From positions 1 to 54,730 of the forward strand of contig NZ_QOVK01000024.1 of NCBI RefSeq assembly GCF_004104075.1: a stretch of DNA of 54,730 nucleotides. Reading direction: 5' to 3'. Positions 1 to 54,730 of the stretch are shown here, in pieces. Source of the DNA: Leeuwenhoekiella polynyae. GTDB taxonomy: Bacteria; Bacteroidota; Bacteroidia; Flavobacteriales; Flavobacteriaceae. Both the position numbers and the translations under genes were made by a program. Below the pieces are notes generated by a model. The model had not been told where the DNA came from. It saw only the letters and a program-made list of their open reading frames with translations, and searched no databases. Numbering within the stretch: position 1 is the first letter of the stretch; every line of letters starts with the position of its first letter.

Positions 1-584
1 AAAACCGGAGGGCAAAGATACTACCCTTTTCCCTTTATATACAAGCTTTTTTTAAACTTTATTTTATCTGCTTACCAAAGAACGTAAAACCGTTTTTTAT
101 ACCCGATTTTGGAGGCGCAAATATAGAACCAATATCTGTACCCGCAAGCCTTTTTATAAACTTATTTTAAAATAATTTACTCCAACCTTAAAACCAATTA
201 CTTACAACTTCAACTTTTTATAATTTATACTTAAAACGTATCCAGATCTGCCGTTTTGAAAAGACTGACTCTATTTACAAAACACCAAAATCAAGGACTC
301 ACCTACCTTTTACTCGATGAAAGGCATAAAACTAAAAAGCACAAAAGCAGAAAATCAGCGTAAGAAACAAACAGGTTAGGGATTAAGCGGCAGGCTTAAG
401 AGCTTGGTAAGAAGAAAAAGTCTTTCAAGATTGATATTTATAAATATTTTCAATCCAGTAAAACATCATATACAATTAAGAAAGACAATTCATCCTAATA
501 AATCTACAACTGAGCTTTATTCCTATCATATATACATACACGTTGAACTACTTTAGCATCAGTATTAATTCTAAAACTAAGATT
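1..584. other. AT-rich intergenic region at the left edge
   Basis: No convincing coding frame is visible in this stretch. It holds a good minus-strand promoter (118-147) and a second possible minus-strand -7 box at 13-20 (TATCTTTG when read on the minus strand). Both point to a gene that reads leftwards out of the window. The right half is very A/T rich and presumably carries the promoter of the DUF2141 gene, but I see no clear -33/-7 pair there. Confidence 0.6.
118..147 (-). promoter_or_regulatory. Bacteroidota-type promoter reading leftwards
   Basis: On the minus strand a TTG (-33 core, 145-147) is followed by exactly 19 bases and then TATATTTG (118-125), which matches the -7 consensus TAnnTTTG. 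The same spacing occurs at two other promoters in this window (27198-27227 and 29624-29653). The gene it would serve lies beyond the left edge. Confidence 0.55.
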
Positions 585-992
585 ATGAGAACTACACTCT
601 TTTTACTTATGTCTTTTATCAGCTTATTAAGCTACTCACAAGAAACTTCTTCTATTGAAGTGAAAATTGATAATGTAAGTAGCGATGATGGCACTGTAGG
701 TTATGCACTATATAATAAAGACAACTTTATGGGTATACCATTAAAGATCTTGAATAGTAAAATAAGAGATGGAAAAACTTCTGTCGAATTTGAGAATGTA
801 ACACCAGGAACTTATGCGATTCTATGTTACCACGATAAAAACGGAAATGGTAAAATGGATTTTGAAACCAATGGAATGCCAAAGGAGTCTTATGGTTCAT
901 CAAATAACATTATGGCAATGGGGCCACCGCAATGGGAAGATTGCAAGTTTGAGCAGAAAGGAGAGCCTGTATCTCTTATAATTAGATTTTAG
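585..992 (+). CDS. DUF2141 domain exported protein
   Basis: About 135 residues. I place the start at the ATG at 585, because it opens directly with a signal peptide (MRTTLFLLMSFISLLSYSQ). The frame stays open upstream to a TTG at 543, but that would put a polar stretch ahead of the signal sequence. The mature part has the small beta-sandwich pattern of DUF2141 proteins: a V-x-Y-A-L-Y-N strand, then GTYAILCYHDKNGNGKMDF with its Asp/Asn-rich turn, then a GMPKE-YG-S-N segment. It should be periplasmic or surface-exposed. The function of the family is unknown. It stands alone ahead of oxyR. The family call is firm; the role is not. Confidence 0.8.
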   Translation: MRTTLFLLMSFISLLSYSQETSSIEVKIDNVSSDDGTVGYALYNKDNFMGIPLKILNSKIRDGKTSVEFENVTPGTYAILCYHDKNGNGKMDFETNGMPKESYGSSNNIMAMGPPQWEDCKFEQKGEPVSLIIRF

Positions 993-1089
993 ACTAATTA
1001 AACCTACAATAGAACAAACCCAATATTTAATACTTTTTTTATAAGAAAAATCAATCGGTCGTTATATTTTTGAAGCTTAAATCATACCT

Positions 1090-2037
1090 ATGACGATTAC
1101 TCAATTAAAATATGTTCTTGCTGTCGCAGAAAATCAAAATTTCACTAAAGCTGCAGAAAAAACATTTGTGACTCAACCTACATTGAGTATGCAAATTCAA
1201 AAACTAGAAGACGAACTAGACATTCTAATTTTTGACCGAAGCAAGAAACCTATTGAGCTAACAGATATAGGTAGCAAAATTGTGACACAAGCGCGTAATA
1301 TTGTAAATGAAGCCAATCGCATTGCAGATATTGTAGATCAACAAAAAGGATTTATTGGCGGAGAATTTAAACTCGGGGTAATACCTACAGTTATGCCTAC
1401 CCTTCTACCTATGTTTCTGCGTAATTTTATCAATAAGTACCCTAAGGTTAAATTAAAGATTGAAGAGTTACCAACTGAAACAATAATAGAACGACTTAAT
1501 GAAGGTCATCTAGATGCTGCAATTGCTGCAACTCCCCTACAATTAGAAAATATTAAAGAGCGTCCTTTATACTATGAGCCATTTGTAGCCTATATACCAG
1601 AAAATCATGCTTTACACACTGTTCAAAAAATAACTGTTTCTGATCTTGACTTAAACGATATGTTATTGCTAGAAGATGGACACTGTTTTAGAGATGGAGT
1701 TGTTAATCTATGTAAAACTAATCGAAACTATGAAGATGAAACATTCTCCCTAGAAAGCGGAAGTTTTGAAACCTTAGTTCGTTTAGCTAATGAAGGATTA
1801 GGTATGACATTGCTACCTTATTTACACACACTAGATATTAAAGATTCTGAAAAGAAATATTTACATCACTTTAAAGAACCAGCTCCAGCACGCGAAGTAA
1901 GTCTTCTTTATCATAAAAGTGAATTAAAAATGCAAATTATTGAAGCGTTACGCTCTACCATTGCAGGCGTTATAAAAGGAGCAATTACATTTCAGAATGT
2001 AGAAATTATAAGTCCGCTCCCTCAAAAAAGCAGGTGA
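1090..2037 (+). CDS. oxyR: Hydrogen peroxide-inducible LysR-type activator OxyR
   Basis: 315 residues, the usual length. An N-terminal winged HTH (about residues 1-60, MTITQLKYVLAVAENQNFTK) is followed by a LysR substrate-binding domain from about 90. Cys199 sits in LLLEDGHCFRD and Cys208 nine residues later, the same spacing and even the same numbering as the peroxide-sensing pair of E. coli OxyR. It should therefore form the oxidised disulfide and activate catalase/peroxidase-type genes, none of which lie in this window. A -7-like box, TATTTTTG, lies at 1065-1072 without a recognisable -33 element. A strong hairpin terminator follows at 2052-2093. Confidence 0.92.
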   Translation: MTITQLKYVLAVAENQNFTKAAEKTFVTQPTLSMQIQKLEDELDILIFDRSKKPIELTDIGSKIVTQARNIVNEANRIADIVDQQKGFIGGEFKLGVIPTVMPTLLPMFLRNFINKYPKVKLKIEELPTETIIERLNEGHLDAAIAATPLQLENIKERPLYYEPFVAYIPENHALHTVQKITVSDLDLNDMLLLEDGHCFRDGVVNLCKTNRNYEDETFSLESGSFETLVRLANEGLGMTLLPYLHTLDIKDSEKKYLHHFKEPAPAREVSLLYHKSELKMQIIEALRSTIAGVIKGAITFQNVEIISPLPQKSR

Positions 2038-2051
2038 GTTAAAAACTACAG

Positions 2052-2093
2052 AATATTAAAAAGGCTTCTCGTTTGAGAAGCCTTTTTAATATT
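2052..2093. terminator. Bidirectional terminator, oxyR / small protein
   Basis: A perfect 19-bp stem (2052-2070 with 2075-2093) and a 4-base loop GTTT, flanked by A/T runs on both sides. It lies between two convergent genes and can serve both. Confidence 0.9.
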
Positions 2094-2098
2094 ATAAA

Positions 2099-2296
2099 TT
2101 ATGCTTTGAGATAAATCATACATTGATTTAATTCTGGATTTGTTTTGGTTAATTCCTGAATCCAGACTCTTAGTTCTTCCAATTCATAAGGAAGTAATCG
2201 TTTTGCAGCTTTTTGGAGTTCTTTGCAAAAAAGTACACTATCAAAACTTACTTTTTTCAAAATAGTCTTAGTGTACTCAAACATTGCTCGTGCCAT
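2099..2296 (-). CDS. Small conserved hypothetical protein
   Basis: 65 residues, starting at the ATG whose complement ends at 2296 (MARAMFEYTKTILKKVSFDS). It is charged and helical, has no signal peptide or membrane segment, and carries a motif (KTILKKVSFDSVLFCKELQK, then LLPYELEELRVW) that I recall from small conserved proteins of Flavobacteriia. No enzymatic motif is visible. It converges on oxyR and shares its terminator. It is probably a soluble cytoplasmic protein; the function is unknown. The A/T-rich stretch upstream is about 140 bases and holds no obvious promoter box. Confidence 0.7.
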   Translation of the reverse strand: MARAMFEYTKTILKKVSFDSVLFCKELQKAAKRLLPYELEELRVWIQELTKTNPELNQCMIYLKA

Positions 2297-2436
2297 ATTT
2301 GATTGTTTTTAGATTAGATGTTTTTGTTAGGTAATCTTCAATTCAATAAGCAGCTTCGTTAAAATTTCTTCTTAAAAATAAGTTTTTAAATCTAAAAATA
2401 CTGTTAAAACAAACTAATCCTAGCTAATTTATAGGA

Positions 2437-3237
2437 TTAAAATCTATTATCACCGTCTAACAGATCTCCCAGACCACCTAAAATACTACCCTCACCTTTA
2501 TCTTTCCCTCCCATTTGAGGAGCAGATGCTAAAACCCTTTTTGACAGACGACTAAATGGCAATGACTGAATATAAACTGTACCCGGACCAGAAAGCGTTG
2601 CAAAGAAAACACCTTCACCTCCAAAAATTGTGTTTTTAATACCTCCGACAAACTCTATATCATAATTCACTGTATGATCAAAACCTATAATACATCCGGT
2701 ATCTACTTTCAATTTTTCTCCGGGGTGTAATTCTTTTTTAAAAGTTGTTCCACCGGCGTGCACAAATGCCATCCCATCGCCTTCTAATTTTTGCATAATA
2801 AAACCTTCTCCTCCAAAAAGACCGCGACCTAATTTTTTTGAAAACTCTATACCGATTGACACGCCCTTTGCTGCACATAAGAATGCATCTTTTTGACAAA
2901 TAAATCGTCCGCCATTTTTGGTAAGGTCAATAGGAATGATTTTTCCAGGGTATGGAGAAGCAAAACTTACTTTCTTCTTGCCTACAATGTCATTATAGAA
3001 AACAGTCATAAACATGCTTTCACCAGTAAGCAATCGCTTTCCCGCACCAAAAACTTTATTGAGTAAACTCGAATCATTCTTAGAACCATCTCCAAAAATG
3101 GTTTCCATTCTAATTCCGTCTTCCATCATCATAAAAGTTCCGGCTTCTGCAATCACGCCTTCCTGAGGATCCAGTTCGATCTCTACATATTGCATTTCTT
3201 CTCCGAAGATCTGATAATCTATTTCGTGTGCTGTCAT
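2437..3237 (-). CDS. AIM24 / TIGR00266 family protein
   Basis: 266 residues. It shows the glycine-rich beta-helix-like pattern of the AIM24 family: EAGTFMMMEDGIRMET, LLTGESMFMTVFYN, GRGLFGGEGFIMQKLEGDG, then VDTGCIIGFD and a final GGEGVFFATLSGPG. The C-terminal tail (about 240-266) is Gly/Asp rich and low in complexity. The family is widespread in bacteria and has a mitochondrial relative; its bacterial biochemistry is not established. No signal peptide is seen, so it is probably cytoplasmic. It is a single gene with its own upstream region of about 135 bases. Confidence 0.88.
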   Translation of the reverse strand: MTAHEIDYQIFGEEMQYVEIELDPQEGVIAEAGTFMMMEDGIRMETIFGDGSKNDSSLLNKVFGAGKRLLTGESMFMTVFYNDIVGKKKVSFASPYPGKIIPIDLTKNGGRFICQKDAFLCAAKGVSIGIEFSKKLGRGLFGGEGFIMQKLEGDGMAFVHAGGTTFKKELHPGEKLKVDTGCIIGFDHTVNYDIEFVGGIKNTIFGGEGVFFATLSGPGTVYIQSLPFSRLSKRVLASAPQMGGKDKGEGSILGGLGDLLDGDNRF

Positions 3238-3373
3238 TTATAGTTCGTTTTTGATTTGATTGATACTACTAATAAGTAGTGATCGCGAAGCAAACGTTAC
3301 ATATTAAATAAGAATTACCACATTATAACAAAATCACTTGTTGAGATTCAACAATTAAAAAAGAAGAAAGTAT

Positions 3374-3829
3374 TTAGCTTTTAACTTTCACCGTCCATTC
3401 AAAATCAAAAGTGCTCACCACTACTCCATCTTTATTCTTACCCACACTTTTCATCCAGAACGTTTGACCTTCTCCAGTCTCAACGGTTTTAGCTATAGCT
3501 TCATCTATTTTATGCCCATCATCACATATAAATGTAATTTTCCCAGTGGCTTTTTTAGTAAATGAGGCCTTATTATTAGCAACGAGCATTGAAATTTTCT
3601 TACCGCTATTCTTAATTTGAGCGATAACCATAGTACCGGTACTCAATTCTGCAGCCATACCTTGCACGGCCCAAAACACTGAGTTAAACGGATTTTGATT
3701 AATCCATTTGTGAGTAACGGTTGTAGTACAGCTCGTATTAGAAATTGATCGTACACGCACACCACACAACCAGGCTGATGGTAATTTGAACATTATAAAC
3801 TTATTGAATTTACCGGGAGTAACTGCCAT
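3374..3829 (-). CDS. DUF4442 hotdog-fold protein, possible thioesterase
   Basis: 151 residues, with the features of DUF4442, a PaaI-like hotdog-fold family: an N-terminal KFNKFIMFKLPSAWLCGVRV segment, then THKWINQNPFNSVFWAVQGMAAELSTG (the central hotdog helix), then strands ending in FDFEWTVKVKS. Related proteins hydrolyse acyl-CoA thioesters, but no substrate can be read from the sequence. On the minus strand a -7-like TATTTTTG occurs at 3849-3856, about 20 bases before the start codon. It diverges from the DUF4870 gene. Confidence 0.82.
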   Translation of the reverse strand: MAVTPGKFNKFIMFKLPSAWLCGVRVRSISNTSCTTTVTHKWINQNPFNSVFWAVQGMAAELSTGTMVIAQIKNSGKKISMLVANNKASFTKKATGKITFICDDGHKIDEAIAKTVETGEGQTFWMKSVGKNKDGVVVSTFDFEWTVKVKS

Positions 3830-3973
3830 AATTTATGTGTTTATGCTTCAAAAATAGACTTCTAATCTGATTTGCGTAAATTTCTTTTTTGTTAATATTT
3901 AGTTAAAAATAAGTACTATGCAATACAAAATACCTGCTTTTATATATATATTTGCATAAGAAAATAATAAGCA

Positions 3974-4486
3974 ATGGAAACTAGCATTAAAACCAATCAG
4001 AAAAACATAGCAGCATTTATACACTTATCTGTATTCACGCAATTCATATTTCCGTTAGGAAATTTTATCGCTCCTCTACTTATTTGGTTAGCACTAAAAC
4101 GTGATTCTTTATTTGTAGATAATCACGGGAGACGCGCCCTTAATTTTCAAATGAGCATGTTTATTTATGCAATCGCACTTATACTTATTGCTATTCCGTT
4201 TTTAGTATGGCAAGGTTTAATTGCTTCAGGCGAAACGGGATATATAAGTGAAGAAACTTTTGAACACCTCGTTTTTCCGGGACAAGCCAGTGGACTCATC
4301 ATCACAGCATTTGTATTCGGTATTCTTTTACTCGCGCTGTTTATTATCACCTTGTTTTCGGTGATATCAGCAGCAGTAAGTGCAAGTAACGGAGAAACTT
4401 ACAAATATCCATTGTGTATAAACTTTTTAAAGACGCTTAAAGTTTCTGATAAAGAAACAGCTTCAGACTCATCAACTGAGGTTTAA
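3974..4486 (+). CDS. DUF4870 integral membrane protein
   Basis: 170 residues with several hydrophobic segments (about 15-35, 58-85 and 110-140). The pattern IAAFIHLSVFTQFIFPLGNFIAPLLIW and DNHGRRALNFQMSM is characteristic of DUF4870. The family often sits beside PspC-domain or membrane-stress genes, as it does here just ahead of the PadR-PspC operon. A -7 box TATATTTG lies at 3947-3954, only 20 bases before the ATG, so the 5' leader must be short. The function is unknown. Confidence 0.85.
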   Translation: METSIKTNQKNIAAFIHLSVFTQFIFPLGNFIAPLLIWLALKRDSLFVDNHGRRALNFQMSMFIYAIALILIAIPFLVWQGLIASGETGYISEETFEHLVFPGQASGLIITAFVFGILLLALFIITLFSVISAAVSASNGETYKYPLCINFLKTLKVSDKETASDSSTEV

Positions 4487-4607
4487 GCAAACCTATTTCA
4501 GTATAAATAAATTCTGAAATGAAACTCAAGAGGAAGATCCTCAACAAAATTTCCGCTGAGCGGGATCAAAAAACGAACAGTTATTAATCGCTTAACACTT
4601 ATGATCT

Positions 4608-4952
4608 ATGAAGATTGAAAACACAAAGGCGCAGATGCGTAAAGGTGTTTTGGAATATTGCATCCTTTCTATTCTTAAAGATGAAGATGCTTATGTTGCA
4701 GAAATACTAGAGACGCTTAAAGACGCTAAGTTGCTGGTAGTTGAAGGTACTATTTATCCCCTTCTTACCAGACTTAAAAATGCCGGTTTACTCAATTATC
4801 GCTGGGAAGAATCAACCAGTGGGCCGCCTCGTAAATATTATGGGCTCACAGATACCGGCAAGCTCTTCTTAAATGAACTATCATCAACCTGGGATGACCT
4901 TCAAAAAGCCGTCTCACTGGTAACCAATCAAAAAGCAAAAAACAATGAATAA
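4608..4952 (+). CDS. PadR-family transcriptional regulator
   Basis: 114 residues with a winged helix of the PadR type: QMRKGVLEYCILSILKDEDAYVAEIL, then the family hallmark EGTIYPLLTRLKNAGLL and a wing ending in GPPRKYYGLTDTG. It overlaps the PspC gene by 8 bases (4945-4952), so the two are almost certainly cotranslated, and PadR probably controls its own operon as a ligand-responsive repressor. Two short inverted repeats lie in the 120 bases upstream (4530-4542 and 4553-4563) and could be operator or RNA structures. No T-run follows them, so they are not obvious terminators. Confidence 0.88.
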   Translation: MKIENTKAQMRKGVLEYCILSILKDEDAYVAEILETLKDAKLLVVEGTIYPLLTRLKNAGLLNYRWEESTSGPPRKYYGLTDTGKLFLNELSSTWDDLQKAVSLVTNQKAKNNE

Positions 4953-6675
4953 GACAGTTAATATTAATCTAGCCGGCCTATTTTTTCATATAGATGAAAA
5001 TGCTTATGCCAAGTTGCAGCGCTATCTTGACGCGATTAAGCGCTCGTTTACAGACGCTCAAGGCCGTGAAGAAATTATACAGGATATAGAAGCTCGCATA
5101 GCAGAATTATTTTCTGAACGCGTAAAGAATGAGCGTCAAGTAATAGGTATGACAGAAGTTGAAGAAGTAATCAACATTATGGGGCAACCTGAAGATTACC
5201 GCCTTGATGAAGAAATCTTTGAAGATGAACCTGCAAAAGAAAATAAGTACACAGACGCTTCTACTAAGAAACTTTACAGAGATACAGAGCATTCTTATAT
5301 AGGAGGTGTTTGTTCTGGTATGGGCCATTATTTACATATAGACGCAGTTTGGTTGCGTATCGCACTTATTCTGCTTACCATTTTCTCTTGGGGAGGGTTT
5401 ATTTTAATCTACGCCGCTTTTTGGATTTTTGTTCCAGAAGCGCGTACCACATCAGAAAAACTGGAAATGCGGGGAAAGCCCGTCAACATAGACAATATTC
5501 AGCGTAAGGTCAAAGAAGGCTTTGACACGGTAGCAGACTCCGTTAAAAATGTTGACTATGTTAAGTATGGTAACAAAGCTCGCGAAGGAGCCGGATCTTT
5601 TGCCAGTACGCTGGGCAAAATAATCATGTTTATCCTAAAAGTATTTGTAAAATTTATAGGCATCTTACTTATCTTAATAGGTGGTTGTACGCTAATCGGG
5701 CTCTTTGTGGGTCTATTTACTGCAGGAACTTTAGACTTTTTTGACGGAAGCATCGCAGATTATGTTGAGATGGCAAATACCAGTGGCGCACCGCTTTGGC
5801 TGATTACACTCTTGACTTTCTTAGCTGTAGGTATCCCATTCTTCATGTTGTTTTATCTGGGTCTGCGTATCCTCGTAAATACCTTAAAGCGATTAAGCCT
5901 TACGGCGAAATTAACACTGCTGGGACTTTGGCTGGTATCGCTTATTGCAATTGCTGTTCTTGGTGTACGCCAGGGTATGGCTACCGCTGTTGATGGTGAA
6001 ACCTTGATTACTGAAGTATTACCGGTACAACCTACAGATACACTTACCGTTAAGATGAAAACGCAAAATAAATACAGCGCTGAAAAGTATCACAATCAAA
6101 GCTGGAAGATACGCACAGACGATAACGGTAATAAAGTGATTTACAACCGTGATGTAAACCTCAGCGTACAAAAAAGTGATTCGCCCGAAGCTAAACTAAT
6201 CATTAAAAAGAATGCTCAGGGCAGCTCGTTTAACGAAGCAGAAAATCGTGCTCAACAAATTGTTTACAATTTTGAAGTTGTTGGAAATACCTTATTGCTA
6301 GACAACTTCTTTGTTACAGATTACATAAACAAGTTTAGAGATCAAGAAGTCGAATTGATTCTTGCAATACCAGAAGGGATGACACTTCTTACAGACAACA
6401 ATATCGCTACATATCACAGAAACAGATACTCTGATTTACTAAACCGTGATTATATAGGGTATTATACTGTGATGCAAGAGTCTGAATTAATTTGCACTAC
6501 TTGCCCTATTGAAGTTATTGAAGAAGTAGAAGAAAGCAATGAATGGGAGTATTCAGAAAGCACTTCAGATTCTACTGTAACAAATAACGTATATGAATAC
6601 CAATCAAAAGTAGAACCTGAGCAAGACGGTGTTGATGTAGAAACACCAGTTAAAGAATTAGATTCTATCAACTAA
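4945..6675 (+). CDS. PspC domain membrane protein with large C-terminal region
   Basis: 576 residues. The N-terminal 90 residues are soluble and helical (HIDENAYAKLQRYLDAIKRS...). A PspC domain follows at about 108-165 (KLYRDTEHSYIGGVCSGMGHYL, then a long hydrophobic stretch to FWIFVPEA). Further transmembrane segments lie near 225-260, 285-310 and 325-345, and the last ~220 residues look exported, ending in an acidic tail. PspC is the membrane partner in phage-shock-type responses. The fusion to a long C-terminal region is usual in Bacteroidota, where the gene is paired with PadR and head-GIN proteins, as here. It probably senses or protects envelope integrity. Confidence 0.88.
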   Translation: MNKTVNINLAGLFFHIDENAYAKLQRYLDAIKRSFTDAQGREEIIQDIEARIAELFSERVKNERQVIGMTEVEEVINIMGQPEDYRLDEEIFEDEPAKENKYTDASTKKLYRDTEHSYIGGVCSGMGHYLHIDAVWLRIALILLTIFSWGGFILIYAAFWIFVPEARTTSEKLEMRGKPVNIDNIQRKVKEGFDTVADSVKNVDYVKYGNKAREGAGSFASTLGKIIMFILKVFVKFIGILLILIGGCTLIGLFVGLFTAGTLDFFDGSIADYVEMANTSGAPLWLITLLTFLAVGIPFFMLFYLGLRILVNTLKRLSLTAKLTLLGLWLVSLIAIAVLGVRQGMATAVDGETLITEVLPVQPTDTLTVKMKTQNKYSAEKYHNQSWKIRTDDNGNKVIYNRDVNLSVQKSDSPEAKLIIKKNAQGSSFNEAENRAQQIVYNFEVVGNTLLLDNFFVTDYINKFRDQEVELILAIPEGMTLLTDNNIATYHRNRYSDLLNRDYIGYYTVMQESELICTTCPIEVIEEVEESNEWEYSESTSDSTVTNNVYEYQSKVEPEQDGVDVETPVKELDSIN

Positions 6676-6705
6676 CAATCATTCATCAATCAAAAAACAA
6701 AAATT

Positions 6706-7440
6706 ATGACAACACTAATCAAATTATTTATTGGAGCCATAACTGCTCTTATGATGACGTCGTGTAATTTCAATCTGGACATGGGGCAGATCAACGGAAA
6801 CGGAAACGTAGTCACTAAAGATCTTAATCTTTCAAAGGATTTTTCTAAAATTCACACTAGCAACGGTTGGGATGTAATACTTGAAAAAGGCTCTACACCT
6901 GCTGTAACAGCAGAAATGGATGAAAATTTAATAGAATTTCTTGATGTTCATTATGAAGGAAACACATTGAGAATAGAGACAACAGACAATTCAAACATTG
7001 GTAAAGCTACTTCTCGTATAATTCACGTAACCTACACAAAGCCTTTAGAATCTGTAAAAGCAAGTAGTGCTTCTAACATCACGGCTACAGAAACATTAAC
7101 TGGAGACCGTATCAGTTTTGACGTTTCTAGTGCTGCTACAGTAAAAGTACCTGTTGAAATTAGAGAAATTAATGCTGATGCGAGTAGTGCTGCAACACTG
7201 CATTTAGAAGGAGAAGCCCAGACTTTACGTTTTGATGCCAGTTCTGCTGCAACCATTAATGCTAAAGATCTTAAAGCAGAATTTTGTGACGCTGAAGCTT
7301 CTAGCGCAGGAAGCATACGAGTTTATGTTTCTAAAGAAATTGCTACCAAAGCATCAAGTGCTGGGGATATTGACTACTGGGGAGAACCTAAAAAAGTAGC
7401 CGTTATTGAAAACTCTGGAGGTGATGTTAACAAAAAATAA
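6706..7440 (+). CDS. Head GIN domain (DUF2807) lipoprotein
   Basis: 244 residues. A lipoprotein signal ends in LMMTSC with the lipid Cys at residue 20. The body carries a regular series of about 20-residue turns around SSAAT/SSAGS (VSSAATVKV, ASSAATLHL, ASSAATINA, ASSAGSIRV, ASSAGDIDY), the single-stranded right-handed beta-helix pattern of DUF2807. It starts 30 bases after the PspC gene and ends before a hairpin terminator, so it is the last gene of the PadR-PspC operon. It is probably periplasmic or on the outer membrane and linked to the same envelope response. The molecular role is unknown. Confidence 0.88.
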   Translation: MTTLIKLFIGAITALMMTSCNFNLDMGQINGNGNVVTKDLNLSKDFSKIHTSNGWDVILEKGSTPAVTAEMDENLIEFLDVHYEGNTLRIETTDNSNIGKATSRIIHVTYTKPLESVKASSASNITATETLTGDRISFDVSSAATVKVPVEIREINADASSAATLHLEGEAQTLRFDASSAATINAKDLKAEFCDAEASSAGSIRVYVSKEIATKASSAGDIDYWGEPKKVAVIENSGGDVNKK

Positions 7441-7515
7441 TTGCATCGAACCGAAATTTACTCATACTAAAATCTCAAGAACTATTACGTAAAACTTACC
7501 AGTTCATCAATCAAT

Positions 7516-7544
7516 CTAAAAGCCACTTAATACGTGGCTTTTAG
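7516..7544 (+). terminator. Terminator of the PadR-PspC-GIN operon
   Basis: An 11-bp stem CTAAAAGCCAC / GTGGCTTTTAG (7516-7526 with 7534-7544) with a 7-base loop, followed by an A/T-rich stretch. It lies 76 bases after the stop codon. Confidence 0.75.
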
Positions 7545-7572
7545 TATATTTGGCCATTTCAAATTATAGCGA

Positions 7573-8484
7573 TTGACCTTCTTCAAATTTATACGGTATA
7601 AAAATCTGTTGCTCATTGCAAGCACTCAGATTTTAATTCATTATGGTTTTTTAAAAGCCTTAAAGCTACCCACTGCCCTATCTCATTTTAATTTTGCCTT
7701 GTTGCTTATTGCAACAATTCTTATTGCAGCAGCCGGGTATGTCATAAATGACATTAATGATGTGGTTAGCGACCGCATCAATAAATCAACAAAAACCTAT
7801 ATCCCATCACCATTTTCTGAAGGTTCTGCTTTTAATATTTATCTGGTCTTAAATATCGCCGGTGTTGGACTAGGATTTTTGATGTGCTATAGTATGAACT
7901 TAATTAACTTTGCAACCATTTTCGTATTAATTTCTGCATTGTTATATGTGTATGCTAATTTTTTAAAGCGAGTGATCCTAATCGGAAATCTGGTTGTTAG
8001 CATAGCTGTAGCTTCTTCAATTTTTATTGTTATTATTTTTGATATGCTTCCGGTACTGAATCAATTTAAACAAGATTTGATTACACCAATGTCTATCTTA
8101 AGAGATTACGGGATTTTTGCCTTAATGCTCAATTTCCTTAGAGAAATTATCAAAGATATCGAAGATGCGAATGGCGATTATGCCGATGGAATTCAATCTT
8201 TACCTATTGTTTTAGGATTAGAACGTACCGCTAAACTTTCAGGCTATATCGCTGTGGTTTATATTTTTACTATTTTGGGATATATCTATATCTACTTGCA
8301 AGCCAATGTATGGACTTCTATTTATCTGGTTGCAGCCGTTGTGGTTCCATTGGTCTTTTTCTGCATAAAAGCTAGATATGCTGAGAAAAAAACGCACTAT
8401 GCATTCCTCTCTAAAGTGTTAAAAATAATTATGCTTTTGGGCATATTATCTCTAGGCATTTTAACACTAACCTTAAAATTTTAA
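7573..8484 (+). CDS. UbiA-family prenyltransferase (geranylgeranylglycerol-phosphate type)
   Basis: 303 residues, polytopic with 7-9 hydrophobic helices. The first UbiA metal/diphosphate motif is NDINDVVSD (Asp60, Asp63, Asp67) and the second is KDIEDANGDYADG (about 195-207). Flavobacterial relatives are annotated as geranylgeranylglycerol-phosphate geranylgeranyltransferase, but the acceptor cannot be read from sequence; quinone or chlorophyll-type prenyltransferases share the fold. The frame begins with TTG at 7573 and no in-frame ATG precedes the first conserved helix, so TTG initiation looks real. The Maf gene begins 10 bases downstream, so the two are probably cotranscribed. Confidence 0.82.
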   Translation: MTFFKFIRYKNLLLIASTQILIHYGFLKALKLPTALSHFNFALLLIATILIAAAGYVINDINDVVSDRINKSTKTYIPSPFSEGSAFNIYLVLNIAGVGLGFLMCYSMNLINFATIFVLISALLYVYANFLKRVILIGNLVVSIAVASSIFIVIIFDMLPVLNQFKQDLITPMSILRDYGIFALMLNFLREIIKDIEDANGDYADGIQSLPIVLGLERTAKLSGYIAVVYIFTILGYIYIYLQANVWTSIYLVAAVVVPLVFFCIKARYAEKKTHYAFLSKVLKIIMLLGILSLGILTLTLKF

Positions 8485-8494
8485 ACAATACTGA

Positions 8495-9085
8495 ATGCTC
8501 CATAAACTCCTAACAAATAAAAAAGTCATTCTCGCCTCACAATCTCCGCGCAGACAAGAATTATTAAAAGCACTCGAAGTTGACTTTGAAGTCCATTTAA
8601 AACCGATTGATGAAAGCTACCCTGCCGGAATGCTACCTTCAGAAATAGCAGAATATATTGCTAAAAAGAAAGCGGCAGCGTTTCTCGACCAACTCACAAC
8701 TGATACCATTTTAATTACAGGAGACACGCTTGTATTTAAAGATGAGAAAGCTTTAGGCAAACCAATGGATGTAGAAGAAGCAACTAGAATGCTCCAATCA
8801 TTAAGCGGAACCAGTCATGAGGTGATTTCTTCAATTTGTGTAGCTACTTCAGAGAAACAATGGGTTACCCACGATAAAGCAACAGTACATTTCAGAGTAT
8901 TTGCAAAAGCTGAAATTCAGCATTACATCAACACCTATAAACCCTTTGACAAAGCAGGGGCATACGGTATTCAAGAATGGATTGGCCACGTTGCATTACT
9001 TAAATTAGAAGGATCATATAATACCGTTATGGGCTTACCAACTCAAAAATTATATTCCCTTTTAGAACTGGCTGCTACGGCGTGA
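8495..9085 (+). CDS. maf: Maf-family nucleoside triphosphate pyrophosphatase
   Basis: 196 residues, the normal length. Family motifs: ILASQSPRRQELLKAL at the N-terminus, ITGDTLVFKDEKALGKP, LSGTSHEVISS, and FDKAGAYGIQEW. Maf proteins hydrolyse non-canonical or modified nucleotides (dTTP/UTP or m7GTP depending on subtype) to monophosphates and are linked to septum inhibition in some bacteria. The subtype is most likely YhdE-like (dTTP/UTP), but this is an inference. It follows the prenyltransferase by 10 bases. Confidence 0.93.
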   Translation: MLHKLLTNKKVILASQSPRRQELLKALEVDFEVHLKPIDESYPAGMLPSEIAEYIAKKKAAAFLDQLTTDTILITGDTLVFKDEKALGKPMDVEEATRMLQSLSGTSHEVISSICVATSEKQWVTHDKATVHFRVFAKAEIQHYINTYKPFDKAGAYGIQEWIGHVALLKLEGSYNTVMGLPTQKLYSLLELAATA

Positions 9086-9233
9086 TTTTTGATGTATTTA
9101 TTGCCAAAACAAAATAATCTTTACGGGTAAAATTTATGTTTCGTATTTTGCTAATGAAACTAAAAAAGCTCATACTTAGCTTGTGTTTGAGCTATCTTTG
9201 AGTATTCCCTAACCACAATAATTCTTTTACAAT

Positions 9234-11732
9234 ATGCGCTTTTTTATCGCTCTTTTTTGCTGTGTTACCTTACAGTTACAAGCCCAAAAACCCAAAAAGC
9301 CATCTTCTTCAGAAATATATGAACAGCTTAAAGGCCTAAATTTTTTAGGTACGGTTCTTTATTTTGCTGCTCACCCTGATGATGAGAATACAGCTATGAT
9401 TTCTTATCTGGCAAATGACGTTCATGCCAGAACCGGTTATCTTGCACTCACCCGTGGAGATGGAGGTCAGAATCTAATAGGGTCTGAAATAAGAGAGTTA
9501 CTTGGAGTCATTCGCACACAAGAGTTATTAGCCGCCCGAAGAATCGATGGTGGTGAACAGCGGTTTACACGTGCCAATGATTTTGGCTATTCTAAAAATC
9601 CCGAAGAAACACTTGAGTTCTGGGAGCAAGATCAGGTGCTTAGCGATGTTGTTTGGGCTATTCGTAATTTTAAGCCAGACGTGATTATCAATAGATTTGA
9701 TCACCGTTCTCCGGGTTCAACACACGGTCATCATACAACTTCGGCGATGCTCAGCGTAGAAGCTTTTGATCTGGTTAATGACCCTTCTGTTTTTCCGAAT
9801 CAGTTAGAATATACTGAGACCTGGCAACCCCAACGCTTATTCTTTAATACTTCTTGGTGGTTTTACGGCAGTCAGGAAAAATTTAATGAAGCAGATAAAA
9901 GCAATCTGGTTTCTGTAGATGTGGGTAGCTACTACCCTTCTTATGGTTTGAGCAATACCGAAATTTCAGCATTAAGTCGCAGCCAGCACAAGTCACAAGG
10001 CTTTGGTAATACCGGTTCGCGCGGGGATCAAATAGAATATCTCGAACTTTTAAAAGGAAATTATCCGCAAAGCGGAAACATATTTGAAGGGATTGATACC
10101 TCCTGGAATCGTGTTGAAGGCGGTAAGGCAATTGGTGAAATTCTCTATGAAGTTGAAAAAAATTACGACTTCAATAATCCATCAGCCAGTTTACCGGAAT
10201 TACTAAAAGCATATATGCTCATCAAAAATCTAAAAGATGTACATTGGCGTGATTTAAAATCCAAGCAAATTACATCAATAATCAAAGCCTGTTCTGGCCT
10301 GTATTTAGAAGCTGTTACCGGTCAGCAAACCGCTATCGCTAACGAAACAATTAATATTACTTTTGAAGCTATTAACCGAAGTGACTTCCCTATAGAAATA
10401 GAAAGTATTGAATTAGTACCTTCCGGAAAAAAGATTTCCGTTTCTCAGGATTTAGCATTCAACTCAGATTACAAAGAGCAAGTGCAATTGAATACTGGCG
10501 ATGCCGATCTTACTACAGCTTATTGGTTAACCCAAGAAGGTTCTGTAGGAATGTACAAGGTAAACGATCAGAAACTAATAGGTTTACCGGAAACGCCTAA
10601 GGTTTTTAAAACTGTTTTCAATCTAAAAGTAGGTACTGTTCAGATTCCGTTTACAACAGATTTAGTTTACAAATACAATGACCGTGTAGAAGGCGAAGTA
10701 TACGAACCTTTTGAAATTGTTCCGGAAGCTTCGGTGAGTGTTAAAGATCCGGTTATTATTTTCGCGAATGCGGAACCTAAAACCATTTTAACAGATGTTA
10801 CAGCATTTACCGCTAACCTCTCAGGCACAGTCTCATTAAATGTACCAAAAGGATGGAAAACTAGTGCTCCACAAAAGATAACTATTGCTCAAAAAGGCGA
10901 AACAAAAAGTATTGCTTTTACAGTTACTCCCCCTAAAAATGCGAGCGAAGGTCAATTAGAACCACAATTCATTATAAACGGAAAAACGCATACTGATAAA
11001 GTGGTTCGCATAGATTACGATCATATTCCACTGCAAACGCTTACACTGCCTTCTACCAATAAGCTTGTTAGGCTCAATATTGCTAAAAAAGGTGATTATA
11101 TTGGTTATATAGCCGGTGCGGGAGATGTTATTCCTGAGAGTTTAAGACAGATCGGCTATCAAGTTGCAGAGGTTAGCCCGGAAGAAATTACAGCAAAAAA
11201 TCTTGAAAATTTTGATGCTGTGGTAATGGGCGTTCGTGCTTATAATGTAGTTGATCAACTCAAATACAAGCAGCCTATTCTTTTAGACTATGTAAAGAAA
11301 GGAGGTACAATGGTGGTACAGTATAATACTGCTAGAGGTTTTAGTTTTCCTAACTTAGGCCCTTATCCGCTTCACTTAAGTAGTGACCGGGTTACTGATG
11401 AATTTGCAGAAGTAACCGTTTTAGATCCTAAATCTGAAGTTCTCAATTATCCCAATAAAATCACAAACTCTGATTTTGAAGGTTGGGTACAAGAGCGTGG
11501 CCTCTATTTTCCTGATAAATACGACAACGCCTATAAACCTGTAATTTCTATTCACGATAAAGATGAAGCGGCTAATGAAAATAGCCTATTAATCGCTAAA
11601 TACGGTGAAGGTCATTATATTTATACCGGTTTGAGTTTCTTTAGAGAACTTCCTGCGGGAGTTTCTGGGGCATATCGCTTATTTGCAAATATGCTTTCTG
11701 TAGGAAAAAATGACCAAAAAATCAAACAATGA
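9234..11732 (+). CDS. Exported PIG-L family deacetylase
   Basis: 832 residues with a short signal peptide (MRFFIALFCCVTLQLQAQ). The LmbE/PIG-L zinc-deacetylase domain is near 35-250: AAHPDDENT gives His47, Asp49 and Asp50, and STHGHHTTS near 162-170 gives the third ligand. The long C-terminal part looks like beta-sandwich domains followed by a ThuA/GATase-like region (FDAVVMGVRAYNVVDQLKY, near 660-680). PIG-L enzymes remove acetyl groups from N-acetylated sugars. With the symporter and oxidoreductase downstream this suggests handling of an amino sugar in the periplasm followed by import. A -7 box TATCTTTG lies at 9193-9200. Confidence 0.85.
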   Translation: MRFFIALFCCVTLQLQAQKPKKPSSSEIYEQLKGLNFLGTVLYFAAHPDDENTAMISYLANDVHARTGYLALTRGDGGQNLIGSEIRELLGVIRTQELLAARRIDGGEQRFTRANDFGYSKNPEETLEFWEQDQVLSDVVWAIRNFKPDVIINRFDHRSPGSTHGHHTTSAMLSVEAFDLVNDPSVFPNQLEYTETWQPQRLFFNTSWWFYGSQEKFNEADKSNLVSVDVGSYYPSYGLSNTEISALSRSQHKSQGFGNTGSRGDQIEYLELLKGNYPQSGNIFEGIDTSWNRVEGGKAIGEILYEVEKNYDFNNPSASLPELLKAYMLIKNLKDVHWRDLKSKQITSIIKACSGLYLEAVTGQQTAIANETINITFEAINRSDFPIEIESIELVPSGKKISVSQDLAFNSDYKEQVQLNTGDADLTTAYWLTQEGSVGMYKVNDQKLIGLPETPKVFKTVFNLKVGTVQIPFTTDLVYKYNDRVEGEVYEPFEIVPEASVSVKDPVIIFANAEPKTILTDVTAFTANLSGTVSLNVPKGWKTSAPQKITIAQKGETKSIAFTVTPPKNASEGQLEPQFIINGKTHTDKVVRIDYDHIPLQTLTLPSTNKLVRLNIAKKGDYIGYIAGAGDVIPESLRQIGYQVAEVSPEEITAKNLENFDAVVMGVRAYNVVDQLKYKQPILLDYVKKGGTMVVQYNTARGFSFPNLGPYPLHLSSDRVTDEFAEVTVLDPKSEVLNYPNKITNSDFEGWVQERGLYFPDKYDNAYKPVISIHDKDEAANENSLLIAKYGEGHYIYTGLSFFRELPAGVSGAYRLFANMLSVGKNDQKIKQ

Positions 11733-11839
11733 TGCAGCCTAAAAAAGAAGGATGGTCTAAATATTACACGCTCGTACTGATTATGAATGCGGTATATATC
11801 ATTTTGTTTTTTTTATTAATGAATTATTACACCGCATAA
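11729..11839 (+). CDS. 36-residue membrane protein paired with the symporter
   Basis: A short frame that overlaps the PIG-L stop codon (ATGA) and ends one base before the symporter start codon. It encodes MMQPKKEGWSKYYTLVLIMN followed by AVYIILFFLLMNYYTA: a positively charged N-terminus and one transmembrane helix of about 20 residues. The tight coupling on both sides (4-base overlap, 1-base gap) and the sensible single-pass topology make it a real gene. Small accessory proteins encoded beside SSS symporters are known in several families, so a role as symporter subunit or stabiliser is likely, but this is an inference. Confidence 0.75.
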   Translation: MMQPKKEGWSKYYTLVLIMNAVYIILFFLLMNYYTA

Positions 11840-11840
11840 T

Positions 11841-13574
11841 ATGCAACAAATAGACTGGATCGTACTGGTAGCGACACTCGCTTTTATTGTTTTATATGGT
11901 GTGTATAAAACACGTGGTCGTACTAATGTGCAAGATTATATTCGCGGTGGTAATGAATCAAAATGGTGGACAGTAGGTCTGTCAGTCATGGCTACTCAGG
12001 CCAGTGCCATCACTTTTCTTTCTACACCGGGACAGGCCTATAATGATGGGTTAGGTTTTGTTCAGTTTTACTTTGGTCTTCCTATTGCTGTCATTATCAT
12101 TTGTATCTTTTTTATACCCATTTATTATAAACTCAATGTTTATACTGCTTATGAATACTTAGAAAGTAGGTTTGATAAACGCACGCGTTCTCTGGCTTCA
12201 GGATTATTTTTATTATCCAGAGGTCTGGCTGCCGGGATAACCATTTTTGCACCTTCTATTATTTTATCTGCAGTTTTAGGTTGGGATTTAAATACTCTGA
12301 ATATCATCATCGGGTTACTCGTGGTTATTTATACCATTTCTGGTGGTACCAAAGCGGTTACCGTTACTCAAAAACAGCAAATGGGAGTTATCTTTTTAGG
12401 GATGTTTGCTGCCTTTTTTCTAATTATCAGCTACCTACCCGAAGATATTAATTTTAATAAGGCATTAGAAATTGCAGGTGCCGGCGGAAAATTAGACATG
12501 CTTGATTTCTCTTTCGATTTTGATAATCGCTATACCTTTTGGAGTGGAATTTTAGGTGGAACTTTTTTAATGCTTTCTTATTTTGGCACAGATCAAAGTC
12601 AGGTACAGCGTTACCTGAGTGGTAAGTCATTACGCGAAATGCAACTGGGGATGATTTTTAATGGCTTGCTTAAAGTCCCTATGCAATTCTTCATTTTGCT
12701 TGTTGGGGTAATGGTTTTTGTTTTTTATCAATTCAACCCTACTCCTTTAAATTTTAATCCTGCGGCAACAGCTGCGGTTCAGGGCACTCCGTTTGAAAAA
12801 GAATATAACGGTTTGCAAAATAAGCTTGACGAATTACGTTCAGATAAGTCAGAAATAGGATTTCAGGTAGCTGTTGATCCTAATCAAGCGATCACACAAC
12901 CCAATGGTACTATTGTAAAGGCATCCCAAGCTTTAGCCGAAATCAATAAAGAAGAAAATAAAATAAGAAATGAAGCCCGTATGATCATCAGACAGGCAGA
13001 CAAAAATGTCGAGACTAATGATAAAGACTATGTTTTTATACATTTTATACTGAACAATTTACCGCGTGGTCTGATAGGCTTATTACTTGCGGTGATTCTT
13101 TCGGCTGCGATGTCTTCTACAGCATCCGAGTTAAACGCACTCGCCGCAACAACAACAGTCGATTTTTACCGTCGTAATCTGGATGAAGAAAAAGAAGAAT
13201 CTCATTTTGTAGACGCAACAAAATGGTTTACGTTAAGTTGGGGAATTTTAGCAATTCTAATTGCCTGTACTGCCAACCTTTTTGACAACTTAATTCAGTT
13301 GGTAAATATCATTGGTTCTATTTTCTATGGAACCATTTTGGGTATTTTTATGTCAGCTTTCTTTATCAAAAAAATTCAATCTAAAGCTGTTTTCATAGCT
13401 GCTATTCTCACTCAAATTATAATAATCGCATTATTCTGCTTAGATAAATTTGAATATATAAGACTTCCTTACCTATGGCTTAATGTTGTGGGTTGTGCCC
13501 TCGTGATCTCTTTTGGATTGCTATTTCAAATTGCAGGAAAACAAACTTTAAATACCGAATCAACACATTCTTAA
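11841..13574 (+). CDS. Sodium:solute symporter (SSS/SLC5 family)
   Basis: 577 residues with about 13-14 transmembrane helices. SSS hallmarks: GGNESKWWTVGLSVMATQAS in the first helices, TYISGGTKAVTVTQ-like IYTISGGTKAVTVTQKQQMG, and LSAAMSSTASELNALAATTTVDFYRR, the conserved sodium-site region. A charged, coiled-coil-like insertion (about residues 320-385, with FEKEYNGLQNKLDELRSDKS) lies between helices and is larger than in simple transporters. The substrate is unknown; neighbours (PIG-L deacetylase, Gfo/Idh/MocA oxidoreductase) suggest a sugar derivative. It is the third gene of the operon. Confidence 0.9.
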   Translation: MQQIDWIVLVATLAFIVLYGVYKTRGRTNVQDYIRGGNESKWWTVGLSVMATQASAITFLSTPGQAYNDGLGFVQFYFGLPIAVIIICIFFIPIYYKLNVYTAYEYLESRFDKRTRSLASGLFLLSRGLAAGITIFAPSIILSAVLGWDLNTLNIIIGLLVVIYTISGGTKAVTVTQKQQMGVIFLGMFAAFFLIISYLPEDINFNKALEIAGAGGKLDMLDFSFDFDNRYTFWSGILGGTFLMLSYFGTDQSQVQRYLSGKSLREMQLGMIFNGLLKVPMQFFILLVGVMVFVFYQFNPTPLNFNPAATAAVQGTPFEKEYNGLQNKLDELRSDKSEIGFQVAVDPNQAITQPNGTIVKASQALAEINKEENKIRNEARMIIRQADKNVETNDKDYVFIHFILNNLPRGLIGLLLAVILSAAMSSTASELNALAATTTVDFYRRNLDEEKEESHFVDATKWFTLSWGILAILIACTANLFDNLIQLVNIIGSIFYGTILGIFMSAFFIKKIQSKAVFIAAILTQIIIIALFCLDKFEYIRLPYLWLNVVGCALVISFGLLFQIAGKQTLNTESTHS

Positions 13575-14548
13575 TGATGAAAACTATACGCTGGGGAATT
13601 ATAGGCTTAGGTAAAATTGCTAATAGTTTTGCTACCGATCTTCAACAAGTAACTGGATCTGAATTACATGCTGTGGCTTCCCGCTCACAAGAAAAGGCCG
13701 ATGAATTTGGCAAAAAGTATAATGCGAGTAAATGTTACAGCAGCTATGAAGAATTAGCTGAAGATCCGCAGGTTGATGCTGTTTATATTGCAACACCACA
13801 TGTTAGACATCATCAGGATACGTTACTTTGCTTAACTAACGGAAAAGCCGTTTTATGCGAAAAGCCTTTTGCTATGAATTTAGCTCAGGTCAAAGAAATG
13901 ATAAGCGTAGCCAAGGAGAAGAATGTCTTACTTATGGAAGCTTTATGGACGCGTATGATGCCACATTTTAAATTTGTAAAGGAAGAGCTAGAAAGTGGTA
14001 AATATGGTGCTGTAAAAACCTTAACTGCTGATTTTTGTTTTGATGCAGATTTTAATCCTGAAGGTCGCTTATATAATAAAGATCTGGGTGGTGGCTCGTT
14101 ATTAGATATAGGCATATATCCTGTATTCTGTGCATTAGCTTTATTAGGGAATCCTGAGAAAATTTCGGCGAAAGCCAAAATAGGAAAAACCGGAGTAGAT
14201 GAGGAAATAGAAATTACTTTTGAGTACAACTCAGGAACTGAAGCATTTCTAAGCTCAAGTATTTTAAAAGATACTCCTACAATTGCAACTCTTATTTGTG
14301 AAAACGGAATGTTAGTCCTTAACAGTAAATTCCACCACACCGATAAAGTGACGGCAATTTTAAACGGAATAAAAGTTGAACACGATTTTGCCTATACAGG
14401 AAAAGGTTACTATTTTGAGATAGAACATTTTGCCAACCTATTCAGAGAGGGAGAAAAAGAAAGTCCGTTAATGTCGTATGATTTTAGCAGAACACTCATT
14501 AAAACCCTAGACGATATACGTGAGGAAATAGGCTTATTTTATGAATAA
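13574..14548 (+). CDS. Gfo/Idh/MocA family NAD(P)-dependent oxidoreductase
   Basis: 324 residues from the ATG at 13574, which overlaps the symporter stop codon by one base (TAATG). The open frame extends back to 13493 inside the symporter, but that part is not conserved. An N-terminal Rossmann fold (RWGIIGLGKIANSFATDL) is followed by the family motif CEKPFAMN near residue 95 and a C-terminal GFO/IDH domain with a conserved LGGGSLLDIGIYP. Enzymes of this family oxidise or reduce sugars and cyclitols. As last gene of the operon it would act on the imported product. The substrate is unknown. Confidence 0.9.
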   Translation: MMKTIRWGIIGLGKIANSFATDLQQVTGSELHAVASRSQEKADEFGKKYNASKCYSSYEELAEDPQVDAVYIATPHVRHHQDTLLCLTNGKAVLCEKPFAMNLAQVKEMISVAKEKNVLLMEALWTRMMPHFKFVKEELESGKYGAVKTLTADFCFDADFNPEGRLYNKDLGGGSLLDIGIYPVFCALALLGNPEKISAKAKIGKTGVDEEIEITFEYNSGTEAFLSSSILKDTPTIATLICENGMLVLNSKFHHTDKVTAILNGIKVEHDFAYTGKGYYFEIEHFANLFREGEKESPLMSYDFSRTLIKTLDDIREEIGLFYE

Positions 14549-14579
14549 CTAAAATTACAATTGTAAAATCAGATAAATA

Positions 14580-14614
14580 AAAAGCGCCATAAATCAATTG
14601 ATTATGGCGCTTTT
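14580..14614. terminator. Bidirectional terminator between convergent operons
   Basis: A 13-bp stem containing AAAGCGCCATAA / TTATGGCGCTTT (14580-14592 with 14602-14614), with A-runs and T-runs on the outer sides. It sits between the Gfo/Idh/MocA gene and the oppositely oriented DUF2911 gene. Confidence 0.88.
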
Positions 14615-14636
14615 AAATAAGTGCTTATTTAAGAAA

Positions 14637-15476
14637 TTATAGTGCTCCCCACTCTTTTAAAGAGTCTGAATTCATCTTAATATAATCTGCATTACCAGCT
14701 TCTTTGGCACCTGCAAGAGAAGCTTTAGCTGCCTCAATTGCTGCCTTTTTATCTCCAGCTTTAGCTAAGATTAAAGATTGTTGACGCAATTGCCAGAAAC
14801 GTGGAGTTTCAGTCATAGACATTGCCTTATTCATCCACTCTTTAGATTTACTGATGTCTTTTCCGCTATTTAAATAATATACAGCAGCGTTATAGTAATC
14901 TCCGGCGCTTGGTCCGCTAAGCGCAGTATCTATATTCCTCATCACTTCAGCATCTGTCATAACCTCAAATTTTACAGGTACGATTGTATTTTCCCATAAA
15001 AAACTAAGTACAGCGCTATCTGCCATAACCTCATCAATTACAACGGTAAATGTTTCCATAGTCATTGGCATATCAATAGGCTCAACCATGGTTCGCAATG
15101 CTACTTTACTATCATCAAATTCAGTAATCAAAGGATTAGAATGATCGGTATAAAAAACTACTTCCCACATATCTTCACCGGGAACACTGTAAATACTGTA
15201 AGTACCTGCATCTAATTCTTTACCAGAAATCTTAACAGGCTTATCTATTGTGAATTTAGTAGTAGCATTTGCTCCTGTTCTCCAGATTGTACCATATGGA
15301 AGTAATTCTCCAAAAATCTCACGCCCACGCATATTAGGTCTTGAATAATCGATACTAACTTCTGTTAACCCCACAGTTTGTGATAATGTCGCGTGCGGAC
15401 TTGCTGCCGGAGTTTGAATCTGAGCCTGAGCCAAACTTCCCAAAGCTAAAAAGCAAATAAATAGTATTTTTTTCAT
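14637..15476 (-). CDS. DUF2911 exported protein
   Basis: 279 residues with a signal peptide (MKKILFICFLALGSLAQAQ). The DUF2911 signature is clear: SQTVGLTEVSIDYSRPNMRGR, then GELLPYGTIWRTGANATTKF, then GKELDAGTYSIYSVPGEDMWEVVFY. The C-terminal ~90 residues are helical and TPR-like (YYNAAVYYLNSGKDISKSKE, then AIEAAKASLAGAKEAG). The protein is exported, probably periplasmic. The family is common in Bacteroidota and has no known biochemical role. It stands alone, converging on the symporter operon. Confidence 0.88.
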   Translation of the reverse strand: MKKILFICFLALGSLAQAQIQTPAASPHATLSQTVGLTEVSIDYSRPNMRGREIFGELLPYGTIWRTGANATTKFTIDKPVKISGKELDAGTYSIYSVPGEDMWEVVFYTDHSNPLITEFDDSKVALRTMVEPIDMPMTMETFTVVIDEVMADSAVLSFLWENTIVPVKFEVMTDAEVMRNIDTALSGPSAGDYYNAAVYYLNSGKDISKSKEWMNKAMSMTETPRFWQLRQQSLILAKAGDKKAAIEAAKASLAGAKEAGNADYIKMNSDSLKEWGAL

Positions 15477-15762
15477 TTTAATAATAAATTTTAATTAGTA
15501 GTGTGTTCTTTTTTAATCAATTACAACTTTAAAGATAGCACTTTAAGCTAACATATATAACGTTATAACAGGGACACCAAATTACTAATAAATAGAGGTA
15601 ATAAGGGTTGAATACCGGCATTTTTTTAAAGAATATTTCTACTCCATCTATATAAAAAAATAAAACGATTTTAATTTTTGTTTAACTCAAATGCTTTTTT
15701 GTTAAACATTTTAGCCTTTATATTTACAAGGTATTCACTTTAAACCGGCTAAACCTATATCT

Positions 15763-16275
15763 ATGAAAATTTACACGATCCATACCAAGCAAAAGCTACC
15801 CATAACTACTGAAGAGGCGTGGAATTTTCTTTCAGACCCTAAAAATTTACAGACCATAACTCCAGACTATATGGGGTTTGAGATACAGTCTGGCGCAGAC
15901 CGCCCGATGTTTACGGGACAACTTATACAATACAAAGTATCACCGGTGGTAGGCATAAAAATGGGTTGGGTTACTGAAATCACGCACGTAAAACATATGG
16001 AATACTTTGTAGATGAGCAACGTTTTGGTCCCTATGCTTTATGGCATCACAAACATTTTATAAAAGAAATCCCCGGCGGTGTTGAAATGGAGGATATTGT
16101 AGATTATAAAGTCCCAATGGGCATTGTAGGTCAATTGGTACATCCATTTTTAGTTAAGCCGAAATTGCAAGAAATTTTTGAATTCAGAGAACAAAAACTT
16201 AATGAGTTATTTGGCAAATACGATCCCAATACGCAAGAAACGGAAGGTGTTCTAAAAAGTGAAATTTTAAATTAA
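15763..16275 (+). CDS. SRPBCC family protein
   Basis: 170 residues with a START/Bet v 1-like fold: TTEEAWNFLSDPKNLQTITPDYMGFEI at the N-terminus, a central GWVTEITHVKHMEYFVDEQRFGPYALWHHKHFI, and a final helix MGIVGQLVHPFLVKPKLQEIFEFR. Relatives are often mislabelled as cell-division inhibitors; a hydrophobic ligand is the likely partner. It begins the SRPBCC-SDR-photolyase operon, three bases ahead of the SDR gene, an arrangement often seen near light-response genes in Bacteroidota. A degenerate -7 box TATATTTA lies at 15719-15726. Confidence 0.85.
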   Translation: MKIYTIHTKQKLPITTEEAWNFLSDPKNLQTITPDYMGFEIQSGADRPMFTGQLIQYKVSPVVGIKMGWVTEITHVKHMEYFVDEQRFGPYALWHHKHFIKEIPGGVEMEDIVDYKVPMGIVGQLVHPFLVKPKLQEIFEFREQKLNELFGKYDPNTQETEGVLKSEILN

Positions 16276-16278
16276 GCT

Positions 16279-16977
16279 ATGAAAAAGAATATACTACTTA
16301 TAGGAGGATCACACGGTATTGGTAATGCTTTGGCAAAATTAATATACAGGGATTATAATATATATGTTGCATCGCGTAACGAGAAAGGTTTAGAAAACAT
16401 TGAAGCCACATATATAAATTATGATGTTGAAAATAGCATATTAGACACTGAGAACCTGCCTGAAGTTTTAGACGGATTTGTTTACTGTCCCGGCTCGATA
16501 AACCTGAAACCTTTTAAAATGTTGAGTGAAGAAAGTTTTGAACAGGATATGAAGCTTAATTTCTTCGGGTTGATAAAATCACTAAAAGCGGTTACTGAGC
16601 TTCTGAAAAAATCTGAACAAGCAAGTTTAATATTTTTCAGCACAGTTGCTGTAAAAGTCGGTATGCCTTTTCATACTAGTGTCGCAGCATCTAAAGGGGC
16701 TATTGAAGGTTTTGCTAAATCGCTGGCAGCAGAATATGCTCCCAAATTTAGAGTAAATGTTATCGCTCCATCATTAACAGATACGCCACTAGCTGAGAAA
16801 CTTCTAGGCAATGAGAAAAAGCGAGAGAAAATGGATGAACGCCATCCGCTAAAACGCGTAGGAACCCCAGATGATATCGCAAAAATTGCAAGCTTCCTCT
16901 TGAGTGAAGATAGCAGCTGGGTGACAGGGCAAATTCTGGGAGTAGACGGCGGAATGTCAACCTTAAATGTGTCTTAG
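16279..16977 (+). CDS. SDR family protein lacking the catalytic tyrosine
   Basis: 232 residues. The cofactor motif is GGSHGIGNALA (residues 9-19), a variant of TGxxxGIG, and the C-terminus ends in VTGQILGVDGGMS as in classical short-chain dehydrogenases. The active site is unusual: Ser121 (FFSTVAV) and Lys139 (VAASKGAIEGF) are present, but the Tyr expected four residues before the Lys is Val135. Normal SDR chemistry would be impaired, so it may bind NAD(P) for another purpose or use a different acid/base. It lies in an operon with the SRPBCC protein and a photolyase. Confidence 0.88.
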   Translation: MKKNILLIGGSHGIGNALAKLIYRDYNIYVASRNEKGLENIEATYINYDVENSILDTENLPEVLDGFVYCPGSINLKPFKMLSEESFEQDMKLNFFGLIKSLKAVTELLKKSEQASLIFFSTVAVKVGMPFHTSVAASKGAIEGFAKSLAAEYAPKFRVNVIAPSLTDTPLAEKLLGNEKKREKMDERHPLKRVGTPDDIAKIASFLLSEDSSWVTGQILGVDGGMSTLNVS

Positions 16978-17025
16978 TCGAGTTTTCCTAAATCCAATTA
17001 TTCACTTAACCAACCAATTTTAATT

Positions 17026-18330
17026 ATGAGTAAGCTTTCTGTTTTTTGGTTTCGAAGAGACCTAAGACTTGACGATAACGTGGGATTTCTTGAAGCCTTA
17101 AAGGGTGATGATCCTGTACTCCCTATTTTTATTTTTGATAAAGAGATATTAGATAAACTCCCTAAAGATGATGCACGGGTGACTTTTATCTATAATTCGC
17201 TTCAGAAAATGCGTAAAACAATGCAAGATGAATATGACAGTTCACTAGCATTATTTTATGGAAACCCACAGGATGTCTGGAAACAACTTACTAAAGATTA
17301 TGACATTCAAACGGTTTATACTAACCACGATTATGAACCTTATGCACTGAAGCGCGATGCGGAACTAAAAAACTTTTTAGAAGAAAAAGAAATCGCTTTT
17401 AAAACCTTTAAAGATCAGGTGATCTTTGAGAAAAGTGAGGTGGTAAAAAATGATGGCGATCCTTACGTTGTTTTTACTCCTTATAAAAATAAATGGCGTG
17501 AAGTATTTGATGAAGATCAACACCTTAAAATTCATTACACAAGCCAATATCTTGATAATTTAATCGAAAATAGCCGATTGCCTAATCTTGATTTAAGCAA
17601 CATGGGTTTTATAAAATCGGATGTTGAGATTCCCGATTATAATGTAACTCCTACCCTAATTCAAAATTATGAAGATACCCGAAACTTTCCGGCAAAAGAT
17701 GGCACTTCCCATCTAGGTCCACATTTACGTTTTGGAACCGTAAGTATTCGTAAAATGGTAACAAAAGCAATTGCTGAAAAGAATACCATTTTTTGGAGCG
17801 AATTGATTTGGCGTGAATTTTTTATGCAAATACTCTATCACTACCCTAAAACGGTTGATAAATCGTTTAGACCTAAATACGACCGCATCGAGTGGCGCAA
17901 CAACGAAGAAGAATTTGAAAAATGGAAAAACGGAGAGACGGGATTTCTTTTAGTTGATGCCGGAATGCGACAACTCAATAAAACCGGTTATATGCACAAT
18001 CGTGTACGCATGTTAGTCGCTAGTTTTTTATGCAAACATTTATTGATTGACTGGCGCTGGGGAGAAACCTATTTTGCCGAAAAACTATTAGATTATGAGC
18101 AATCTAGTAATGTTGGAAATTGGCAATGGGCTGCGGGAAGTGGCGTAGATGCCGCTCCTTATTTCAGAATTTTTAATCCTATGACTCAGGTTGATAAATT
18201 TGATAAAGACAAAAAATACATCAAAGAATTTATTCCGGAATACGATACTGCTGATTACCCTGAAAAAATGGTAGACCACAAGGAAGCACGGGAACGCTGT
18301 CTCAAAACCTATAAAGCAGCTGTATCTTAA
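17026..18330 (+). CDS. phr: Deoxyribodipyrimidine photolyase (class I)
   Basis: 434 residues. An N-terminal antenna domain (KLSVFWFRRDLRLDDNVGF) is followed by a FAD-binding helical domain with WSELIWREFFMQILYHYP, then GMRQLNKTGYMHNRVRMLVA and NVGNWQWAAGSGVDAAPYFR, the core of CPD photolyases. It repairs cyclobutane pyrimidine dimers with blue light. The signature residues around the FAD N5 (NWQWAAGSG, then an Asp) fit a repair enzyme rather than a pure cryptochrome, but sequence alone cannot exclude the latter. It starts 48 bases after the SDR stop, the last gene of the operon. Confidence 0.92.
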   Translation: MSKLSVFWFRRDLRLDDNVGFLEALKGDDPVLPIFIFDKEILDKLPKDDARVTFIYNSLQKMRKTMQDEYDSSLALFYGNPQDVWKQLTKDYDIQTVYTNHDYEPYALKRDAELKNFLEEKEIAFKTFKDQVIFEKSEVVKNDGDPYVVFTPYKNKWREVFDEDQHLKIHYTSQYLDNLIENSRLPNLDLSNMGFIKSDVEIPDYNVTPTLIQNYEDTRNFPAKDGTSHLGPHLRFGTVSIRKMVTKAIAEKNTIFWSELIWREFFMQILYHYPKTVDKSFRPKYDRIEWRNNEEEFEKWKNGETGFLLVDAGMRQLNKTGYMHNRVRMLVASFLCKHLLIDWRWGETYFAEKLLDYEQSSNVGNWQWAAGSGVDAAPYFRIFNPMTQVDKFDKDKKYIKEFIPEYDTADYPEKMVDHKEARERCLKTYKAAVS

Positions 18331-18411
18331 AGTATTTATAATTACTACTAAGCTTAGCTTAAATGCATACAATCAATGATTTTACTGTTTTAATTTTATA
18401 AAAAACTTGTT

Positions 18412-18606
18412 ATGAAAAAATTGATTCTAATTTTAAGTTTAGGTACTTTTCTATTCAGTACAGCTTCGTGCTCAAGTAGTTATCATACGTCTTCAAGGAA
18501 TTCTGCGCCTGGCCAAGTTAAAAAGGCTTACGGTGCCAAAAGTGCTAAAGCTTTTGCTCCCGGTCAACAGAAGAAAAAGAAAAATAATCGCAAAAAGAAG
18601 TATTAA
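18412..18606 (+). CDS. Small basic lipoprotein
   Basis: 64 residues. A lipoprotein signal ends in FSTASC (Cys20). The mature part is short and very basic, with two APGQ motifs (NSAPGQVKKAYG and FAPGQQKKKKNNR). Similar small proteins are frequent in Flavobacteriia and are sometimes given unreliable names. The strong lysine tail suggests binding to an acidic surface such as LPS or nucleic acid, but that is speculation. It converges on the methyltransferase gene, with only a 3-base gap and no evident terminator. Confidence 0.72.
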   Translation: MKKLILILSLGTFLFSTASCSSSYHTSSRNSAPGQVKKAYGAKSAKAFAPGQQKKKKNNRKKKY

Positions 18607-18609
18607 TAT

Positions 18610-19344
18610 TTACACGTTACCAACACGCAGTAATAACGGGAAATTAAATTCCCGTTTTTCTTTTGCTCCCCAGTGTTTATATACATCATCCCGAATTAAA
18701 TGTAACGGGTTCTTAGCATTCGCCTTTTCATAATGCTTCACTGCTGACCAAGTATTTAAATAATTGAGCAATTCATCGGCTGTCCAGTAAATAGGCATTG
18801 CAAATTTTGGAGTTTCAATTTCTTGAAATGGAAACGGAATGCTTTGATAGTGATCATCCAGATACTTCCGCTCCGGATCCCAATAAGGGGCTGTAATCCC
18901 TTTATAAAAATGCTGAATGACTTCATTGAGTTTTCCAGAGGTTTCTAAAACCGAATAACCAATCACTGCAAAAACTCCGTCAGGTTTTAAATGTGCTTTT
19001 ACCTGATTATAAAATTTATCAAAATCAAACCAGTGAATGGCTTGAGCAACGGTAATCAAATCAAATTGCTCTTGAGTATCAAAGGGCTCTTCTGCCGTTT
19101 GAACACGATATGTGATGTTTTCTACTTGAGGCGCTTCAGCAAGTTGCTTTGCACTGAGATCTGTCGCGAGCACTTCAGTAAAAACTTTAGAGAGCTCAAC
19201 CGCTACCTGCCCGTTACCAGTAGCCACATCCCAGGCCTTTGATTTATTCTGAACGATTTCAAATAAAAACGTGTATAATTCCTGAGGATAAGTAGGTCTG
19301 AATTTAGCGTAATCTGCTGCGTGATTTGAAAAGTTATCTTTCAT
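18610..19344 (-). CDS. Class I SAM-dependent methyltransferase
   Basis: 244 residues from the ATG whose complement ends at 19344. A longer frame to 19380 would run into the ABC gene and adds nothing conserved, whereas this start leaves a 4-base gap after the ABC stop. SAM motif I is AWDVATGNGQVAVEL, followed by VLATDLSAKQL and FDLITVAQAIHWFDFDKF. The last motif is typical of UbiE/Trans-aconitate-like methyltransferases (Methyltransf_11). The substrate is unknown. It is the last gene of an operon with a small membrane protein and an ABC ATPase. Confidence 0.87.
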   Translation of the reverse strand: MKDNFSNHAADYAKFRPTYPQELYTFLFEIVQNKSKAWDVATGNGQVAVELSKVFTEVLATDLSAKQLAEAPQVENITYRVQTAEEPFDTQEQFDLITVAQAIHWFDFDKFYNQVKAHLKPDGVFAVIGYSVLETSGKLNEVIQHFYKGITAPYWDPERKYLDDHYQSIPFPFQEIETPKFAMPIYWTADELLNYLNTWSAVKHYEKANAKNPLHLIRDDVYKHWGAKEKREFNFPLLLRVGNV

Positions 19345-19348
19345 AGCT

Positions 19349-20032
19349 TTATATATTTCGTAAATAACCGGTTGTAACAAGTTCTTCCAATTTATTAACT
19401 TGTTTTAAGTTACCATCTTTTAAAACGAGTCTTCGGTCTGCCAGATTCCAGACATCATCATAATAGTGATCGGTAAGCAGAATCCCTTTTGTAGCTTTTA
19501 ATGAAATCAGAAAGTCATGTATCAATTCTTTAAACAAAGGCTCTACCATAGAAAAAGGTTCATCGAGCAGCACGAATGGATGGTTGAGATTCCCAATAAT
19601 TAAAACTTCTAAATAGCGGCGTTGTCCCATTGACAATTCGCTCACTTTTTTACGGGCTATTTCAGTCATTCGCGGAGCTCTGAAAATCAAATCTTGTTGA
19701 TCTCCTTCAAAATATCTGGGAATGATATCCCACACTTTTGATGATTGTGGTAAAAAACTAAACTGGGGCAAATACCCAATCAGTCTGCTAGCAACTATTT
19801 TATTTGTATGCCAGAATTTGCTACGGACTTTAAATAAAGATTCATTGACTTTTATAGTTCCGCTCTGCGCGGTTAAGGTTCCAAACAGGATTTTTAGCAA
19901 GGTACTTTTACCTGTTCCATTTCTTCCAAAAACACCTAAAATCTCTCCCGTTTGTAGTTCAAAACCTGTTTGTCTAAGCACCTCCTTTTCACCAAAAGAT
20001 TTGCTGATATTATGAATTTGTAAGAGCGCCAA
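19349..20032 (-). CDS. ABC transporter ATP-binding protein
   Basis: 227 residues, a complete ATPase domain: Walker [11 protein letters not shown] (about 36-45), Q-loop near [10 protein letters not shown], a signature of the form [12 protein letters not shown], Walker [14 protein letters not shown], and switch His in LLTDHYYDD. No membrane domain is fused to it. Its only membrane partner here is the small upstream protein, which is shorter than a usual ABC permease, so the complete transporter may need a further subunit. It overlaps the upstream gene by 23 bases. The substrate is unknown. Confidence 0.88.
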
Positions 20033-20309
20033 GCGTTAGGAGTTTTGAAATCATTAAAGTTATTAATAATAAAGCCGGAGTTGCACAAAGATTAATTAAC
20101 CAGGTTTTAGTCACCAGTCTATAACGCGTGTACCCCAGATTATAATATCCATAAAACTCTGCTTTTTGAAAATAAATATACGCGAGTAAACCTACAGGTG
20201 TACCCAATACCCCAAAAACAATAGGTGCTGTCAAAAGACTTCCAAAGGGTATAGTTACCACTGAAAACAATAAGGCAAATAAAGTGACATCTCTATAAAA
20301 CTTCCACAT
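20010..20309 (-). CDS. Small integral membrane protein, partner of the ABC ATPase
   Basis: 99 residues from the ATG whose complement ends at 20309 ([15 protein letters not shown]). A TTG ten codons upstream is possible but less likely. Three hydrophobic segments lie near 8-22, 25-45 and 72-90. I do not recognise the family. The 23-base overlap with the ATPase gene points to translational coupling and a joint function. It is too small for a typical ABC permease and could be an accessory subunit or a compact half of one. Confidence 0.68.
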
Positions 20310-20519
20310 AAAATAAGGTCTCTTTATAAAAGTAGTCAATTATAACCTTTGCGCTAATGCTACCCTTATAATTTAAGGGGAATTTAAAATAGGTTTGACT
20401 CTAATGCCGTATTTTGGCGACTTACTTGGCTTTTGAAATTTTAAAGAGCTAGATTTTGAATTAAAATTCTAAAACTTAGCAGACCATTGTCTGCTACTAT
20501 TATTAAAATAAAAACTACT

Positions 20520-21041
20520 ATGACCCTATTTGTAGATATGGACGAAGTGATTGCAGATACGTATCAGGCTCACATTGATCTATACAATAAGAAATACAAC
20601 GCAAAGCTTAAAAAAGAAGATTGTTTAGGTGCCGAAGTTTGGCAAATGGTTCCAACCGACCATCAGAATTATGTGAGAAATCACGCGAATGAACGCGGTT
20701 TTTTTATAGACCTTGCTGTGATGAAAGATAGCCAGGAAGTAATGCGCGAACTTAACGATAAATATGAATTGTATATAGCCTCTGCAGCTATGCAGTTTAA
20801 AACAAGTCTTGAAGAAAAAGCAGATTGGTTAGATAAACATTTCGCATTTATACCGTGGCAGAATAGAATTCTATGTGGACACAAGCACATTTTAAAAGGA
20901 GATATTTTAATCGATGATCGTTCATATAATTTAGACGCTTTTGACGGAAGGGGTATTCAATTTACATCGCCGCACAATATAAAGACTGATGGTTTTGATC
21001 GTGCAGATACCTGGCAAGATGTAGCAAAATTACTTTTGTAA
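20520..21041 (+). CDS. 5'(3')-deoxyribonucleotidase, HAD superfamily
   Basis: 173 residues from the ATG at 20520 (MTLFVDMDEVIADTYQAH); an upstream start at 20487 would only add non-conserved residues. HAD motif I is FVDMDEVIADT, with the nucleophile and acid Asp residues two positions apart. A Lys in the ILKGDILIDDRSYNL region and the double Asp (IDDRS) fit motifs III and IV. The family (NT5C) dephosphorylates deoxynucleoside monophosphates and balances dNTP pools. It stands alone and ends before a strong terminator shared with murA. Confidence 0.87.
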   Translation: MTLFVDMDEVIADTYQAHIDLYNKKYNAKLKKEDCLGAEVWQMVPTDHQNYVRNHANERGFFIDLAVMKDSQEVMRELNDKYELYIASAAMQFKTSLEEKADWLDKHFAFIPWQNRILCGHKHILKGDILIDDRSYNLDAFDGRGIQFTSPHNIKTDGFDRADTWQDVAKLLL

Positions 21042-21060
21042 TTTCTATTATATTCAAAAC

Positions 21061-21094
21061 AAAAAACCTCAGAATGTAAATTCTGAGGTTTTTT
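21061..21094. terminator. Bidirectional terminator, nucleotidase / murA
   Basis: A perfect 15-bp stem AAAAAACCTCAGAAT / ATTCTGAGGTTTTTT (21061-21075 with 21080-21094) with a GTAA loop. It separates two convergent genes and has A- and T-runs on both sides. Confidence 0.92.
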
Positions 21095-21118
21095 GTTTTA
21101 TTAAGAATCGATTCTATC

Positions 21119-22432
21119 TTAGGTCGTTCTTATAATTTTAGCTCCTATGGCACGCAGACGCTCGTCAATATTTTCATAACCACGATCTATCTGTTCAATA
21201 TTATGAATCGTTGAAGTGCCTTTGGCACTTAACGCAGCGATAAGTAATGAAATTCCCGCTCTGATATCAGGCGAAGTCATTGTTGTTGCTTTTAGTGTGG
21301 ATTTAAAATTATGGCCTATAACCGTAGCACGATGTGGATCGCAAAGAATAATTTTCGCTCCCATATCTATCAATTTATCTACAAAGAATAAACGACTCTC
21401 AAACATTTTCTGATGAATTAAAACTTCCCCCTTTGCCTGAGTTGCTACAACTAAAATGATACTCAACAAATCTGGTGTAAATCCAGGCCACGGCGCATCA
21501 CTAATTGTCATAAAAGAACCATCTATAAAGGTCTCTATCTCATAACCATCTTTGTGCGCAGGGATAAAAATATCATCCCCTTTCTTTTCAACTGTAATAC
21601 CTAATTTTCTAAACGTCGCAGGGATTAATCCAAGGTCATTCCAGCTTACATTTTTTATAGTAATCTCACTCTTAGTCATTGCCGCCAGGCCTATCCAAGA
21701 TCCAATTTCAATCATATCTGGTAAAACCGTATGCTCACAACCTTTAAGTTCCTTTACCCCTTCAATTTTTAGCATATTAGAACCTATACCACTTATTTTA
21801 GCGCCCATTTTATTGAGCATCTTACAAAGCTGTTGCAAATACGGTTCACAAGCTGCATTATAAATAGTGGTTTCACCTTTTGCCATTACTGCAGCCATCA
21901 CAATGTTTGCAGTTCCGGTTACAGAAGCTTCATCAAGTAACATAAAAGTTCCTTTTAAACCTTCTGGAGCTTCCACCCCATAAAAACGCTCCTCCTTATT
22001 ATAACGGAATTTAGCGCCCAGTTTGATCATTCCTTCAAAATGCGTATCCAGACGTCTTCTCCCTATTTTATCTCCTCCCGGACGCGGAATGTATCCTTTA
22101 CCAAAACGTGCCAACAGAGGCCCTACAATCATTATAGAACCGCGCAGACCACCACCTTCTTTCTTAAACTGCTCGCTTTCGAGATATTCAAGATGTAATG
22201 CATCACTGATAAAAGAGTATTTTCCTTTACCCAGTTTTTGAATTTTCACACCCAGATTACTCAAAATATTGATGAGTTTATTAACATCAACAATATCAGG
22301 TATGTTATTTATAATGACTTCTTCAGGGGTTAGTAAAACAGCACAAAGTATTTGTAACGCTTCATTTTTTGCACCCTGCGGCTGGATGGATCCTTTAAGC
22401 TGATGCCCTCCTTCTATCTGAAATGTTCCCAT
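21119..22432 (-). CDS. murA: UDP-N-acetylglucosamine 1-carboxyvinyltransferase
   Basis: 437 residues, full length. It transfers enolpyruvate from PEP to UDP-GlcNAc, the first committed step of peptidoglycan synthesis. Family features: GAKNEALQILCAVLLT at the N-terminus (Lys22, Asn23) and the conserved RPGG-x-IGRRRLDTHF loop. The catalytic loop reads PGGDKIG, so residue 121 is Asp where E. coli MurA has Cys115, the target of fosfomycin. The remaining active-site context is intact, so the enzyme should be active. DUF4290 lies directly upstream, a neighbour often found in Flavobacteriia. Confidence 0.95.
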   Translation of the reverse strand: MGTFQIEGGHQLKGSIQPQGAKNEALQILCAVLLTPEEVIINNIPDIVDVNKLINILSNLGVKIQKLGKGKYSFISDALHLEYLESEQFKKEGGGLRGSIMIVGPLLARFGKGYIPRPGGDKIGRRRLDTHFEGMIKLGAKFRYNKEERFYGVEAPEGLKGTFMLLDEASVTGTANIVMAAVMAKGETTIYNAACEPYLQQLCKMLNKMGAKISGIGSNMLKIEGVKELKGCEHTVLPDMIEIGSWIGLAAMTKSEITIKNVSWNDLGLIPATFRKLGITVEKKGDDIFIPAHKDGYEIETFIDGSFMTISDAPWPGFTPDLLSIILVVATQAKGEVLIHQKMFESRLFFVDKLIDMGAKIILCDPHRATVIGHNFKSTLKATTMTSPDIRAGISLLIAALSAKGTSTIHNIEQIDRGYENIDERLRAIGAKIIRTT

Positions 22433-22452
22433 TAAAATGTATTGCTAAAAAG

Positions 22453-23082
22453 TTAGTAGCGCTTTTTTCCGCGACTAGGTTTTTTACGATAATTAGATTT
22501 ACCAGACTTCTTGTTTCGCATAAGCTTTTGCGCTTCTTTTAAGTCTTCATCTTTCTTTGCAAGATTGATCTGACCGTCACTCAATTCAAAAAGGTGCTTA
22601 AAAATCACCTCATCATCTACGGTATCTTTGTTCCAGTTTAGAAAACATTTTTTCATATGATTTGCAATAGAAAACTCTAATGCTTCACGCTTCTGCCCTT
22701 TTTCCCACTTTACGGCAACATCAATCATACGTTTGATATTGTTACCGTAAAAACGGTATTTAGGATGATTTTGAGGATATTCTAAAGGCTCAGGATGTTC
22801 TTCTAATTTCTCACGAGATGGCTTCTCATAAGGAGAAATCACATCTAATTTAAAATCGCTCATTATAAAAAGCTGATCCCAAAGTTTGTGTTGAAAATCA
22901 GGAACATCGCGCAAATGAGGCTGAATATTACCCATAACAGCGATGATGCTGCGTGCGATAATATTTCGTTTTTTATCGTCTTCTTCTGCTATCGCCTGGT
23001 TGACCATTTTTTGAAGATGACGGCCATACTCAGGTATGATGAGCTTTTCGCGCTCAGTATTGTATTCTAATTGATCTATCAA
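22453..23082 (-). CDS. DUF4290 domain protein
   Basis: 209 residues, soluble and charged, with the family opening DQLEYNTEREKLIIPEYGRH and MVNQAIAEEDDKKRN, then HKLWDQLFIMSDF and YGNNIKRMIDVAVK. The C-terminus is very basic (KKSGKSNYRKKPSRGKKRY), suggesting RNA or DNA contact. It sits 20 bases ahead of murA and is probably in the same transcript. Upstream, a 7-bp inverted repeat GTTTCTC-TT-GAGAAAC lies at 23106-23121 and may be regulatory. The function is unknown. Confidence 0.88.
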   Translation of the reverse strand: MIDQLEYNTEREKLIIPEYGRHLQKMVNQAIAEEDDKKRNIIARSIIAVMGNIQPHLRDVPDFQHKLWDQLFIMSDFKLDVISPYEKPSREKLEEHPEPLEYPQNHPKYRFYGNNIKRMIDVAVKWEKGQKREALEFSIANHMKKCFLNWNKDTVDDEVIFKHLFELSDGQINLAKKDEDLKEAQKLMRNKKSGKSNYRKKPSRGKKRY

Positions 23083-23203
23083 TTGTAAAAATTTAAGTGA
23101 AGTATGTTTCTCTTGAGAAACGTTTGAGCAAAGTACTAAAAATTGTACAAAAGTTCACAGTACAAATTCAAATTAACCGAATTTTAATGCTGTTTTGTTG
23201 AAT

Positions 23204-23494
23204 TTATAAGGAAATTACACCTTCTACAGCAGCAACTTCTTGATATTTTGCAATAACAGTGTCCGGGTTTTTCATATTTACATTTATAGAAACACTCGTG
23301 TAAGTACCTTTACTCGACTCTTTTGTAGAAATCACCGCGCCCATATCATCAAAAATTGTTTCAATCTCTTCAATCTTTTCTTTTTCAGAAGGAACGATGA
23401 ATTTATAAAGATATTCTGAAGGCCAAGTAGTAGTCTTCTCCAGTCTTTTCTTCAGTTTTTTATAAAATTCTTCTGATTTGTTATCTGTGCTCAT
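23204..23494 (-). CDS. DUF493 family protein (YbeD-like)
   Basis: 96 residues with the ferredoxin-like pattern of DUF493: YLYKFIVPSEKEKIEEIETIF near the start and KGTYTSVSINVNMKNPDTVIAKYQ near the end. In proteobacteria YbeD sits beside lipoate genes; here there is no such neighbour. It is probably a small regulatory or ACT-like ligand-binding protein. On the minus strand a -7 box TATCTTTG lies at 23512-23519, about 18 bases upstream of the ATG. Confidence 0.85.
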   Translation of the reverse strand: MSTDNKSEEFYKKLKKRLEKTTTWPSEYLYKFIVPSEKEKIEEIETIFDDMGAVISTKESSKGTYTSVSINVNMKNPDTVIAKYQEVAAVEGVISL

Positions 23495-23690
23495 AGCCTT
23501 ATTTTAAGCTGCAAAGATACCATTCTTAACCTAATTTTTGAATCGCTTCCTATTTGAGTATTTTTACGCGCTGAGAGCGGTATTAATTCTGTGGCTTAGT
23601 TAGTAAACTATCTCATGGCAAACCTCGAAGTATTAAACCCTTTGGCGGCGCCTATAAAAATATTAGGTTTAACCTGAAACAAAACAACAA

Positions 23691-24230
23691 TTGACAGCAA
23701 AACGTATCGTTTTAATCGGAGGTCCCAGTACCGGAAAAACCACGCTTTTAAATGCGCTTAAAGCTGAAGGGTTTCCGTGTTTGGATGAAGTTTCCCGCGA
23801 GGTGATAAAAGCAGCACAGCAAGAAGGTATTGAGCAGCTTTTTCTTACAGAACCGCTGTTGTTTAGCGATAAGCTTCTGGAGCGTCGTATACAGCAATAT
23901 CTTGATGCCGGTGCATTAGACGCAGCGCACGTTTTTATTGACCGCGGTATTCCTGATGTTGCTGCGTATATGGATTTCATAGGCCAGCAATACCCTGAAC
24001 GTTTCAGTAAAGCTTGTAAAGCCTATAAATACGATCATATTTTTTTACTTCCGCTTTGGAAAGCTATTCATACCACAGACAAGGAGCGTTATGAAAGTTT
24101 TGAAGAAGCACATCAAATTCAAAACGAGCTCGTTAAAACCTATGAATCATATGGGTACACGCCTATTGAAGTCCCTAAGACTTCTGTAGCAGAACGGGTT
24201 TCTTTTATTCTAAAAAATCTCGAAAGATGA
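23691..24230 (+). CDS. NadR-like AAA ATPase / kinase-fold protein
   Basis: 179 residues beginning with TTG at 23691, immediately before the conserved first strand (TAKRIVLIGGPSTGKTTLLNAL). No ATG is available upstream in frame, so the non-ATG start looks real. Walker A is GGPSTGKTT and a DxA-type motif follows in HVFIDRGIPDVAAYMDFI. The family (AAA_28) resembles the kinase half of NadR but lacks the nucleotidyltransferase half, so the substrate is not certain. It overlaps recQ by four bases (ATGA). Confidence 0.82.
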   Translation: MTAKRIVLIGGPSTGKTTLLNALKAEGFPCLDEVSREVIKAAQQEGIEQLFLTEPLLFSDKLLERRIQQYLDAGALDAAHVFIDRGIPDVAAYMDFIGQQYPERFSKACKAYKYDHIFLLPLWKAIHTTDKERYESFEEAHQIQNELVKTYESYGYTPIEVPKTSVAERVSFILKNLER

Positions 24231-26131
24231 GCATAACGCCACTTGAAGCTTTGCAAAAGTTCTGGGGTTATGACGCTTTTAGACCAAAACAGCTGGAGAT
24301 CATCGAAGCTGTACACCATAAACAAGACACCTTTGCACTGCTACCCACTGGTGGCGGAAAATCTATTTGTTATCAGATTCCCGCAATTATATCAGAAGGA
24401 ATTACACTGGTGATCTCGCCATTGCTTTCTTTAATGCGCGATCAAGTGATGCAGTTAGAAAATCGCAATATAAAAGCATTATACATCCCCGGTGGTATAA
24501 AATATAATGAATTAGATAGCCTACTCGACAATTGCATCTATGGCAACTATAAACTGCTTTACCTCTCGCCAGAGCGCTTGCAGAATGAACTCGTTCTGAC
24601 ACGTTTAAAACAAATGAACTTGTCACTGATTGCAGTTGATGAGGCACATTGTATTTCTCAATGGGGACACGATTTTAGACCGGCATATCGCAACATATCA
24701 AAATTTAGAGAAAATTTTCCTGGGATAACTTGCATGGCTTTGACAGCTACAGCTACAAAAAAAGTTCAGGAAGATATTGTAGAACAACTTGCTTTAGATC
24801 ACCCTAAGATTGTTCAGCAATCTTTTGAAAGAAAGAATCTGGCGTATATTGTTTTAAAAGAAGAAGATAAATATTACCGGCTCATTTACCTTTTTAAAAA
24901 GTATACGGGCAGCGGTATAGTTTATGTTCGCAGCAGAAAAACAGCTCAAAACTATGCTGCATACCTTAACTCTAATGGCATTAAAGCTCATTATTATCAT
25001 GGAGGTTTAGGTAATGGGGAACGTCAAGAACGGTTTAATGACTGGTCTGCTAATAAAACACAGGTCATGGTTGCAACCAGTGCTTTTGGTATGGGTATCG
25101 ATAAAGCAGATGTGGAGACGGTTGTACACGTAGAATTACCGGAAAGTTTAGAAAGCTATTTTCAGGAAGCAGGAAGAGCCGGGAGAAATAGTAAACGTGC
25201 AAATAGCATAATCCTCTACAACGAATCTGACAAAGACCGTCTGGCTAATCAGTTTTTAAAGGTTTTACCGGCTGTGAGTTTTGTTAAAAAAGTATACAAA
25301 AAACTGAATAGCTTTTTTCAAGTCTCTTATGGCGAGGGTGAGCAAGAAACATTCAGGTTTGATTTTATGACTTTTTGTAAAACCTATAACTTCAATACAC
25401 TTCTTACCTACAATACGCTTCAACTACTCGACCGAAACAGTGTTCTAATCCTTTCGCAAGAATTTTACCGCAAAGCAACCCTTCAGATAACCGTAACTCC
25501 GGTTAATCTAACCTTCTATCTCATAAAAAATCCGGGTATAGATGATATTGTAAAAAATATACTCAGGACATACGGAGGTATTTATGACCAGCCACTTATT
25601 ATAGATCATACCCTGATCGCTAAAAAATCTGGAGCTCCGCTCGCTAAAATACATCAAGTACTTTTGCAGTTGCATCAAGATGATGTCGCTGTTTACGATC
25701 ATACCCACTTTGATACTGCGATTACCTTTCTGGTACAGCGTGAAGATGAGTTGACCATCAATCGTATTGCAAAACCTCTTAACACACAGAATACACGTAA
25801 GGTAAATCAGGTTAAAAGTATATTAGGGTATCTGGAAAATAATACGGTTTGCAGAAGCATTCAGTTATTAGCTTATTTTGAAGAAAAACAACAGTGCAAA
25901 TGCGGAATGTGTGATGTTTGCCTAGCTAAAACTCGTAAGAAAAAAAAACCTGATGGTCAGGCCGTGCAAAACAAAATCTTAGCTTTACTGGCTTCTAAAC
26001 CCTATTCGTCAAAATCGTTAACCCAACTACTAAGTTCTGTTGAAGAACAAGAACTTTTATCGGCACTAAAAAACCTTTTAGAAAGCCAAAAAATAACACT
26101 AACACCTTCTAATTTATATAAACTTTTATGA
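24227..26131 (+). CDS. recQ: RecQ-family ATP-dependent DNA helicase
   Basis: 634 residues. Helicase motifs: FRPKQLEIIEAV (motif 0), LPTGGGKSICYQIPA (Walker A), AVDEAHCISQWGHDFRP (DEAH and the aromatic-rich loop), and the C-terminal helicase motif QEAGRAGRNSKR. A RQC-type zinc site is seen near 558-570 (QCKCGMCDVC). The C-terminal tail is short, with no HRDC domain evident. It unwinds DNA 3' to 5' in recombinational repair. It is cotranslated with the upstream ATPase and overlaps fmt by four bases. Confidence 0.93.
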   Translation: MSITPLEALQKFWGYDAFRPKQLEIIEAVHHKQDTFALLPTGGGKSICYQIPAIISEGITLVISPLLSLMRDQVMQLENRNIKALYIPGGIKYNELDSLLDNCIYGNYKLLYLSPERLQNELVLTRLKQMNLSLIAVDEAHCISQWGHDFRPAYRNISKFRENFPGITCMALTATATKKVQEDIVEQLALDHPKIVQQSFERKNLAYIVLKEEDKYYRLIYLFKKYTGSGIVYVRSRKTAQNYAAYLNSNGIKAHYYHGGLGNGERQERFNDWSANKTQVMVATSAFGMGIDKADVETVVHVELPESLESYFQEAGRAGRNSKRANSIILYNESDKDRLANQFLKVLPAVSFVKKVYKKLNSFFQVSYGEGEQETFRFDFMTFCKTYNFNTLLTYNTLQLLDRNSVLILSQEFYRKATLQITVTPVNLTFYLIKNPGIDDIVKNILRTYGGIYDQPLIIDHTLIAKKSGAPLAKIHQVLLQLHQDDVAVYDHTHFDTAITFLVQREDELTINRIAKPLNTQNTRKVNQVKSILGYLENNTVCRSIQLLAYFEEKQQCKCGMCDVCLAKTRKKKKPDGQAVQNKILALLASKPYSSKSLTQLLSSVEEQELLSALKNLLESQKITLTPSNLYKLL

Positions 26132-27093
26132 GAGATTTACGCATCGTTTTTATGGGAACACCAGATTTTGCTGTTGCCGGATTGCAAAAACTTGTAGAAA
26201 ATAAATATACCGTTGTAGGAGTGATTACCGCTCCAGACAGACCTGCCGGAAGAGGTCAAAAAATTCAACAAAGCGCAGTTAAACAATATGCTTCACAAGC
26301 AAACTTACCTGTATTGCAGCCTACCAATCTCAAGGACCCAGAATTCATAGAAGAATTAAAAGCACTGAATGCTAACCTGCAAATTGTGGTCGCTTTTAGG
26401 ATGTTACCAGAAGTAGTATGGAAAATGCCAGAATACGGGACGTTTAATTTACACGCTTCTCTACTCCCCGATTATCGGGGTGCTGCTCCTATTAACTGGG
26501 CTATTATTAAAGGTGAAAAAGAAACAGGTGTAACCACTTTTTTTATAGATGAAAAGATTGATACCGGAGCTATTATTCTTAAGGAAAGGACAGCAATCTA
26601 TGCAGAAGAAAATGCAGGAAGTTTACACGACCGGCTTATGAATCTTGGTAGCGATTTGATACAAGACACCGTCAAACTCATAGAAAAAGATACTGTTGAA
26701 AAGACCATTCAACCGAAGCAAGAACAACTGCATACCGCTTACAAGCTCAACAGAGACAACACACGCATAGACTGGTCGCAATCTGTAGAAAGTATTCACA
26801 ACCACATACGCGGTTTGAGTCCGTATCCGGTTGCGTGGACTTTATTTACAAATGGAGATACTAAAGAACTTCAATTAAAAGTTTATAAAGCTTCAATTAC
26901 TTCTGATGAAGAATCCACTGAGTTAGGTAACGCAAGCGTCGGTGAAATTTTGATTAAAAACGATGAATTGTTTGTAGCCACTTCTACAAATTGGTTAAAA
27001 CTCGAAGAAGTACAACTTTCAGGAAAGAAGAAAATGCCGGTTAAAGATTTACTAAATGGATTTAGCTTCCAAACCTCAGCTAAAACGTTGTAA
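26128..27093 (+). CDS. fmt: Methionyl-tRNA formyltransferase
   Basis: 321 residues, normal length. It formylates initiator Met-tRNA using 10-formyl-tetrahydrofolate. Motifs: RIVFMGTPDFAVAGLQKL at the N-terminus, TAPDRPAGRGQKI, and the catalytic FNLHASLLPDYRGAAPINW (Asn, His and Asp region). The C-terminal OB-like domain is present (HNHIRGLSPYPVAWTLF onward). The four-base overlap with recQ shows translational coupling. It is the last gene of the operon. Confidence 0.96.
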   Translation: MRDLRIVFMGTPDFAVAGLQKLVENKYTVVGVITAPDRPAGRGQKIQQSAVKQYASQANLPVLQPTNLKDPEFIEELKALNANLQIVVAFRMLPEVVWKMPEYGTFNLHASLLPDYRGAAPINWAIIKGEKETGVTTFFIDEKIDTGAIILKERTAIYAEENAGSLHDRLMNLGSDLIQDTVKLIEKDTVEKTIQPKQEQLHTAYKLNRDNTRIDWSQSVESIHNHIRGLSPYPVAWTLFTNGDTKELQLKVYKASITSDEESTELGNASVGEILIKNDELFVATSTNWLKLEEVQLSGKKKMPVKDLLNGFSFQTSAKTL

Positions 27094-27197
27094 ACCTAGG
27101 AAAACGCTGTTATTACTTATATTTTGTTAAAAGCGCCTTCCGTTATCAACAAAACGTTAAAGTTATCAACATAATCCGTGATTTCCTGCGCCATTGC

Positions 27198-27227
27198 TTG
27201 CATGAATAAAATATCCGTCTAAATTTG
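27198..27227 (+). promoter_or_regulatory. Promoter of the HU gene
   Basis: TTG at 27198-27200, a 19-base spacer, and TAAATTTG at 27220-27227 match the Bacteroidota -33/-7 pair. The HU start codon follows 56 bases later, in an A/T-rich leader. Confidence 0.65.
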
Positions 27228-27283
27228 TTAGAACAATAAACAAAAGTTTAACCGACATTTAATTTTTATTAAAATTTAGAATT

Positions 27284-27556
27284 ATGAACAAATCAGATTT
27301 AATTGATGCAATGGCAGAAGATGCTGGTATTACTAAAGCAGCAGCTAAAAAAGCATTAGAATCATTTTTAGGAAATATCGAAAAATCATTAAAAGGTGGA
27401 GATCGAGTTTCTTTAGTAGGTTTCGGTTCTTGGTCTGTATCAAAACGTGCAGCTCGTGAAGGAAGAAACCCACAAACTGGAAAAACTATTCAGATCGCTG
27501 CTAAAAATGTAGTGAAGTTTAAAGCGGGTTCTGATTTATCAGACGCTGTTAACTAA
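27284..27556 (+). CDS. HU-family DNA-binding protein
   Basis: 90 residues, the standard length. The HU core is complete: MNKSDLIDAMAEDAGITKAA helix-turn-helix base, VSLVGFGSWSVSKRAAREGRNPQTG with the DNA-intercalating arm (RNPQTG), and a C-terminal helix ending SDLSDAVN. It bends and compacts DNA as a homodimer. It has its own promoter and terminator and is a single-gene unit. Confidence 0.96.
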   Translation: MNKSDLIDAMAEDAGITKAAAKKALESFLGNIEKSLKGGDRVSLVGFGSWSVSKRAAREGRNPQTGKTIQIAAKNVVKFKAGSDLSDAVN

Positions 27557-27578
27557 GCATCTATAGCTTGTAAAGCTT

Positions 27579-27607
27579 AAAAAGCTCCCATAAATGGGGG
27601 CTTTTTT
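27579..27607 (+). terminator. Terminator of the HU gene
   Basis: A GC-rich stem AAAAAGCTCCCA / TGGGGGCTTTTT with one G-U pair around a short TAAA loop, followed by a run of T. It lies about 20 bases after the HU stop codon. Confidence 0.9.
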
Positions 27608-27669
27608 TATATTTGTTATTTTTTTGTTAATTATAAAAAATTAGAGTAGTTTAGAACAAAAACTAGTGT

Positions 27670-28233
27670 ATGACAGCAAATAAACCCCAAAAAGGCAATT
27701 TACTTATAGCTGAGCCAGCTATAATTGGCGATGTTTCCTTTAATCGGTCTGTGGTCTTGCTGGCAAATCATTCTGATGAAGGCTCTGTAGGTTTTATACT
27801 CAATAAACCACTTACATTTACACTCAATGAACTGATTCCTGAGATTGATTGTGATGAAATGCAAATTTATAACGGCGGTCCTGTAGAACAGGATAATCTC
27901 TACTTCTTACATAAAGTACCAGATTTAATACCTGATAGTATTGAAATTTCAAACGGAATTTACTGGGGAGGAGATTTTGATACGGTTATAGAGCGTATTA
28001 CAGCAAATGAAATTTCACCCGATGAGATTCGATTTTTTCTGGGATACTCTGGTTGGGATAGTGCTCAATTAGATGGGGAGCTTGGGGCGAATGCCTGGAT
28101 CGTAACAGAAAACAATTACGAAAAAGATATCATCAACAAATGCTTTCCTGACTTTTGGAAAGAAAAAATGATTGAACTAGGGGGGCAATACCTGCTCTGG
28201 TCTAATGCTCCGGAAAACCCAAGCAATAATTAA
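27670..28233 (+). CDS. YqgE/AlgH family protein
   Basis: 187 residues with clear family motifs: KGNLLIAEPAIIGDVSFNRS, VVLLANHSDEGSVGFILNKP, YNGGPVEQDNLYFLH, and FFLGYSGWDSAQLDGEL. The fold is known but the molecular function is not. It may be a redox- or stress-related factor. A near-consensus -7 box (TAGTTTAG, 27647-27654) lies upstream with a TTG about 20 bases before it. It ends 12 bases from the convergent aminotransferase gene, with no clear terminator between. Confidence 0.93.
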   Translation: MTANKPQKGNLLIAEPAIIGDVSFNRSVVLLANHSDEGSVGFILNKPLTFTLNELIPEIDCDEMQIYNGGPVEQDNLYFLHKVPDLIPDSIEISNGIYWGGDFDTVIERITANEISPDEIRFFLGYSGWDSAQLDGELGANAWIVTENNYEKDIINKCFPDFWKEKMIELGGQYLLWSNAPENPSNN

Positions 28234-28245
28234 AATTTAATTTAA

Positions 28246-29088
28246 TCATTTTGCTAGTCTAGCCTGTGCATTTAATTTACCTAATAATTCTTTAGCTACT
28301 TTATTAGCATAGGTTTTCTTTCGATATTTAGTTATTGGTTGAATTCCCATTATAGCATTAGTAACAAATAACTCATCTGCTTTTTGTAACTCAAATGGAG
28401 AAATACTTGTTTCTTCAATAGTATAATTCTCAAGCTTTTTAAGCATTTCTATAAGTTGCTTTCTCATGATACCTCTTAAACAACCATCTTCTAAAGGTGG
28501 AGTTTTGATCACAGAACCTTTTACCAGAAACAGGTTTCCATTTAAAGCTTCAACAACAGCTTTATTAGTATTCAGAAGTAAGCAATTTGCATAACCATTC
28601 TCTTTAGCATAAATGCTTCCAGTCACATGAATGATCTTATTAGATGTCTTTAAAGTAGAAATCAAATCTGCATTTACATAATGATCTTTGTAAAGTTCTA
28701 CTTCGTAGCTTTCTTCATTCAGTAAAAAAAAAGGATTCTTAAGCTCATTAGCAAACGCATAAAAGCCTACGCCATTATCTTCTGGTAAATATTTCCCGCC
28801 TTCATTACGCGTAACAGTAAGTCTAACGCTTGCTGATTTAGTTTTCAAACCTTCAGCCTCAATTACTTTAAGTAGTTCTTCTTCAAGATTTTCTAACTTG
28901 AAGTGCATAGGGATTTCCATACGAAGTATTCGCATAGAAGCCATAAGTCTGAAATAATGATCTTCCCAAAAAGTTAATTTACCGCTAGTATAACGTATGG
29001 TTTCAAACACAGCATCTCCATAAAGCATTCCGCGGTTATAGGCAGTAAACTGTGGGTTTTCGGTAAGAGTTCCGTTAAAATTGATCAT
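28246..29088 (-). CDS. Class IV PLP-dependent aminotransferase / lyase
   Basis: 280 residues from the ATG whose complement ends at 29088 (MINFNGTLTENPQFTAYNRG). The frame extends to a TTG at 29109, but that part lies inside a terminator hairpin. Fold-type IV features: RGMLYGDAVFETIRY, Lys in LKTSNKIIHVTGSIYAK (the Schiff-base region), and EALNGNLFLVKGSVIKTPPLEDGCLRGIMR. Candidates are branched-chain aminotransferase, D-amino acid aminotransferase or aminodeoxychorismate lyase; its size and PLEDGCLRG segment favour the PabC-like type, though not firmly. Confidence 0.85.
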   Translation of the reverse strand: MINFNGTLTENPQFTAYNRGMLYGDAVFETIRYTSGKLTFWEDHYFRLMASMRILRMEIPMHFKLENLEEELLKVIEAEGLKTKSASVRLTVTRNEGGKYLPEDNGVGFYAFANELKNPFFLLNEESYEVELYKDHYVNADLISTLKTSNKIIHVTGSIYAKENGYANCLLLNTNKAVVEALNGNLFLVKGSVIKTPPLEDGCLRGIMRKQLIEMLKKLENYTIEETSISPFELQKADELFVTNAIMGIQPITKYRKKTYANKVAKELLGKLNAQARLAK

Positions 29089-29115
29089 AAAAAAAGTCCC
29101 TTTTTTCAAAGGGAC
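29089..29115 (-). terminator. Intrinsic terminator abutting a start codon
   Basis: On the minus strand GTCCCTTT-GAAA-AAAGGGAC forms an 8-bp stem with a GNRA-type loop, followed by seven T (29095-29089). The very next bases are the ATG of the aminotransferase gene. It ends the START-like gene transcript and also forms the leader of the next gene. Confidence 0.82.
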
Positions 29116-29140
29116 AAATATAAGATTTAACTACAGGTTT

Positions 29141-29533
29141 CTAGTTAGAACCTATGATATGTTTTAATTCTGAAATTTGATTCTCCCAAAACATCTTTCC
29201 TTCATCTACTTCATCTTCTTCAGCAAAATCAGTTACAATAAGAGAAACATCTTTTGTGATCTCATCTACAACAATACGCAGCTCAAAATAATATAGGTTT
29301 TCGTCCTCTACATCATCCATCCATCTAAACTTGATACGCTCATCACTCTTCTTACCTAGCAATTTTGCTTTCTCTTCACTCCCATTCCAAATAAACGTAT
29401 AATACTCTCCGCGAGAGTTTACATTATCTGCAAACCACTCAGACATACCTGAAGGCGAAGACATATATTGATACAAAAGTGACGGGGAGGCCTGTATAGG
29501 AAACTCGATTTCAAATTTTATTTTTTCTTCCAT
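29141..29533 (-). CDS. START-like / SRPBCC domain protein
   Basis: 130 residues from the ATG whose complement ends at 29533 (MEEKIKFEIEFPIQASPSLL). A TTG nine codons upstream is less likely. The pattern matches flavobacterial START-like proteins: YQYMSSPSGMSEWFADNVN, FIWNGSEEKAKLLGKK, and a C-terminal helix FWENQISELKHIIGSN. The strongly acidic centre (DFAEEDEVDEGK) is typical. It should bind a hydrophobic ligand or chaperone partner in the cytoplasm; the role is unknown. It is followed by the terminator at 29089-29115. Confidence 0.87.
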   Translation of the reverse strand: MEEKIKFEIEFPIQASPSLLYQYMSSPSGMSEWFADNVNSRGEYYTFIWNGSEEKAKLLGKKSDERIKFRWMDDVEDENLYYFELRIVVDEITKDVSLIVTDFAEEDEVDEGKMFWENQISELKHIIGSN

Positions 29534-29623
29534 GGAATCTTTATTCGGTTGGGTCGCCAATATAAATATTAATTACAGAGTAAAAAAGATTAGCAGTAAT
29601 TTTTTATTTTATATTTAAGATGC

Positions 29624-29653
29624 TTGCCAACTTAATAAATGTTATTATATTTG
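29624..29653 (+). promoter_or_regulatory. Promoter of the tRNA-Met gene
   Basis: TTG at 29624-29626, exactly 19 bases, then TATATTTG at 29646-29653. The tRNA begins about 60 bases further on. Confidence 0.68.
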
Positions 29654-29714
29654 CACCCGCTTAGGGAAACCCCTTGGCAAAGTCTATAAAGACATCAATA
29701 GAATTACTAAAGAT

Positions 29715-29788
29715 GGCGAGGTAGCTCAGTTGGTTAGAGCGTCGGATTCATAACCCGGAGGTCGGGGGATCGTGCCCCCCTCTCGCTA
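29715..29788 (+). tRNA. tRNA-Met (anticodon CAU)
   Basis: A 74-base cloverleaf: acceptor GGCGAGG with TCTCGCT (G-U at both ends), D stem GCTC/GAGC, anticodon loop TTCATAA (anticodon CAT at 29749-29751), and T stem GGGGG/CCCCC. The discriminator is A and no CCA is encoded. G1-U72 pairing excludes the usual bacterial initiator, so it is the elongator Met tRNA; tRNA-Ile with lysidine is a less likely alternative. The T loop reads ATCGTGC, with A54 and U58 instead of the near-universal U54 and A58. Confidence 0.93.
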
Positions 29789-30062
29789 CTTAATAATCAG
29801 GCAGTTACATTAATTTGTAGCTGCTTTTTTTTTATGCTGATCAGCATAGGTAAAACTTTAAAATAACCTTATTCTACCCTATTTGAATCAGTTCAAATCA
29901 AATTTAATTTCCCTCAATTTTTCTTCTAAAATAGTTCTCTTACTTTTCTATGCAAGCTAAAAAATCTTGTATTCTAATTCCAATCATTCTACTTTTTATC
30001 AGTTTCTAGATTTAGAAATTGCTTTTTAGCTCTATAAAGAGAATGTATTGTTTAGTTTAATG

Positions 30063-30105
30063 CTTCGCAGGATTGCCTTTGTCGACAGACAGGCTTGCCT
30101 CGAAG
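30063..30105. repeat. REP-like imperfect palindrome
   Basis: CTTCG (30063-30067) pairs with CGAAG (30101-30105), AGG (30069-30071) with CCT (30098-30100), and GCC (30075-30077) with GGC (30092-30094), around a loop containing the palindrome TGTCGACA. It is noticeably richer in G+C than its surroundings. It could be a single REP-type element; copies elsewhere in the genome would confirm this. Confidence 0.45.
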
Positions 30106-30111
30106 TAGTAT

Positions 30112-30243
30112 ATGCGTCCAGAAAAAGTCCTCCCTGTCGAAGAAGCTTGTGATTACACAGAAATATCCCACAGCTACCTTTACGAATTAATTTCCATCAA
30201 GTTTTTAAAAATTAGTATTCATTCAGGTGCTATTTTTTTATAG
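30112..30243 (+). pseudogene. Excisionase-like HTH fragment
   Basis: A 43-codon frame (MRPEKVLPVEEACDYTEISH, then SYLYELISIKFLKISIHSGA and IFL). It resembles the HTH_17/excisionase pattern EAxxYLGISKSYLYKLTS...IPHYKPGGKLIFF over its whole length, but it ends before the last helix and has lost the usual basic and proline residues. I read it as a decayed remnant of a mobile-element regulator next to the tRNA gene. The match is by eye only. Confidence 0.45.
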
Positions 30244-30524
30244 ATATTTTATACTGTTTACCTTGGGCTAGACTCATAGGTTAACGTACAAAAGACTTCC
30301 ATTACAAAAATCTAACTGCTCATCAATAATGTTAATTTAACCTTTCACTACTATTACTATCGTTATAGTAGTTTTCTTTAATTTAAATTAACATAGCTGT
30401 GTAAAATTCTTCACTTTCTTCAACTTCCGTTAAGAATTTCTTAAACCCTTAAAATTTACATATAGTCACTTTTTAACCACATTTGTGATTGATTGTTTAC
30501 TAATATTAATAATTAATCCAAACA

Positions 30525-33500
30525 ATGAAAAAACTAATTTATGTAATACACCTTACACTATTCCTCCTAAGCTCTATGTTGTTTGCTCAAGATAGAACAC
30601 TTCAGGGTACTGTAACAGACACTAACGGTATGCCCCTACCGGGCGCCAGTATTGTGGTAAAAAATACTACCATAGGAGTAGTGACAGATTTTGATGGAAA
30701 TTTTACAATCAACATTCCTGAAAACGAGAATGTGATTGAGGCAACTTTTATGGGGTTTAAATCGCAGGAGTTAAATGTTACCGGTAAGACTACCCTAACA
30801 ATAGTTCTTGAAGAAGATGCTCAAGGTCTTGATGAAGTTGTAGTAACCGCTCTTGGAATTAAAAGAGAAACCAAAAAACTGTCTTACGCTGTACAAAAAG
30901 TTGATGGTAATGAACTTGCTGAAGCCAAAGAAACTAACGTTATCAACTCACTTTCGGGTAAAATGGCCGGAGTACGGGTTACTGGCGGTAACAGTGGTGT
31001 AGGTTCTAGTTCACAGATCATCATTCGTGGTGAAAATTCATTAAACCCCAGCCCTAATGCAAATTCACCGCTCTTTGTAGTTGACGGAATCCCTATCAAC
31101 AACAACATCAACAATGCAGGTGGAGATGGTAATATGGGGGTTGATTTTGGTAACGGAGCAATGGATATCAACCCTGATGACGTTGCAGAAATGACCGTGC
31201 TTAAAGGTCCTAATGCAACTGCTCTGTATGGTTCTCGAGGTGCAAATGGTGTAGTGCTGATCACAACCAAATCAGGTAAAGGCACTAAAGGTATAGGTGT
31301 TTCTATCAATCACAATACTACTTTTGAAACCCTCTTAACCTTACCAAAATATCAAAATGAATACGGACAAGGATCTAACGGTCAGTTTGCATTTAACGAT
31401 GGAGGTCAAAATCGTTCTGTAACTGGCGGGATTAATGATCATGTTGATGAAAGCTGGGGGCCTGCACTTAACGGGCAATTGATACCACAACACGACAGCC
31501 CTACCACTAGTGGGTTTAGAGCCGGTGATGTAAATCTTCGTCCGCGTAACGCAGACGGAACATTTGCTGATGACATTATCGCTACCCCATTTATTGCACA
31601 TCCTGATAATATTAGAGATTTCTTTGAAACCGGATTTACAATGAGTAATAACGTTGCTCTAACGGGAGCCAATAAAGATGGAAACTTTAGAGTATCATTT
31701 ACAGATTTAAGCAGTGAAAGCATTGTCCCCAACTCTAATTTCAAAAGACGTACCTATGCGATTAACGGGGCTTACAATTTAACAGACTGGTTAAAGGTGA
31801 GCGCTTCGATGAATTATATAAATTCTAACTCAGATAACCGTCCCAATAACTCTTACGGTACCGAAAACGTGATGTACTTATGGATTTGGTTTGGCCGTCA
31901 TATTGATATGAATGGGCTAAGAGATTACTGGCAACCGGGACTTGAAAACTCTCAGCAGTTTAACTACAACTACAATTATCATGACAACCCGTTCTTTACA
32001 GTATATGAAAATACAAACTCCTTTAACCGAGATCGTGTCATTACCAATATGCGTGCAGATCTTCAACTAGCAGATGGGTTAGACTTGATGTTCCGTACAG
32101 GTTTAGATTATTCTAATGAGCTCGATATGCGTAAAAGAGCTTACTCTACACAGCGCTTTCCTAAAGGGCAATATCGGGAAGATTACACCTATGCTCAGGA
32201 GCAGAACACCGACTTCTTATTGTCTTATACTAAAACGCTTACTGAATATTTTGATTTAGGAGTTTCAGTGGGTGCCAATCACAGGGTGGCTAAAAATCGC
32301 TATCAGCGTATGAGTGCAAACTCGCTTTCAATTCCTGCCATCTATAATTTTGGTAATGCTGCAGAACCGCTTACAACGAGCGATTATGACAGTGAGTTCA
32401 GAGTTAATAGTGCGTACGCCTTTGGTAATATCGCTTACAAGAATTATTTATTTTTAGACTTAACCGCTCGTAATGACTGGTCCTCAACGCTTCCGGAAGA
32501 TAACAACAGCTACTTCTATCCTTCGGCAGGTATTAGTGCTATTCTTTCTGATATGTTTGAAATGCCGGAAGCCATCAGTTTTGCTAAACTAAGAGCAGGG
32601 TATGCTGTGGTAGGTAATGATACCAACCCCTACAATCTGGCAGCAACTTATGGTTTTGGAGATACCTTTAATGGATTCTCAAGAGTGTATTCTCCATCAG
32701 AATTGAAAAATTCTGATTTGAAACCTGAAAAAACCAACTCGATAGAATTAGGTGCAGATGTTCGCTTCTTCGGTAATCGTCTGGGACTTGATATTGCGGT
32801 ATATCAATCTACTACCAAAAATCAGATCATATCACTCCCGGTTTCTAATACCTCAGGATTCAGTTCTCGTGTAATTAATGCTGGTGAGGTACAAAACCGA
32901 GGGCTTGAAATCACTTTGAATGCCACTCCTCTACGCACAGATGATTTCCGCTGGAATTCTTCCGTTAATTTTACGATGAACCGCGGGAAGGTTGTAGACC
33001 TTACAGAAGGCTTAGATTTTTATACAATTAAAAACAATTACCTCACCGTGGGTGCTGCTATTGGGGAGCGCATTGGAGATCTGTATGGAACCGGCTTTCA
33101 GAAAGTAAACGATCCTGACAGCGAGTATAACGGGCAGTGGATTATAAACCCTGATTCTGGACTACCTATCGTTGACAACGAATTGAGAAAACTGGGTAAT
33201 TACAGTCCGGATTTTATGGTTGGTTTTCAAAACAGCTTTCAATATAAAAACTTCAACTTCAGCTTTTTGTTTGATTGGAGACAAGGTGGTGAGTTTCATT
33301 CCCGAACCGTTGCCATTGGTGGTACAACCGGTATGTTAGATTTTACTGTTCCCGGTCGCGAAACGGGTATTGTTGCAGCAGGTGTCATTGCAAATGCTGA
33401 TGGGTCCTATACCCAAAATACTCAGAATGTTTCAGCTTCTAATTACTACTCGCACGTATACAACAGAAGTAATGAAGAGAGTTCCATGTTTGACGCTACT

Positions 33501-33740
33501 TACGTAAAATTACGCGAAGTTAAACTGGGGTATAATCTACCTAAAAAATGGTTCGACACGGTTCCCTTCTCTTCAGCTACCATCTCACTAGTAGGAAGAA
33601 ATCTGGCGCTATGGACTGAAAACGACCACGTAGATCCAGAATCTATTTCATTTTCCGGAGGCTCTATTGTTCCTGGTGTAGAAGATATGGCGCTGCCCAG
33701 CACCCGTAGTTTTGGTCTAAACGTTAATCTAGAATTTTAA
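30525..33740 (+). CDS. SusC/RagA family TonB-linked outer-membrane transporter
   Basis: 1071 residues. A signal peptide (to about residue 21, LLSSMLFAQ) is followed by a carboxypeptidase-regulatory-like domain (LQGTVTDTNGMPLPGASIVV, about 26-95), a TonB box region (LDEVVVTALGIKRET), a plug domain (VDGIPINNN, DMAEMTVLKGPNATALYGSR-like) and a 22-strand barrel. It ends in the aromatic barrel terminus LNVNLEF. With SusD it imports large ligands across the outer membrane using TonB energy. Here the downstream genes point to a phosphonate-bearing ligand rather than a plain glycan. It is the first gene of the locus. Confidence 0.95.
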   Translation: MKKLIYVIHLTLFLLSSMLFAQDRTLQGTVTDTNGMPLPGASIVVKNTTIGVVTDFDGNFTINIPENENVIEATFMGFKSQELNVTGKTTLTIVLEEDAQGLDEVVVTALGIKRETKKLSYAVQKVDGNELAEAKETNVINSLSGKMAGVRVTGGNSGVGSSSQIIIRGENSLNPSPNANSPLFVVDGIPINNNINNAGGDGNMGVDFGNGAMDINPDDVAEMTVLKGPNATALYGSRGANGVVLITTKSGKGTKGIGVSINHNTTFETLLTLPKYQNEYGQGSNGQFAFNDGGQNRSVTGGINDHVDESWGPALNGQLIPQHDSPTTSGFRAGDVNLRPRNADGTFADDIIATPFIAHPDNIRDFFETGFTMSNNVALTGANKDGNFRVSFTDLSSESIVPNSNFKRRTYAINGAYNLTDWLKVSASMNYINSNSDNRPNNSYGTENVMYLWIWFGRHIDMNGLRDYWQPGLENSQQFNYNYNYHDNPFFTVYENTNSFNRDRVITNMRADLQLADGLDLMFRTGLDYSNELDMRKRAYSTQRFPKGQYREDYTYAQEQNTDFLLSYTKTLTEYFDLGVSVGANHRVAKNRYQRMSANSLSIPAIYNFGNAAEPLTTSDYDSEFRVNSAYAFGNIAYKNYLFLDLTARNDWSSTLPEDNNSYFYPSAGISAILSDMFEMPEAISFAKLRAGYAVVGNDTNPYNLAATYGFGDTFNGFSRVYSPSELKNSDLKPEKTNSIELGADVRFFGNRLGLDIAVYQSTTKNQIISLPVSNTSGFSSRVINAGEVQNRGLEITLNATPLRTDDFRWNSSVNFTMNRGKVVDLTEGLDFYTIKNNYLTVGAAIGERIGDLYGTGFQKVNDPDSEYNGQWIINPDSGLPIVDNELRKLGNYSPDFMVGFQNSFQYKNFNFSFLFDWRQGGEFHSRTVAIGGTTGMLDFTVPGRETGIVAAGVIANADGSYTQNTQNVSASNYYSHVYNRSNEESSMFDATYVKLREVKLGYNLPKKWFDTVPFSSATISLVGRNLALWTENDHVDPESISFSGGSIVPGVEDMALPSTRSFGLNVNLEF

Positions 33741-33751
33741 GAAAACACACG

Positions 33752-35194
33752 ATGAAAACAAGTAATATAGTTCAGATTCTTGTACTGGCCTGTCTCTTAG
33801 TTACAGGCTGTACCGATAATTTTGAAGAAATCAACTCCAATCCTAATGCTCCTGAAACGGTAAGCGCAAACCTGCTTACCGCTACAGTAACTTCAGAAAT
33901 TACCCGAACACTCACCGAGGAAGGGTATAGCGATGGAAACTCCATCACGCAATTGATGGCTAAAAATAATTTTCCGGGTTTTGCACAATTTGATTGGAGT
34001 GATCAGGGAATGTGGAACTTTTTCTACGGAATTCTTCCGGAAATAGATGATATTCTTCAGATATCACGAAACGAAGAAACCCAGAATAGCACCTATGAAG
34101 GGATGGCACTTACCTTACGCGCACTTTGCTTTGCAAATCTTACCGATCTGTATGGAAACGTTCCGTATTCTGAAGCTCTAGCGGGAGATACAGAGGGTAT
34201 TTTTACGCCAGTTTATGATTCTCAGGAAATGATTTATAATGGGGTTCTTCAGGATTTAGCAGATGCTGATGCTGCTTTGGCTGCAAATCAAAGTATTAGT
34301 GGTACAACAGGAGATGTTATTTATGATGGGGATCCGGCTCGATGGAGAAAATTAGCGAATGCTCTAAGATTGCGCTATCTCTTACGCATCTCCAAACAAC
34401 GCGATGTCTCTCAGGAAATGCAAGCTATTACAAGCGCAGGAAACTACATCAATTCTAACGCAGATAACGCAACACTCACGTACAGCGGAACGTCTAATAC
34501 AGACTCATGGCCACAAAGTACAGGCCGTATAGGCGGTTTTGATGAAAAGAGTTTATGCGATACTGCTTTAGAATACTTCAACACCTTTAACGATCCGAGA
34601 TTAGATATCTGGTTTGACCGTAATAGTGAAGGCAAATGGGTAGGGATGCCTATTGGATTGAATCAGGATAACGCACGAGCTTTTGATGATGCAAACAGTC
34701 CCAGCCGTCTGGATGTAGATCTATTCTATTATTCCAGAACAGGTGCTCAAGCCTATATTATTAAAAATTCTGAGGTACAGTTTATTCTTGCCGAAGCTGC
34801 AGAGCGTGGTATCATTTCAGGTGATGCTGAAGCTTATTACAATGCAGGAGTACGGGCAAGTTTATCGTATTGGGGTGTTGACGATACAACTATAACAGCA
34901 TATCTGGCTCAGCCGGCTGTTTCCTATAACGGATCTTTAGAGCTTTTATTAACCCAAAAAACCATCGCTCTTTGGAATGTAGATTATCAGGGATGGATGA
35001 ATTATAGAAGAACCGGACTTCCAGCTTTACAACCGGGACCAGATACGCTTAACGGAGCACTCTATCCTGTACGCTTCTTGTACCCTTCATCTGAACAAAC
35101 TCTGAATACTACTAACTATCAGAATGCAGTGAGCGCGATGGGTGGAGATAACATCAACGTCAAAGGATGGTGGGAAACCGGAACCCGTTATTAA
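33752..35194 (+). CDS. SusD/RagB family outer-membrane lipoprotein (SusD-like_2 type)
   Basis: 480 residues. The lipoprotein signal ends in LLVTGC (Cys20), and the mature part begins TDNFEEINSNPNAPETV, typical of the SusD-like_2 branch. Helical TPR-like segments follow (ALTLRALCFANLTDLYGNVPYSEAL, then RWRKLANALRLRYLLRISK), and the C-terminus has the usual GWMNYRRTGLPALQPG and YPVRFLYPSSEQ. It is the ligand-capturing lid of the SusC barrel. It begins 11 bases after susC and belongs to the same transcript. SusD-like_2 proteins are not restricted to glycans. Confidence 0.94.
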   Translation: MKTSNIVQILVLACLLVTGCTDNFEEINSNPNAPETVSANLLTATVTSEITRTLTEEGYSDGNSITQLMAKNNFPGFAQFDWSDQGMWNFFYGILPEIDDILQISRNEETQNSTYEGMALTLRALCFANLTDLYGNVPYSEALAGDTEGIFTPVYDSQEMIYNGVLQDLADADAALAANQSISGTTGDVIYDGDPARWRKLANALRLRYLLRISKQRDVSQEMQAITSAGNYINSNADNATLTYSGTSNTDSWPQSTGRIGGFDEKSLCDTALEYFNTFNDPRLDIWFDRNSEGKWVGMPIGLNQDNARAFDDANSPSRLDVDLFYYSRTGAQAYIIKNSEVQFILAEAAERGIISGDAEAYYNAGVRASLSYWGVDDTTITAYLAQPAVSYNGSLELLLTQKTIALWNVDYQGWMNYRRTGLPALQPGPDTLNGALYPVRFLYPSSEQTLNTTNYQNAVSAMGGDNINVKGWWETGTRY

Positions 35195-35262
35195 TTATTA
35201 AAATCTTAAATCAAGTTGGGTTGCTCATAAATCTGGGCAACCTCAACTTGTTTATGTGTACT

Positions 35263-36930
35263 ATGAGACAATATTATTTTTATAAAAGCCTTAAACTAAG
35301 TTTGCTGTTAGCAACAGTATTTTTGGTTTCATGTACTCCCAACAAAAAAGCAGATCTGGGAATTAAACATATCATTGTTATAGGAGTCGATGGAATGAGT
35401 CCGGACGGAATTAACAACGCTCAGACCCCGGTTATTGACAGTATGGTAAAATACGGAGCATCTACTTTTGAAGCACGTGCAGTGCTTCCTTCAAGTTCTA
35501 GTTCTAACTGGGCCAGTATGATTATGGGTGCAGATACTGAGCAACATGGCATCACTTCTAACGGGTGGGAAGCTAACAACCACACCTTGCCGGCTGTAGT
35601 TTCAGCGCACGACAGTAGATTCCCTTCTATTTTCACTTTATTTCATGATCAAAAACCAGAAGCTCACGTAGGTACTATTTACGATTGGGATGGTTTTGGC
35701 AGATTGTATAATCCTGAAGATGTTGCTTTTGATATCAACGGAGGCCACGAAGATGGCACCACACAGGATGCGATTACTTACATCAAAGATCATAAACCCA
35801 ACTTTACCTTTATTCATCTGGATCACGTTGACCATGCAGGGCATAGCGAAGGACACGGGACTGAATCCTATTACCAAGCCGTTGAAAAAGCAGACCATTT
35901 AATAGGATCTATTATAGCATCCACGAAAGAAGCTGGAATTTTTGATCAAACGGTATTCATCATATCAGCTGACCACGGTGGCTTAGGCAAAGGACACGGT
36001 GGTGAATCCCTGAATGAAGTCAACATTCCATTCATACTATATGGAGCCGGAGTAAAAAACGGATATACGATTGAAGAAACCGTATATCAGTACGATAATG
36101 CAGCCACTGTTGCCTTTGTCGCCGGTTTAGAAACTCCACAAGCATGGATAGGGAGACCTGTTAAAAGTGCTTTTGTAGGATATGAAAAACCGGTATTGCG
36201 CTATAAAAAACAGAAGCAACTCCTCGCTCCTGTTTTACTTCCTAAAAATGGACCGTATGCTCCTTCCGGTGGATTATTCACAACGTCTAATATTGAAGTT
36301 AAACTAAAAAACCTCAACACAACAGGAAGTATTTATTATACCCTGGATGGTTCTGATCCTTCTGAAAAAAATGGATTAGAATATACCGCTCCGTTTACAG
36401 TAGACCGTACCACACTGGTACGTGCCATAGTTACTAAAGCAGGGAAAGCTTCTAGCACAATTTCCGCAGGTAGTTATCGATTGATTTCCACCCAAAAGAA
36501 ACCCGGTGTTTTATTCCGTATTTATCCCTTAGAAAATCTGACTTCCTTACCGGACTTTAGAAACCTCAAAGCATCACAAACCGGAAATAGTATGGAGTTT
36601 GAAAGCGGCATCCTTGACAGTCTGGACTCCGCAGCAAGTACCGCTATAGTTTTCAATTCTGTATTAAAAATAGATACAAGCGGCAGCTATACTTTTTATA
36701 CCAACAGTGATGATGGCAGCAAACTTTATATTGATGAAAAACTAGTAGTTGACAATGATGGGGATCATGGCGTACAGGAGCGCAGCGGCACTATAAATCT
36801 AAAAACAGGTGCACATCCTATTAAAATTGAATATTTTAACGGTGGCGGGGGTTACTATCTGGATGCGCAATACAAAGGACCGGGTATTGGCAAACAAATT
36901 ATTCCGGCAGGTAAATTGAATCTGAACTAG
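35263..36930 (+). CDS. Exported phosphodiesterase with CHB_HEX-like and PA14-like modules
   Basis: About 555 residues from the ATG at 35263; ATG at 35254 is an alternative. A lipoprotein signal ends in TVFLVSC. The alkaline-phosphatase/nucleotide-pyrophosphatase domain shows IIVIGVDGMSPDGI (metal Asp), a Ser-rich nucleophile region LPSSSSSNWASMIMG, HLDHVDHAGHSEGHG and SADHGGLGKGHGG. A chitobiase C-terminal-like module follows (ASYTLDG-type SIYYTLDGSDPSEKNG), then a PA14-like domain (GSYTFYTNSDDGSKLYIDEK). It should cleave phosphate or phosphonate esters at the cell surface, the last modules binding sugar. The substrate is an inference. Confidence 0.85.
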   Translation: MRQYYFYKSLKLSLLLATVFLVSCTPNKKADLGIKHIIVIGVDGMSPDGINNAQTPVIDSMVKYGASTFEARAVLPSSSSSNWASMIMGADTEQHGITSNGWEANNHTLPAVVSAHDSRFPSIFTLFHDQKPEAHVGTIYDWDGFGRLYNPEDVAFDINGGHEDGTTQDAITYIKDHKPNFTFIHLDHVDHAGHSEGHGTESYYQAVEKADHLIGSIIASTKEAGIFDQTVFIISADHGGLGKGHGGESLNEVNIPFILYGAGVKNGYTIEETVYQYDNAATVAFVAGLETPQAWIGRPVKSAFVGYEKPVLRYKKQKQLLAPVLLPKNGPYAPSGGLFTTSNIEVKLKNLNTTGSIYYTLDGSDPSEKNGLEYTAPFTVDRTTLVRAIVTKAGKASSTISAGSYRLISTQKKPGVLFRIYPLENLTSLPDFRNLKASQTGNSMEFESGILDSLDSAASTAIVFNSVLKIDTSGSYTFYTNSDDGSKLYIDEKLVVDNDGDHGVQERSGTINLKTGAHPIKIEYFNGGGGYYLDAQYKGPGIGKQIIPAGKLNLN

Positions 36931-36939
36931 ACGTGCACT

Positions 36940-38295
36940 ATGGAGCATAAACTTTCTACAAATGAACTCCTTGTTGAAGGAGATATCAACCGGTCTGAAG
37001 GTCGAAAAAAATGGTTAGCAGAAGAAGTTGGTGCTACGACAAAAAAACTTTTAGAAAAAGACGCGCAGTACTTTTTACACCAGGCACTATCTACCCCTTG
37101 TATGGACGTACTGGCCGATGCTCAGGGTCCGTTTATCACCAACACTTCAGGTAAAAACTATTTTGATTTTCACGGAAATAATGTACACCAACTGGGTTTT
37201 TCACATCCTAAACTCATTGAAGCACTCAAAAATCAGTTAGACCAACTTACCTTTTCTACCCGAAGATACACCAACGAAACGGCTATTCATTTTGCCGAAA
37301 AACTAACAAGCCTTACTCCCGGTTTAGATAAAATACTGATGACGCCTAACGGAAGTTCTGCAATTGGGATCGCGCTTAAACTGTCTCGCGCAGTAACCGG
37401 CAAGTATAAAGTAGTGTCCTTCTGGGATTCGTTTCACGGCGCATCGCTCGATGTGGTGAGTGTTAGCGGTGAATCGGTTTTTAGAGAACACATGGGACCT
37501 TTGATGCCCGGTGTAGAACGTATTCCCCCTCCCATTACCTATCGTGGCATTTATGAGAATAACGAAGATAAAGCAATCGAATATCTGGAGTACATTTTGG
37601 CAAAAGACAATCAGATTGGAGCCTTTTTAGCAGAAACCGTGCGCAATACTGATGCTCAAATTCCGTCTAAAAAATTCTGGAAAGCAGCCCGAGCACTTTG
37701 TGATCAATACGGGGTTCTGCTGATTCTTGATGAGATCCCAATCGCATTAGGCCGAACCGGAAAACTATTTGCTTACGAACATTTTGACATTATACCAGAC
37801 ATTCTTTGTTTAGGTAAAGGACTTGGAGGTGGTATTATTCCTCAGGCAGCGATCGTTACTAAAAAGGAATACGACCGGTTTAACCACATTTCACTGGGGC
37901 ATTATACCTTTGAAAAAAGTCCTGTGGGTGCAGCTGCAGCGCTAACAACATTGCAAATTATTGAAGAAGAACATCTGCTGGAGCACGTCGTTTACTTAGA
38001 AGGTATGATGCAGGCTACCCTGAATGATTTCCTGCATAAATACAACATCATTGGCGATATTAGAGGTCTTGGTTTACTCTGGGGTATAGAACTCGTAAAA
38101 GATCGCATAACTAAAGAAAAAGCTACCGCTGAAGCAGAAGCGATTATGTATGAATGTCTCAAAAACGGACTGAGTTTTAAAGTCTCTAAAGGCAATGTTT
38201 TACAACTCTGCCCGGCACTCACCATAAAAACCACGCAGCTTGCAGAAGCTCTGGCTATTTTAGAAAACGCACTACAAAAAATCTCAAAACCATAA
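36940..38295 (+). CDS. pbfA: PLP-dependent enzyme resembling (R)-1-hydroxy-2-aminoethylphosphonate ammonia-lyase
   Basis: 451 residues of the class III aminotransferase fold. PLP Lys293 lies in LCLGKGLGGGIIP, Asp264 in LILDEIPIALGRTGK, and the phosphate-binding loop is TPNGSSAIG (about 135-143). The segments TRRYTNETAIHFAEKL and FWDSFHGASLDVVSVSGES fit the PbfA group, which eliminates ammonia from (R)-1-hydroxy-2-aminoethylphosphonate to give phosphonoacetaldehyde. A plain transaminase is the alternative. It has no signal peptide and acts in the cytoplasm, yet lies among exported phosphatases. The nearby PhnX-like hydrolase would use its product, which supports this assignment. Confidence 0.66.
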   Translation: MEHKLSTNELLVEGDINRSEGRKKWLAEEVGATTKKLLEKDAQYFLHQALSTPCMDVLADAQGPFITNTSGKNYFDFHGNNVHQLGFSHPKLIEALKNQLDQLTFSTRRYTNETAIHFAEKLTSLTPGLDKILMTPNGSSAIGIALKLSRAVTGKYKVVSFWDSFHGASLDVVSVSGESVFREHMGPLMPGVERIPPPITYRGIYENNEDKAIEYLEYILAKDNQIGAFLAETVRNTDAQIPSKKFWKAARALCDQYGVLLILDEIPIALGRTGKLFAYEHFDIIPDILCLGKGLGGGIIPQAAIVTKKEYDRFNHISLGHYTFEKSPVGAAAALTTLQIIEEEHLLEHVVYLEGMMQATLNDFLHKYNIIGDIRGLGLLWGIELVKDRITKEKATAEAEAIMYECLKNGLSFKVSKGNVLQLCPALTIKTTQLAEALAILENALQKISKP

Positions 38296-38300
38296 AAACA

Positions 38301-39884
38301 ATGAAACACATCATAGTTCTTAGCTTGTTTATTATCAGTTTTTGCATCCATACGCAGGCCCAACAAAATAGCTTTCTGGTACACCCTTATTTACAAGATG
38401 CAGAGCCCACATCAATACGTATAAAATGGGAAACCGAGTTTGAGGGAGAAAGCACTGTAGAATGGGGCTTGACAGCAAAATTGGGGAACAAAATTACAGG
38501 TACCTCCTGTAAAGTGAATTTTGGAGAATCGCGCTTACATGAAGTTCAGCTTACCGGTTTAGAGCGCTTCACCACCTATTTTTACCGAGTTAAAACCGGA
38601 AAACTTCGATCTGACATTCTTCAGTTTAAAACCCCTCCATTTTCTGGAGAAGCAGCCTCTTTTAACCTGATAGCTATGAGCGATATGCAAATAGACCGCA
38701 GTCAGCCAGATAAATTCAGTGAAGTCGTCAATGAAGGTATTCTCAACTATCTGGAGCAGCAATTTGACGGAAAAGTTCCAGACAATTTAGCTTTGGTAAT
38801 GATTCCCGGAGATCTTGTGGCTCAAGGAAGTAATTATGAGCAATGGCAAACCGATTTCTTCAAACCTTCAGCAAAACTTTTCTCACAAGTTCCTGTATAT
38901 CCCGTCCCCGGAAATCACGAACAAAACTCTCAATTTTTCTTCAAATACTTCAGCCTGCCCGAAAACGGAGACCCTGCTTATGCGGAGCACTGGTGGTACA
39001 AAGATTATGGTAACGTTCGTATTATTGGATTAGATTCTAATGAAGGATATCGCGATATGCGACAACAATATGAATGGCTTGAACGGGTATTGAAAGACAC
39101 CGAAACTGAAGAAGACATTGATTTTGTTTTTGCTCAGCTCCATCATCCGTATAAGTCAGAATTATGGATTCCGGGGGAAGAGGAAACCACCGGAAAAGTG
39201 GTTAAGATGCTTGAAGCTTTTTCAGATAAAACCGGTAAACCCAGCGTTCATTTTTTTGGTCATACACACGGATATTCCCGCGGACAATCACGCGACCACA
39301 ATCACTTGTGGGTAAATGTTGCTTCGGCAGGAGGTTCTATTGACAACTGGGGAGAATTTGAAGGTCGCGATTATGATGAATTTACCGTTACCCAAGATGA
39401 ATATGGTTTTGTGATGGTAAATGTAGATCCCAATCCTGCAGATCCTAAGATCAGTCTCAAACGCATCAGCCGCGGTAATGTTCAACATCCAAAAAACAAT
39501 GCGGTAACTGATAGTATCACCGTTTATAAACTGAATCAAAAGCCCGATGCACCTGTTGGGATTTCACCTAAAAAAGAAAATGTAGACATCACTGCTATCA
39601 CGCTAAAAGCGTCTGCCTTTAGCGGAGGAAGAGTTTCGAGTAAACATACCGCTTCGCACTGGCAAGTGTCTACAACACCCGATTTTGAAAAATTGGTTAA
39701 AGACAGTTGGAAACAACATGAAAATTGGTATTACAAAGAAAACAGACAAAAGGGTGATGACCTTACAGATGAAGAGTTATCCCGCTTACAACCCGCAACC
39801 ACCTACTACTGGCGGGTTCGGTATCGGGATCAATATCTGGGATGGAGCGAGTGGTCTGAAACCCTGACTTTTAAAACTAAATAA
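38301..39884 (+). CDS. Exported purple-acid-phosphatase-like metallophosphoesterase
   Basis: 527 residues with a signal peptide ending in HTQAQ. A PAP N-terminal Fn3-like domain (about 25-115, SIRIKWETEFEGESTVEWG) precedes a calcineurin-like core: MSDMQIDRS, MIPGDLVAQG, VPGNHEQNS, FAQLHHPYKS, FFGHTHGYSR. The first motif has Gln in place of the usual His (DMQ). A C-terminal Fn3-like domain (ATTYYWRVRYRDQYLGWSEW) follows. It starts five bases after the PLP gene and should hydrolyse phosphomonoesters or diesters in the periplasm. Its exact substrate is unknown. Confidence 0.86.
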   Translation: MKHIIVLSLFIISFCIHTQAQQNSFLVHPYLQDAEPTSIRIKWETEFEGESTVEWGLTAKLGNKITGTSCKVNFGESRLHEVQLTGLERFTTYFYRVKTGKLRSDILQFKTPPFSGEAASFNLIAMSDMQIDRSQPDKFSEVVNEGILNYLEQQFDGKVPDNLALVMIPGDLVAQGSNYEQWQTDFFKPSAKLFSQVPVYPVPGNHEQNSQFFFKYFSLPENGDPAYAEHWWYKDYGNVRIIGLDSNEGYRDMRQQYEWLERVLKDTETEEDIDFVFAQLHHPYKSELWIPGEEETTGKVVKMLEAFSDKTGKPSVHFFGHTHGYSRGQSRDHNHLWVNVASAGGSIDNWGEFEGRDYDEFTVTQDEYGFVMVNVDPNPADPKISLKRISRGNVQHPKNNAVTDSITVYKLNQKPDAPVGISPKKENVDITAITLKASAFSGGRVSSKHTASHWQVSTTPDFEKLVKDSWKQHENWYYKENRQKGDDLTDEELSRLQPATTYYWRVRYRDQYLGWSEWSETLTFKTK

Positions 39885-39894
39885 AGATTTCGAT

Positions 39895-40938
39895 ATGCAT
39901 AGTAGAAAAGTAATAGTACTGCTCCTTCTGGCTGGCTTGAGTGTTTTTAAAATACAAGCTCAAAACAAAGAAGATCAAAAAGTCATTTTGATCACATTAG
40001 ACGGCTTTCGCTGGCAAGAACTGTTTACCGGTGCCGATCCTAAACTCATTAGCAACCCTGAATATGTTCATGATACCACAGCTTTAAAGTCCAAATTCTG
40101 GCGGGAAACTAAAGCTGAACGCCGAGAAGCCTTGTTACCTTTTATTTGGAATAAGGTAGTCCATCACGGGGAAATTCACGGAAATAGAGAAGCTGGAAGC
40201 AAGGTTAACCTGACCAACACGATGTGGTTTTCTTATCCCGGATATAACGAGATCCTTACGGGTAAAGCAGATGATAAAAACATCAGGAGTAATGATAAGA
40301 TCTATAACCCTAATGTAACCATCCTGGAAGAATTAAATAATACTTCAAAATACAAAGGCAAGGTTGCTGCCTTTACCAGTTGGGACGTTTTTCCATATAT
40401 TATTAATGATAAACGCAGTAGTATTCCTGTAAATGCAGCTTTCGATCCGGCTAAAGATACGCCTTTATCAGACCGGGAAATCTTCCTTAATAAATTACAA
40501 AAAGAGATACCGAGTCCGTGGGGAAGTGTACGCCTGGATGCGTTTACTCACAATTATGCCTTGGAGTATATGCAAAAAAATCATCCAAGTCTGGTTTATA
40601 TAGCCTACGGCGAAACAGACGATTTTGCACACGATGGTGAATATGATGCCTATTTGAATTCGGCACACACGACAGATGCAATGCTGAAAGAGGTTTGGGA
40701 ATATGTTCAGACCGATGCATTCTATAAAGATCAAACTACCCTGATCATCACTACAGATCACGGGCGTGGAACGGAACCTCTAGAAACCTGGAAAAGTCAC
40801 GGAAGCGATATCAAAGGTGCAGATCAGACCTGGCTCATAATTCTCGGAGCCGGTGCTGATCAAAAAGGAGCTATTCAAAACGAAGAACAGATCTATACTA
40901 CCGAAGTTGTAAAACACATCAAGCAAAATTTAAATTAG
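39895..40938 (+). CDS. Exported alkaline-phosphatase-superfamily phosphoesterase
   Basis: 347 residues with a signal peptide (to about IQAQ). Motifs: KVILITLDGFRWQELFTG (metal Asp), NTMWFSYPGYNEILTG (nucleophile region), YIAYGETDDFAHDGEY (second metal set) and LIITTDHGRGTEP (Asp-His). The spacing fits phosphoglyceromutase/nucleotide pyrophosphatase-type enzymes of Bacteroidota. Phosphonate monoester hydrolases also belong to this superfamily. It starts 11 bases after the PAP-like gene. A 150-base gap follows, with a further -7 box at 41003-41010, so the first transcript probably ends or is restarted here. Confidence 0.82.
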   Translation: MHSRKVIVLLLLAGLSVFKIQAQNKEDQKVILITLDGFRWQELFTGADPKLISNPEYVHDTTALKSKFWRETKAERREALLPFIWNKVVHHGEIHGNREAGSKVNLTNTMWFSYPGYNEILTGKADDKNIRSNDKIYNPNVTILEELNNTSKYKGKVAAFTSWDVFPYIINDKRSSIPVNAAFDPAKDTPLSDREIFLNKLQKEIPSPWGSVRLDAFTHNYALEYMQKNHPSLVYIAYGETDDFAHDGEYDAYLNSAHTTDAMLKEVWEYVQTDAFYKDQTTLIITTDHGRGTEPLETWKSHGSDIKGADQTWLIILGAGADQKGAIQNEEQIYTTEVVKHIKQNLN

Positions 40939-41038
40939 TTTACAAATAAGAAATAAAATAAAACATTAAAGCTTTTTGTTTTAATATAAGTAAACTTTAT
41001 AATAAATTTGTTACCGCTTGTTTGTTTATATTTTAAAC

Positions 41039-41072
41039 TCCGGTCGGGGTTATTCTTAAACTTTTGACCGGA
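41039..41072 (+). promoter_or_regulatory. Inverted repeat in the DUF5690 leader
   Basis: TCCGGTC (41039-41045) and GACCGGA (41066-41072) form a 7-bp inverted repeat with a 20-base centre. It lies between a -7-like box TAAATTTG (41003-41010) and the DUF5690 start codon. The XRE-cupin regulator of the same locus is a candidate binder. No second copy was seen. Confidence 0.35.
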
Positions 41073-41087
41073 TTATTAAAACCTACT

Positions 41088-42365
41088 ATGCCCATCAAAA
41101 AACAAGATCTTGCATTTATTAGTCGTGCTTCTCTGGCTGCATTTGGTGCGTATTTCTGTATGTATGCATTTAGAAAACCTTTTGCAGTTGCAACTTTTGA
41201 ACATCTAAGTGTTCTGGGAATCGATTATAAAATCCTGCTCATTATCGCTCAGGTTTTGGGTTATATGCTCTCCAAATTTATTGGGATCAAAGTAATTTCT
41301 GAATTAAAGTCAAAGCAACGCCTCACCTATTTGTTAGCTCTCATCGGTATTTCTGAAATTGCGCTCCTCCTTTTTGGTTTTGTTCCGCAGCCCTATAATA
41401 TTTTATTCATGTTTCTCAATGGTCTGCCTTTGGGAATGATCTGGGGCATTGTGTTTTCCTACTTGGAAGGGCGAAAATTCACCGAAATACTAGGAGTCAT
41501 TTTATGCACCAGTTTTATTGTTTCAAGCGGAGTGGTAAAATCTATTGGTTTATATGTTATGGTATCCTGGGAAGTTTCCCAGTTTTGGATGCCTGCAGTA
41601 ACCGGAGCTTTATTTCTCATCCCTTTAGTGTTTTTTGCCAGGCTTTTAGAAACGATCTCCCCTCCTACACCTGAAGACGAGTCCTTACGCGTTGCCCGCG
41701 TCCCTATGGATAAAACAGCACGTAAAGAAGTGCTCAAGCAATTTGCATTGCCTCTTTTTATTCTGATCCTATTCTACGTTAGTTTGACTGCTTTTAGAGA
41801 CCTCAGGGATAATTACGCCCGGGAGCTCTGGGATAGTCTGGGTTATGCCGGGGATATTGCGGTATACAGTACCTCTGAACTGGCTGTAGCGCTTCTCGTT
41901 TTGATTATTCTGGCCTCTGTCTATGCGATAAAAGATAACCTCAAAGCCTTGCTCACCTATCACGGTATATTACTAATCGGTACGTTTTCGGTAGGTATCG
42001 CAACATTTTTATTACAGTCTGAAATACTCGATCCGTTTTACTGGATGGTGATCTCCGGTTTTGGTTTGTACATCTGCTATGTCCCGTTTAACGCGTTGTT
42101 TTTTGACCGATTTATCGCTGCATTCCGCATCAAAGGCAATGCCGGTTTTTTAATTTATCTCGCAGATGCTTTCGGATATATGGGAAGTATGGGCGTTTTG
42201 CTTTATAAAAACTTCGGGATGGATGAAATATCCTGGTTACAATTTTTTATCAACGGCGCCTATCTCCTTTCCGCACTGGGAACATGTAGCGTCATCGTTT
42301 CTTATTTCTATTTAAAAAACAAACACCGCAACGCCAATCTCAACGTTCTAACTTATGAAAACTAA
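41088..42365 (+). CDS. DUF5690 family MFS transporter, candidate phosphonate importer
   Basis: 425 residues from the ATG at 41088; the TTG upstream at 41064 adds a non-conserved stretch. About 12 transmembrane helices. The first helix reads AAFGAYFCMYAFRKPFAVATF, reminiscent of the motif of organophosphate:phosphate antiporters (Tyr-x-x-Arg-Lys), followed by IAQVLGYMLSKFIGIKV and NGLPLGMIWGIVFSYLEGR. It overlaps the FAD oxidoreductase gene by 11 bases and sits among phosphonate genes, so import of an aminoethylphosphonate-type compound across the inner membrane is likely. The transport function itself has not been shown by the sequence. Confidence 0.8.
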   Translation: MPIKKQDLAFISRASLAAFGAYFCMYAFRKPFAVATFEHLSVLGIDYKILLIIAQVLGYMLSKFIGIKVISELKSKQRLTYLLALIGISEIALLLFGFVPQPYNILFMFLNGLPLGMIWGIVFSYLEGRKFTEILGVILCTSFIVSSGVVKSIGLYVMVSWEVSQFWMPAVTGALFLIPLVFFARLLETISPPTPEDESLRVARVPMDKTARKEVLKQFALPLFILILFYVSLTAFRDLRDNYARELWDSLGYAGDIAVYSTSELAVALLVLIILASVYAIKDNLKALLTYHGILLIGTFSVGIATFLLQSEILDPFYWMVISGFGLYICYVPFNALFFDRFIAAFRIKGNAGFLIYLADAFGYMGSMGVLLYKNFGMDEISWLQFFINGAYLLSALGTCSVIVSYFYLKNKHRNANLNVLTYEN

Positions 42366-43509
42366 ATACGATCTACTTATCGTAGGCGGAGGTGTTCTGG
42401 GTACCTTTCACGCTTATCACGCATTAAACAGAGGTTTACGCGTAGCAATTCTTGAACAAAGCGCAATGCCACAAGGCGCAACTACACGTAATTTTGGTCA
42501 GGTCGTACCTTCGGGTATGAATACTAAATGGCAAAATTATGGTCGGGAAAGTCTGCGTATCTATAAGGAAATTCAGGAGCTTTTTGATATTACGATTCGT
42601 CAAAATGGATCTGTATATCTAGCTTCTAATACCGAAGAATTGCAACTTATTGAAGAACTGGCGGTGATCAATAAAACGAATAACTATACTTCTAAGCTAC
42701 TCACCAAAGCAGAATGTTTAAAAAAGTATCCCGGTTTACGAGCAGATTATGTCAAAGCAGGCTTGTTTTTTCCTGATGAAGTTACGGTAGAGCCGCGCAC
42801 GATGATTCACCGCTTACAGCAATTTCTGGTGACTCAAAAAAAACTGGATTTATTTACAAATACGAAAGCCATACACATTGATCAAAGCACTGACGAAGTT
42901 GCGATCACCACTGCTACTGGAAATACTTTTAAAGCTGCTCACGCATTAATTTGTAACGGAAGTGATTTTAAAACACTTTACCCACAGCTTTTTGCAGCTA
43001 GTGACTTGCAGCTCTCTAAATTGCAAATGCTACAAACTAAACCTCAGCAAAATTATAAACTTCCCGGTTCTATTTTAACCGGCTTGTCTATCCGTCGTTA
43101 CGAAGCCTTTTATGAATGTCCCTCATTTAAAGAAATAAAAGATAAAGAAGATGCAGCTAGTTTAGAGAAAAAATGGGGCGTGCATATTCTGTTTAAACAA
43201 GCTGCAGATGGTTCTGTTATTTTAGGGGATTCCCATGAATATGCTGATGCTGATCGTATGGAAGATTTAGGGTATGGCCTGAATATGGATATAGACAATT
43301 TTATGATCGCTGAAGCCCAAAAAATCATTGACCTGCCTACTTATGATATTCAGGATCGCTGGTATGGGATTTACTCGCAATGTAAGACACAAGATATTTT
43401 TTTAAAAACCTTAGGAGAGCGCATTCACATCGCCACCGGAATTGGAGGAAAAGGAATGACCGGAAGCGCAGGATTCTCAAAAGAACACCTTAATACAATA
43501 CTTAATTAA
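42355..43509 (+). CDS. TIGR03364-type FAD-dependent oxidoreductase
   Basis: 384 residues of the D-amino-acid-oxidase superfamily. The FAD motif is LLIVGGGVLGTFHAYHAL (residues 8-25), followed by TTRNFGQVVPSG, and a C-terminal IATGIGGKGMTGSAGFSKEH. This branch recurs beside phosphonatase-like hydrolases, and its members have been linked to oxidation of 2-aminoethylphosphonate or its N-methyl derivative to phosphonoacetaldehyde. That would make a phnW-type transaminase unnecessary, and none is seen here. It is overlapped by DUF5690 and followed by the HAD gene after six bases. Confidence 0.82.
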   Translation: MKTKYDLLIVGGGVLGTFHAYHALNRGLRVAILEQSAMPQGATTRNFGQVVPSGMNTKWQNYGRESLRIYKEIQELFDITIRQNGSVYLASNTEELQLIEELAVINKTNNYTSKLLTKAECLKKYPGLRADYVKAGLFFPDEVTVEPRTMIHRLQQFLVTQKKLDLFTNTKAIHIDQSTDEVAITTATGNTFKAAHALICNGSDFKTLYPQLFAASDLQLSKLQMLQTKPQQNYKLPGSILTGLSIRRYEAFYECPSFKEIKDKEDAASLEKKWGVHILFKQAADGSVILGDSHEYADADRMEDLGYGLNMDIDNFMIAEAQKIIDLPTYDIQDRWYGIYSQCKTQDIFLKTLGERIHIATGIGGKGMTGSAGFSKEHLNTILN

Positions 43510-43515
43510 TACCGT

Positions 43516-44199
43516 ATGAATACTATAAAATTGGTCGTTTTTGATATGGCGGGCACCACCGTAAATGAAAATAATATTGTGTACAAAACCGTACAGAAAG
43601 TCATTAACGACTTAGGTTATCAGGTAAGCCTTGATGCTGTTTTAGAGTTTGGTGCCGGGAAAGAAAAGCATCAGGCGATTACCGATGTTTTACAAAACTG
43701 CACCCATTCTACTGCTGTACAAGAAGAAGCAGCAACTGCTTTTGCAGCCTTCAAACCCGAATTAGAAGTCGCTTATGACACCCAATCAATTGGCACCTTT
43801 GAAGGCATGCTCGCTTTCTTTAAGAGACTAAAAGAGGATACTATTAAAGTGGTTCTCAATACCGGTTATGATTCTAAAACGGCAACAAAATTACTGGCAA
43901 AATTAGAGTGGCATGTAGGTGAGGAAATAGATATGCTCATCACAGCTGATGCTGTTGAAAATGGAAGACCGGCCCCTGATATGATACACAAAGCCATGCA
44001 GCAGTTTGGGATTACCGATCCTTCTCAGGTGCTCAAAGCAGGAGATTCTCAAATAGATATCATAGAAGGTAAAAATGCCAAGTGTGGCTTAACCATAGGT
44101 GTTTTAAGCGGAGCACAAACTAAAGAACAATTAGAAGCTGCAAAGCCAGATTACATTCTTAAGGTAATAACTGAGCTTGAAGGCATATTATTGAACTAA
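43516..44199 (+). CDS. Phosphonatase-like HAD hydrolase (TIGR03351 type)
   Basis: 227 residues, shorter than classical PhnX (about 265). HAD motif I is LVVFDMAGTTVNENN, with Asp10 as nucleophile. The PhnX Schiff-base lysine appears to be retained: EFGAGKEKHQAI aligns with the MGxxKxxHxxA region and gives Lys49. Motifs II to IV are KVVLNTGYDSKT and LKAGDSQIDIIEGKNAKCG. It should cleave phosphonoacetaldehyde to acetaldehyde and phosphate. Loss of length falls mainly in the cap region. It is the last gene of this transcript and ends 27 bases from the convergent regulator. Confidence 0.85.
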   Translation: MNTIKLVVFDMAGTTVNENNIVYKTVQKVINDLGYQVSLDAVLEFGAGKEKHQAITDVLQNCTHSTAVQEEAATAFAAFKPELEVAYDTQSIGTFEGMLAFFKRLKEDTIKVVLNTGYDSKTATKLLAKLEWHVGEEIDMLITADAVENGRPAPDMIHKAMQQFGITDPSQVLKAGDSQIDIIEGKNAKCGLTIGVLSGAQTKEQLEAAKPDYILKVITELEGILLN

Positions 44200-44214
44200 T
44201 CTGCTTTTAAAATG

Positions 44215-44237
44215 TTGAAAGCACGCTTAGCTTTCAA
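44215..44237. terminator. Hairpin between the HAD hydrolase and the XRE-cupin gene
   Basis: An 8-bp stem TTGAAAGC / GCTTTCAA (44215-44222 with 44230-44237) with a 7-base loop; the regulator stop codon lies in it. A/T-rich but imperfect T-runs follow, so it is a moderate bidirectional terminator candidate. Confidence 0.55.
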
Positions 44238-44808
44238 TATCTTTTAAATAAAAATAAAGAACAAGCATAGCAGTAGGGACCTCACGGCGGTTGATAGGTA
44301 CATGTGGAATTCTCCCGTCGAAAAATATGGAGTCCCCTTCGTGCAAAGTCACTTCCTCATCACCAATGTTGTAAACACAACTTCCAGAGAGCATATACTT
44401 AAATTCATACGCATCGGTTTCTACTTTACTGCGTTCAGAGCCGGGTTGAATTTCAAGTAAAACCGCTTCAAAAGCTATTGAAGCAAGAGATTTGCCAAAA
44501 ATAGATTTATACTGAAAACCTTTAGCATCATCTTCTTTTTCTAGTATGGAATGTTCTGCTTTGCGAGAAACAATAAATGAAGTTTTTCCGCTTTGCGGAA
44601 GACTATTAAAAAAAGCAGCCACTTCGATCTCTAAAGCATTGATGATATTTAACAATACCGGCAACGATGGTATTGTCCTTCCGTTTTCTATACGCGAAAT
44701 GAGTCCGTTACTTACATCTGCTTGGGTTGCAACCGTACTAATGGTAAATCCTTTATCTTTTCTGATTTCTCGAATGCGCTTCCCGATTCCAATTATGTAG
44801 TCTTCCAA
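44227..44808 (-). CDS. XRE-family regulator with C-terminal cupin domain
   Basis: 193 residues. An N-terminal HTH_3 domain (IGKRIREIRKDKGFTISTVA, then ADVSNGLISRIENGRTIPSLPVLLNI) is followed by a cupin (EPGSERSKVET-type QPGSERSKVETDAYEFKYML, then EEVTLHEGDSIFFDGRIPH). This architecture is common for regulators that sense a small metabolite. It converges on the phosphonate catabolic genes and is the only dedicated regulator near them, so control of the locus is likely. The ligand could be an aminophosphonate or aldehyde; this is an inference. Confidence 0.87.
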   Translation of the reverse strand: MEDYIIGIGKRIREIRKDKGFTISTVATQADVSNGLISRIENGRTIPSLPVLLNIINALEIEVAAFFNSLPQSGKTSFIVSRKAEHSILEKEDDAKGFQYKSIFGKSLASIAFEAVLLEIQPGSERSKVETDAYEFKYMLSGSCVYNIGDEEVTLHEGDSIFFDGRIPHVPINRREVPTAMLVLYFYLKDIES

Positions 44809-44955
44809 ATCTTTAGTTTTTACTATTTGTAAATATCCAAAATGTTTTAGGATTCGGTTGACTTCCTGGCATTTTTTGATTCAATCTATATATCAATTTA
44901 TTCTAAACAGCACATTGCCGCATTTTAAAAAAAGCCATACAGATCAGATAGCAGG

Positions 44956-45114
44956 TTAGTCATCCATTCCAACTACCTGCTTTAAGGTAGTCTCATTCAA
45001 ATATACTTCTGGGCTATACTGAGGTGAAACTACTTTTATACCATATTCACCCACTGAAAATGTGGTAAAGTGTGGTTGGAGTGTGGTAGTACTAGGCTTT
45101 TTACTGCTCGTAGA
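44956..45114 (-). pseudogene. C-terminal fragment of an unidentified protein
   Basis: A 52-codon open end with no start codon, reading ...FTTFSVGEYGIKVVSPQYSP then EVYLNETTLKQVVGMDD and stop. The composition is protein-like, with a regular strand pattern. An in-frame stop lies just upstream. I do not recognise the family. It is probably the remaining end of a gene lost by deletion. Confidence 0.35.
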
Positions 45115-45253
45115 CTACCAGAAGTGATGGAGGAATACAGTACTAAAAAAGACGTAACTGAATTTGTACTAGAACAGCAGTCCAGGTTCTAAAGGGATAG
45201 GTCTCAAATTTGATGGTACGGTATTCCACAGAACAGAGTCTTATTAGTTCTCC

Positions 45254-45385
45254 ATGCATATCATTGTAGACTTAATTTTAGAATTAACATCTGAATTAAA
45301 ATTAATTGGAAAGGATTTAAACTTTAAAAAGTTTGAGGGAATTGCACACTTGGAAGAACAAATAAAAGGAATAGTCAATGAATAA
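45254..45385 (+). pseudogene. 43-residue helical frame, possible gene remnant
   Basis: Encodes MHIIVDLILELTSELKLIGK followed by DLNFKKFEGIAHLEEQIKGI and VNE. It is amphipathic and helical, and could be the N-terminal piece of a transposase or other lost gene. No family is identified and there is no promoter evidence. Confidence 0.3.
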
Positions 45386-45594
45386 AAACCAGTGCCTAAC
45401 AATCCACTGAGATAAAATATAACGCTGCATCTGCTTTAAATTAGTAGACCTATCTATCCTTTACTAGAATCTGTAGTCACAGACACAAACTATTTCATTT
45501 AGTATTTTTAAGCCTATACTTTGGCTAGAACACATAATTCTCATCGTAGGGTAAACCTGATTTGGCTTGGATACACGAAATTCAAGAAGTTTAG

Positions 45595-45831
45595 TTACTT
45601 AAGGATCTCCTCAACATCAATTTCAACTACATATCTTCCCAATTCATATACAAGCTGAAAGGTAGTTTTGCACTCAAATTTTTTCTTGAGTTCCTTAAGC
45701 TTTTTTTCAATACTGCTTACGGAATCAGGCTTTTGGCCGAAGTGTCGTAAAACTTTTTTTACCTCTTGAATGTTAGCACCTTGAGCAAGAGCACTGATGA
45801 TATAGGTTTCATATTCTGTAAGTGTGTTCAT
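45595..45831 (-). CDS. Orphan LuxR-type helix-turn-helix protein
   Basis: 78 residues with no receiver or sensor domain. MNTLTEYETYIISALAQGANIQEV fits the GerE/LuxR HTH opening (L-T-x-x-E-x-x-I-I-x-x-L-A-x-G), and VSSIEKKLKELKKKFECKTTFQLVYEL fits the recognition and dimer helices. Similar small proteins occur in Flavobacteriaceae. It may bind DNA alone or act with a partner. It sits at the edge of the decayed region with no operon partner. Confidence 0.68.
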   Translation of the reverse strand: MNTLTEYETYIISALAQGANIQEVKKVLRHFGQKPDSVSSIEKKLKELKKKFECKTTFQLVYELGRYVVEIDVEEILK

Positions 45832-46060
45832 AATAATCTTCTTTATTAAACCCTGAATTCGAGCCTTATATCATAGAAGTGATACATGTCTAAATTAATT
45901 TATAACTACCTTATACTCAAAATTATTCTAAAATTATATTACTATCGTTATTTTCGTGGATATTCCTGTCAAAAAATCAAAACGACCCTTTTTTACAATA
46001 TTGGTTTGAATAGTCAAAACAGATTGTTATTCTTTCTCTGACTTCACATGCAGCTGCCGC

Positions 46061-46103
46061 ATATAAGCTTCGCTCAACTTTGATCAAATGAGCTGGCTTA
46101 TAT
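46061..46103. repeat. Large imperfect palindrome
   Basis: ATATAAGC (46061-46068) pairs with GCTTATAT (46096-46103), and GCTCA (46072-46076) with TGAGC (46089-46093). The loop itself contains TTTGATCAAA. No T-run follows in either direction, so it is not a typical terminator. Confidence 0.6.
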
Positions 46104-46116
46104 AAATTGAATAAGG

Positions 46117-46272
46117 ATGAAATTTTCTAATCAAACTCTTATTCTCATTTCCTTGTATTTTATCAATGCACTGATCTGTAAAATGAAAGAAGATTTTCTA
46201 TCTTTTTTAATTCTGATAGCAATAGAATACAACAATCTGCATTTGTTTTGTTTCGAAATAGGATTTGAATAA
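46117..46272 (+). CDS. Doubtful 51-residue hydrophobic protein
   Basis: An ATG preceded by AAGG opens a frame with two hydrophobic stretches (SNQTLILISLYFINALIC and DFLSFLILIAIEYNNLHLF). It is too short and A/T rich to be trusted, but it has a plausible ribosome site and would make a small membrane protein. No family is recognised. Confidence 0.25.
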   Translation: MKFSNQTLILISLYFINALICKMKEDFLSFLILIAIEYNNLHLFCFEIGFE

Positions 46273-46338
46273 AGGCTATACTCAGAAGATTAGACCATAG
46301 AACTTAAATTTCTTCAAATCAGACTGGATTAAATATCT

Positions 46339-46360
46339 ATTAATCGTAATATTGCAATAA
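46339..46360 (+). promoter_or_regulatory. ArsR operator-like element 1
   Basis: A 22-base element beginning ATTAATCGTAATATTG and ending CAATAA, located 10 bases before the arsR start. A second copy with 20 of 22 identical bases lies ahead of the next gene. It contains the short palindrome TATTGCAATA. Confidence 0.5.
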
Positions 46361-46370
46361 ACAAATACTA

Positions 46371-46703
46371 ATGGGATTAACCAAGTCAGAAATATTTACC
46401 GCTCAACAAAACACAATAGCGACGTTTGCTAAAGTTTTGGGTCATCCTGCACGGGTTGCCATTCTAGAGCATTTGTATAAGATCAAGTCGTGTGTTTGTG
46501 GGGATCTTGTGGATGAGATAGGTCTCGCTCAACCCACCATTTCTCAGCATTTGAAAGAATTGAAACAAGTTGGTCTTATAAAAGGAACTATAGAAGGTAC
46601 CCGTGTTTGCTATTGTATTGATGATGACAAATGGATCACTATGAAAGCAGTGATACATGAATTTCTCGATCAAGACTTAACTAAAAATCAAGAGTGCTGC
46701 TAA
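46371..46703 (+). CDS. arsR: ArsR-family metalloregulator
   Basis: 110 residues with a winged HTH: TFAKVLGHPARVAILEHLYK, then CVCGDLVDEIGLAQPTISQHLKEL. The CVC pair sits at the position of the ELCVCDL sensor of classical ArsR, and a further Cys pair ends the protein (NQECC). It should release DNA on binding As(III). It begins an operon with DUF6428 and an arsenate reductase. Confidence 0.9.
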   Translation: MGLTKSEIFTAQQNTIATFAKVLGHPARVAILEHLYKIKSCVCGDLVDEIGLAQPTISQHLKELKQVGLIKGTIEGTRVCYCIDDDKWITMKAVIHEFLDQDLTKNQECC

Positions 46704-46716
46704 AAAATTTGCAGTG

Positions 46717-46738
46717 ATTAATCGTAATATAACAATAA
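46717..46738 (+). promoter_or_regulatory. ArsR operator-like element 2
   Basis: A near-copy of 46339-46360 (ATTAATCGTAATAT shared, then AA instead of TG, then CAATAA), lying between arsR and the DUF6428 gene. It implies a second ArsR-controlled promoter. Confidence 0.5.
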
Positions 46739-46750
46739 AACCTCGTGACT

Positions 46751-47218
46751 ATGAAACTTGCAGAAGTAAAAAATCACCTCAATAATTTAAAAACAATTTC
46801 CTTTCAATTACCTGATGGCGAACGCGTACCGGGTCATTTTCACGTTACTGAAGTGGGTAAAGTATCCAAACACTTTATAGATTGTGGGGGTGTTATTCGG
46901 AAAGAAGAAGTGGTAAACTTTCAATTATGGAATGCTGATGATTACGATCACAGATTGCATCCTGAGAAACTGATCCAAATCATTAAACTTTCTGAAGACA
47001 AATTAAATATTGATGAAGAGCTAACGGTTGAAGTAGAATATCAAGGTCGCAGCATCGAGACATTCACGCTTGATTTTGACGGTTCTAACTTCTTACTGGT
47101 AAACAAACAAACCGATTGTTTAGCAAAAGATCAATGCGGTGTTCCTGCTGAAAAGCCTAAAGTAAAAATGGCTGACCTAACTACTACTACTTGCACTCCC
47201 GGTGGGGGCTGTTGTTAA
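46751..47218 (+). CDS. DUF6428 family protein with Cys-rich tail
   Basis: 155 residues from the ATG at 46751; a GTG two codons upstream is possible. The core (PDGERVPGHFHVTEVGKVSK, then NFQLWNADDYDHRLHPEKLI) fits DUF6428, a family found in flavobacterial arsenic operons. The C-terminus TTTTCTPGGGCC and the pair of Cys in TDCLAKDQCG could bind metalloid. It lies between arsR and the reductase. The function is unknown; arsenic carrier or chaperone is a fair guess. Confidence 0.82.
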   Translation: MKLAEVKNHLNNLKTISFQLPDGERVPGHFHVTEVGKVSKHFIDCGGVIRKEEVVNFQLWNADDYDHRLHPEKLIQIIKLSEDKLNIDEELTVEVEYQGRSIETFTLDFDGSNFLLVNKQTDCLAKDQCGVPAEKPKVKMADLTTTTCTPGGGCC

Positions 47219-47234
47219 TCTTCAACTATAAAAA

Positions 47235-47864
47235 ATGAGCACTACAACCCAAGTTTTTAAACAGCTTACAGCAACCATTAATCAACTAGATATTCAGAGC
47301 GTTTCTGATGACCGCAAGGCAGTTCTGCAACCTTTAGTAGATTTTATTCAAACTAAAGTAAATGCTCAGGACGAAATTCGCATCAACTTTATTTGCACGC
47401 ACAACTCGAGACGCAGTCACCTCTCTCAAGTCTGGGCGCAAACTATTGCTCGTTTTTTAGCTATTAAAGACGTGACGTGCTACTCTGGGGGAACTGAAGC
47501 CACTGCCCTATTCCCAGTGATTGCACAGACACTTAAAGAAGCTGGTTTTCAGGTCAACCTTCTTTCTACAGGTGAGAATCCGGTACATAGTATAAAGTAT
47601 GGTGAAAATGAACCTCCTATTATCGGGTTTTCAAAAAGAATAGATGATGCTTTTAATCCATCATCAGATTTTGCAGCGGTATTAACCTGTGATTCGGCTA
47701 ATGAGGCTTGCCCGTTTGTTACCGGGGCAACAAAACGTATTCCTATAACTTTTGAAGATCCAAAAGCTTTTGACCATAGCCCATTACAAGGTGAAAAATA
47801 TAAAGAACGCAGTCTTCAAATCGCAACCGAAATGCTATTTGTATTTTCACAGGTAACTCATTAA
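47235..47864 (+). CDS. arsC: Thioredoxin-type arsenate reductase
   Basis: 209 residues of the low-molecular-weight tyrosine-phosphatase fold. The P-loop CTHNSRRS gives Cys54 and Arg60 (CX5R). A redox pair, Cys152 and Cys159 (TCDSANEACP), has the same seven-residue spacing as Cys82/Cys89 of S. aureus ArsC. The general acid is in FEDPKAFD. It should reduce arsenate to arsenite, using thioredoxin. An exporter such as ACR3 or ArsB is expected next but is not present. A strong terminator follows. Confidence 0.85.
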   Translation: MSTTTQVFKQLTATINQLDIQSVSDDRKAVLQPLVDFIQTKVNAQDEIRINFICTHNSRRSHLSQVWAQTIARFLAIKDVTCYSGGTEATALFPVIAQTLKEAGFQVNLLSTGENPVHSIKYGENEPPIIGFSKRIDDAFNPSSDFAAVLTCDSANEACPFVTGATKRIPITFEDPKAFDHSPLQGEKYKERSLQIATEMLFVFSQVTH

Positions 47865-47882
47865 AAAATCTCTTTGCTTTCA

Positions 47883-47920
47883 GAATTAAAAAAACCGCAC
47901 TCAGGCGGTTTTTTTAATTC
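47883..47920 (+). terminator. Terminator of the arsenic operon
   Basis: A perfect 16-bp stem (GAATTAAAAAAACCGC, 47883-47898, with 47905-47920) and a 6-base loop ACTCAG, the second arm containing seven T. Confidence 0.92.
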
Positions 47921-48016
47921 ATATACACTTTAAAATCATTGTAAAAAAGAGGCTAAACTCAACAACGACAACGTTTTCTAGATGCTTTATCGTTTTTAAA
48001 ACACTTCATTTTTCGC

Positions 48017-48059
48017 AGAATTTCTCCACAAAACTGTGGAGAAATTCTACACTTTTTTT
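48017..48059 (+). terminator. Terminator-like hairpin ahead of the RND operon
   Basis: A perfect 14-bp stem AGAATTTCTCCACA / TGTGGAGAAATTCT (48017-48030 with 48035-48048), loop AAAC, then ACAC and seven T. It is 128 bases ahead of the RND adaptor gene and has no gene of its own to end. Confidence 0.78.
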
Positions 48060-48187
48060 GTGGCATTGTACAAACTTATTTTTCGATGAAAACGCTAAAC
48101 CCCTGTAACGCAAGCATCACAAGAAACCTTCCTTATTTAGGTTTAGTTATTGGTTAAGTATAAATGGAAACCTAAATAAAAAATGAA

Positions 48188-49330
48188 ATGAAAAATATGT
48201 ATACCACTCCGCGTAGCTTCAGTTTTTTTGCTTTGCTATTCGGCCTTGTAATTTTAACCTCTTGTAGAGAAGAAGAAGTTAAAGATGAAGGATTACCTCT
48301 ACCCGTTGTTTCTTTAAAAGAAACCAGTGCTGCTAAGAATTTTGAATATGTAGGCTCTATTGAAGGCGTTGAATCTGTTGAGATTCGCCCACAGGTTGAT
48401 GGTATTCTAGAAGAAATATATGTTGATGAAGGTGAGTTTGTAAAAAAAGGACAACCTTTATTTAAAGTGAATAGTCAACCGTATATGGAAGATTATAAAA
48501 ATGCGGTAGCTAATGTAAATCTTGAAAAAGCAAAATTAGAAAAGGCTCAAAGTGATGTAGAGCGTTTACAACCACTTATTGATAATGAAGTGATCTCTGA
48601 AGTGCGCATGAAATCTGTAAAAGCAGATTATCAGGTTGCCTTATCTTCATTACAGCAAGCGCAGGCACAAGCTGCAAACATGCGTATCAATCTCGACTTT
48701 ACAACCATTAAAGCTCCTGTAAATGGCTTTATGGGGCGTATTCCCAAGTCTATAGGAAACGTTGTGAAGCAAACAGATTCTGAACCGCTTACTAACCTGT
48801 CTAACGTAAATGATATTTATGTTTACTTTTCTATGAGTGAGTCGGACTATTTATACTTTGAACGTGCAAAAAACGACACTTTATCAAATCGGGTTAACGA
48901 CGAGGTAAAATTAGTTTTAGCTGATGGTTCTATTTACGAGAACAGCGGTCAGATAGATGCTAATTCTGGTCAGATAGACCGTACTACAGGTTCTATTATG
49001 CTTCGTGCAAAATTCAACAATCCTGATACGTTATTACGTTCTGGTAATACCGGTAAAATCTTGATGGAAGAGATTTATCCTAATGCGATTCTGGTTCCCC
49101 AAAGTGCAACTACGTTTATTCAGGATAAGAAGTTCGTATTTATTTTAGATGAAAACAATCTGGCACAACGTCGCGAAATTATAACTAAAGGACGCTCAGG
49201 AGACAACTACATTGTAGATGCAAAAAGTTTATCTCCAGACGATCGTATTGTGCTTTCCGGGATCGATAAACTGGCTAGCGGAATCAAGGTTAAACCCATA
49301 CAACGCGGTCAGTTAACCAGCAGTCTGTAA
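48188..49330 (+). CDS. RND efflux periplasmic adaptor (membrane fusion protein)
   Basis: 380 residues. A lipoprotein signal ends in LVILTSC, and the start is the ATG at 48188. Barrel-sandwich hybrid halves: GVESVEIRPQVDGILEEIYV and TTIKAPVNGFMGRIPKSIG, separated by a coiled-coil hairpin (VNLEKAKLEKAQSDVERLQP, then YQVALSSLQQAQAQAANMR). It links the permease to the outer-membrane channel. The three genes form one operon in the usual order. Confidence 0.93.
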   Translation: MKNMYTTPRSFSFFALLFGLVILTSCREEEVKDEGLPLPVVSLKETSAAKNFEYVGSIEGVESVEIRPQVDGILEEIYVDEGEFVKKGQPLFKVNSQPYMEDYKNAVANVNLEKAKLEKAQSDVERLQPLIDNEVISEVRMKSVKADYQVALSSLQQAQAQAANMRINLDFTTIKAPVNGFMGRIPKSIGNVVKQTDSEPLTNLSNVNDIYVYFSMSESDYLYFERAKNDTLSNRVNDEVKLVLADGSIYENSGQIDANSGQIDRTTGSIMLRAKFNNPDTLLRSGNTGKILMEEIYPNAILVPQSATTFIQDKKFVFILDENNLAQRREIITKGRSGDNYIVDAKSLSPDDRIVLSGIDKLASGIKVKPIQRGQLTSSL

Positions 49331-49393
49331 ATTACACCTAACATTTTTCAAATAGACTATTTCGTATTTAATCAATACCGAAACAACTAACCT

Positions 49394-52300
49394 ATGTTCA
49401 AAAAAATCATAAAAAAGCCGGTCTTTACGCTGGTTATCACAATAGTTTTAGTGCTTGCTGGGGCTGCAAGTATCACTTCGTTACCCGTAGAACGTTTCCC
49501 CGAGATTGCGCCTCCCAGTGTGAGTGTAGCTGTTTATTATCCCGGTGGTAACGCAGAAACCGTTGCAAAATCGGTTTTGCTTCCCATCGAAGAAGCGCTT
49601 AATGGTACCGAAAATATGACCTACGCAAACTCTACCGCTACTAATTCTGGTAGAGGGCGTGTTACGATCTACTTTAAGCCGGGTACCGATCCTGATCAGG
49701 CCGCGGTAGATATTCAAAATAGAATTTCTGTAATTACTGAAAAAATACCTCCGGAAGTTACTGAGGCTGGTATTTCGGTGACCAAACGGATGAAAGGTAG
49801 TATCATGACGATCAATATCTTCAGTAAAGATTCTACCTACGATGAGACCTTCTTAAATGCCTATACACGTATCAACATACGTCGGGAATTAAAACGGGTT
49901 GAAGGTTTAGCCGAAGCTTCAATTCTACGTCAGCGGGATTATGCGATGCGTATCTGGTTGAATCCACAAAAAATGGCTTCGTACAATCTTACTCCGCGTG
50001 AAGTTTTCAATCAGATAAAAGATCAAAACTTTGAAGCTGCACCGGGTAAATTTGGTGAAAACTCAGACGAGCTTTTTGAGATCGTGATGAAATACGACGG
50101 GCGATTTAATGAGATTGAAGAATATGAGAATCTGGTTATTAAAACCAATGAAGATGGTGCCCAACTGCATTTAAAAGATATTGCCCGGGTAGAATTTGGG
50201 GCTTCTAACTATACCAGTGAAAACCGACTTGACGGTAAAGCTTCGGTTACTATAGATATTGTGCAAATGAATGGGGCCAACGCAAAAACCATTGATGAGC
50301 GCATTCGCGAAATACTAGAAGAACAGAAAAAATTATTTCCCGAAGGGATAGATTATGAAATCACTTACAGTGTACGTGACCAGATTGATGAGTCTATGAG
50401 TCAGGTAATGCACACTTTAGTAGAGGCTTTTATTCTGGTTTTTATCGTGGTTTTTATCTTTCTTCAGGATTTTAGAGCAACGATTATTACTGCGATTTCG
50501 ATTCCGGTTTCCTTATTGGGTACCTTCTTTTTCCTCAATATTATTGGTGCCTCGATGAACGTCTTGAGTATGCTATCACTGGTACTGGCTATAGGTATTG
50601 TGGTAGATGACGCCATTGTGGTAATGGAAGCCATACATGAGAAAATGACCCATCACGGCCTTTCAGCAAAGCGAGCAGTTTCTGCAGCAATGGATGAAAT
50701 TACGGGTGCAATTATTTCGATCACAGTTGTGATCGCTGCAGTGTTCCTTCCGGTGGCATTCTTAAGCGGACCTGTAGGGGTATTCTACCAAGAGTTTGCT
50801 TATACTATTATTTTTGCGGTTTTAATTTCAGCAATAAACGCATTAACCCTTACTCCGGTTTTAACTAAGATTTTCTTCGGAAAGAAAAAGCGCGATAAGA
50901 AAAAACGCGGAATGGCAAAGACCGTTTCTGAAATAAGACAGATTCGTAAGGCTAAAGTAATGCGTCGTAAAGGACTGCGTAAATTTGATTCTGGTTTTGA
51001 CAAATTCACCGGAAAATACCTAAAAATTGTACGTTGGTTTTTGATCCATAAATGGGTGGGTGTAGGTGCACTTGCTGCGATAATTGCTGCAACGGTTTTT
51101 CTTTCTAAGATTACTCCTAGTGCATTTATTCCTACAGAAGATGATAACTTTTTGATTTTCTCTATGAAAATGCCAGAAGGTTCTTCATTACACCGTACCA
51201 ATGCGGCATTGCGTAAAGCAGATTCCATTTTACAACTGGATGAGGCTGTAAAAGGAGTTAATACCGTGTCTGGTTTTAACGTAGTTGATAACGCTAACAG
51301 TCCGTCTTCCGGATTAGGTTATGTTCAATTGAAGCCCGCTGCAGAGCGCGGTGAGATCACAGAAATTTCAGAAGTGATAGATAACCTTCTGTCAAAACTG
51401 AATCAGATAGATGAGACCGATTTTAATATGTACCCACGACCTACGATACAAGGTTTTGGTAATTTTGACGGGGTTCAATTTATGCTTCAAGATCGCTCTG
51501 ATGGGGATTTGGGAGAATTTGGTCAGATTGTAAATGAGTTTATCAATACCTTGAGTAATGAGAAAGAAGTGGGTAATGCGTTTACTGCTTTTAACCCTAA
51601 TTTCCCACAGTATCGTTTAGATATTGACTACGAAAAAGCAAAGGCTTTAGGTGTTAGTGTAAAAGATATGATGTTTACGGTTCAATCATATTTTGGCCGG
51701 GTACAACCAGGAGATTTTAATAGATTTAGCAGACAGTATGGTGTATATATGCAATCTGATATTCAGTTTAGAGAATCTCCGGAATCTTTTAATAGCATTT
51801 TTGTGAAAAATGACAGAGGCGAGATGGTACCTGTAAATACGCTTGTAAAATTAGAACAAGCTTATGGACCGGAGGTTGTTAATAGATACAACTTGTATAA
51901 CGCTGCTAAGATTAATGTAACTCCTGCAAAAGGGTATAGTACCGGTGATGTTATGAAGAAGATTGAAGAACTCACCAGCGAGAAACTTCCGGCAACATTG
52001 AGTTATGAGTGGACGAGTATGAGTCTTGAGGAGAAGAATTCTGGTGGAGATACCGTGATTGTTTTTATCATCATCATTCTGTTGGTTTATTTCATCCTGG
52101 CTTCTCAATATGAAAGTTTCTTACTTCCGCTTGCGGTAATGCTTTCGCTGCCTGTAGGAATATTTGGTGTATTTGCTGCGATTAATTTAGCCGGCTTAGA
52201 TAACAACATTTATGTGCAGATAGGTATCATTATGTTGATTGGTTTGCTCGCAAAAAATGCAATTCTGATTGTAGAGTTTGTGGCGCAGAAAAGACGTTCT

Positions 52301-52585
52301 GGCTTATCTGCTTTTGATGCAGTGCTTAAGGCAAGTGAATTGCGTATAAGACCTATAATCATGACCTCTCTGGCATTTACCGTGGGACTTGTCCCGCTAA
52401 TGTTTGCTGAAGGATCGTCTGCACAAGGTAATCATTCTGTGAGTATAGGTACCGCCGGCGGAATGATAGGTGGTATTGTATTGGGGATCTTTGTGATCCC
52501 GGTGATGGCTTATATCTTTCAGATGCTTCACGATAAATACAATCTAGAGCGATTTGGCGATAAAGAAATTGAAGAAGAAAACTAA
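49394..52585 (+). CDS. RND efflux permease, HAE1 type
   Basis: 1063 residues, 12 transmembrane helices and two large periplasmic loops. The first helix is followed by LPVERFPEIAPPSVSVAVYYPG, and the proton-relay Asp pair is in IGIVVDDAIVVMEAIHEKM. TM11 carries GLLAKNAILIVEFVAQ. The linker between halves (about 497-550) is strongly basic (KKKRDKKKRG, RKAKVMRRKGLRK). It should export hydrophobic drugs or toxicants. It starts 64 bases after the adaptor. Confidence 0.95.
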   Translation: MFKKIIKKPVFTLVITIVLVLAGAASITSLPVERFPEIAPPSVSVAVYYPGGNAETVAKSVLLPIEEALNGTENMTYANSTATNSGRGRVTIYFKPGTDPDQAAVDIQNRISVITEKIPPEVTEAGISVTKRMKGSIMTINIFSKDSTYDETFLNAYTRINIRRELKRVEGLAEASILRQRDYAMRIWLNPQKMASYNLTPREVFNQIKDQNFEAAPGKFGENSDELFEIVMKYDGRFNEIEEYENLVIKTNEDGAQLHLKDIARVEFGASNYTSENRLDGKASVTIDIVQMNGANAKTIDERIREILEEQKKLFPEGIDYEITYSVRDQIDESMSQVMHTLVEAFILVFIVVFIFLQDFRATIITAISIPVSLLGTFFFLNIIGASMNVLSMLSLVLAIGIVVDDAIVVMEAIHEKMTHHGLSAKRAVSAAMDEITGAIISITVVIAAVFLPVAFLSGPVGVFYQEFAYTIIFAVLISAINALTLTPVLTKIFFGKKKRDKKKRGMAKTVSEIRQIRKAKVMRRKGLRKFDSGFDKFTGKYLKIVRWFLIHKWVGVGALAAIIAATVFLSKITPSAFIPTEDDNFLIFSMKMPEGSSLHRTNAALRKADSILQLDEAVKGVNTVSGFNVVDNANSPSSGLGYVQLKPAAERGEITEISEVIDNLLSKLNQIDETDFNMYPRPTIQGFGNFDGVQFMLQDRSDGDLGEFGQIVNEFINTLSNEKEVGNAFTAFNPNFPQYRLDIDYEKAKALGVSVKDMMFTVQSYFGRVQPGDFNRFSRQYGVYMQSDIQFRESPESFNSIFVKNDRGEMVPVNTLVKLEQAYGPEVVNRYNLYNAAKINVTPAKGYSTGDVMKKIEELTSEKLPATLSYEWTSMSLEEKNSGGDTVIVFIIIILLVYFILASQYESFLLPLAVMLSLPVGIFGVFAAINLAGLDNNIYVQIGIIMLIGLLAKNAILIVEFVAQKRRSGLSAFDAVLKASELRIRPIIMTSLAFTVGLVPLMFAEGSSAQGNHSVSIGTAGGMIGGIVLGIFVIPVMAYIFQMLHDKYNLERFGDKEIEEEN

Positions 52586-52595
52586 CCTACCTACT

Positions 52596-54125
52596 ATGAA
52601 AACGAATAGCACTATATATACAAAAAAGAGAAAACCGAATATTAGAAACCTGATGAATAAAGCTGCTTTCTTCCTAATAAGCATACTGGTTTTAGCAAGC
52701 TGTAAAGTGGGTGAAAAATATGAGCGCCCTCATTTTGAAGAGGTTTCTGAAGCGTTTTATGTAAAAGATTCTATTTTAAATGATTCTCTCGCTGAAGCTT
52801 CAGTAATTAGAGACAGTTTGTTGATGTCTAGTATTCCGTGGAGTGATTTTATAGAAGACAGCACGCTTGTAGCGCTTATAGATACTGCTTTAGTAAACAA
52901 TATAGATTTACAGAAAGCAATGCGTAATATGGATATAGGTTTAGAATATTTAGCGCAATCTAAAGCTAACTTTCTACCTTCTGTAAATGCAACTCCGGCA
53001 GGTTTTGGAAGAGAATATTATTCTGAAAACTTTAATAATTATGGTTCTAACCGGGCGAGAAGAAACCACGGCGAGAATGTGCCAACGAGCTTGTATACAG
53101 AACGACTAGAATATACTTCTGCACTTCAGGCGAATTGGGAAGTAGATATTTGGGGAAAACTGAGATGGCAAAAAGAAGCTGCCCGAGCAGACTTTATGAA
53201 AAGTCAGGAATTTAAAAAACTGATACAAACTGAGCTTATTGCAGAAGTTGCTTCAACATATTATAATCTGGTGATGTTGAAGTCTCAAGTTGAAGTTGCA
53301 CAGAAAAACTATGCGTTGAATGATAGTACCTTCAATATCGTAAAGCTACAGTATGACGCCGGTGAGACGACCTCTTTGGCACTTCAACAGACTAAATCGC
53401 AACAACTAAAGGCAAAGTCTTTGATTCCACAACTTGAGCGTCAATACACCGTACAAGAAAATAAACTCAATCGCTTATTGGGGAGATCGCCCAGACCTAT
53501 TGCGTTAAATGTTGATTTTGATGAAATTGAATTTCAGAAAAGATACAAAACGGGTATTCCGTTAGAGCTTATAAAAAACAGACCTGATGTTGCAATGGCA
53601 GAATATGAACTCATCTCAAAAAATGCCAGAACCGGTGTTGCTGAAGCATTAAAATATCCTTCGCTCTCTATTGGTGCCGGACTCGGTTTGAATTCAATGG
53701 ACCTGAGCAATTTTCTGGATCCCGTGAGCTCGGCTTTTGCATTGCTTAACGGTTCTATTTTTCAGCCTATTTTTAATAATAGAAAGCTGAAAACCAATTA
53801 TCGGGTAGCTTTAACCGAACGTGAAATTGCACAATTAGAGTTTAAAGATAATTTGATTGGCGCGGTTGAAGATGTATCTAACTCCTTAACCCGAATTAAT
53901 AAATTGAAGGAAGAATATAAGATCGCTCAGGAGCGTATTGAAGTAACTCAAAAAGGATTGAAAGATGCAGCGCTACTTTTTAGAGGGGGGTTTGCAAATT
54001 ATCTTGAAGTTATTACTGCGCAGAGTGATGCTTTAGAAAGCGAACTCAATGAAATCAATACTAAAAAACAGATTCTCATTGCAAATATAGAATTGTACCG
54101 AAGCCTGGGTGGTGGCTGGAAATAA
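52596..54125 (+). CDS. TolC-like outer-membrane efflux lipoprotein (NodT family)
   Basis: 509 residues from the ATG at 52596, 10 bases after the permease stop. An ATG at 52653 would give a compact lipoprotein signal (MNKAAFFLISILVLASC) and is an alternative. The frame upstream to 52554 overlaps the permease and is not conserved. Two OEP repeats are seen, with LQANWEVDIWGKLRWQKEAA and FQPIFNNRKLKTNYRVAL. The trimer makes the outer-membrane channel of the pump. Confidence 0.92.
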   Translation: MKTNSTIYTKKRKPNIRNLMNKAAFFLISILVLASCKVGEKYERPHFEEVSEAFYVKDSILNDSLAEASVIRDSLLMSSIPWSDFIEDSTLVALIDTALVNNIDLQKAMRNMDIGLEYLAQSKANFLPSVNATPAGFGREYYSENFNNYGSNRARRNHGENVPTSLYTERLEYTSALQANWEVDIWGKLRWQKEAARADFMKSQEFKKLIQTELIAEVASTYYNLVMLKSQVEVAQKNYALNDSTFNIVKLQYDAGETTSLALQQTKSQQLKAKSLIPQLERQYTVQENKLNRLLGRSPRPIALNVDFDEIEFQKRYKTGIPLELIKNRPDVAMAEYELISKNARTGVAEALKYPSLSIGAGLGLNSMDLSNFLDPVSSAFALLNGSIFQPIFNNRKLKTNYRVALTEREIAQLEFKDNLIGAVEDVSNSLTRINKLKEEYKIAQERIEVTQKGLKDAALLFRGGFANYLEVITAQSDALESELNEINTKKQILIANIELYRSLGGGWK

Positions 54126-54236
54126 ATAAACTACTTCAGAACAAGCCCGCGTAGCATTAAATTGAACAATACATATTTATAATGAGACACGTCTCGGAGT
54201 ATTTAAATCTCAAGTATCGAGTAATTCTCACATATA

Positions 54237-54272
54237 AAAAAGCCCTTACAAAATGTTCTGTAAGGGCTTTTT
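54237..54272. terminator. Bidirectional terminator, RND operon / NUDIX gene
   Basis: A 14-bp stem AAAAAGCCCTTACA / TGTAAGGGCTTTTT (54237-54250 with 54259-54272) with an 8-base loop, between convergent genes. Confidence 0.9.
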
Positions 54273-54291
54273 ATGTATTAAGTTTTGAATC

Positions 54292-54730
54292 TTAAAACTC
54301 AAAATTAAATCCTTTTTCCAGGAGTTGCTGATAGGTTTCCGGGTTGAACTGATAGAGTTTAGCGGCTCTGTGCGAAACATCTTTTTCTTTTTCGTTCAGC
54401 GGGGTCAATAGATTCATCTTTAAGATCTTGCGTCTAAAGTTGGGTTTATCCATTTCTTTCCCAAGGATTTCTTCATAGAGATGCATCAGTTGTAACAGCG
54501 TGAATTTTTGCGGAAGCAGGTTAAACCCTATGGGTTCCTGCTTGATTCTTCTGCGTAAGCGTTTAAGACCAATTTCTAAGATCTGGGCGTGATCATAGAT
54601 CAAGTCCTTTACCTTTGAAACTTTAAACCAGGCTACTTCAGCTGCTGTTGCCCCGGCTTTAAGGTCATAGTCCTCTTCTTTAATCAGCGCATAATATCCT
54701 ATTGTAATTACCCGCGACAAAGGAAAACGA
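54292..54730 (-). CDS. NUDIX/NrtR-like protein, partial (N-terminus beyond the right edge)
   Basis: Only the last ~146 residues are in the window; the frame runs open through the edge (...FPLSRVITIGYYALI), so a TTG at 54720 should not be taken as the start. The visible part is the end of a NUDIX domain (SRVITIGYYALIKEEDYDLK) followed by a winged-helix region (FTLLQLMHLYEEILGKEMDK, then NFRRKILKMNLLTPL). This fits NrtR-type regulators, which bind ADP-ribose-like ligands and control NAD or sugar genes. The NUDIX box itself lies outside, so enzyme activity cannot be judged. Confidence 0.8.
   Translation of the reverse strand, partial: RFPLSRVITIGYYALIKEEDYDLKAGATAAEVAWFKVSKVKDLIYDHAQILEIGLKRLRRRIKQEPIGFNLLPQKFTLLQLMHLYEEILGKEMDKPNFRRKILKMNLLTPLNEKEKDVSHRAAKLYQFNPETYQQLLEKGFNFEF

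Follow-up and report, generated by a model that had tools for sequence, protein, structure and literature searches.

A SusCD-linked gene cluster with a probable role in aminophosphonate catabolism in Leeuwenhoekiella polynyae

In nature, phosphonates frequently form part of glycans and lipids (PMC8316502), whereas the enzyme papers cited here assay free aminophosphonates. A cluster of Leeuwenhoekiella polynyae genes, in which a SusC/SusD pair lies with exported phosphoesterases and predicted C-P bond enzymes, raises the question of whether Bacteroidota feed on phosphonates in their bound form. We analyzed this locus within a 54,730-nucleotide window (contig NZ_QOVK01000024.1, assembly GCF_004104075.1) and compared it with loci in other genomes.

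RESULTS

Composition of the locus

Ten genes occupy positions 30525 to 44808 of the window, nine on the forward strand and one on the reverse, in the order susC-susD-NPP-pbfA-PAP-AP2-DUF5690-FAD-HAD, followed by an XRE-cupin gene convergent with had:

30525..33740, +, susC-type TonB-dependent transporter, 1071 aa (TIGR04056, 687.7 bits; cut-off 368.25)
33752..35194, +, susD-type surface lipoprotein (SusD-like_2), 480 aa (PF12771, 327.8 bits)
35167..36930, +, npp, probable exported lipoprotein, AP-superfamily phosphodiesterase (PF01663, PF13290, PF07691)
36940..38295, +, pbfA, class-III PLP enzyme (NF049939, 691.7; cut-off 525)
38301..39884, +, pap, exported purple-acid-phosphatase-type metallophosphoesterase, 527 aa (PF16656, PF00149)
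39895..40938, +, ap2, exported small alkaline-phosphatase-superfamily enzyme, 347 aa (PF01676 Metalloenzyme, PF01663)
41064..42365, +, DUF5690 inner-membrane protein, proposed aminophosphonate transporter (PF18943, 554.9)
42355..43509, +, fad, TIGR03364 FAD-dependent oxidoreductase, PbfD-type (439.6 bits; cut-off 285.1)
43516..44199, +, had, PhnX-like phosphonatase (TIGR03351, 223.3; cut-off 218.9)
44227..44808, -, XRE-cupin regulator (HTH_3, Cupin_2)

Profile matches confirm the gene set named in a sequence-only reading of this DNA, along with its short gaps; neighboring ORFs are spaced -28 to +125 bp, or 149 bp ahead of DUF5690 if its start is the first ATG (41088), as is likely. The npp start is probably near 35263, within the called ORF. 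As in PUL and PUS loci, susC and susD are adjacent, and the three exported phosphoesterases claimed earlier are all present, a PUS feature, with lipoprotein or signal-peptide N termini read by eye. A domain search of the ten proteins found no glycoside hydrolase or lyase domain, the CAZyme component of a classical PUL. Dozens of genomes show the same gene order and content, and the arrangement is not due to chance.

Enzymes of C-P bond catabolism

The window PbfA is 54 to 55% identical to PbfA proteins of four phnX-type gammaproteobacterial loci (L110, L115, L119, and L121), and PbfA neighbors pass TIGR01422 in L110 and L121, the two of these that were scanned. The HAD protein retains D10, A12, G13, and T14 of the DxAGT motif and a cap lysine, K49, which aligns with the PhnX lysine and presumably forms the Schiff base. 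It clears the TIGR03351 cut-off by only 4.4 bits, and assignment as a true PhnX was rejected (TIGR01422, 105.6 against a cut-off of 220); the phosphonatase-like hydrolase recognized earlier is thus PhnX-like. An assayed TIGR03364 enzyme prefers N-methyl-AEP (PMC10590968), so the proposed oxidation of AEP by the FAD protein may be its weaker activity, though no PhnW match is present in the L. polynyae genome at E 1e-30. C-P lyase was considered as an extra route and rejected, PhnJ being found in 0 of 27 genomes.

Linkage of SusCD to pbfA

We drew 397 genomes evenly, of which at least 29 carry pbfA: 27 by blast at E 1e-130, the set used for Fisher tests, and two (G180 and G339) added by NF049939 in a rescan covering 13 genomes, so that the total may be higher. 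In 23 of the 27 Flavobacteriaceae genomes a SusC gene is found no more than 10 kb from pbfA, compared with 4.3 expected, although the surveyed genomes are related and such counts are not independent. Named loci are the best 80 matches, and are therefore biased to close kin, with clade labels assigned by hand; they include one in L. blandensis MED217 (L044). Among the matches listed, SusCD shares the same-strand run of pbfA, with NPP between them, in 38 of 47 flavobacterial loci, and susC with susD is missing from 14 of 16 Dyadobacter loci. The coupling of SusCD to C-P catabolism that the sequence-only reading proposed is thereby supported as a conserved one, and gene order is conserved as well. 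In the G217 locus the pair is reduced to a SusD remnant, and in L104 the ORF picker chose opposite-strand ORFs across pbfA and HAD. PbfA-family genes in 13 other Bacteroidota loci, among the matches listed, have almost none of these neighbors; one NPP-like gene in L107 and one distant SusC-like gene in L111 are the exceptions.

Solved SusD homologs match the window SusD (best 3ejn, 154.3 bits). In a SusD tree, proteins from this locus position are spread over several clades, suggesting a variable importer alongside constant enzymes. The tree has 33 locus rows (one duplicate and one long outlier were left out) and 8 changes, 6 of them forced, each change being a gain or a loss; its backbone is weak and its paralogs are the best-matching ones of six genomes only.

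An alternative C-P route beside SusCD

SusCD also neighbors a second C-P route, PhnA-PhnY-PhnW-AepP-like, in 7 of 9 genomes. Among the 397 genomes, pbfA co-occurs with HAD in 21 (19 with pbfA by blast only) and with PhnA in 7, HAD and PhnA occur together in none, and 8 of the 29 HAD genomes lack pbfA. In Kriegella, PhnA-PhnY-PhnW-MFS takes the place of FAD-HAD, and its PhnW passes TIGR03301 (406.8 against 360.8). By TIGR02326 no PhnW reaches the cut-off of 400.8; seven genomes, Kriegella among them, score 335 to 352 bits, and weaker hits of 153 to 163 bits (G189, G377, G217, and G018) are left out of the PhnW set. XRE-cupin homologs are found in both kinds of phosphonate cluster. Together with the curated families and the cap lysine, this replacement supports the earlier proposal of two routes that meet at phosphonoacetaldehyde.

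Exported phosphoesterases and the DUF5690 protein

NPP carries CHB_HEX_C_1/Fn3_assoc and PA14 domains, and residues D43, S79, N82, D190, H194, D237, and H238 (numbered from 35263) are invariant in an alignment of 40 and align to Xac NPP. Among the matches listed, 44 of 47 flavobacterial loci carry it, as do 15 of 16 from Dyadobacter. By sequence and fold comparison (structure model pLDDT 88), its closest enzymes act on phosphate esters or sulfates, and it matches the solved phosphonate monoester hydrolase 4upk with 32 bits over about 100 residues. Phosphonate-ester cleavage cannot be told from sequence and fold and is a candidate activity that NPP may have. Assignment as the phosphonoacetate hydrolase PhnA was rejected (TIGR02335, 23.9 against a cut-off of 407.55). 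The protein next after SusD has a Laminin_G_3 domain in all three PhnA-type loci scanned.

DUF5690 is present in 29 of 29 HAD genomes, with gaps of 1.2 to 3.0 kb, and outside these passes its cut-off in only three of the 397 genomes, all with pbfA or PhnA; two matches below cut-off (G311 and G361) are left out of these counts. It is also over cut-off in Caulobacter vibrioides. The structure model has an MFS fold, with human G6PT, an organophosphate antiporter, at Foldseek ranks 1 to 7 and GlpT at rank 47, other MFS families matching too. A comparison with an AepP-like set gave no significant profile similarity (probability 0.64%, P 0.089), and among the papers searched none treats DUF5690. We consider it likely that DUF5690 transports an aminophosphonate.

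DISCUSSION

An importer, exported enzymes that cut phosphate esters, and C-P enzymes in one run suggest feeding on phosphonates attached to larger molecules and not only on free ones. That the locus serves aminophosphonate catabolism is highly likely, and we lean toward its being a substrate-regulated organophosphorus utilization locus that captures an esterified aminophosphonate, cleaves the ester outside, and hydrolyzes the product via phosphonoacetaldehyde. SusCD would bind and import a molecule with ester-linked AEP, N-methyl-AEP, or hydroxy-AEP; the NPP-type lipoprotein would act together with PAP and AP2 to release the phosphonate outside the cytoplasm, and perhaps isosteric phosphoethanolamine too; and DUF5690 would move the free aminophosphonate over the inner membrane. 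From family and catalytic residues, cytoplasmic PbfA is predicted to convert R-hydroxy-AEP, and the cytoplasmic FAD enzyme N-methyl-AEP and AEP, to phosphonoacetaldehyde, from which the PhnX-like HAD would yield acetaldehyde and phosphate, with the XRE-cupin protein probably sensing an intermediate.

The curated family scores, retained cap lysine, PbfA identity, and conserved order argue for this model, as do the linkage of SusC to pbfA, the mutual exclusivity of HAD and PhnA and the exchange in Kriegella, the constancy of DUF5690 and recurrence of NPP, and the PA14, CHB_HEX_C_1, and Laminin_G_3 domains. AEP, methyl-AEP, and phosphoethanolamine are, moreover, all present on invertebrate glycans and glycolipids (PMC6994554). 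Against it we count the lack of a CAZyme, the Dyadobacter loci mostly without susC-susD, the G217 SusD remnant, the phosphate-ester and sulfate substrates of NPP kin, the narrow HAD margin, the kinship of the genomes, and, for DUF5690, its profile dissimilarity to the AepP-like set and its presence in C. vibrioides. Whether the substrate is ester-bound rather than free is evenly balanced. The phosphonoglycan or phosphonolipid ligand proposed earlier is only a candidate: the locus has no CAZyme, and 14 of 16 Dyadobacter loci (among the matches listed) are without susC-susD. A glycan rather than a lipid carrier is a tentative suggestion. Equally speculative is a Flavobacteriia locus class for zwitterionic phosphonoglycans or phosphonolipids, in which SusCD would recognize the carrier, explaining SusCD variety at a constant place, NPP would be a phosphonate-ester hydrolase stripping AEP, methyl-AEP, and phosphoethanolamine, DUF5690 would be a new aminophosphonate transporter, and FAD-HAD or PhnW-PhnY-PhnA would end the route.

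The substrate could instead be free aminophosphonates, with SusCD and the phosphoesterases engaged in general phosphate-ester scavenging and merely sharing a phosphorus-acquisition island with the catabolic operon. Published SusCD-phosphoesterase loci scavenge phosphodiesters (PMC8115612), a PhoA-GDPD_2-like protein (one member scanned) with its own SusC adjoins the cluster in several genomes, and the Dyadobacter loci without susC-susD point the same way. We regard this as unlikely, however, because SusCD mostly sits in the run of pbfA with NPP between, NPP is kept in Dyadobacter though SusCD is mostly missing (both among the matches listed), and PhnA clusters lie beside SusCD too.

Two further readings concern the enzymes themselves. 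PbfA and the phospho-lyases are members of one PLP class (PMC8154272), and in G377, G328, and G050 genes of an ethanolamine route adjoin related genes (profiling covered the G377 set, in which the permease reached 348.2, short of its cut-off of 381.75), as would suit phosphoethanolamine esters being freed by NPP for an ethanolamine-phosphate phospho-lyase. This is very unlikely: the PLP enzyme far exceeds the PbfA cut-off and scores just 154.3 bits against the solved phospho-lyase 6tor, which many other aminotransferases outscore, leading us to reject that assignment, and such a pathway has no use for the FAD and PhnX-like enzymes. Most improbable is over-annotation, with the PLP, FAD, and HAD proteins acting on unrelated amines or phosphates; the small HAD margin and the 13 loci (among the matches listed) nearly without these neighbors favor it, but three independent families, the HAD/PhnA exclusivity, and the cap lysine speak against it.

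Should the bound-phosphonate model hold, the locus would let a single organism take bound phosphonate all the way to phosphate, and would provide a function for DUF5690, a candidate phosphonate-ester hydrolase family, and a gene marker for bound-phosphonate turnover in marine Bacteroidota.

The PUS (PusCD) loci of Flavobacterium likewise combine SusCD with phosphomonoesterases and phosphodiesterases (Lidbury et al., PMC8115612), and Flavobacterium sp. (L058) has the same cluster as L. polynyae without AP2. The coupling of SusCD to phosphonates is not wholly new, as one phrase of that paper places PusCD beside phosphonate-degrading enzymes. The text available is concerned with the scavenging of phosphodiesters, without a phosphonate route, ligand, or list of genes, and the PUSI-III regulators are ECF sigma/FecR, in contrast to XRE-cupin here. 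The phnW-pbfA-phnX and phnW-pbfA-phnY-phnA operons (PMC8154272) share PbfA and hydrolysis via phosphonoacetaldehyde, whereas the L. polynyae locus lacks PhnW and has the PhnX-like HAD, FAD oxidase, SusCD, and exported esterases. The FAD enzyme belongs to the same NCBIfam family, TIGR03364, as the assayed A. baumannii PbfD1, and the text available of that report (PMC10590968) has no word starting with bacteroid, flavobact, or tonb. DUF5690 is a family separate from AepP, the MFS aminoethylphosphonate permease (PMC8316502). A GlpT-family MFS occupies the transporter place in the Kriegella cluster, and since Kriegella is named as an AepP holder (PMC8316502), it is a candidate for that gene.

Gene content of the locus

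The locus at 30525 to 44808 of the window is real, conserved, and functionally coherent, with nine genes on the + strand and one on the - strand.

Genes of the locus at 30525 to 44808, in order, with strand and basis of assignment
1st, +, susC (family profile)
2nd, +, susD (family profile)
3rd, +, NPP-type phosphodiesterase of the AP superfamily (family profile)
4th, +, pbfA, hydroxy-aminoethylphosphonate (hydroxy-AEP) lyase (model above curated cutoff)
5th, +, PAP, purple-acid-type phosphatase (family profile)
6th, +, AP2, small AP-superfamily enzyme (family profile)
7th, +, DUF5690 (family profile)
8th, +, FAD oxidoreductase (TIGR03364 above curated cutoff)
9th, +, PhnX-like HAD (TIGR03351 above curated cutoff, by a narrow margin)
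10th, -, XRE-cupin regulator (family profile)

The window comes from a Leeuwenhoekiella genome, its PbfA sharing 96% identity with the L. aestuarii protein. The genes on either side have no relation to the locus: upstream lie a recQ-type helicase, fmt, YqgE/AlgH, a class-IV aminotransferase, and tRNA-Met, and downstream ArsR, DUF6428, and an RND efflux set. We note that at 46371 to 47864 the ArsR regulator and DUF6428 are accompanied by a weak arsenate reductase-like protein (37.4 versus a cutoff of 215), with the efflux set following.

The window HAD has the DxAGT motif, and its K49 aligns with the lysine of solved phosphonatases, a cap residue that we take to form the Schiff base. K49 also aligns with lysine in the HADs of loci L110, L115, L119, and L121, of which the two scanned (L110 and L121) exceed the TIGR01422 cutoff. 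Across 67 aligned HADs this column is K in 52 and Y in 15, with DxAGT kept in the Y rows; one of these, from Dyadobacter locus L112, scores 196.1 for TIGR03351, below the cutoff of 218.9. Aligned with Xac NPP, the window NPP matches the nucleophile (Ser replacing Thr) and five other acidic or histidine positions, presumably the functional residues of that enzyme, and all are unchanged throughout a 40-sequence alignment. Its predicted model (pLDDT 88) fits sulfatases and NPPs about equally, so the fold cannot tell the substrate.

Recurrence and SusC linkage

The best 80 of a larger number of loci found by PbfA search, with 10-kb flanks that truncate part of some loci, comprise 47 from Flavobacteriia, 16 from Dyadobacter, 13 from other Bacteroidota, and four from gammaproteobacteria. 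Among these best 80, susC and susD are both present in 41 of the 47 flavobacterial stretches and in 38 belong to one same-strand run with pbfA; the 47 also hold NPP (44), PAP (40), AP2 (35), FAD (38), HAD (37), XRE (38), and DUF5690 (21). The 16 Dyadobacter loci have NPP in 15, FAD and DUF5690 in all, and HAD in 15, with susC and susD together in just two; the pair is found in 0 of the 13 other Bacteroidota loci, and the four gammaproteobacterial loci have phnX-type neighbors and no SusCD. These 13 (L088 to L118, Chitinophagaceae and other Bacteroidota) hold PbfA-family genes nearly devoid of phosphonate neighbors, some adjoining housekeeping genes, with an NPP-like gene only in L107. L078 has only a SusD remnant (9238 to 9624) and keeps DUF5690, FAD, HAD, PbfA, and PAP; neither SusC nor NPP was found in that locus. 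An exported 423-aa protein with an HxHxDH motif (by eye) lies between NPP and PbfA at L067:8704-9972, scoring 19 for the Pfam metallo-beta-lactamase model (cutoff 22.7); it occurs in 27 of the 47 flavobacterial loci of the best 80 and is missing from the window and L042 to L044.

Among 397 Flavobacteriaceae genomes drawn evenly, PbfA is present in 27 (E 1e-130), and SusC lies within 10 kb of pbfA in 23 of these versus 4.3 expected from the SusC signatures per genome (20 to 77). One of the 23 (G121) has a pair of another type, the companion of a PhoA-GDPD_2-like protein. The gene-order comparison that the sequence-only reading had proposed bears out the SusCD coupling.

A second route and the candidate permease

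A second C-P route, with the phosphonoacetate hydrolase PhnA, is likewise SusCD-linked. PhnA is present in nine and HAD in 29 of the 397 genomes, the two together in none. Of the 27 pbfA genomes, eight lack HAD, and seven of those have PhnA. With kinship ignored, pbfA co-occurs above chance with both HAD (Fisher, 2.9e-19) and PhnA (1.0e-7). In Kriegella aquimaris (L083) SusC-SusD, a Laminin_G_3 protein, one opposite gene, and a short NPP are followed by PbfA, PhnA (474.1 versus a cutoff of 407.55), PhnY (642.3 versus 635.65), a PhnW-type aminotransferase, and a GlpT-family MFS protein. SusCD adjoins PhnA-PhnY-PhnW genes in genomes G018, G240, G328, G377, G162, and G314, is several genes distant in G006, and has a TRAP-type transporter (named by eye) in its place in G212, where an AepP-like MFS is read as two separate ORFs (L160:8668-9645). 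Seven of the nine PhnA genomes have XRE-cupin homologs (32 to 38% identity) within this second cluster; none was seen in the Kriegella stretch, nor in G328, where the sequence examined ends.

DUF5690 is above cutoff in 32 of the 397 genomes, namely all 29 with HAD (1.2 to 3.0 kb apart in each) and three holding pbfA and PhnA, at the pbfA locus in G212 and on another contig in G129 and G162. Among 14 control genomes only Caulobacter vibrioides scores above cutoff. The predicted model (pLDDT 89.9) has an MFS fold; Foldseek places human G6PT, which we take to be an organophosphate:phosphate antiporter, at 1 to 7 and Escherichia coli GlpT at 47, and sialin and GLUT matched too. We propose DUF5690 as a candidate aminophosphonate permease of the HAD route. 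The available text of PMC8316502 describes the GlpT relative AepP as a tested AEP permease and names Kriegella among its holders; sequence-profile comparison found no link between DUF5690 and the AepP-like set. In L171:12187-16309, L178, and L179, a second DUF5690 subfamily is encoded next to an HpnZ-like alcohol dehydrogenase (320.3 in L171, below the cutoff of 328.1), a short NPP-like gene, and a different XRE-cupin gene.

Importer diversity and the nature of the ligand

In a tree of 62 SusD sequences, the 33 locus members require eight label changes, six forced by well-supported branches, indicating clearly different SusCD pairs at the same place beside the same enzymes. One weakly supported side (55/86) holds all 33, the six PhnA-linked rows, and 10 others; two Dyadobacter SusD cluster with the PhnA-adjacent SusD of G018 and G377 and one more Kriegella SusD (100/100). 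The differing pairs arose through either exchange or old divergence. We read the variety as an unchanging headgroup carried on varying carriers; possibly it is driven instead by phages using SusC.

The ligand may carry phosphonate as an ester, since the exported NPP recurs among the best 80 loci as regularly as the C-P enzymes do and bears PA14 and CHB_HEX_C_1 domains, and since the post-SusD protein of PhnA-type loci bears Laminin_G_3 (3/3 scanned). Ethanolamine-route genes adjoin AP2-PAP-MBL-NPP in G377, AP2 in G328 (at a distance of about 28 kb from pbfA), and DUF5690-FAD-HAD in G050; only the G377 (L157) set was profiled, its permease scoring 348.2 (cutoff 381.75), with G328 and G050 assigned by eye. 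Ethanolamine-permease-like, glutamine-synthetase-like, ADH, and ALDH genes were noted beside related genes at L157:447-6825, L154, and L172, with L157 alone profiled. An ester is further suggested by the occurrence of AEP, methyl-AEP, and phosphoethanolamine on invertebrate glycans and glycolipids, AEP being found with phosphoethanolamine on mollusc glycolipids and with methyl-AEP on marine-snail glycans (PMC6994554, in part), and shellfish sphingolipids contain methyl-AEP (PMC10590968, in part). Counting against it, the domain scan finds no CAZyme among the locus proteins in the window, and Dyadobacter loci are mostly without susC-susD. Of the original proposal that SusCD-coupled phosphonate breakdown serves a large ligand, the enzymes and the coupling stand, and a polymeric ligand is not yet supported.

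Comparison with known systems

In the literature searched, which excluded preprints and most subscription journals, SusCD and phosphonate enzymes are joined only in PMC8115612, in a single phrase, the available text listing no genes; the link was not found in the accessible parts of PMC7029141, PMC8812569, PMC10752948, PMC9426549, PMC10100682, and PMC11892949. The available text of PMC12366243 confines the pbfA-phnY-phnA combination to Proteobacteria, to which the single PbfA-PhnA-PhnY-PhnW run of Kriegella aquimaris (L083:9995-15208), in Bacteroidota, is an exception. At L067:17925-19733 a PhoA fused to GDPD_2 (domain scan), with its own SusC, adjoins the phosphonate cluster, and similar genes are seen in L052, L175, and several loci of the drawn genomes. 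This arrangement is a P-acquisition island, and its PhoA-GDPD_2 with SusC resembles PUSII of the SusCD-coupled phosphate-ester utilization loci, as far as these are described in the accessible part of PMC8115612.
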